From a virus, in the IMG/VR virus record IMGVR_UViG_3300020420_000061, positions 1-23,735 of that record: 23,735 bases of DNA; one strand, given 5' to 3'. Under the pieces are notes generated by a model. The model saw only the letters and a list, made by a program, of their open reading frames with translations. It ran no database searches and was not told the origin of the DNA. The position numbers were made by a program, and so were the translations under genes. Shown here in pieces: positions 1 to 23,735 of this stretch. Each line of letters starts with the position of its first letter. Position 1 is the first letter of the stretch.

Positions 1-1319
1 ACTTTATTTTCTTGTCCTATACGATGAGCACGGTCTTCAGATTGTAAACGTTTTTCTAAGTCGTAATTATTACTGTAATAAATAACATTACTTGCGGCAG
101 TCAAGGTAATACCATAACCACCTGTTTGTACATTACTAATTAAATACTGCAATTTAGAATCAGGTTCTTGAAAACGATTAATTATTTGTTGACGTTCTTC
201 ATCTGGTGTTTCACCGTAATAAGTAGCTACTGCTTCAACACCTACAAATTCTTGTAACGTTTTTAAAATTCTTTTAATATCATATTGATAATTAGCCCAA
301 ATAATAGTTTTACCTTGTGTTTCTGCTAATACATCAATAAGAGCATCTAAACGATTATTTTTTATTTCTACTTCTTCGCCTTGATCATGTTTAACAAAAC
401 CACAAACCACCTGATGTAATCTTAATATCTGTGTCAAAATAGAAGTAACACTTACTAGTTCATTCGATTCTAATTCAGCTATCGCGTAATCTTTTAATTC
501 TTTATAAACTTTCTTTTGTTCAGGAGTTAGTTCTACTTCCCTACGTTGATAAACTTTAGCAGGTAAATCTAAACAATCCTTTTTTAGCACACGATAAGAA
601 AACTCGTTTACTTTAGTAGTTAGTTCTTCTAAGTTTTGATAACCGATAACTTGTCTAAATGTTCTAGCCCCCATATTCCTATTAATAAGTTGAGCGTAAC
701 GGTTCTGAAAAGAATAAAAAGACGTATACCCTAATAGTTGGTCTGATAAAAAAGCACTTTGACTATATAAATCTAACGGTGATTGTGTAACTGGAAAGCC
801 CGTTAAAATCCTACGATATTTAGTATTGATAGCTAACTTCAATAAGTTTTTAGTTCGTTGAGCTTTAGGGTTTTTTATAGTGGTAGATTCATCTACAGCG
901 ATTAAACAGTTATGACTTAAAACAAATTTTTCTACAAACGTTACACCTTTTTTAGTACTAAACGCTTCAACGTTTACAATTAATATTTTTAAATCATCAC
1001 TAGGTAGAAATAAATCCGTAAGGTTTTTCTTTTGTTGTTTAGTAGGAGCAGGGTTCCATACTGCTATTTGCCTTAGTACGTGTTCAGGCATATGTGTCGG
1101 TATTTCTTTTTCTGACCAATTACGATACACCCCTTTAGGAGCGACAATAACTGCGGCATTGATACCGCCTTTATCATAAAGCACAGAAATATTATCAATC
1201 AATACTTTCGACTTACCCGTACCCATTTCCATAAAGTACGCGTATTCTTTTTTATTCCAAGAACGTTTTAACGCTTCTAGTTGGTGCTCGTACGGCTCCG
1301 TTTTAAATTTATATTGCAT
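1..1319 (-). CDS. SNF2-like DEAD/DEAH-superfamily helicase, N-terminal part (runs off window)
   Basis: Reading the minus strand from the ATG at 1319-1317 gives about 439 open codons to the window edge, so the C-terminus is missing. Superfamily 2 motifs appear in order: Walker A MGTGKS at residues 32-37, an SNF2-style motif II DEST followed by IKN, motif III region LTGFP, then in the second RecA domain a QTGGYG/LTAASNVIYYSN stretch and motif VI SEDRAHRIGQ close to the left edge. SNF2 phage helicases are ATP-driven DNA translocases, usually associated with replication or recombination. This is the only convincing minus-strand gene. It is divergent from operon 1, and its upstream region carries an element shared with the terminase gene. 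The SD is weak (GAAAGAAC before ATG). Family assignment is secure; the precise role is not. Confidence 0.93.
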   Translation of the reverse strand, partial: MQYKFKTEPYEHQLEALKRSWNKKEYAYFMEMGTGKSKVLIDNISVLYDKGGINAAVIVAPKGVYRNWSEKEIPTHMPEHVLRQIAVWNPAPTKQQKKNLTDLFLPSDDLKILIVNVEAFSTKKGVTFVEKFVLSHNCLIAVDESTTIKNPKAQRTKNLLKLAINTKYRRILTGFPVTQSPLDLYSQSAFLSDQLLGYTSFYSFQNRYAQLINRNMGARTFRQVIGYQNLEELTTKVNEFSYRVLKKDCLDLPAKVYQRREVELTPEQKKVYKELKDYAIAELESNELVSVTSILTQILRLHQVVCGFVKHDQGEEVEIKNNRLDALIDVLAETQGKTIIWANYQYDIKRILKTLQEFVGVEAVATYYGETPDEERQQIINRFQEPDSKLQYLISNVQTGGYGITLTAASNVIYYSNNYDLEKRLQSEDRAHRIGQENK

Positions 1320-1371
1320 GTTCTTTCTAATTTCTAAACTTGATTATATATTACAATTTATAAAAAATATA

Positions 1372-1414
1372 ATCCAAAACTAATAGATTCCTCATGCCCT
1401 CTAATAGCTTTTAC
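1372..1414 (-). promoter_or_regulatory. Candidate second-class promoter element upstream of SNF2 helicase
   Basis: Read on the minus strand, this 43-bp stretch matches the + strand at 23082-23124 at 31 of 43 positions without gaps. The core TAGAGGGCA is identical, followed by YGAGRAA and CTATT. The GGG of the core lies about 80 nt before the helicase ATG. The same orientation relative to the downstream gene at both sites suggests a promoter or activator site. The TAGAGGG core loosely recalls initiation regions of T7-like RNA polymerase promoters, but no such polymerase is encoded in this window. Confidence 0.6.
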
Positions 1415-1421
1415 GTAAAAG
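1408..1421. repeat. 14-bp perfect palindrome
   Basis: CTTTTACGTAAAAG is a perfect inverted repeat that overlaps the upstream edge of the 43-bp promoter-like element. The string ACGTAAAAGTAA that it begins recurs at 6904-6915 within the operon 2 promoter. It could be a dimeric operator. Confidence 0.5.
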
Positions 1422-1550
1422 TAATATTGACGAATCTTTTTATAACGGTAAAAATTTAAGATCAATATTAGTTTATTAACGATATTAGTAGCTTTTTATT
1501 ATTTTGTTTAGTAAATTTTTATTTTTTAAAAACATAATATCCGTAATAAC

Positions 1551-1579
1551 TTTACTTTGTCGTTACTGATATATATTAT
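1551..1579 (+). promoter_or_regulatory. Sigma70-like promoter P1 (operon 1)
   Basis: TTTACT at 1551-1556, a 17-nt spacer, and TATTAT at 1574-1579. The leader ends in TTAGAAAGGAGAAAC directly before the ATG at 1609. This is one of ten similar promoters in the window. Confidence 0.75.
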
Positions 1580-1608
1580 TTAATTACTAGAAATTAGAAA
1601 GGAGAAAC

Positions 1609-1935
1609 ATGACAGTATATGTTGTACAAGAAGTTCCAGGACGAAATATCGCCTCTGCTCGGCAGTACGGTGACTTCGAAGTCTTATTACCTTCGAATAC
1701 TCAAATTATGTTGAGTGCGTCTCCTTCGGTACGTAGGATGAAAAAAATCTTACAAGATTACAAGACAGAAGATTATTTACTTCTAATTGGTGATCCTGCG
1801 GCTATAGGTGTAGCGTGTTCAATCGCTGCGTATTTTAATCGGGGACGATTTAATATTCTTAAATGGGATAGACAAGAGGGTATTTATTATCCTGTTGAAA
1901 TCGACCTACATCAAAAAGGAGAGTTAGATGACTAA
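1609..1935 (+). CDS. Conserved phage protein of unknown function (108 aa)
   Basis: First gene of operon 1, with a strong GAAAGGAG SD. I do not recognise a domain. The opening YVVQEVPGRN is familiar to me from marine phage proteins of unknown function, which is memory only. The middle has a hydrophobic block (YLLLIGDPAAIGVACSIAAY, about residues 56-75) that resembles the buried core of a small alpha/beta protein more than a membrane span. The C-terminus is acidic. It overlaps the next gene by 8 nt, so translation is probably coupled. Position ahead of the primase suggests a role around replication, by inference only. Confidence 0.8.
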   Translation: MTVYVVQEVPGRNIASARQYGDFEVLLPSNTQIMLSASPSVRRMKKILQDYKTEDYLLLIGDPAAIGVACSIAAYFNRGRFNILKWDRQEGIYYPVEIDLHQKGELDD

Positions 1936-2500
1936 ACCTACGTTCGAAGAACTTGTTGGGGAAGACGGCGTCCAAGAATGGAATAACGAAGTCTCCGATA
2001 GCGAGTTATCTACCGTTTCTGTTTTAGCCAATAAACAACTAAAACTAGCTAAAGAACTAGAACAGCTAGAACTAGATGTAAAAGCTAAGAAAGAAGAACT
2101 TAGATTAACGGCAGAACAAGAGCTACCTGACGCTATGGCAGCAGCAGGGTTGAATGAAATTACTCTTAGTACGGGTGAAAAAATATCCGTCGGAGAGTTT
2201 TATAGTGCTCATATTTCTAAAGCTAATCAAGAGGTAGCGTATACGTGGTTGATAGATAACGGACACGAGGGTTTAATTAAAAATGAAGTTTTAGTTAAAT
2301 TTAATCGTGAAGAAAGCCAAGCAGTTGATCAAACTGTAGAAGCTCTTAAAACCCGTGGACTAGACCCACAAATAAAACAAAGCGTTCATCCTAGTACGTT
2401 AAAAGCGTTTGTAAAAGAACAACTTACTACGGGGAAGGACATTCCATCAGAACCATTTGGTATCTATATAGGTACTAAAGCAACTATAAAAAAGGATTAA
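1928..2500 (+). CDS. Conserved phage protein with N-terminal coiled coil (190 aa)
   Basis: SD AAGGAG stands 6-7 nt before the ATG. Residues about 30-65 are rich in Leu, Lys and Glu in heptad-like order (KLAKELEQLELDVKAKKEEL), a likely coiled coil. The C-terminal half contains blocks such as WLIDNGHEGLIK, VHPSTLKAFVKEQL and FGIYIGTKATIK, which I recall as recurrent in podophage proteins without a known role. It sits between the first operon gene and a second unknown protein, just upstream of the primase, which fits an accessory replication or DNA-binding role. That role is inferred from context. Confidence 0.8.
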   Translation: MTKPTFEELVGEDGVQEWNNEVSDSELSTVSVLANKQLKLAKELEQLELDVKAKKEELRLTAEQELPDAMAAAGLNEITLSTGEKISVGEFYSAHISKANQEVAYTWLIDNGHEGLIKNEVLVKFNREESQAVDQTVEALKTRGLDPQIKQSVHPSTLKAFVKEQLTTGKDIPSEPFGIYIGTKATIKKD

Positions 2501-2501
2501 T

Positions 2502-3278
2502 ATGCCTGAAGAAAAAACTCAAATAGCTGAGAGTCAAAATACAGCAATAGCTACTTTCGATGATACTTTATTATCGGGTGGCACAGGACTAGAAGAAACC
2601 ACTACGGAAGATTTTGCGATACCGTTTATTCGCGTATTGCAACCTATGTCTCCGCAGTTAATAAAATCTAACGGTAGCTACGTAGAAGGAGCTAGTGCAG
2701 GAGATTTATATAACACCGTTACTGGTGAAACTTATGACGGCGAGAAAGGTATAAGTATTGTACCTTGTGCTTATAATAAGAAATTCATCGAGTGGATTCC
2801 TAGAGAAAAAGGTGGTGGTTTAGTAAATGCTGGACACGATATGTCTATACTTAGTAAGTGTAAACGTGATGAAGAGTCTAGAAGATACTACACACCTGAA
2901 GGTAATGAGATAGTAGAAACTGCACAGTTTTTCGTACTAATTACCGACCCTACCCCACAACAAGCAGTGTTGACATTTACGTCTACTCAATTAGGCGTGG
3001 CTAGAAAATGGCTTACTATGTTACGTATGGCTAGGGTACAAAACTCTAAAGGAGAGTCCGTTGAAGCACCTATGTTCGCGTTTACTTATAATCTAGCGTC
3101 TACTACCCAATCTAACGATAAAGGTACGTGGCACGGTTATAGCGTTAATCAAACAGGGGCTACTGATTTAACTACAGCAAAAATAGCTAAAGAATTTATG
3201 TCTGCGGCTAGGTCAGGAGATGTTAAAGTTAAAGAAGAACTACAAGCAGACGATGTAACGTTAAATGAAACTATCTAA
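2502..3278 (+). CDS. Conserved phage protein, possible ssDNA-binding/recombination accessory (258 aa)
   Basis: Starts 1 nt after the previous stop with AAGGA as SD. The first 35 residues are acidic and low in structure. The core has blocks FAIPFIRVLQPMSP and KGISIVPCAYNKKFIEW, then a VLTFTSTQL/ARKWLTMLR segment, and the tail is acidic (ELQADDVTLNETI). A beta-rich core with an acidic C-terminal tail, encoded just before a primase, resembles the arrangement of phage single-stranded DNA-binding proteins such as T7 gp2.5. I cannot match a family with certainty, so the function is an inference from context and shape. Confidence 0.8.
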   Translation: MPEEKTQIAESQNTAIATFDDTLLSGGTGLEETTTEDFAIPFIRVLQPMSPQLIKSNGSYVEGASAGDLYNTVTGETYDGEKGISIVPCAYNKKFIEWIPREKGGGLVNAGHDMSILSKCKRDEESRRYYTPEGNEIVETAQFFVLITDPTPQQAVLTFTSTQLGVARKWLTMLRMARVQNSKGESVEAPMFAFTYNLASTTQSNDKGTWHGYSVNQTGATDLTTAKIAKEFMSAARSGDVKVKEELQADDVTLNETI

Positions 3279-3292
3279 TCGGGAGATAACTT

Positions 3293-4816
3293 ATGTCGTT
3301 AGCAGAGCAATTTGCTATACGATATGCGGGGCTACGCCAAGCATACGGGACGTTCACAGCTACTGATGATCTGCGAGAGGACGGTAAAGCAAACGGAAAA
3401 AATGTAACTATCTCTAAAGAGTTATCTGACGATGATCTTCTAAAATTATGGAACGATCATCTGTCGGGTAAACAAAGCGTAGGGATTGTATCTATAGACG
3501 AACACAACACTTGTGTTTGGGGTGCTATAGATGTTGATGAATATCAATTAGATTTAAAAGGTTTGGCTAAGAAATTAGTTAAACATGAATTACCGTTAGT
3601 GCTTTGTCGTAGTAAAAGTGGTGGAGCACATATTTATCTTTTTATAGAGGAGCCTGTATCAGCTAGTTTGTTACAACGTAAGCTACGTCAGTTGGCAGCT
3701 TCTATCGGTTTCGGACAAGCAGAGATATTTCCTAAACAAACTAAACTACTGTTAGACAGAGGTGATAGAGGTAGCACTTTAAATATGCCTTACTTTGGTG
3801 GGGAAAACTCTACGCGTTATGCTTATGGAGATAAGGGTCAAGCTCTTACTCCTGAAGAATTTTTAGCGTATGCAGAAACCATAACGCTTTCTAAAACTCA
3901 ACTAGAAAAGTTAGAAGCAAGTCCTTTAACTGAATCGGTAGATTGGTTAGATCAATCACCACCTTGCTTACAACATTTAGTTGTACAAGGTTTTCCTAAA
4001 GGTACAAGAAACTCTGGCTTGTTTAACGTGGGGGTGTTCTTACGTAAAAAATACCCTGATGATTGGGAAAAACGTTTAGAAGATGTAAATATGCAGTATA
4101 TGCAACCACCACTAGGAGCACAAGAAGTATTAACGATAGGTAAACAGCTACAACGTAAAGATTATTTTTATCGGTGTAATGATCAGCCGATAGCTAGTCA
4201 TTGTAATAGTCCTTTATGTCGGACTAGAAAACACGGTATTGGAGCTAATGGTGGTACGCCATTGTTTAGTAATTTAACTAAACAAGACAGTGATCCGCCT
4301 ATTTGGTTCTTAGATGTAGAGGGCGGTAGATTAGAATTAGAAACAGATGATTTATTAAATCAAAATAGATTTCAACGTAAATGTATGGACGCGTTAAATA
4401 AAATACCGCCGAAAGTAAAAGAAAACGTTTGGCGACAAATAATACAACAGTTACTAGATGCTTTAACTGTAGTCGAAGTGCCTAAAGAATCATCTACCGA
4501 AGGACATTTTATGGAGTTGTTAGAAGCGTTTTGTACGGAAAGACCTGCTAGAGAACGTGACGAATTATTATTACATAAGCCATGGACAGATAAAGGTAGA
4601 ACGTATTTTAGACTAGCCGACTTGATGGAATATTTACACAGACATAATTTTAAAGAATACCAACGTAATAGATTAACTTCTAAATTAAAACAATTACACG
4701 GAGAGCCATACTTTTTTAATATTAAAGGCAAAGGTATTAACGTTTGGTATATAGATGAGTTTATAGCTCAAGACGAAGAACACGACTTACCTAATTTTGA
4801 TGATAGTTTATTATGA
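3293..4816 (+). CDS. Archaeo-eukaryotic-type (AEP) DNA primase/polymerase
   Basis: This 507-aa protein has an N-terminal AEP fold. The catalytic pair is D80-V-D82 in AIDVDEY, followed by the SKSGGAH motif ending at H113, as in AEP primases of the TOTE/NCLDV-like branch (DxD then sxH). Residues about 235-255 (GTRNSGLFNVGVFL) fit the helical PriCT-like segment of phage primases. A Cys/His cluster at about 293-314 (C-N-D...H-C-N-S-P-L-C) may bind zinc. The C-terminal 130 residues are basic and helical and could be a winged-helix DNA-binding region. It would make primers on ssDNA for the family A polymerase at 10460. No helicase domain is fused; helicases are separate genes. SD GGGAG. The end overlaps the next gene by ATGA. 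Confidence 0.85.
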   Translation: MSLAEQFAIRYAGLRQAYGTFTATDDLREDGKANGKNVTISKELSDDDLLKLWNDHLSGKQSVGIVSIDEHNTCVWGAIDVDEYQLDLKGLAKKLVKHELPLVLCRSKSGGAHIYLFIEEPVSASLLQRKLRQLAASIGFGQAEIFPKQTKLLLDRGDRGSTLNMPYFGGENSTRYAYGDKGQALTPEEFLAYAETITLSKTQLEKLEASPLTESVDWLDQSPPCLQHLVVQGFPKGTRNSGLFNVGVFLRKKYPDDWEKRLEDVNMQYMQPPLGAQEVLTIGKQLQRKDYFYRCNDQPIASHCNSPLCRTRKHGIGANGGTPLFSNLTKQDSDPPIWFLDVEGGRLELETDDLLNQNRFQRKCMDALNKIPPKVKENVWRQIIQQLLDALTVVEVPKESSTEGHFMELLEAFCTERPARERDELLLHKPWTDKGRTYFRLADLMEYLHRHNFKEYQRNRLTSKLKQLHGEPYFFNIKGKGINVWYIDEFIAQDEEHDLPNFDDSLL

Positions 4817-5394
4817 TTAAATTTTATAAAAGTAAATTTAACGGATTTAATCCATTAATAACGGAATGGGATGAACCTGTAAACAGAATATTTAACGGTA
4901 AAAAAATACAGGGTAGAAGAACTAAAGCGTTTGGCACTGCTGATTTTGAATACGCAGGTAGGTTATATAAACCTGTACCTTGGACACAACCTATGAAATA
5001 TATCAAAGGTAATTTAGAAACTTTTATAAAACAAGAATTTGGTAAAACAGTTGATTTTAATTTTTGTTTATGTGGTTATTATGGTGTTGATGGTAAAGGT
5101 ATACCGCACCATTCTGATACCGTACCAACGTTAGATGATTTAGTTGTTTCGATATCTTTTGGTTCGCCTAGAATATTTCAGTGGCAAGAATATAAACGTG
5201 CTATAAAAGAAGATACCGCAACAAGCAAAATAAACACACATTATATAGCTAAGAAAAGACTGACTAATTATTTAATGGAAAACGGTGATACTTTCGTGTT
5301 CGATGGTCACTCACAAATGAAAGCTACTCATGCAGTACCTGACGTTATAGGCGGTGGAGAGCGGGTTAATTTAACTTTTAGGACAGGGATATGA
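4813..5394 (+). CDS. AlkB-type 2-oxoglutarate/Fe(II) dioxygenase
   Basis: 193 aa with the full AlkB signature. The iron ligands H100-x-D102 lie in IPHHSD, with the distal ligand H173 in ATHAVP. The 2-oxoglutarate-binding arginines lie in RVNLTFR (R184 and R190, the same 6-residue spacing as R204/R210 of E. coli AlkB). The nucleotide-recognition lid region is N-terminal. AlkB proteins remove alkyl groups from bases oxidatively; related phage enzymes may oxidise bases or nucleosides. It lies between the primase and the UvrD-like helicase, joined to both by ATGA overlaps, so it is made with the replication proteins. Repair of alkylated phage DNA is the default reading. A part in base modification is possible, given the cluster at 6959-10167. 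Confidence 0.9.
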   Translation: MIKFYKSKFNGFNPLITEWDEPVNRIFNGKKIQGRRTKAFGTADFEYAGRLYKPVPWTQPMKYIKGNLETFIKQEFGKTVDFNFCLCGYYGVDGKGIPHHSDTVPTLDDLVVSISFGSPRIFQWQEYKRAIKEDTATSKINTHYIAKKRLTNYLMENGDTFVFDGHSQMKATHAVPDVIGGGERVNLTFRTGI

Positions 5395-6887
5395 CGTTAC
5401 CTACGCATACTCAAGTAATTCTTGGACCCCCTGGAACAGGTAAAACTAGCACTTTATTAGGGTTGATAGAAGATGAATTAGAAAAAGGTACAAAGCCAGA
5501 AAGTATTGGTTTTTTTACATTTACTAAAAAAGCCGTAAACGAGGGTAAAGAAAGAGCGATGCAACGTTTTAATATCGCTAATAAAGACTTACCGTTTTTT
5601 AGAACTTTACATTCATTAGCGTTTAGACAGTTAGGGCTTAGTAGAGAAAGTGTTATAAGTCATTCAGATATATTAGATTTAAATGAGAAACTAAATATTC
5701 GTTTAACGGGTCGTACTAATTCAGACGATGGACATTTATTTGCTATGACCCATGATGATCGTTTAGCGTTTATAGAAAACTTAGCTCGTATGCGAGAAAT
5801 ACCATTAGAGCAACAATGGCACGAGGTAGAAGATGCAGTAGGTTGGTTTGAGTTAGAACGTTACGCTAGAGGGCTACGTTTATTTAAAGAAGATAGGTTG
5901 TTAGTAGATTACACAGATATGTTACAACAGTTTTTGTTACGTGGTGACGTGCCTAAACTAGATGTTATGTTCGTAGATGAAGCTCAAGATTTATCACCGT
6001 TACAATGGGCGGTAGTACGTAAACTAACAGAACAAGCTGACCGTATATATGTTGCGGGTGATGATGACCAAGCTATTTATAAATGGGCAGGAGCAGACGT
6101 AGATTATTTAATTAAAAATTCTAATAATGCTTTAGTCTTAAAACAATCGTATCGTGTACCGTTAGAGGTTCATGAAGTAGCTAAACGTTGTATTGATCAA
6201 GTACGTTCTAGAATCTATAAAGAATGGACACCTAGAAAAGATCAAGGCACCGTGCGTTGGGAACCAACTATCGAATTAGTAAATATGGAAGAAGGGGAGT
6301 GGTTAGTCTTAGCTAGAACTAATTACTTACTAGAAGAAGTAGACGAGTATTGTAGAAACCAAGGTTGGTTTTTTGAAGTAAAAGGTAGACCCAGTATTTC
6401 CGAAAAGAAAATTAGAGCAGTAATAAATTGGGAACGATTAAATCAAGGTAGAGCAGTGCCGATAAATGAGTGTACTAATATTTTAAAATATATGCGAATT
6501 AAAGACGATAAAAAACTAGACACTATTGACGCAGACTTAACGATGCAGTATCAAGATTTAAAAAATATGTTCCCTGATCTACCTGAAGGTCGTTGGTACG
6601 ATGCTTTTACTATGTTAAGTGTAAAAGAAATAAGTTATATACGAGCCATGTTACGTAGAGGAGAAAAAATAACAAAAGAACCACGTATACGTTTATCTAC
6701 TATTCATGCAGCAAAAGGTGGAGAAGCAACTAACGTTGTCTTATTAACAGATATTACTGCTAGAGTTTATAAAAATTACCAACGTAATCCTGATGATGAA
6801 AACAGAGTATTTTATGTAGGTATTACTAGAACAAAAGAGAATTTGTATTTGATTGAGCCTAAAACAACACGCTGCTATCAAGTATAA
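5391..6887 (+). CDS. UvrD/PcrA-like superfamily 1 DNA helicase
   Basis: 498 aa. Motifs: Walker A GPPGTGKT at residues 12-19, motif Ia region FFTFTKKAV, motif II VDEAQD at about 195-200, motif III GDDDQAIYKWAG at about 223-234, motif IV-like LKQSYRVP, motif V STIHAAKGGEA at about 436-446 and motif VI YVGITRTKENLYL near the C-terminus. This is the standard SF1A set, but shorter than UvrD (about 720 aa), so the 1B/2B subdomains are reduced. It would unwind DNA in replication or repair. Its 5' end overlaps the AlkB gene by ATGA. It is the last gene of operon 1; the operon 2 promoter starts 7 nt after its stop codon. Confidence 0.93.
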   Translation: MTLPTHTQVILGPPGTGKTSTLLGLIEDELEKGTKPESIGFFTFTKKAVNEGKERAMQRFNIANKDLPFFRTLHSLAFRQLGLSRESVISHSDILDLNEKLNIRLTGRTNSDDGHLFAMTHDDRLAFIENLARMREIPLEQQWHEVEDAVGWFELERYARGLRLFKEDRLLVDYTDMLQQFLLRGDVPKLDVMFVDEAQDLSPLQWAVVRKLTEQADRIYVAGDDDQAIYKWAGADVDYLIKNSNNALVLKQSYRVPLEVHEVAKRCIDQVRSRIYKEWTPRKDQGTVRWEPTIELVNMEEGEWLVLARTNYLLEEVDEYCRNQGWFFEVKGRPSISEKKIRAVINWERLNQGRAVPINECTNILKYMRIKDDKKLDTIDADLTMQYQDLKNMFPDLPEGRWYDAFTMLSVKEISYIRAMLRRGEKITKEPRIRLSTIHAAKGGEATNVVLLTDITARVYKNYQRNPDDENRVFYVGITRTKENLYLIEPKTTRCYQV

Positions 6888-6892
6888 AAGTT

Positions 6893-6917
6893 CTTTACTT
6901 TGCACGTAAAAGTAAAG
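6893..6917. repeat. 9-bp inverted repeat over promoter P2
   Basis: CTTTACTTT (6893-6901) and AAAGTAAAG (6909-6917) are perfect complements separated by 7 nt. The left arm is the -35 element shared by the promoter family, and the right arm abuts the -10. No T-run follows, so an operator reading fits better than a terminator. It would also form a hairpin in read-through RNA from operon 1. Confidence 0.5.
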
Positions 6918-6923
6918 GATAAT
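6894..6923 (+). promoter_or_regulatory. Sigma70-like promoter P2 (operon 2)
   Basis: TTTACT at 6894-6899, an 18-nt spacer, and GATAAT at 6918-6923. The leader ends in TTTTAGAAAGGAGAATAT before the ATG at 6959. It is the only family member with an 18-nt spacer to its best -10 and a full inverted copy of the -35 element. Confidence 0.7.
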
Positions 6924-6958
6924 AAAATATATGATTAATTTTTTAGAAAGGAGAATAT

Positions 6959-7810
6959 ATGTCATCAATTAGAAAGAAACTTACTGTTAATGAAAACGAC
7001 AGTAAAAATACTAGAATGGACCTTGCTTCGGCAGGGGTGTTAGGTAACTGGCGACCTGATGAACTAGCTCATATGAGTCGGTTCGATAAAATCGCTAGTT
7101 TAGCCATAGATGAAGCTAAAGTTTTAGATAGACCGCTAGATACTTTAGAAGTTGGTTGTGGGGAATGTTGGGCGTTACGTTGTTTGTATAAAGCATACGT
7201 AGTTAAAAAATCTGATATTATCCGTTCGTATTATGGTTACGATATCGACCCTGCTTGTGAATTAGAAAATAAGTTTTGGTCTAATGCAGGTGGTAAATTA
7301 GAAGAATCTACTTGGTTTAAAAACTTTAACGGTGAAATACGAATACAAGACTTAACAGTAAACCCTGTGTTTGATTTACCTGATGAAAGTATAGATTTTT
7401 TCTGGTCTACCGAAGTTATTGAACATATGGGTAGAGAGTTTGTACCCGCATGGTTGGATGATGTGGCTAGGGTTATGCGACCCAATGCACTAGGTTATGT
7501 TTCTACACCTAACCATGACGGGTCAAACGATAAGTTACCTGAAGATCACGTTTATGAGTGGGGCTTCGAAGAACTAAAAGAAGAACTAGAACGTAACTTT
7601 AATATTGAAGCGGTCACGGGTACGTTCATACAAATGCCTAATTTAAAGAAAGCTAGGTTTGATGGTACACGTGATAAATACTTAGAGTGGACAGATCAAC
7701 AAATGATTATGTTAACTGAACGTTTCGGCAAACAGTTCTTACGTATGGCAGCAGCAACTATGTATCCTGAACACGCTAATAACTGTGCTTGGAGACTAAC
7801 TAAGAAGTAA
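6959..7810 (+). CDS. Class I SAM-dependent methyltransferase
   Basis: 283 aa. Motif I LEVGCGEC lies at 63-70, the acidic ribose-binding end of strand 2 in GYDID (93-97), and a TEVIEHM motif at 151-157, the arrangement of Methyltransf_11/23-type enzymes. There is no DPPY/NPPY motif of adenine or N4-cytosine DNA methylases and no PC motif of C5 methylases, so the substrate need not be a standard DNA base. It heads operon 2, and its stop overlaps the start of the hypermodification-family gene by TAATG. Methylation of a modified nucleotide, or of a small-molecule precursor, is a reasonable inference. SD AGAAAGGAG. Confidence 0.85.
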   Translation: MSSIRKKLTVNENDSKNTRMDLASAGVLGNWRPDELAHMSRFDKIASLAIDEAKVLDRPLDTLEVGCGECWALRCLYKAYVVKKSDIIRSYYGYDIDPACELENKFWSNAGGKLEESTWFKNFNGEIRIQDLTVNPVFDLPDESIDFFWSTEVIEHMGREFVPAWLDDVARVMRPNALGYVSTPNHDGSNDKLPEDHVYEWGFEELKEELERNFNIEAVTGTFIQMPNLKKARFDGTRDKYLEWTDQQMIMLTERFGKQFLRMAAATMYPEHANNCAWRLTKK

Positions 7811-8727
7811 TGTTTATTGCAGAAGAACTTGATAGATATTTTTACTGGCAAGAAGAACGGGAAAGTATTCGTAAAAAGAAAGAAAATGATTTACCGCCCC
7901 CTTGGACTAATGATCCTATCTTACAAGAGTTTAAATTCTGTCAAGTTTATCGAGAAGAAGATAGGACTACTCGGTGGCTTAGAAAACATATCAGAGAACC
8001 GTTACGAGACGACCCTAGAGTTTTTATGGCAGTAATAATTTTTAGGTGGTTTAATTTAATAGAAACAGGAAGGACATTAGTAGAAAATGATCTATTGTTT
8101 AATTGGGATAGAAAGAAAGCTATTGAACTTATTAGAAAACAACCTAAATGGATTACTGGTTCTTATATTATTAAAACCCCTAATCGTATGGATAAAGTTA
8201 CAGGAGTAGCTGAATGTATAAGTCATATGTGGAATGACAGAAATTATTTAGTGACTAAATTAGAAAATGAAAAAGCATTAGACAATTCTTCTTTAGAGTT
8301 TTGTTGGGAAACGCTACGAGATTATCCTTACATGGGTCCATTTATGGCGTACGAGGTTGTTACTGATTTAAGACATACTTATTTATTAGATGAAGCTAAT
8401 GATATTATGACTTGGGCTAACGCAGGTCCAGGAGCCATGCGAGGTCTTAATCGTTTGACGGGCAGACCATTAGAATATTGTTTACGTAGTCATGATTGGA
8501 ACAATGAGATGCAAGAGTTATTAAAAATAGCTTTCGAAAGAAACTCTTGGGTTACTAAAAGAAACTCTGTTAAATATGAATTAAGGGAGATAGAAGGGGG
8601 TTTATGTGAGTTTGATAAATACTCACGTATTCTTAAAAAAGAAGGTAGAACACGCTCTATCTATAAACAAAACGACTTGCCTATAGTTGAAGATGTAGTA
8701 GCAGGTAAAAGCAAATACGAACTATGA
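7810..8727 (+). CDS. Thymidine-hypermodification helical protein (aGPT-Pplase / 5-hmdU DNA kinase helical-domain family)
   Basis: 305 aa, mostly helical. Recognisable blocks are PWTNDPILQEF (31-41) with YREEDRTTRWL (47-57), the HhH-glycosylase-like core YPYMGPFMAYEVVTDLRHT (172-190), ANAGPGAMRGLNRL (203-216) and the late GGLCEFDKYSR (263-273). These match my recollection of the family described as alpha-glutamyl/putrescinyl-thymine pyrophosphorylase-like, which includes amino acid:DNA transferases and the helical half of 5-hydroxymethyl-dU DNA kinases. No Walker A is present, so the kinase half is absent. In phages such as ViI and SP10, relatives act on phosphorylated 5-hydroxymethyl-dU in DNA. 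The next gene is a TS-like protein joined by ATGA, which strengthens the reading. The exact reaction is unknown. Confidence 0.75.
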   Translation: MFIAEELDRYFYWQEERESIRKKKENDLPPPWTNDPILQEFKFCQVYREEDRTTRWLRKHIREPLRDDPRVFMAVIIFRWFNLIETGRTLVENDLLFNWDRKKAIELIRKQPKWITGSYIIKTPNRMDKVTGVAECISHMWNDRNYLVTKLENEKALDNSSLEFCWETLRDYPYMGPFMAYEVVTDLRHTYLLDEANDIMTWANAGPGAMRGLNRLTGRPLEYCLRSHDWNNEMQELLKIAFERNSWVTKRNSVKYELREIEGGLCEFDKYSRILKKEGRTRSIYKQNDLPIVEDVVAGKSKYEL

Positions 8728-9800
8728 AAGTAATAACCGCACGAAATATAAACGACGCTTTTAGATTAGGTGTTGATTTCTTTTTAGAAAAAACTAATTA
8801 TCGAGAACAAGAAAGTAGAAACGGGTTGACTTTAGAAGCAGTAGAACCAGTAGCTACGGTCTATCAAAAACCTACAGAACGTGTATTGTTTTGTGAAAAA
8901 CGCGACGCTAATCCTTTTTTCCATTTTATAGAAGGACTATGGATGATACATGGACGTAACGATTTGAGACCTTTAACTTTTTTCGTAGAGTCTATGCGAG
9001 ATTTTTCTGATGATAATGAGACTCTATGGGGGGCTTACGGTTGGCGTTGGCGAGAGTATTTTGATAAAGATCAATTAGAAATTATTATCGCTATGTTACG
9101 ACGTGACCCCGACGATAGACGAGCAGTGTTACAGATGTGGGACGTTAAAGAAGATTTAGATAGAGAAGGTAAAGACGTACCTTGTAATACGAATATTTAT
9201 TTTAAAGTTAGAGATAAAAAACTAAATATGACTGTTTGTAACCGTTCGAACGATATGCTTTGGGGGGCTTATGGTGCTAATGCAGTACATATGTCTATGC
9301 TACAAGAATATATGGCTTCGAGAATAGAAGTAGCTGTTGGTGAATATACTCAAATTAGTGATAGTTTTCATGTTTATCAAAACGACGTTTGGGAACGTTG
9401 TAAAGAGTTAGGTGTTATTGATATTTATAGTTGGCGTTCTACTAAAAACGATTATGAATACATTAAACAAAAAGACCTTGTACCTTTAATAACTCATTCT
9501 AAAACTTTTCAGTGGGAGTTAAATTTATTTTTCGAGACATTTGATGATGTTATAACGACAGGTAAAACGTTTTCAACTAAAGAATATATTGGTTCAGGAC
9601 CAATAAAAACTTTTCAAAACCCGTCTATACGAGATATAGCAATACCTATGGTTAATGCTTATCTTTTTCATAAGCGTAGACGTTACGAGGATTCTTATGC
9701 TTGGATTAATAAAATTAAAGCATACGATTGGATGAAAGCGTGTTTCGAATGGGTCCGCAAACGAGACACTGCTTTTACATTAAAAATTGCGGACAACTAA
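8724..9800 (+). CDS. Thymidylate synthase superfamily protein (dTMP synthase or dUMP hydroxymethylase)
   Basis: 358 aa, longer than ThyA (264). Conserved features: the FFHFIEGLWMIHGRND block (E70, W73) matching the ThyA HELLWFL region, LWGAYGWRWREY like GPVYGKQWR, the phosphate-binding arginine pair in DRRAV (132-133), nucleophile C154 in VPCNTN, RSND (174-177), and DSFHVYQND carrying the His/Tyr that contact the sugar. Asn186, two positions beyond the GAYG turn, lies where ThyA uses Asn to select dUMP; dCMP hydroxymethylases have Asp there. The substrate is therefore predicted to be dUMP. The usual ThyA C-terminus (PVAI) is not present. Next to the hypermodification-family gene, 5-hydroxymethyl-dUMP synthesis is as likely as plain dTMP synthesis. 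Confidence 0.85.
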   Translation: MKVITARNINDAFRLGVDFFLEKTNYREQESRNGLTLEAVEPVATVYQKPTERVLFCEKRDANPFFHFIEGLWMIHGRNDLRPLTFFVESMRDFSDDNETLWGAYGWRWREYFDKDQLEIIIAMLRRDPDDRRAVLQMWDVKEDLDREGKDVPCNTNIYFKVRDKKLNMTVCNRSNDMLWGAYGANAVHMSMLQEYMASRIEVAVGEYTQISDSFHVYQNDVWERCKELGVIDIYSWRSTKNDYEYIKQKDLVPLITHSKTFQWELNLFFETFDDVITTGKTFSTKEYIGSGPIKTFQNPSIRDIAIPMVNAYLFHKRRRYEDSYAWINKIKAYDWMKACFEWVRKRDTAFTLKIADN

Positions 9801-9810
9801 GGAGCAAATT

Positions 9811-10167
9811 ATGGCGATTAGTAATTGGGAAGCTATGAAAGACATAGCCCAAAACGACCTAGAAGCGTTAAAAAGAGCTGAAGTTTCTTACGGTGACTCT
9901 TGGAAACGTAGAGGTGGCGTAGGGGCTTTTATGATGTTAGCACGTAAGTTCGATAGGATAGAACACCAGTCTGAAAAACACGGGTGGGATATCTTTGAAG
10001 CAGGTGAAGCATTTAAAGGCGAAGCAGGACTACTAGACGATATCCGCGATTTACGTAGATATTTATTATTAGTAGAAAACGATATTTTAATGAACGATTC
10101 TGAGCAAGAGAGTAAAGCAATTTATTCTGGAGCAGTAACTTCAGAAGACGTACAAACAGGAGAATAA
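9811..10167 (+). CDS. DUF1599-like small helical protein (nucleotide-modification associated?)
   Basis: I start at the ATG at 9811 because AAGGAG stands 6 nt upstream; a start 24 nt further upstream would overlap the TS-like gene and lacks an SD. The 118-aa product has YGDSW (27-31) followed by GG and RKFDRIE (45-51), then DDIRDLRRYLLLV (76-88). This Y-G-x-S-W / K-x-x-R / D-x-x-x-Y pattern resembles DUF1599, which I recall also being called nucleotide modification associated domain 1, with a MazG-like helical look. It follows the TS-like gene in the same operon. The match is by eye and moderate. Confidence 0.8.
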   Translation: MAISNWEAMKDIAQNDLEALKRAEVSYGDSWKRRGGVGAFMMLARKFDRIEHQSEKHGWDIFEAGEAFKGEAGLLDDIRDLRRYLLLVENDILMNDSEQESKAIYSGAVTSEDVQTGE

Positions 10168-10169
10168 TT

Positions 10170-10457
10170 ATGAGTTGGTGGCAACAATTTAAAGACTTTT
10201 GGATTACCGATAGTACTAAAAAACCTGCAGAAACTAAAGATGAAAAAGTTTTAGCAGAAGCTATTGAAGAAGCTACGGTAAATTTAGATAAATTTGAAGA
10301 AGAAGTAGTAGAGGCAAAACGAGCACGTGGTAAAAAAGGTAAGTTCATTGCAGACGACCCTAATACCCCTGATGTAAACGAAGCATGGGTAGGTGGTAAA
10401 GCTCCAAAGAAAAAGAAACCTAAAGCAAAAGTTACGCGTATTAAAAAGAAAAAATAA
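10170..10457 (+). CDS. Small Lys-rich phage protein (95 aa)
   Basis: Starts 2 nt after the previous stop. The N-terminus is MSWWQQFKDFW, the middle has a helical acidic stretch (residues 26-48) and a block GKFIADDPNTPDVNEAWVGG that I recall from other marine phage small proteins. The last 20 residues are nearly all Lys, Pro and Ala (KAPKKKKPKAKVTRIKKKK), a basic tail suited to nucleic-acid or polymerase contact. It is encoded 2 nt before DNA polymerase. Function unknown; a polymerase or DNA-binding accessory is a guess from position and charge. Confidence 0.8.
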   Translation: MSWWQQFKDFWITDSTKKPAETKDEKVLAEAIEEATVNLDKFEEEVVEAKRARGKKGKFIADDPNTPDVNEAWVGGKAPKKKKPKAKVTRIKKKK

Positions 10458-10459
10458 CT

Positions 10460-12319
10460 ATGCAACAACCGCTTTTTGCTCCCGAAAGTTCTTGGTCTGT
10501 GCCTGATGTGTTTCCGCAGTTTTCGGAAACAGAAACAGTAGCAGTAGACTTAGAAACTTACGACCCACACCTAATGACTTGTGGTCCAGGCTGGGCTACA
10601 GGTCGTGGGTATATCGTAGGTATTGGGGTAGCTACTGAAAAGTGGTCTGGTTATTTTCCTATTCGTCATCAAGGCGGTGGTAATTTAGATGAAGATATTG
10701 TTTTACGTTGGCTACGTAATCTACTTAGCTCTACTAAACGAGACGTTGTATTTCATAACGCACTCTATGATGTAGGTTGGTTAAGGCGAGAGGGCGTAGA
10801 AATAAAAGGCAATATTTTAGACACTATAGTTGCCGCACCGCTAGTTGATGAACATCGCTATTCTTATTCGTTAGATAATCTAGGCGAGTTTTATTGTAAC
10901 GAAAAGAAAGATGAATCGTTATTACGTGATGCTGCTTTAGCTTTCGGTATTAATCCTAAATCAGAGATGTATAAACTACCTGCAAAATACGTTGGTCCTT
11001 ACGGGCAACAAGATGCAGCGTTGACTTTAAAACTTTGGCATAAATTAAAAGCTGAAGTCGTTGCTCAAGATTTAGAAAAGATATTAGCTATGGAGTGTCG
11101 TCTAATACCGTTGTTATTAGAAATGCGATGGCGTGGCGTTAGAGTAGATGAAGAACGAGCCGAACAAGTTAGTAAACAGCTCTCTACCGAAGAACAAAAG
11201 CTACAAGTAGAAATAAAACGTAAGTATGGTGCTGAAGTTAATCTTTGGGCTAACGCTTCGTTACAAGAGATATTTGATAAAAATAAACTTTGGTACCCAC
11301 ATACTGAAAAAGGTATGGCTAGTTTTCAAAAAGACTGGTTAGAGGGACATGAGCATGAACTACCGCAGTTGATCGTTAGGGCTAGAAAACTAAATAAAGC
11401 TAGAACAACGTTTATTGAAAAGATGATTCAAGAACATTGTTTTAATGGCAGGATACACGCGGAAGCTCATGCTATGCGTAATGATCGTGGTGGCACGGTC
11501 AGCGGTCGGTTTAGTTATAGTAATCCTAATCTACAACAAGTACCTGCTCGTGATCCTGAGATAGGTAATCTTATTCGTTCTTTATTTATTCCTGAAGACG
11601 GTTGTCAGTGGGGGGTGTTTGATTATTCTCAACAAGAACCTAGACTCACTGTACATTATGCTGATCAGATGAACTTAACAGGAGCAAAAGACGCAGTAGC
11701 TCAGTATACTAACGATAATGCTGACTTTCATCAGATCGTAGCAGATATGGCAAAAATACCACGTAAACAAGCTAAGACGATAAATCTAGGACTTAGCTAT
11801 GGTATGGGTAAAGAAAAACTAATTAAAGAACTAGGTGTTGATGATTTAGAAGCGGAAGCTCTATTTCTACAATACCATGAGAAAGTACCTTTTATTAGAG
11901 CTTTACAAGATTATTGCACTCGCGTAGCTATGGATAGAGGATATATAAAAACTTTTGCAGGTAGACGATGTCGTTTCGATTTATGGGAAAATAAATACGA
12001 ACGCTCTACTCCGTTGCCTTTAAAAGACGCACAAGAAAAATACGGAGATAATTTAAAAAGATCATTTACATATAAAGCCCTTAACAGATTAATTCAAGGT
12101 TCAGCAGCCGACATGACTAAATTAGCGATGTTAGGTCTATGGGAACAAGGTATTGTCCCGCACCTACAAGTACACGATGAAGTTGATGTTTCGGTAGTTG
12201 ATCAAGAACAAGCTCTACTTATTTCTAAAACAATGCAAGACTGCGTAAAATTAGCAGTACCGTTGTTAGTAGATGTAGAACTTGGTAAATCTTGGGGTGA
12301 AACAAAGGAGATACTATGA
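10460..12319 (+). CDS. polA: Family A DNA polymerase with 3'-5' exonuclease
   Basis: 619 aa with two domains. Proofreading exonuclease: D30-x-E32 (Exo I), N100...D104 (Exo II), Y181...D185 (Exo III). Polymerase: motif A VFDYSQQEP with D388, motif B R435-xxx-K439-TIN-L443-GLSYG, motif C VHDEV with D573/E574. There is no 5'-3' exonuclease domain, as usual for phage PolA. L443 aligns with Phe762 of E. coli Pol I, so this is a Leu762-type enzyme. It is the replicative polymerase of the phage, working with the primase at 3293. There is no clear SD; the start lies 2 nt after the preceding stop, so reinitiation is likely. The end overlaps the HTH gene by ATGA. Confidence 0.95.
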   Translation: MQQPLFAPESSWSVPDVFPQFSETETVAVDLETYDPHLMTCGPGWATGRGYIVGIGVATEKWSGYFPIRHQGGGNLDEDIVLRWLRNLLSSTKRDVVFHNALYDVGWLRREGVEIKGNILDTIVAAPLVDEHRYSYSLDNLGEFYCNEKKDESLLRDAALAFGINPKSEMYKLPAKYVGPYGQQDAALTLKLWHKLKAEVVAQDLEKILAMECRLIPLLLEMRWRGVRVDEERAEQVSKQLSTEEQKLQVEIKRKYGAEVNLWANASLQEIFDKNKLWYPHTEKGMASFQKDWLEGHEHELPQLIVRARKLNKARTTFIEKMIQEHCFNGRIHAEAHAMRNDRGGTVSGRFSYSNPNLQQVPARDPEIGNLIRSLFIPEDGCQWGVFDYSQQEPRLTVHYADQMNLTGAKDAVAQYTNDNADFHQIVADMAKIPRKQAKTINLGLSYGMGKEKLIKELGVDDLEAEALFLQYHEKVPFIRALQDYCTRVAMDRGYIKTFAGRRCRFDLWENKYERSTPLPLKDAQEKYGDNLKRSFTYKALNRLIQGSAADMTKLAMLGLWEQGIVPHLQVHDEVDVSVVDQEQALLISKTMQDCVKLAVPLLVDVELGKSWGETKEIL

Positions 12320-12651
12320 GAGGTATAGATACATATAAAGCAGAACAAAACGCTAAACGCTATCGAGCAATCTATGATGATTGGAAAGCTGCAGAAGAAA
12401 CGTTAGCAGAATTAGGCGAGAAATACGAATTAACTAAACAAAGAGTTTGGCAAATAGTAACTCGTTGTAAGTTGGGTGACGGTGATTATTATAGGGGCGT
12501 ACAAATTGCCCGTAATAAATGGACAGAATTTATGCAACTCTATCAAGACAATGAACAAACTAAAAGGGCTTACGATGAGTGGCTAAAAGAAGTTGATGTC
12601 AAATTAGCTTCTGATAATCAAAAAGTAGCACCGCATACGGGATGGCTATAA
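12316..12651 (+). CDS. Small helix-turn-helix protein (sigma70 region 4-like HTH)
   Basis: 111 aa, SD AAGGAG, overlapping the polymerase stop by ATGA. Residues about 28-51 (ETLAELGEKYELTKQRVWQI) fit the HTH of sigma factor region 4, where ETLEEIGEKxGLSRQRVRQI is the classic form. The rest is helical and charged with no sigma region 2, so it is not a full sigma factor. It could be a DNA-binding regulator or polymerase accessory. As the only obvious HTH in the window apart from the terminase subunit, it is a candidate regulator of the repeated promoters. That link is inference. Confidence 0.82.
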   Translation: MRGIDTYKAEQNAKRYRAIYDDWKAAEETLAELGEKYELTKQRVWQIVTRCKLGDGDYYRGVQIARNKWTEFMQLYQDNEQTKRAYDEWLKEVDVKLASDNQKVAPHTGWL

Positions 12652-12795
12652 AATTACTAAATTTTTTAAAATCGGTTCCCAGAAACCGCACGTACGGCGT
12701 TTTTCAAAAGACCCCGAAGGTTTTAGTTAAGAAATACCTAAATACGCCCAGATCGGCTTATTTTAGCTTATATGCGTTTTGCTCGTCTGTACTCC
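12652..12795. other. Intergenic stretch with possible gene remnant
   Basis: 144 bp between the HTH stop and promoter P3. It is open in one frame (through 12839), but there is no SD for that frame and its product is unconvincing. Another frame reads protein-like fragments (FKIGSQKPHVRRFSKDPEGF) broken by stops. A 5-bp hairpin CGGTT/AACCG sits near 12672. I see no terminator T-run after a good stem. Confidence 0.35.
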
Positions 12796-12824
12796 TTTAC
12801 TTAACCTATATTGACCTTTATTAT
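12796..12824 (+). promoter_or_regulatory. Sigma70-like promoter P3
   Basis: TTTACT at 12796-12801, a 17-nt spacer, and TATTAT at 12819-12824. Initiation 7 nt downstream of the -10 would fall at about 12831-12832, on the ATG of the next gene, so the transcript would be leaderless or nearly so. Confidence 0.7.
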
Positions 12825-12831
12825 AAGTATT

Positions 12832-13533
12832 ATGGTTAATTTTACACTGCAATACCACTTATTAGAAGATAAAAGCGATAGACCGTATGAGTGTGAGTGG
12901 TGCGGAGATAATTTTGGCGGTCATAAACGTAAATATTGTACGCCTAAATGTCGTGAAGAAGAAAGAAAATATAATACATGTAAAACAAATCGAAAAAAGC
13001 GTATAGAGAAACTAGATAAAGAATTAGCTAGACTTCGTGAGGAAAATAAAGAATTAAAATGTGTTGTTTGCGATAAAGAACTTACGGGTAATCAAACATT
13101 ATATTGTAGTGATAAATGTAGCAGATTAACTAGATTAGATGAGCGTAAAAGACCTACTCCCGCAGAAAGTATTTTTTCTGAGACGGGTAAATGGCACGAA
13201 GGGTATTATGGTAAATGTAATGTAAATATTGTTGAGTCAAAAAACTGTTTAGAAGTTATAGATTTAGCACCCTATACTTATGAAAGTGATTATTATATTG
13301 AGAAGTGTATTATAGAAGATTTACCAGAAGCTCGTTATACAGACGGTTCGTCTCATTCTAATCAAATACACAAAGGACAAGACTTTTACTATGGTCCAAA
13401 CTACTCGGAAAGAATGTTTGTTAAATACCGAAAAGAAAGTGCAATAACGAACCTTATAACTCTACTAAAACAAAGAATAAAACAATTAGAAGATGGCGAA
13501 AGAAAAGAACCTATGGTTGTTAATGCGGACTAA
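12832..13533 (+). CDS. Double zinc-ribbon protein (233 aa)
   Basis: The start is the ATG at 12832. No SD precedes it, and the promoter -10 ends only 7 nt upstream, so translation of a leaderless message is likely. Two similar zinc-binding modules occur: C21-x2-C24...C36-x3-C40 and C77-x2-C80...C92-x3-C96. They are joined by a charged helix (about 41-76) that could be a coiled coil. The second half (about 110-233) is acidic and aromatic with no motif I know. Zinc ribbons of this type are common in phage nucleic-acid-binding and HNH-like proteins, but no HNH catalytic set is visible. It overlaps the VRR-NUC gene by 41 nt. Function unknown. Confidence 0.82.
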   Translation: MVNFTLQYHLLEDKSDRPYECEWCGDNFGGHKRKYCTPKCREEERKYNTCKTNRKKRIEKLDKELARLREENKELKCVVCDKELTGNQTLYCSDKCSRLTRLDERKRPTPAESIFSETGKWHEGYYGKCNVNIVESKNCLEVIDLAPYTYESDYYIEKCIIEDLPEARYTDGSSHSNQIHKGQDFYYGPNYSERMFVKYRKESAITNLITLLKQRIKQLEDGERKEPMVVNAD

Positions 13534-13882
13534 TCTACCGTTTATACATCTACAACGAATCGAAACAGGTATGACAGGAGCAGGAGTGCCTGATGTTAAC
13601 GGTTGTGCGAAAGGTAAAGAGTTTTGGGTAGAACTAAAAGAAATACATTCAGGTAATGCTCTTACTCTACGCCCTATGCAAGTAGCTTGGTTAGGTAAAC
13701 GAGCAGCTCATGGTGGTCAAGTGTTTGTTTTAGCTAGAAAAAATGCTGAGCTGAAGCTCTACCATATAGACAGTTTAACAGGAATAAAAGAATTGATGAA
13801 GGGTGGTTATAACTCTCCCGCGTTGCTTACGCTAAACGTTCCTTACGATTGGGAGGCTCTTGGTAGTGCTTTACTTTCTTAA
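13493..13882 (+). CDS. VRR-NUC domain nuclease
   Basis: 129 aa, a stand-alone VRR-NUC (PD-(D/E)xK superfamily). Catalytic motifs: G31-V-P-D34 and E47-L-K49, then Q63 in LRPMQVAW, followed by HGGQVFVLAR. This is the usual phage size. VRR-NUC enzymes cut branched or structured DNA, and phage ones are thought to act in replication or recombination. I keep the start at 13493 because the N-terminal block EKNLWLLMRTNLP...QRIETG matches the family layout, although it makes a 41-nt overlap with the zinc-ribbon gene. An ATG at 13523 is the alternative. Confidence 0.87.
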   Translation: MAKEKNLWLLMRTNLPFIHLQRIETGMTGAGVPDVNGCAKGKEFWVELKEIHSGNALTLRPMQVAWLGKRAAHGGQVFVLARKNAELKLYHIDSLTGIKELMKGGYNSPALLTLNVPYDWEALGSALLS

Positions 13883-13898
13883 AGCTGTACTTTTTAAT
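13870..13898 (+). promoter_or_regulatory. Sigma70-like promoter P4
   Basis: TGC-TTTACT with TTTACT at 13870-13875, a 17-nt spacer, and TTTAAT at 13893-13898. The -35 lies inside the last codons of the VRR-NUC gene. The leader to the ATG at 13955 ends in ACGGAGG rather than the common AGAAAGGAG. Confidence 0.7.
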
Positions 13899-13954
13899 AT
13901 ACGGGTAGCTAACAACTACGTTCATTATAACAGTGCAAACAAAACGGAGGTTTT

Positions 13955-14989
13955 ATGGCACATCAAGTAGAAACGATGGCGTGGGCTAATCAAGTACCTT
14001 GGCACGGATTAGGTGTCGAAGTAAGTGATGATCTTACACCATTACAAATGCAGGAGGCAGCAGGTCTAGACTGGACAGTTAGTAAACGTCCTAGTTATAC
14101 GCTTGACGCACCTGAGTGGGGCGACGATGTTGGTTTAATCCAAGCGGAAAATACTTTCCACATCGTTCGCGATTCTGATAACCGTGTTCTTAGTCATTGC
14201 GGTAGGGATTATATCCCTGTCCAAAATAAGGACATATTTGAGTTTTTTAAACGCTTTACTGAAGCGGGTCACATGAAAATGGAAACCGCAGGTAGTTTAA
14301 AAGACGGTGGAGAAATTTGGGGCTTAGCCAAAATTTCTGAGGACTTCGAACTTGCGGGTGAAGACCATATTAAAGGGTATCTTTTAATACACCAACCGCA
14401 CGTAGTAGGTAAGTCGATGACTATTAAACTTACCCCAATAAGAGTTGTTTGTAATAACACTCTTACTTTTGCTCTAGGCGAGAAAGGTACGGCGTCATTC
14501 CGTATGCCACACGTTAAAGAGTTTGGGGTAGACGTCATGGAAGCTGCTGAAGAGGCGTTAGGTCTATCAGCACAGAAGATGTCTAAGTTTAAAGAAGCGG
14601 CGGAGTTCCTTTCTAACAAGAAAGCTAAACACCCGCAGTTTTTAGACTTCGTAGGTGAGTTATATCAACCTAATACTATGTTGACGTATCGTCATGAAGC
14701 TAAACTAAAAGCTGATGGTAAGTTAATTGGTGAACAAGCACCACTTATCGAGCAGTTCAATAAGTACCCTAAGTTGGTAGTAGACGCTCTTGAGCAACAG
14801 CCAGGAGCCAATCTAGCTTCTTCTAAAGGTACTTGGTGGGGTGCATTAAATGCAGTTACCTACGTAGAGGATCACTTACGTGAGTCTCACGGAAAAGGTA
14901 ATACCTTACACAGCTCTTGGTTCGGCGTGTCGGCTAACCGCAAAGCTAAAGCATTAGATTTAGCTATTAAATATGCGGAGACTGCCTAA
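13955..14989 (+). CDS. DUF932 phage/plasmid-like protein
   Basis: 344 aa. The N-terminus MAHQVETMAWANQVPWHGLG is the hallmark opening of DUF932 / phage-plasmid-like (TIGR03299-type) proteins, and the length is typical. The conserved HIVRDSDNRVLSHCGRDYIPVQN block is at about 68-90, and TPIRVVCNNTL at about 157-167 is the other family signature. These proteins are widespread on phages and plasmids; their biochemical role is not established. SD CGGAGG 7 nt before the ATG. Its stop overlaps the next start by TAATG. It leads operon 4. Confidence 0.93.
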   Translation: MAHQVETMAWANQVPWHGLGVEVSDDLTPLQMQEAAGLDWTVSKRPSYTLDAPEWGDDVGLIQAENTFHIVRDSDNRVLSHCGRDYIPVQNKDIFEFFKRFTEAGHMKMETAGSLKDGGEIWGLAKISEDFELAGEDHIKGYLLIHQPHVVGKSMTIKLTPIRVVCNNTLTFALGEKGTASFRMPHVKEFGVDVMEAAEEALGLSAQKMSKFKEAAEFLSNKKAKHPQFLDFVGELYQPNTMLTYRHEAKLKADGKLIGEQAPLIEQFNKYPKLVVDALEQQPGANLASSKGTWWGALNAVTYVEDHLRESHGKGNTLHSSWFGVSANRKAKALDLAIKYAETA

Positions 14990-15240
14990 TGTCTGATAAC
15001 CCTACACACTACAAATTTGACCACGAGGTCATGAGTATGATATGGGTTGCTCTACATGAGTCAGGTCAAGAAGACTTGGCTCAGGTAGTGTCCGACACTA
15101 TGATTACGCAAGGTTGTCAAGAACTATCAGGAGTCGCCGAAGGCGATGCTGTTACGCTCTTGGCTTTTTGGAAAAACTTTTTAGAAGATAAGGGCTTAGT
15201 CCATTTTTCTAAAACAGACATAGAGGAACTAGATGGCTGA
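14989..15240 (+). CDS. Hypothetical protein (83 aa)
   Basis: Overlaps the DUF932 stop (TAATG) and the next start (8 nt), so it is translationally coupled on both sides. Acidic, mostly helical (residues 10-60), with no Cys pairs or transmembrane segment. MSDNPTHYKFDHEVMSMIW is not a motif I recognise. Function unknown; it is co-expressed with the DUF932 gene. Confidence 0.8.
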   Translation: MSDNPTHYKFDHEVMSMIWVALHESGQEDLAQVVSDTMITQGCQELSGVAEGDAVTLLAFWKNFLEDKGLVHFSKTDIEELDG

Positions 15241-15517
15241 TTTCGAAATTAAAATAGATAAAGGCGTACCTCTTCCTGAAGATACTAGGAGTAGGTCAAA
15301 CTACCCTTTTGCTGATATGGAAGTAGGTGACTCTATCTTTATACCGTTGGAAGAAGGTGATAACGCCCAACGTATGAAAAACCGTTTATCACAAGCTACT
15401 CGGACGTTTGGTAAAAAACAAGACCCTGAGCAGCATTTTATAATTAGATACCGTCTAGAAAAGATAGGTGTTGGCGATAGAGAACAATCAGGAGTAAGGA
15501 TATGGAGAAAAGACTAG
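15233..15517 (+). CDS. Conserved small phage protein, compact beta-type fold (94 aa)
   Basis: Residues 20-94 follow a pattern seen in many phage small proteins: YPFADMEVGDSIFIP, then a helix with RMKNRLSQATRTFGKK, then strands HFIIRYRLE and a final GVRIWRKD. The overall look is a small beta-alpha-beta protein with basic helix residues, which would suit DNA or nucleotide binding. No function is known to me. It overlaps the genes on both sides. AGGAACT lies before the ATG. Confidence 0.82.
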   Translation: MADFEIKIDKGVPLPEDTRSRSNYPFADMEVGDSIFIPLEEGDNAQRMKNRLSQATRTFGKKQDPEQHFIIRYRLEKIGVGDREQSGVRIWRKD

Positions 15518-15735
15518 ACCCTGAACAATACGTAAAAGACTTAGAAAAACACGTAGATACTCTAGCTAAAAATCATTCAGCTGATTTAGCAAAAGTTCAA
15601 ACTCTACTAGAAAAAAGTCTCTGGATGATAGATGTTGTCCCTAATGCTTTATTATGGGAAGACGTTGCCAAACTAAAAGATGATATTGAAAGTTATCTTT
15701 ATGGGGCTAATCGTAATTACGTTGATCAAGACTAA
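15502..15735 (+). CDS. Hypothetical protein, coiled-coil N-terminus (77 aa)
   Basis: Starts inside the end of the previous gene with AAGGA 3-4 nt before the ATG. Residues about 10-40 (YVKDLEKHVDTLAKNHSADL) form a likely amphipathic helix or coiled coil. No motif recognised. Last gene of operon 4; promoter P5 begins 11 nt after its stop. Confidence 0.72.
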   Translation: MEKRLDPEQYVKDLEKHVDTLAKNHSADLAKVQTLLEKSLWMIDVVPNALLWEDVAKLKDDIESYLYGANRNYVDQD

Positions 15736-15746
15736 TCTTATACTGC

Positions 15747-15775
15747 TTTACTTTCGTTTTACTCTAAGGCAGAAT
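15747..15775 (+). promoter_or_regulatory. Sigma70-like promoter P5
   Basis: ACTGC-TTTACT with TTTACT at 15747-15752, a 17-nt spacer, and a weak -10 CAGAAT at 15770-15775. The -35 and leader are typical of the family. The poor -10 suggests dependence on an activator, or a shifted start. Confidence 0.55.
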
Positions 15776-15786
15776 AGGTACTATGT

Positions 15787-15802
15787 TCTACCGCAAGGTA
15801 GA
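15787..15802 (+). promoter_or_regulatory. 5' leader hairpin with GCAA tetraloop
   Basis: TCTACC-GCAA-GGTAGA is a perfect 6-bp stem closed by a GNRA tetraloop, 29 nt before the ATG at 15832 and upstream of the AGAAAGGAG SD. It lies within the expected leader of the P5 transcript. It could stabilise the mRNA or be a protein-binding site. Confidence 0.55.
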
Positions 15803-15831
15803 TAATTTTAACAACTAGAAAGGAGAAAGAT

Positions 15832-16221
15832 ATGCAAACGCAAACTTCAACTTCATCTTCTGTAAAAAGAAGACCCGCTGTCAAAAAGACAGCAAAAAGC
15901 AAGGGGATAACTATCCCTGAACCAAAACAAGCCAGTAAAGGCTCAGCACGTACTGTATATAAGTACAGTGGTAAAAAAATCGAGTGTAAAACTGCACAGA
16001 TGATCGCTTTGATCAAAACTGTACAAGAAGCTAAGAAGCCAGTAGACCCTAAAAAGCCTGACTTCGCTAAAAATGAGCTTGACTCGTCTAGCTTTACAGC
16101 ACAGGATTTGGTTAAACTTGCTGTTAAACAAGGTAATTTGATTACTGGTCAAGAACCTATGAGAATCTTTAGGTTTTATACTAAAAGATTGAAAGACGAA
16201 GGTTACTTTTCGAAGGTATAA
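15832..16221 (+). CDS. Basic protein with disordered N-terminus (129 aa)
   Basis: The first 45 residues are Ser/Thr/Lys/Arg-rich (SSSVKRRPAVKKTAKSKG), probably disordered and nucleic-acid binding. Residues 50-129 form a compact helical domain ending RIFRFYTKRLKDEGYF, which looks like a small winged-helix or HTH-type C-terminus. Strong SD AGAAAGGAGAAAGAT, its own promoter, a leader hairpin and a strong hairpin just after the stop: this single-gene unit looks built for high expression. A DNA-binding or nucleoid-type role is plausible. No family recognised. Confidence 0.83.
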   Translation: MQTQTSTSSSVKRRPAVKKTAKSKGITIPEPKQASKGSARTVYKYSGKKIECKTAQMIALIKTVQEAKKPVDPKKPDFAKNELDSSSFTAQDLVKLAVKQGNLITGQEPMRIFRFYTKRLKDEGYFSKV

Positions 16222-16227
16222 TTACCC

Positions 16228-16290
16228 GTGAGTGTGCGAACACTGTAAATAGTCCCGATATTACACTATTGTTCGTACACTCACCTTTTT
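16228..16290 (+). terminator. Long hairpin, likely intrinsic terminator
   Basis: A 15-bp stem (16228-16242 with 16270-16284, one G-T wobble) carries a smaller inner stem TGTAA/TTACA and is followed by CTTTTT. It begins 7 nt after the stop of the basic-protein gene. The next gene's SD AGGAGAAAC comes directly after the T-run, so the structure may also attenuate expression of 16302-16738, for which I find no separate promoter. Confidence 0.75.
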
Positions 16291-16301
16291 AGGAGAAACA
16301 G

Positions 16302-16535
16302 ATGAAATGTAAGTTTTGTAAAGAAGAATATACTGATCATGAAGGAGAGGACAATGGGATTTGTGATAGTTGTTTCTTTAATAATCCTTGGATGCACGAC
16401 CAATTATGGGTGTGGGAAGAAACCGCAATTAAATATGGTTGGACTAAAGAAACATCACCAATAGAAGTTATAGACCCAAATGATGAAATGTGGGATGGTA
16501 GCGAATATGAAGAATGGGTTAGGGAGGAAGCATGA
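16302..16535 (+). CDS. Small zinc-finger protein (77 aa)
   Basis: One four-Cys zinc site at the N-terminus: C3-x2-C6 ... C21-x2-C24. The rest is acidic and Trp-rich (WMHDQLWVWEE, MWDGSEYEEWVREEA). SD AGGAGAAAC. It lies just downstream of the long hairpin and overlaps the next gene by ATGA after GGGAGGAAGC. A protein-protein or nucleic-acid adaptor is plausible; no family recognised. Confidence 0.78.
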   Translation: MKCKFCKEEYTDHEGEDNGICDSCFFNNPWMHDQLWVWEETAIKYGWTKETSPIEVIDPNDEMWDGSEYEEWVREEA

Positions 16536-16738
16536 AAATACAATTTATTAAAGATAACGGCGAAGTTATTGAAACTACGGTCACGGAACTAAGTAGAGCA
16601 ATCTATAGTTTCGGTTCAGCATTTACTAGCGAAGAGTTTAGTAATGCACTCTACGATTTTATAGAGGAAAAACAACAAGAAGATGAGAATTCTTTACACG
16701 CTAGATTGCGTAATGTACAACACGATGATACCAGATAG
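16532..16738 (+). CDS. Hypothetical protein (68 aa)
   Basis: Coupled to the zinc-finger gene by ATGA. Starts with a beta-hairpin-like MKIQFIKDNGEVIETTV, followed by a helical acidic part (SEEFSNALYDFIEEKQQEDE). No motif recognised. Promoter P6 follows after a 38-nt gap. Confidence 0.72.
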   Translation: MKIQFIKDNGEVIETTVTELSRAIYSFGSAFTSEEFSNALYDFIEEKQQEDENSLHARLRNVQHDDTR

Positions 16739-16776
16739 TTTTTATGTCTTGGTCTTTACGTGGTGTCTAATAGTGC

Positions 16777-16805
16777 TTTACTTTGCTAATATTGGCGTTT
16801 AATAT
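16777..16805 (+). promoter_or_regulatory. Sigma70-like promoter P6
   Basis: AGTGC-TTTACT with TTTACT at 16777-16782, a 17-nt spacer, and TAATAT at 16800-16805. Leader CAAGAAAGGAGAAAGTT ends at the ATG at 16839. The 16 nt from AGTGC to CTAAT are identical to promoter P7. Confidence 0.78.
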
Positions 16806-16838
16806 AAATACTATAACTAAACAAGAAAGGAGAAAGTT

Positions 16839-16976
16839 ATGAATAAAAAAGACGATAAACCATTGTCACCAGAGGAGCGTAGACGCATTAGTAGTCAATA
16901 CACTATTGCCCCTGCGTATAATAAAGGAGCGTATCAGGTTATCCCTAGAGACGACATCAAACATATAGGGAGGTAG
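16839..16976 (+). CDS. Small hypothetical protein (45 aa)
   Basis: A 46-codon frame with an excellent SD (AGAAAGGAGAAAGTT-ATG) placed correctly behind P6. The product begins MNKKDDKPLSPEERRRISSQ and ends DDIKHIGR, basic in the middle and hydrophilic. A GGGAGG SD for the next gene overlaps its last codons. The RBS and spacing make it a real gene despite its size. Function unknown. Confidence 0.75.
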   Translation: MNKKDDKPLSPEERRRISSQYTIAPAYNKGAYQVIPRDDIKHIGR

Positions 16977-16978
16977 TT

Positions 16979-17380
16979 ATGCCTAATAATTGTTTTAACA
17001 AAGTATCGATTTATGGTAAAGAAGCGAGTAAAATCGCTTCGGAGCTAAAATCAGAAGAAACAGTTTTTGACTTTAGAAAGGTGCTTCCTGAACCTGACTA
17101 CGAAAAAATCGAAGTAAAATCAACCTTCCCGAAAGAAGATGAAAAAGACGATTTTCGTATGCCTAAATGGTGGGATTGGCGTGTACAAAACTGGGGTACT
17201 AAATGGAATAGTTACGATGACGAAGTTGAGATAGTGGATGATGAGACTGTGGAATATACTTTCAGCACAGCTTGGAGTCCGCCTGAACCTGTTATCGAAA
17301 AACTTAGGGAACAATATCCTGACGTTAGTATTACAGCGTTTTTTGACGAGCCAGGAATGGAAATTGCGGGGTATTACTAA
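16979..17380 (+). CDS. YubB / DUF1281-like ferredoxin-like-fold protein
   Basis: 133 aa. MPNNCFNKVSIYG at the N-terminus, FDFRKVLPEP (30-39), WRVQNWGTKWNSYD (67-80), FSTAWSPPEPVIEKL (95-109) and a final DEPGMEIAGYY match the plasmid/phage family of YubB (DUF1281, api92-like ferredoxin-fold domain). The biochemical function is not established. SD GGGAGG 6 nt upstream, within the preceding gene's end. Its stop overlaps the next start by TAATG. Confidence 0.88.
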   Translation: MPNNCFNKVSIYGKEASKIASELKSEETVFDFRKVLPEPDYEKIEVKSTFPKEDEKDDFRMPKWWDWRVQNWGTKWNSYDDEVEIVDDETVEYTFSTAWSPPEPVIEKLREQYPDVSITAFFDEPGMEIAGYY

Positions 17381-17784
17381 TGTTGATATTTAAACATTTA
17401 GATGACATAAACGCTGTTTATGGTCTTTTAGCTAAAGTGGCTGATGAAGTAAATGATTACTATTGGCACAACGATTGTGAAGTTGACCCTGAAAGAGCAG
17501 GTGCATTAGAGGAGCTACGAGCTCATTTAATAAAATGGGGTTATATTGATAAAAGCTATGATTTAGCTCGACTTACTTATAGTTTTCATGAGTTATATCC
17601 TGCTTCGCCAGTTACTCAAGAAAACAACAGACAATATCATGCAGTTTTAAATAAACTTGATGATGATGTTAGAAGGCATCTTTTATGGGATATGAGAAAT
17701 ATCGAAAAAGATACAGGCGAAAAGCTAGATAAATCTGTTAGGTTTAACATGGCTTTAGAAAAACTTTTACAAGAGGAGGAATAG
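17380..17784 (+). CDS. Hypothetical protein (134 aa)
   Basis: Starts in the TAATG overlap with the YubB-like gene. Predominantly helical and acidic. Two His/Asp-containing helices (about 22-40 and 85-105) are visible, but no metal-site signature is clear. No family recognised. Followed 2 nt later by the next gene, whose SD GAGGAGG lies in its last codons. Confidence 0.78.
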   Translation: MLIFKHLDDINAVYGLLAKVADEVNDYYWHNDCEVDPERAGALEELRAHLIKWGYIDKSYDLARLTYSFHELYPASPVTQENNRQYHAVLNKLDDDVRRHLLWDMRNIEKDTGEKLDKSVRFNMALEKLLQEEE

Positions 17785-17786
17785 TT

Positions 17787-18218
17787 ATGGGTTTAGATTG
17801 TTTTATAGCTCACGGTAATGACCGTGATAAACCGTTTACGCATGAAGACGACGACCGTATCAAAGATATTAACTTATGTGGTGGTATGTTAAGTGGTCAT
17901 GGTGCCGACGGTTCGTTTAGAGGTAAAGTTTATGAACCATTAGTTGGTGAACTTATGGACGAACCAGGACTTTGGCATCTTGATGGCGAAGACGCTCATA
18001 TTACTAGCCAAGAACTAAAAGAACAAGCCGACGCGTTAGGTCAGTTGATTACGGCTAAGTTAGAAGACGCAGACGAACTTGATGAAGTGGTTGAAGACGA
18101 TACTATTATTTATCAAAGTAGCATCGGTTACGAATATACTTTTAAAGAAGTTTGTGATTTAGAGACTTTGTTTCGCGTAGCTTCAGAGCGTGGTGCAGTA
18201 ATGACAGTGTGGTGGTAA
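17787..18218 (+). CDS. Conserved-looking hypothetical protein (143 aa)
   Basis: MGLDCFIAHG opens the protein, followed by LCGGMLSGHGADGSFRGKVY (about 30-49), a Gly-rich block that looks like a functional loop, and a C-terminal RGAVMTVWW. I have a faint memory of similar GLDC/GGMxSG proteins in environmental phages, without a role. Acidic (many D/E between 60 and 110). SD GAGGAGG 8 nt upstream. Function unknown. Confidence 0.8.
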   Translation: MGLDCFIAHGNDRDKPFTHEDDDRIKDINLCGGMLSGHGADGSFRGKVYEPLVGELMDEPGLWHLDGEDAHITSQELKEQADALGQLITAKLEDADELDEVVEDDTIIYQSSIGYEYTFKEVCDLETLFRVASERGAVMTVWW

Positions 18219-18219
18219 T

Positions 18220-18525
18220 ATGAAAAAGATTAAATATGCAACAATTCCAATACTAGAAAAATTAGTAGAACAAGCGGAACGTACGGATAAAAATCAATAT
18301 CCTGATATGTATAAAATTAACGAAACGATTAGTGAGTTAGAACTAGATCATGAAACGGTTAAGTTTCCGATTGTAATGACTCTTGATCATAACGATATCG
18401 AAGTACGAGCCGTATTTAATATTCCAAATGTAGACGAACCTACAGTTATGGATAGGTTTTTATTAGATATGGAGTATCAAGATTATAACGAACTACCTGC
18501 TGTAGAGGTTAGCGATGAATTCTAA
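18220..18525 (+). CDS. Hypothetical protein (101 aa)
   Basis: Begins 1 nt after the previous stop. Basic start (MKKIKYATIPILEKLVEQAE), acidic remainder, alternating strands in the second half (IVMTLDHNDIEVRAVFNI). No motif recognised. Overlaps the next gene by 11 nt. Confidence 0.75.
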   Translation: MKKIKYATIPILEKLVEQAERTDKNQYPDMYKINETISELELDHETVKFPIVMTLDHNDIEVRAVFNIPNVDEPTVMDRFLLDMEYQDYNELPAVEVSDEF

Positions 18526-18718
18526 GAAAGCTAGATTATTACGTAAAGTTTTGAAAAAAGGTGGGGTCGATTGGCGACAAGCTAAACACGTACAACGTGT
18601 AAATAAAGATCAACAAGGTAACGAGCAACGTGATCCTACGATATTTTTAGACCCTAAATGTGGTCGTGCAATTTACCGTATGTCAAAACGTATGGCTAAA
18701 GTCAGGGGCTTGGTATAG
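18515..18718 (+). CDS. Small basic hypothetical protein (67 aa)
   Basis: Starts inside the end of the previous gene, with GAGG 6 nt before the ATG. Strongly basic (SKKARLLRKVLKKGG, then RMSKRMAKVRGLV), unlike its acidic neighbours, so nucleic-acid binding is plausible. No family recognised. Last gene before promoter P7. Confidence 0.75.
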   Translation: MNSKKARLLRKVLKKGGVDWRQAKHVQRVNKDQQGNEQRDPTIFLDPKCGRAIYRMSKRMAKVRGLV

Positions 18719-18721
18719 TGC

Positions 18722-18750
18722 TTTACTTTGCTAATACTCGTAACTATAAT
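18722..18750 (+). promoter_or_regulatory. Sigma70-like promoter P7
   Basis: AGTGC-TTTACT with TTTACT at 18722-18727, a 17-nt spacer, and a perfect TATAAT at 18745-18750. Leader AACAAGAAAGGAGAAAGTT ends at the ATG at 18785. This is one of the two best matches to the family consensus. Confidence 0.82.
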
Positions 18751-18784
18751 TTAATAATAACTAATAACAAGAAAGGAGAAAGTT

Positions 18785-19006
18785 ATGGAAGAAAAAATGA
18801 TACTTGAGTTACTTGACAAACTTACGGAGACTTTGCGTAAAGTTGTCGAAACTCAAAAGTCACAAGAAGAGGTCAACAAACAACTTGTTGACGAAATACT
18901 AACCTTGAAAAACCGCATACTTATGCTAGAAATGGAAAAGCAGACGGTTGACCGTGTAAAGACACTACTAAGTAAAGAGGAGGTTGATGATGTTGACTAC
19001 AAGTGA
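18785..19006 (+). CDS. Small coiled-coil protein (73 aa)
   Basis: Almost entirely one predicted helix with heptad spacing of Leu/Ile/Met from residues 5 to 62 (for example LLDKLTETLRKVVETQ and EILTLKNRILMLEMEK). Probably dimeric. No catalytic motif. Leads operon 7 with a strong SD. It overlaps the next gene by 17 nt. Function unknown. Confidence 0.8.
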   Translation: MEEKMILELLDKLTETLRKVVETQKSQEEVNKQLVDEILTLKNRILMLEMEKQTVDRVKTLLSKEEVDDVDYK

Positions 19007-19271
19007 TATCAAAAACCAATCGTTGAAGTATGTTACCGAGCATTTACAATACGATAACTTTACTGATCAACAGATAGTAGATGCTCACAACTGGGTGGTC
19101 GAGGTATTACTCGACTTTGAAAAAGTTTATGGACCTTCAGATAAACTCTGTAAGAGTGACGTACTAAGGTTTCTAGAACAGTATTTAGACAGTAATTATT
19201 CGCACGTGGCAGAGGGTCCAGCAGAAGATTACAGTCCTGAATACGTAAAACAACATACGCTAGGGAGGTAG
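18990..19271 (+). CDS. Hypothetical acidic protein (93 aa)
   Basis: TTG-ATG-ATG offers three in-phase starts (18984, 18987, 18990). AGAGGAGG ends at 18983, so the ATG at 18990 has the best spacing (6 nt) and I choose it. The product is helical and acidic with aromatic residues, no Cys motif, ending YSPEYVKQHTLGR. No family recognised. Its TAG is followed after 2 nt by the next ATG. Confidence 0.75.
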   Translation: MLTTSDIKNQSLKYVTEHLQYDNFTDQQIVDAHNWVVEVLLDFEKVYGPSDKLCKSDVLRFLEQYLDSNYSHVAEGPAEDYSPEYVKQHTLGR

Positions 19272-19273
19272 TG

Positions 19274-19498
19274 ATGACAGATAGAGAATTACCAGCAGGT
19301 TTAAAAATAATGGACGCTGAGCCGAAAGAAGTTACAAATCCTTTTTCAGGCGAGAGCGTAGTATTACAACCTGACGCTATTGCAGTCTATGATTTTATCA
19401 AAGGTGCAGAAGTATTAGGTCACCATGACGATTTACGTGAAGGTATCGATTGGTTTGTGCAACACGAACCTGAAGCGTATATGACGTTATTAGATTAA
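19274..19498 (+). CDS. Hypothetical acidic protein (74 aa)
   Basis: I choose the ATG at 19274 over the GTG at 19271 because GGGAGG ends at 19268, giving a 5-nt gap. The product starts MTDRELPAGLKIMDAEP and is acidic throughout, with a central strand-rich part (SVVLQPDAIAVYDFI). No motif recognised. Confidence 0.75.
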   Translation: MTDRELPAGLKIMDAEPKEVTNPFSGESVVLQPDAIAVYDFIKGAEVLGHHDDLREGIDWFVQHEPEAYMTLLD

Positions 19499-19651
19499 TT
19501 ATGAAGGTTAGCGGAAAAGAGGATAGCTATTAAAGACCAAATCCTGTTTGATGAGGAACTGATGTTTGTAGCTTACATTAGAGGATATATACTCTGTAAA
19601 CTAGACTAAGAGAAATCATATGAACAACGCCTTTATAACTAGGAGCAAATT
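19499..19651. other. Gap with only very short or broken frames
   Basis: 153 bp between two operon 7 genes. One frame reads 33 sense codons after a TGA (19502-19504) and ends at a TAG-free TAA near 19609. Its only ATG (in GAGGAACTGATG) would give a 15-aa peptide behind a good SD. A second ATG at 19501 gives 10 codons. This may be a decayed small gene or a leader peptide. No hairpin or promoter of the family was found. Confidence 0.35.
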
Positions 19652-19852
19652 ATGGATATAAAAAAATTAAATCAAGAATACAGTTACTCATGGTCGGATG
19701 ACCGTAGCCCGTACGAAATCTTTTTTGATAATATGTACAAAGCGTATCTACTCGAAAAAGAAGCGTATAGTGAGCAAGATGTCTTGAGTAAAACAGATTA
19801 TTTCGAAGCTAACCAAGACTTTTTATTACAAAAGTTTAAGGAGGAAGCATGA
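19652..19852 (+). CDS. Hypothetical protein (66 aa)
   Basis: SD AGGAG 6 nt before the ATG. Acidic and aromatic (MDIKKLNQEYSYSWSDDRSP), helical C-terminal half. First of four genes chained by ATGA overlaps; its last codons supply the AGGAGGAAGC SD of the next gene. Function unknown. Confidence 0.75.
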   Translation: MDIKKLNQEYSYSWSDDRSPYEIFFDNMYKAYLLEKEAYSEQDVLSKTDYFEANQDFLLQKFKEEA

Positions 19853-20046
19853 GTAAATATAAATATTTGGGTTTATGGGATATACAGTTTTATAAAGAAG
19901 ATGGTGAAGGCAATGTATTAGAAAATAAAGATGGCAGTACCAAATTGTTTTCAGTAGTTGGAAACTCCTTTGATAATATTGATTTATCGGACATATCTGA
20001 ATATGTAGAAGATGAAGATTTAGAAGAAATAGATGAGGAAGCATGA
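19849..20046 (+). CDS. Hypothetical very acidic protein (65 aa)
   Basis: Starts in ATGA. The N-terminal half is strand-like (KYLGLWDIQFYKEDGEG), and the C-terminal 20 residues are almost all Asp/Glu (EYVEDEDLEEIDEEA). Such acidic tails occur in phage DNA-mimic and host-interaction proteins, but nothing more specific can be said. Ends GAGGAAGCATGA, coupling it to the next gene. Confidence 0.75.
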   Translation: MSKYKYLGLWDIQFYKEDGEGNVLENKDGSTKLFSVVGNSFDNIDLSDISEYVEDEDLEEIDEEA

Positions 20047-20234
20047 AACTATATCAAATTGATTACATAAATTCTTATGGCGAAACAGAATTTGTTGCAC
20101 TTACAGATAACCCTGAAAAGTGGTTGAAAGAAAATAATGAACAAAGGATTCGCGATGGAAACGAGCCAGAAGATTTAGATGACTTTGAAATCTACGAGCA
20201 AGGTATATGGATTTATAACAAGGAGAACGCATGA
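20043..20234 (+). CDS. Hypothetical acidic protein (63 aa)
   Basis: MKLYQIDYINSYGETEFVAL begins with a strand pair, then a helix (PEKWLKENNEQRI) and an acidic end. Its layout (short beta-hairpin, helix, acidic end) resembles the following gene, so the two may be distant paralogues. Coupled on both sides by ATGA. Function unknown. Confidence 0.75.
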   Translation: MKLYQIDYINSYGETEFVALTDNPEKWLKENNEQRIRDGNEPEDLDDFEIYEQGIWIYNKENA

Positions 20235-20395
20235 AAACATATAGAGTGACAGCAGTACAACCAGGAATATACGAAATTATAGTCGAAGCAAACTCAAAAA
20301 AAGACGCACTAAAAATAGCTAACGCGAATAATGTAGGGTGGAACTTTTGTGAGTATTTAGATTGGGATGATTATGAAGTAGAGGAGGAAGGTTGA
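20231..20395 (+). CDS. Small hypothetical protein (54 aa), DpnD/PcfM-like shape
   Basis: A 55-codon frame starting in ATGA after AAGGAGAACGC. The product begins MKTYRVTAVQPGIYEIIVEA, followed by NSKKDALKIANANN and an acidic tail (DWDDYEVEEEG). A strand, a strand ending in EA, then a helix starting with SxxxAL is the pattern of small DpnD/PcfM-like proteins; this is a weak resemblance by eye. Last gene of operon 7. Confidence 0.75.
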   Translation: MKTYRVTAVQPGIYEIIVEANSKKDALKIANANNVGWNFCEYLDWDDYEVEEEG

Positions 20396-20484
20396 AGTCA
20401 GCAGGTTTTTTGTATTTTCATTTTTCCTGTCATACCAACTCGGAGTGCGGTTGTCTGACGAAAAGCACTCCACTCTATTACTGC
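20396..20484. other. Intergenic gap with hairpin before P8
   Basis: Contains GGAGTGC (20442-20448) and GCACTCC (20465-20471), a perfect 7-bp inverted repeat with a 16-nt loop, preceded by T-rich tracts (GGTTTTTTG). The stem is not followed by a T-run, so it is a poor intrinsic terminator on the + strand. Confidence 0.4.
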
Positions 20485-20513
20485 TTTACTTTGGCGGTAT
20501 TCGTAAGTAAAAT
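20485..20513 (+). promoter_or_regulatory. Sigma70-like promoter P8
   Basis: ACTGC-TTTACT with TTTACT at 20485-20490, a 17-nt spacer, and TAAAAT at 20508-20513. TTTACTT (20485-20491) and AAGTAAA (20505-20511) form an inverted repeat, echoing P2. Leader TAAGAAAGGAGAAAGTT ends at the ATG at 20549. Confidence 0.77.
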
Positions 20514-20548
20514 GTACTTAGTAACTATTAATAAGAAAGGAGAAAGTT

Positions 20549-20752
20549 ATGACTAAGAAAAAAGTATACGTTGGAAAATGTATCGAGGTGGGCGTACCTA
20601 GAGTATATGGTGCGACTAAAGAAAAATGTAGAGAAGCTATGGAGCGTTACACTACTAATCATGTTCGAAATAAAGCATTACAGATGTTCGAATATGACGG
20701 CGACGATCCATACGTTGCTCTAGCTGATCCTATGGGAGGTAAACGAGTATGA
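20549..20752 (+). CDS. Hypothetical protein (67 aa)
   Basis: Basic start MTKKKVYVGKCIEVGVPRVY, then a helix (KEKCREAMERYTTNHVRNKA) and a Gly/Asp-rich end. No motif recognised. First gene of operon 8, coupled to the next by ATGA. Confidence 0.77.
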   Translation: MTKKKVYVGKCIEVGVPRVYGATKEKCREAMERYTTNHVRNKALQMFEYDGDDPYVALADPMGGKRV

Positions 20753-21090
20753 CCAATAGAATCTATGAGTTTTACCTAATCGACCCTACGGGAGACGAAA
20801 CTAGGAAAACTAATTACAGTGTTAGTAGCCCGAAAGGTAGGCATAAAATCTTTAGAGGCACGGTAGAAGACTTCCAAAAAGTAGAAGAACTTTATGGTGA
20901 GCTCTGGGCTAAAGTGATCGATAACCAACTCGGACTACTCGGCGACGAACATGCAGGAGTATTAACGGACGACCCGATATTACAAAACTGGGAAGGTGCC
21001 GAGATTATTGCCGTAGACCATCTTAATATCGAGTATTGGTATTTAGGTAACGGTGATTTAGAAGCAGTACCTAATCACGAGACTGCGTAG
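20749..21090 (+). CDS. Hypothetical acidic protein (113 aa)
   Basis: Coupled to the previous gene by ATGA. Begins MTNRIYEFYLIDPTGDETRK, with mixed strands and helices, acidic, and a Trp-containing end (IEYWYLGNGDLEAVPNH). No family recognised. Followed by two hairpins, the second a likely terminator. Confidence 0.77.
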   Translation: MTNRIYEFYLIDPTGDETRKTNYSVSSPKGRHKIFRGTVEDFQKVEELYGELWAKVIDNQLGLLGDEHAGVLTDDPILQNWEGAEIIAVDHLNIEYWYLGNGDLEAVPNHETA

Positions 21091-21109
21091 TAAATAACGC
21101 ACTACAAGG

Positions 21110-21128
21110 GTCGACTCTTAGAGTTGAC
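21110..21128 (+). other. Short hairpin downstream of operon 8
   Basis: GTCGACTC-TTA-GAGTTGAC forms an 8-bp stem with one G-T pair and a 3-nt loop. No T-run follows. It precedes the likely terminator at 21138 and could pause polymerase or protect the RNA end. Confidence 0.45.
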
Positions 21129-21137
21129 TATCAAAGT

Positions 21138-21179
21138 CCTACCGAGCTGAGTTTTAGTTACACTCGGTAGGCATTTTTA
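21138..21179 (+). terminator. Likely intrinsic terminator after operon 8
   Basis: CCTACCGAG (21138-21146) pairs perfectly with CTCGGTAGG (21163-21171) around a 16-nt loop and is followed by CATTTTTA. Confidence 0.7.
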
Positions 21180-21207
21180 GAGCGTCGCTTGGCGTTTCGC
21201 GTACTGC

Positions 21208-21236
21208 TTTAAAATGGGTTTGCTCCCCTTTATAAT
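21208..21236 (+). promoter_or_regulatory. Sigma70-like promoter P9
   Basis: ACTGC-TTTAAA with TTTAAA at 21208-21213, a 17-nt spacer, and a perfect TATAAT at 21231-21236. The -35 departs from TTTACT, but the upstream ACTGC and the spacing hold. The leader has a small GGGA/TCCC hairpin and ends in AAGAAAGAGAGAAAGAT before the ATG at 21287. Confidence 0.75.
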
Positions 21237-21286
21237 ATATATAAGCGTTAGGGAATTATCCCGAAGCGTAAGAAAGAGAGAAAGAT

Positions 21287-21511
21287 ATGAAAAATAAATG
21301 GATAAAACTACCTAATGGTGGAGAAATATATAAAGGAGCCGACGCTTCTGACTTCCCCGAAGCACCGTTAGGAAAAGAGCTGTGTGAGTATGAGAACGAT
21401 ACGTGGTTTATTGTGACTCATATGAGCGAAGATGATAGCTATACTTATATTACTCACCGATTCCCTGGAGGCGGCGGTGATACAGGTATGGTAATTAGAT
21501 TGGAGAAATAA
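21287..21511 (+). CDS. Hypothetical protein (74 aa)
   Basis: Strand-rich: MKNKWIKLPNGGEIYKG, DTWFIVTHMSEDDSYTYITH, then a Gly loop PGGGGDTG and MVIRLEK. Looks like a small beta protein. The SD is GAAAGAGAG, weaker than in its siblings. Followed 1 nt later by the next gene. No family recognised. Confidence 0.75.
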   Translation: MKNKWIKLPNGGEIYKGADASDFPEAPLGKELCEYENDTWFIVTHMSEDDSYTYITHRFPGGGGDTGMVIRLEK

Positions 21512-21512
21512 T

Positions 21513-21917
21513 ATGATAGATAAAATTACTAAGAAAGATATGGTCCATCCTGACGTGTTCGACTCAGAGAATGATCCCGAAAAACTAAGAGTAGAAAGTG
21601 TGATTAATAGCATTACGAGTCATTTGACGGACACGGATGAGATAGATTATCACTTTAGCGAGTGTGACGGACATGATGACGAGCATTATGAGAAGCTGAT
21701 GTCTGATTTACCGAAAGACTCGAAATGGTTTACTATCTACGATAGTTGTTATTTTCCTGTCTTCGACGGTGATTCGTATAGTATTATCGAAGTGGCTCTT
21801 GTACCTAATAATGAGTTCTATTACTTAGCTTTGTCTATGGGTGGTTCGTTAGGTAGTAGTGCTCTTACTGAGTATTTCAAGATTCCTATAACTGGTAAAT
21901 GGGCTTTTTCGGCATAA
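21513..21917 (+). CDS. Hypothetical acidic protein (134 aa)
   Basis: Strongly acidic with His and Asp clusters (FSECDGHDDEHYEKL, about 49-63) that could bind a metal, followed by strands WFTIYDSCYFPVFD and a Gly/Ser segment LSMGGSLGSSALTEYF. No known motif. SD GGAGAAATA. It lies between two short genes of operon 9. Confidence 0.77.
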   Translation: MIDKITKKDMVHPDVFDSENDPEKLRVESVINSITSHLTDTDEIDYHFSECDGHDDEHYEKLMSDLPKDSKWFTIYDSCYFPVFDGDSYSIIEVALVPNNEFYYLALSMGGSLGSSALTEYFKIPITGKWAFSA

Positions 21918-21937
21918 ACTTAAGAAAGGAGGAAACA

Positions 21938-22105
21938 ATGAATAATCAAGAGAACCGCAAAAATGTAGCACTACCCGAAGATTTAGCCGAGGATATAGAC
22001 TATATTGCAGAGATGTTGTCCCAGCAGACAGGAGCTAAGATAGGCAGAACGAATGCCATCAGAGCAGCAGCGAAAGCATGGTTTGACGCTAACAATAACG
22101 GATAG
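21938..22105 (+). CDS. Ribbon-helix-helix (CopG/Arc-like) DNA-binding protein (55 aa)
   Basis: I start at the ATG at 21938, 6 nt after an excellent GAAAGGAGG, rather than at an upstream ATG at 21899 that lies inside the previous gene. The 55-aa product has a beta strand KNVALPEDL (8-16), helix DIDYIAEMLSQQTG and helix RTNAIRAAAKAWFDAN, the RHH layout. Such proteins bind operators as dimers. This is a candidate repressor or activator of the phage promoters. It is followed by a strong terminator. Confidence 0.83.
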   Translation: MNNQENRKNVALPEDLAEDIDYIAEMLSQQTGAKIGRTNAIRAAAKAWFDANNNG

Positions 22106-22121
22106 TAAAGACTTCTCTCAG

Positions 22122-22154
22122 CCCCCGATTGTTTACGACAGTCGGGGGTTTTTT
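22122..22154 (+). terminator. Strong intrinsic terminator after operon 9
   Basis: CCCCCGATTGT pairs with ACAGTCGGGGG (11 bp, one G-T pair) around the loop TTACG, followed by TTTTTT. Confidence 0.92.
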
Positions 22155-22180
22155 ATTACTCGTACGCTCTAAAACTGCTT

Positions 22181-22209
22181 TTAATCGCGTGGTAAATCTT
22201 AGTTATAAT
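22181..22209 (+). promoter_or_regulatory. Sigma70-like promoter P10
   Basis: ACTGCTTTTAATC precedes a perfect TATAAT at 22204-22209. With a 17-nt spacer the -35 is TTAATC (22181-22186), so the ACTGC element sits 2 nt further upstream than in the other promoters. Leader CCTAGAAAGGAGAAATAAA ends at the ATG at 22260. Confidence 0.68.
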
Positions 22210-22259
22210 ATAGGGGTAAAAAATTATTTTTACGATTTAACCTAGAAAGGAGAAATAAA

Positions 22260-22862
22260 ATGAAAGTTATAGAAACTGTAATAAAAGAAAATATGCTTAG
22301 GATTAATAAACTGTTAGAAGCAGCAGAAAATCCTGAGTTCATACAGATAAATAAACATAACGTTTGGTTAGCTGGAAGCAAAATAGAAATCAAAGATGAT
22401 TGGTATAATGCGACTAATAGTTATATTAACCATAATATAGTAGTAGAGCCGAGCTATTATTTTGATCTATACCCGTTATTTGATGTCGATAGTTGGGATA
22501 GAACTGTTACGTCGAAACCAGTAAATGACTATGAATATCTCTACACCGACTGGCAAGAAGGAGAAACTATAGGTAGCGGAATGTTAACTTTAACTTCGAA
22601 ACAGTTTAAAAGGTTTGAAGGTGGGAAATTAAACAAAATGTTAATACAGTTTATGGACGATGTGTGGAAAGAAGATCACGATAAGTTTCTAGCCAAAGAT
22701 GATGATGTGATACATATTATTATTTCAGTACACGACCAAGATACTACGGCTAGTATTAGGAGTTTTGTATACGATAGTCCTGAAGGAGATCATGTAGATC
22801 AAGCGATGCGACAGTTAATAGAAAGAACTGATCTAGCTGATTTATTGAATTTTAGATTTTAA
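22260..22862 (+). CDS. Hypothetical protein (200 aa)
   Basis: The largest gene of the accessory region, alone between promoter P10 and a strong terminator. Helical start MKVIETVIKENMLRINKLLE, then strand-rich with many Tyr and Trp (YYFDLYPLFDVDSWDRTV), acidic overall. No Cys motifs, no membrane segment and no recognised domain. Its single-gene unit with a good SD suggests high expression during early infection. Function unknown. Confidence 0.82.
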   Translation: MKVIETVIKENMLRINKLLEAAENPEFIQINKHNVWLAGSKIEIKDDWYNATNSYINHNIVVEPSYYFDLYPLFDVDSWDRTVTSKPVNDYEYLYTDWQEGETIGSGMLTLTSKQFKRFEGGKLNKMLIQFMDDVWKEDHDKFLAKDDDVIHIIISVHDQDTTASIRSFVYDSPEGDHVDQAMRQLIERTDLADLLNFRF

Positions 22863-22880
22863 TAGATAGTCTACTAAATG

Positions 22881-22914
22881 CCCCCGTGCTACGTTCCGTG
22901 GTGCGGGGGTTTTT
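22881..22914 (+). terminator. Strong intrinsic terminator after operon 10
   Basis: CCCCCGTGCTAC pairs with GTGGTGCGGGGG (12 bp with three G-T pairs) around the loop GTTCC, followed by TTTTT. It closes the early region. Confidence 0.9.
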
Positions 22915-23081
22915 ATTTATCGTATTAGTGTTTTTAAAAATAAAATTTTTTATTCAAAGAAATGTTAAAAACTACTAATATCTCTAATATAGTAATAGAA
23001 TCGTTCTGTAATGGTCTATATCATTGGATTCTTGTCTCTATCAAAAGTAATAGATTTTCTATTAGTTATTAGAAACATATG

Positions 23082-23124
23082 GTAAGATTCACTAGAGGGC
23101 ACGAGAAAACTATTTTATTTTGAT
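23082..23124 (+). promoter_or_regulatory. Candidate second-class promoter element upstream of terminase
   Basis: The + strand partner of the element at 1372-1414: 31 of 43 positions match without gaps, with TAGAGGGCA identical. Here the block TTCACTAGAGGGCACGAGA loosely recalls a T7-type promoter (TCACTAtAGGG). GGG lies 60 nt before the terminase ATG. It differs from the ten TTTACT promoters, so a late-class or different-polymerase site is plausible. Confidence 0.6.
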
Positions 23125-23147
23125 ATTTTCTATTATTATTGTAATAA
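23120..23147 (+). promoter_or_regulatory. Possible sigma70 promoter for terminase gene
   Basis: TTGATA at 23120-23125, a 16-nt spacer, and TAATAA at 23142-23147. In DNA this AT-rich such matches arise easily by chance, and initiation would leave a leader of only about 5 nt. Kept as a weak alternative to the element at 23082. Confidence 0.3.
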
Positions 23148-23158
23148 CTCTATAGGAT

Positions 23159-23692
23159 ATGAAACAGCTGACTTACACGCAATTAATCCCTACCGAAGAC
23201 GGTAAAGCATATGTTGACGACAAAGGTAAGATATGGCAACCACTCAACTCGAAACAAAAGAAGTTTTGTAAAGAGTATTTAAAAGGTCAAACAGCTACTG
23301 AAGCTGCTATCAAAGCAGGGTATACAAAAGACAGGAAGGGGGCAAAGACACAGGGCAGTGTGTTACTCAATCATAACCCAGTTGTACGAAACTACTTGAT
23401 TGATCTAGAAATCGCCGCCTCAGAGAGGGACGCAGTTTCTCTAGAGAGTCATTTGTCCACGCTCCACGACCTGCGAGAAGAAGCCAAGGACCAAGGACAG
23501 ATATCTGCAGCCATAACAGCCGAAGTGCATCGAGGCAAAGCTGGTGGACTCTACATCGATAGACGAGAGATATTGACTGCAAAGATTGATTTGATGTCCA
23601 AGGACGACATCCTCACTCGACTCGAAGAATTAATAAAGAAACGCTCTACTGAATCCAATGTCATTGAGGGTGACTTCAGGCAAACTGACTGA
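23159..23692 (+). CDS. terS: Terminase small subunit (Terminase_2 family-like)
   Basis: 177 aa. After a 28-residue lead, LNSKQKKFCKEYLKGQTATE and AAIKAGYTKDRKGAKTQGSVLL (49-70) with NHNPVVRNYL give the N-terminal HTH of Terminase_2-type small subunits. The centre is a helical oligomerisation region (LSTLHDLREEAKDQGQ) and the C-terminus is charged. The small subunit recognises the packaging site and hands DNA to the large subunit, expected just to the right. Codons here are visibly richer in G and C than in the early genes, as might be expected for a separate, possibly late module. The SD is short (AGGA). Confidence 0.87.
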   Translation: MKQLTYTQLIPTEDGKAYVDDKGKIWQPLNSKQKKFCKEYLKGQTATEAAIKAGYTKDRKGAKTQGSVLLNHNPVVRNYLIDLEIAASERDAVSLESHLSTLHDLREEAKDQGQISAAITAEVHRGKAGGLYIDRREILTAKIDLMSKDDILTRLEELIKKRSTESNVIEGDFRQTD

Positions 23693-23700
23693 GTTCAGTC
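23687..23700. repeat. Inverted repeat at the terS stop codon
   Basis: GACTGA and TCAGTC are perfect complements separated by GT. The arm contains the terS TGA. It directly precedes the tandem repeats, so it may be part of the same packaging-related site. Confidence 0.45.
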
Positions 23701-23710
23701 GCTCTATCTA

Positions 23711-23735
23711 CTCTATCGCTCTACTCTATCGCTCT
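23711..23735. repeat. 13-bp tandem repeat at the window edge
   Basis: CTCTATCGCTCTA occurs at 23711-23723 and again from 23724, cut at 12 of 13 bases by the window end. A related CGCTCTATCTA stands just before (23700-23710). Directly downstream of terS, such iterated short sequences may be the terminase-binding (pac) site. An assembly artefact at a contig end is the alternative. Confidence 0.6.

Follow-up and report, generated by a model that had tools for sequence, protein, structure and literature searches.

The new finding from the phage DNA analysed here (a window of 23,735 nucleotides, forming part of a marine phage that is unclassified and whose long relatives measure 60-67 kb) is a hypervariable array of cassettes between two fixed flanks, the DUF932 operon on the left and terS on the right. 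Among 25 distinct genomes spanning the region, anchored by the DUF932 protein and terS, its length ranges from 4.9 to 10.5 kb, and the gene pool amounts to 587 genes in 175 families, including 95 singletons, in varying order. We are confident of the exchange architecture of this accessory small-gene array, and hold the complete explanation, with retained control modules and exchange at gene starts, to be probable, slightly less firmly so.

According to this explanation, the array would occupy one genome position, from the DUF932 operon to terS, throughout a marine phage clade, and genes would be gained, lost or replaced singly or in short runs. Exchange would be almost exact, running either between successive ribosome-binding sites and start codons or between a promoter and a terminator. 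The control modules, i.e., terminator hairpin, TGCTTTACTTT...TATAAT promoter and AGAAAGGAGAAAG ribosome site, would stay in place and offer ready-made expression to an incoming gene, and short shared sequences may serve as recombination sites. Many of the products could be directed at the host or at its defences.

Gene content and coding status

The features of the region and its flanks are as follows.

13867..13877, +: promoter core TGCTTTACTTT (exact motif) ahead of the DUF932 operon, left fixed flank
13955..14989, +: DUF932 protein, constant left border of the region (Pfam 5e-42)
15744..15775, +: promoter TGCTTTACTTT + CAGAAT, upstream of g01
15832..16221, +: g01, basic, 129 aa, opens the region after the DUF932 operon in 25/25 genomes (dN/dS 0.12-0.27)
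16228..16284, +: strong hairpin immediately 5' of the g02 SD, terminator/attenuator-like (fold z -5.3; retained where g02 is missing)
16302..16535, +: g02, acidic, 77 aa, relatives: none found; cleanly missing in three genomes (see below)
16532..16738, +: g03, 68 aa, family in 23/25 genomes (dN/dS 0.05-0.48)
16774..16805, +: promoter TGCTTTACTTT + TAATAT, upstream of g04
16839..16976, +: g04, 45 aa, C terminus phrog_4593-like, family in 19/25 genomes, position varies
16979..17380, +: g05, 133 aa, Api92-like/DUF1281_C (Pfam 7.8e-11; phrog_20518 1e-29)
17380..17784, +: g06, 134 aa; L009 lacks g05 and g06, start codon to start codon
17787..18218, +: g07, GLDCFI/GGMLSG protein, 143 aa, family in 20/25 genomes
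18220..18525, +: g08, acidic, 101 aa (dN/dS 0.06-0.23)
18515..18718, +: g09, basic, 67 aa
18719..18750, +: promoter TGCTTTACTTTGCTAATA + TATAAT, upstream of g10
18785..19006, +: g10, 73 aa, probably coiled coil
18987..19271, +: g11, 94 aa, ATG 18987 (dN/dS 0.08-0.12 among closest copies)
19274..19498, +: g12, 74 aa, ATG 19274 (dN/dS 0.17-0.30; against L005 1.02, on very few changes)
19652..19852, +: g13, 66 aa (dN/dS 0.14-0.58)
19849..20046, +: g14, 65 aa, relatives: none found
20043..20234, +: g15, 63 aa, distant relatives only
20231..20395, +: g16, 54 aa (dN/dS 0.31)
20482..20513, +: promoter TGCTTTACTTT + TAAAAT upstream of g17, 3' of a GGAGTGC/GCACTCC hairpin
20549..20752, +: g17, 67 aa; absent in L005 from SD to next start codon
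20749..21090, +: g18, 113 aa, family tandemly duplicated in some relatives
21133..21177, +: terminator hairpin 5' of the g19 promoter (fold z -4.1, stretch 21091-21204)
21205..21286, +: promoter TGCTTTAAA + TATAAT plus leader with palindrome TTAGGGAATTATCCCGAA, 97-98% identical ahead of different genes in L003 and L085
21287..21511, +: g19, 74 aa (dN/dS 0.21-0.28)
21513..21917, +: g20, acidic, 134 aa, mobile family (dS comparison)
21938..22105, +: g21, ribbon-helix-helix-like regulator, 55 aa, adjoins varied small genes in relatives
22120..22150, +: terminator hairpin 5' of the g22 promoter (fold z -3.7)
22176..22209, +: g22 promoter TGCTTTTAA...TATAAT, 97% identical in L085 ahead of another gene
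22260..22862, +: g22, single-gene cassette, 200 aa, recent spread between divergent phages
22880..22910, +: terminator ending the g22 unit, identical in L085 behind another gene
23159..23692, +: terS, fixed right flank (Terminase_2 1.5e-13)

The initial annotation had described this stretch as about 22 small, mostly acidic proteins of no recognisable family, and both parts of that description held. Twenty-two tandem ORFs lie on the plus strand at 15832-22862, with sizes of 45-143 aa plus a single ORF of 200 aa; for 19, neither Pfam nor PHROG gave a convincing match, and 18 products carry a net negative charge, the basic exceptions being g01 (+17), g04 (+4), g09 (+14) and g17 (+4). Profile searches did not place the 22 genes of the region in known structural or metabolic families: g05 alone passed a Pfam cut-off (42.2 bits vs 22.8), and g04 matched phrog_4593 weakly (2e-4).

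Since dN/dS against relatives lies mostly between 0.05 and 0.5 for 19 of the 22 genes, most of the ORFs read as real genes under purifying selection and not as chance ORFs; g02, g14 and g15 are without a close relative. A further ORF at 20392-20556, open in six genomes, was not retained, since it probably represents conserved non-coding sequence. Neither an Rfam search nor a near-identity DNA search in phage records gave a match. The His/Asp cluster that had drawn attention to g20 is not conserved across its family, which ruled it out as a metal site.

Exchange at gene edges and retained control modules

Homology between the genomes breaks off preferentially at gene starts: within -25 to +15 nt of a start codon it ends in 182 of 376 cases (47 expected) and begins in 168 of 437 (57 expected). 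Single genes or gene pairs are cleanly absent from individual relatives (g02 in L003, L005 and L009; g05 with g06 in L009; g17 in L005). Moreover, 132 pairs of 90-nt upstream segments that align to each other (80% identity or higher across 60 nt or more) lie ahead of genes from different families, involving 79 genes and 38 families.

The claim of a separate promoter for every short operon was partly right: it stood for the sites at 15744, 16774, 18719 and 20482, which share the common sigma70-like element TGCTTTACTTT, and for its diverged versions at 21205 and 22176, but nothing comparable lies upstream of g02-g03 (16302) and g13-g16 (19652). A plain sigma70 scan gave no excess (21 sites vs 29 in shuffled DNA), and a loose two-box scan did not discriminate. 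Only the specific motif was enriched: TGCTTTACTT occurs in 56 of 237 upstream segments from the 25 genomes vs 0.0 simulated, and the 11-mer, with one mismatch allowed, was counted 103 times within the regions, against 38 outside them, 27 across all minus strands and 10 in simulated whole-length sequence, the simulation covering the one-mismatch and k-mer counts. A terminator hairpin is followed by a promoter at 21133-21236 and 22120-22209, with a weaker case at 20396-20513; the other promoters are without a preceding hairpin. As far as the host-like promoters indicate, the genes of the region may be transcribed early by the host RNA polymerase.

Promoter/stem-loop modules are kept at junctions, and boundaries inside operons are equally mobile. 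Conservation of gene adjacency was not lower across promoter gaps than within operons (p 0.13), which gives no support to promoters as privileged breakpoints. Nor do the breakpoints prove recombination at the shared signals, because selection for intact genes alone also yields breakpoints at gene edges. Ordinary illegitimate recombination followed by selection, with random entry and exit and survival of those events that spare the neighbours, is an alternative to which we give roughly one chance in three; shared promoters would then be common by descent and good function and not as crossover sites. This fits breakpoints that fall at gene edges in general, starts and stops alike, and the equal mobility of operon-internal and promoter-bearing boundaries. 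However, promoter, leader and ribosome site are 96-98% identical at junctions ahead of unrelated genes, as would rarely be expected from random joins, and both ends of the unit are preserved in the g22 swap.

This swap speaks for the preferred reading, i.e., cassette exchange with retained control modules. The proposal that g22 stands as a single-gene unit was confirmed; a promoter of its own precedes it, and terminators bound it on both sides. In the corresponding slot of L085, terminator, promoter and ribosome site are 97% identical, followed by a different gene of 226 aa and then the same terminator. The replacement gene has no detectable similarity to g22, and common descent of the two is not claimed because a resemblance noticed by eye reached a probability of only 2.6% over 28 columns in a profile comparison. 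Between the window and phages whose terS dS is 1.35-2.63, g22 dS is only 0.37-0.42, and between L061 and L106, a pair with saturated terS, it is 0.14. Its silent sites can diverge, as seen from a dS of 1.1-2.0 to L124, which ruled out silent-site constraint as the cause of the low values. For the g20 family, dS is 0.35-0.72 against phages with a core dS of 1.4-2.65. Judged by these dS values, both g22 and g20 have spread laterally between divergent marine phages. The structure prediction for g22 reached a pLDDT of 40.

Comparable arrangements exist in other phages. PeSL promoter-stem-loop cassettes of T4-like phages (Arbiol 2010; Comeau 2014), as outlined in PMC4503421, likewise join host-like promoters to stem-loops between small genes of unknown function with shuffled content, and by analogy the region could be a case of PeSL-type shuffling outside the T4-like phages. 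In contrast to the system as that source outlines it, single genes inside operons move here too, from ribosome site to ribosome site, and the carrier is not a T4-like myovirus: PolA (47-53% identical) and terS place it nearest to HTVC023P-type pelagiphages, and its relatives reach the 60-67 kb given above. By PolA, the HTVC023P-type pelagiphages rank with the nearest named phages, and some clades reportedly carry thymidylate-synthase-type DNA hypermodification genes (PMC9599517); differences lie in terS (35% identity to HTVC027P, covering 74% of the length) and in g07, for which tblastn against 50,697 phage records found nothing. The ‘ORFanage’ of cyanophage S-PM2 also comprises contiguous unmatched genes at one place of a marine phage that vary between relatives, but was lost as a block (PMC4503421), whereas here homologs occur in many relatives and lateral transfer and retained promoters are measurable. 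Anti-defence gene sets of archaeal viruses, defined by a regulatory sequence, similarly group numerous small, variable genes under a single conserved element (PMC11065993); some of their anti-defence actions were tested by experiment, while any such action is putative for the genes here.

Possible functions of the gene stock and the g07 family

What had been a list of unknown genes becomes a delimited region of exchange whose control signals can be recognised. Promoter and slot, instead of homology, can then guide the search of metagenomes for candidate host-acting genes. The stock of small genes, for which host takeover or anti-defence had been proposed, proved real, kept by selection, hypervariable and laterally exchanged, as fits an arms-race reservoir; it is not purely anti-host, since dUTPase, MazG and dCTP deaminase-like genes occupy the same region in relatives. 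A PADLOC scan of 138 gene-pool members returned nothing convincing. We rate the chance that a majority of the products target the host as about even, and an anti-defence function is plausible, especially for g07. Singled out for testing are g07, owing to its relatives among STAND/NADase-type genes, and g22 and g20, owing to their spread between divergent marine phages.

The fold of g07 is predicted with confidence and found nothing below E 1 in the PDB; an uncharacterised Fadolivirus protein, the best hit in a viral fold library (8e-3), superposed poorly and was not used. Relatives of g07 occur in six bacterial genomes, rare and patchy. In five of the six, genes with NACHT, TIR or DUF4062 domains, few in the genome, lie nearby, although these domain classes were picked after inspection of the loci and two of the five genomes are Anaerolineaceae with similar gene clusters. 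The sixth genome, G844, found last and set as a prediction test, has none of the three near its g07 relative. WD40 beta-propeller genes are close by in all six (by Pfam in five, by eye in G844).

The neighbouring TIR and DUF4062-NACHT STAND genes, which belong to known or suspected antiviral types, make g07 the best anti-defence candidate of the region. An alternative to which we give substantial weight, though less than even, is that proteins of this family work in bacteria as a general regulator or adaptor within beta-propeller/STAND signalling clusters and were taken up by phages for an unrelated purpose; the rarity and patchiness of the bacterial relatives and the beta-propeller genes beside all of them, including G844, agree with it. 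However, g07 is kept in 20 of the 25 phage genomes despite fast turnover of the remaining region, as would be expected of a gene that serves the phage during infection. A direct action of g07 itself on TIR/DUF4062-NACHT NADase defences is rather unlikely, with perhaps one chance in five. Slightly less likely still is the wider proposal that it founds a new phage protein family blocking or mimicking the regulatory part of such immunity, within a promoter-tagged counter-defence stock minable via TGCTTTACTTT elements. DUF4062 has been reported as a TIR-like NADase of an antiphage system (PMC13174449, preprint). The likeness to these Swarozyc/DUF4062 systems lies in the DUF4062-domain genes near bacterial g07 relatives in four genomes; in contrast, the 22 products of the region include no DUF4062, TIR or NACHT protein, and only the small g07 relative is shared. 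Should g07 prove to target NADase immunity of the TIR or DUF4062 kind, phages would have in it a response to a recently described defence class.

It is also unlikely that much of the region serves phage metabolism or replication, e.g., by tuning nucleotide pools for a thymidine-hypermodified genome. The nucleotide-metabolism genes of relatives and a 5-hmdU DNA kinase domain encoded in the window point that way, but none of the 22 genes matches such enzymes, and known enzymes are few among the 138 pool members.

Least probable is an acr-aca operon of g19-g20-g21, with small acidic inhibitors and a terminal RHH autorepressor of the 21205 promoter that would act through the palindrome TTAGGGAATTATCCCGAA: this palindrome does sit between -10 box and start codon, and an RHH-like gene adjoins different small genes in about ten relatives, but L003 and L085 carry the same promoter and palindrome ahead of an operon without RHH gene, g20 mostly lacks an adjoining one, and RHH proteins are also antitoxins or general repressors. 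The g21 copy of the window scored 13.1 bits against RHH Pfam models (curated cut-off 20.5) and had no match among PDB sequences, while 5 of 11 family members gave ribbon-helix-helix matches (best 2.9e-4, to RHH_5). Its start was corrected from 21899 to 21938.

Interchanged small genes in a marine phage genome

In agreement with the initial annotation, 22 plus-strand ORFs (g01 to g22) were found at 15832-22862, and 18 of the 22 products are acidic. Family searches returned no convincing match for 19 of the 22 genes, the exceptions being the Api92-like g05, g04 with a weak PHROG match and the RHH-like g21. No relatives were found for g02 and g14, and g15 has distant ones only. Against relatives, dN/dS was mostly 0.05–0.5 in 19 genes, and these are therefore real proteins; g12 departs from this low range with 1.02 against the near-identical copy in the related stretch L005, a value based on very few changes.

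The window, a virus record of 23.7 kb, encodes a DNA polymerase with 52.5% identity to that of 023Pt_psg01, 48.7% to that of Phage DSL-LC04, 48.2% to that of Pelagibacter phage HTVC023P and 47.0% to that of HTVC027P. Its terS matched HTVC027P, at 35% along 74% of the terS length, and also DSL-LC04; at DNA level, the window had no match among phage records. Relatives of terS are encoded by 227 stretches in viral contigs, several of these stretches being on contigs of 60–67 kb. A 5-hmdU DNA kinase helical domain within 7810-9800 (Pfam, 1e-43) suggests hypermodified thymidine, and, judged from sequence, the gene pair located there probably acts in thymidine hypermodification; genes of this kind were reported for HTVC023P-type phages (PMC9599517). 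By eye, the protein following the kinase domain resembles thymidylate synthase or dUMP hydroxymethylase.

Exchange between the DUF932 gene and terS

Among 25 distinct genomes, including the window, the distance from the DUF932 gene to terS ranged from 4.9 to 10.5 kb. ORFs were called by a simple script of our own and gene counts are therefore approximate, with 587 called genes forming 175 families, 95 of which were seen once. The variable part opens with g01 in every genome; the g03 family occurs in 23, the g07 family in 20 and the g04 family in 19 of the 25, the latter two at changing positions.

Of 376 deduplicated homology ends (blastn, all spans), 182 fell between –25 and +15 nt from a start codon, versus 47 expected, and of 437 homology starts, 168 did so, versus 57 expected. 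The expectation was derived from random points in the region, so that the excess still includes the effect of selection for intact genes. Clean absences were observed for g02 (L003, L005 and L009), g05 together with g06 (L009) and g17 (L005). In the g22 slot of L085, terminator, promoter, leader and ribosome site are 97% the same, followed by a different 226-aa gene and the same closing terminator. Likewise, promoter and leader at 21178-21298 are 96–97% identical in L003 and L085, where other genes lie behind, and in the whole genome set 132 pairs of 90-mers from upstream of genes of different families align over at least 60 nt with at least 80% identity. Compared with operon-internal boundaries, promoter gaps showed no breakpoint preference, and we therefore do not claim promoters as recombination sites. 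In the relatives compared (L134, L143, L075 and L104 versus L127 and L133), the gene shortly behind g20 is either g22-like or belongs to the family of the L085 replacement gene, a picture as though two types of gene competed for a single slot.

Two genes singled out initially, g22 and g20, stand out by their low synonymous divergence, a sign of lateral spread. For g22, dS between the window and other phages was 0.37–0.42 versus 1.35–2.63 for terS, and between L061 and L106 it was 0.14, with terS of that pair saturated; the L124 copy (dS 1.1–2.0) demonstrates that silent sites of g22 are free to change. For g20, dS was 0.35–0.72 versus 1.4–2.65 for the core. By this test, g22 and g20 are the most mobile of the 22 genes. 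The initial interpretation as a stock of host-takeover and anti-defence genes is partly supported; the exchange architecture is a useful addition to the underlying observation, and g07 provides one functional lead.

Bacterial relatives of g07

The AlphaFold2 model of g07 is confident (pLDDT 89.7, pTM 0.86), and its predicted fold had no match below E 1 in the PDB. In a genome scan, four MAGs of Chloroflexota or Actinomycetota turned out to encode relatives, and further searches in groups of 299–400 genomes, with 1–2 positive genomes per group, added G401 and G844. The relatedness is clear, e.g., for L151 (39% identity to the window protein, common MGLD...GSFRGK.Y...W). G001 has two NACHT and two DUF4062 genes in all, and its two copies of the relative lie around these; in G002, a DUF4062-NACHT protein is encoded 3.7 kb away and the genome's single TIR gene at a distance of about 9 kb; in G003, the distance to a DUF4062-NACHT gene is 8.5 kb, an interval that takes in 23 of the genome's 24 WD40 matches; in G004, the relative adjoins the sole TIR gene, which encodes a TIR-WD40 protein; and in G401, which has four copies, the nearest one is no more than 7 kb away from the genome's sole NACHT and sole DUF4062 gene. 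A 2026 preprint (PMC13174449) reports DUF4062 to be a TIR-like NADase of the antiphage system Swarozyc. A rough chance product came to 2e-11, but it was computed after the loci had been seen; moreover, two of the genomes belong to the same family and have similar clusters, and conflict genes cluster in any case. The last genome found, G844, served as a test of the prediction: no NACHT, TIR or DUF4062 gene lies near its g07 relative, though a WD40-like fragment is present there, as is the same partner gene (210 aa). By its bacterial neighbourhood g07 is the best anti-defence candidate, a link that is no proof for the phage protein.

L163 belongs to G401, a MAG from the searched Actinomycetota group, and holds a local paralogue array in which four g07-like genes lie within 6 kb. 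A second small protein (MGLNY/MGLDY..., 209–218 aa) accompanies g07 relatives in three bacterial genomes; the one protein tested had no Pfam match. Its genes are:
L164:7369-7998, MGLNY/MGLDY... partner gene
L166:8020-8652, MGLNY/MGLDY... partner gene
L168:5975-6631, MGLNY/MGLDY... partner gene

Control signals

Of the exact 11-mer TGCTTTACTTT, the DUF932–terS regions contain 70 copies, 87% of which lie 45–120 nt upstream of a start; there are 21 copies on the same strand outside these regions and two on all minus strands together. If one mismatch is allowed, the three counts become 103, 38 and 27, versus 10 in a simulated sequence covering the full length. Another element, the 10-mer TGCTTTACTT, present in 56 of 237 upstream segments (0.0 simulated), contains a TTTACT –35 box, 17 nt from the –10 box at 18719 and 20482. 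The gene groups g02-g03 and g13-g16 are without the motif. Several promoters are preceded by hairpins, a layout resembling the PeSL elements of T4-like phages as described in PMC4503421.

Relatives of g21 adjoin different small genes, a layout resembling that of aca genes, and the 21205 leader contains a palindrome; by analogy, g21 might be an aca-like gene, which we regard as a lead.

The segment 23048-23105 upstream of terS, kept in about 23 of the 25 genomes with everything upstream being shuffled, looks like a regulated late promoter on sequence grounds. It comprises a palindrome (TAATAGATTTTCTATTA), an extended –10-like TATGGTAAGAT and CTAGAGGGCAYGAG.

Among other non-coding stretches, 20396-20548 is about 90–98% identical in close relatives, has a hairpin (GGAGTGC/GCACTCC) upstream of the promoter at 20482 and had no match in Rfam. 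The 145-nt g12-g13 gap (19504-19647) is missing in L005, and its folding hardly exceeds that of shuffled DNA (z –1.1). Finally, 1466-1539 (minus strand), before the leftward helicase gene, is 79% identical over 75 nt to 22923-22997 (plus strand), before terS, and TAGAGGGCA recurs at both.
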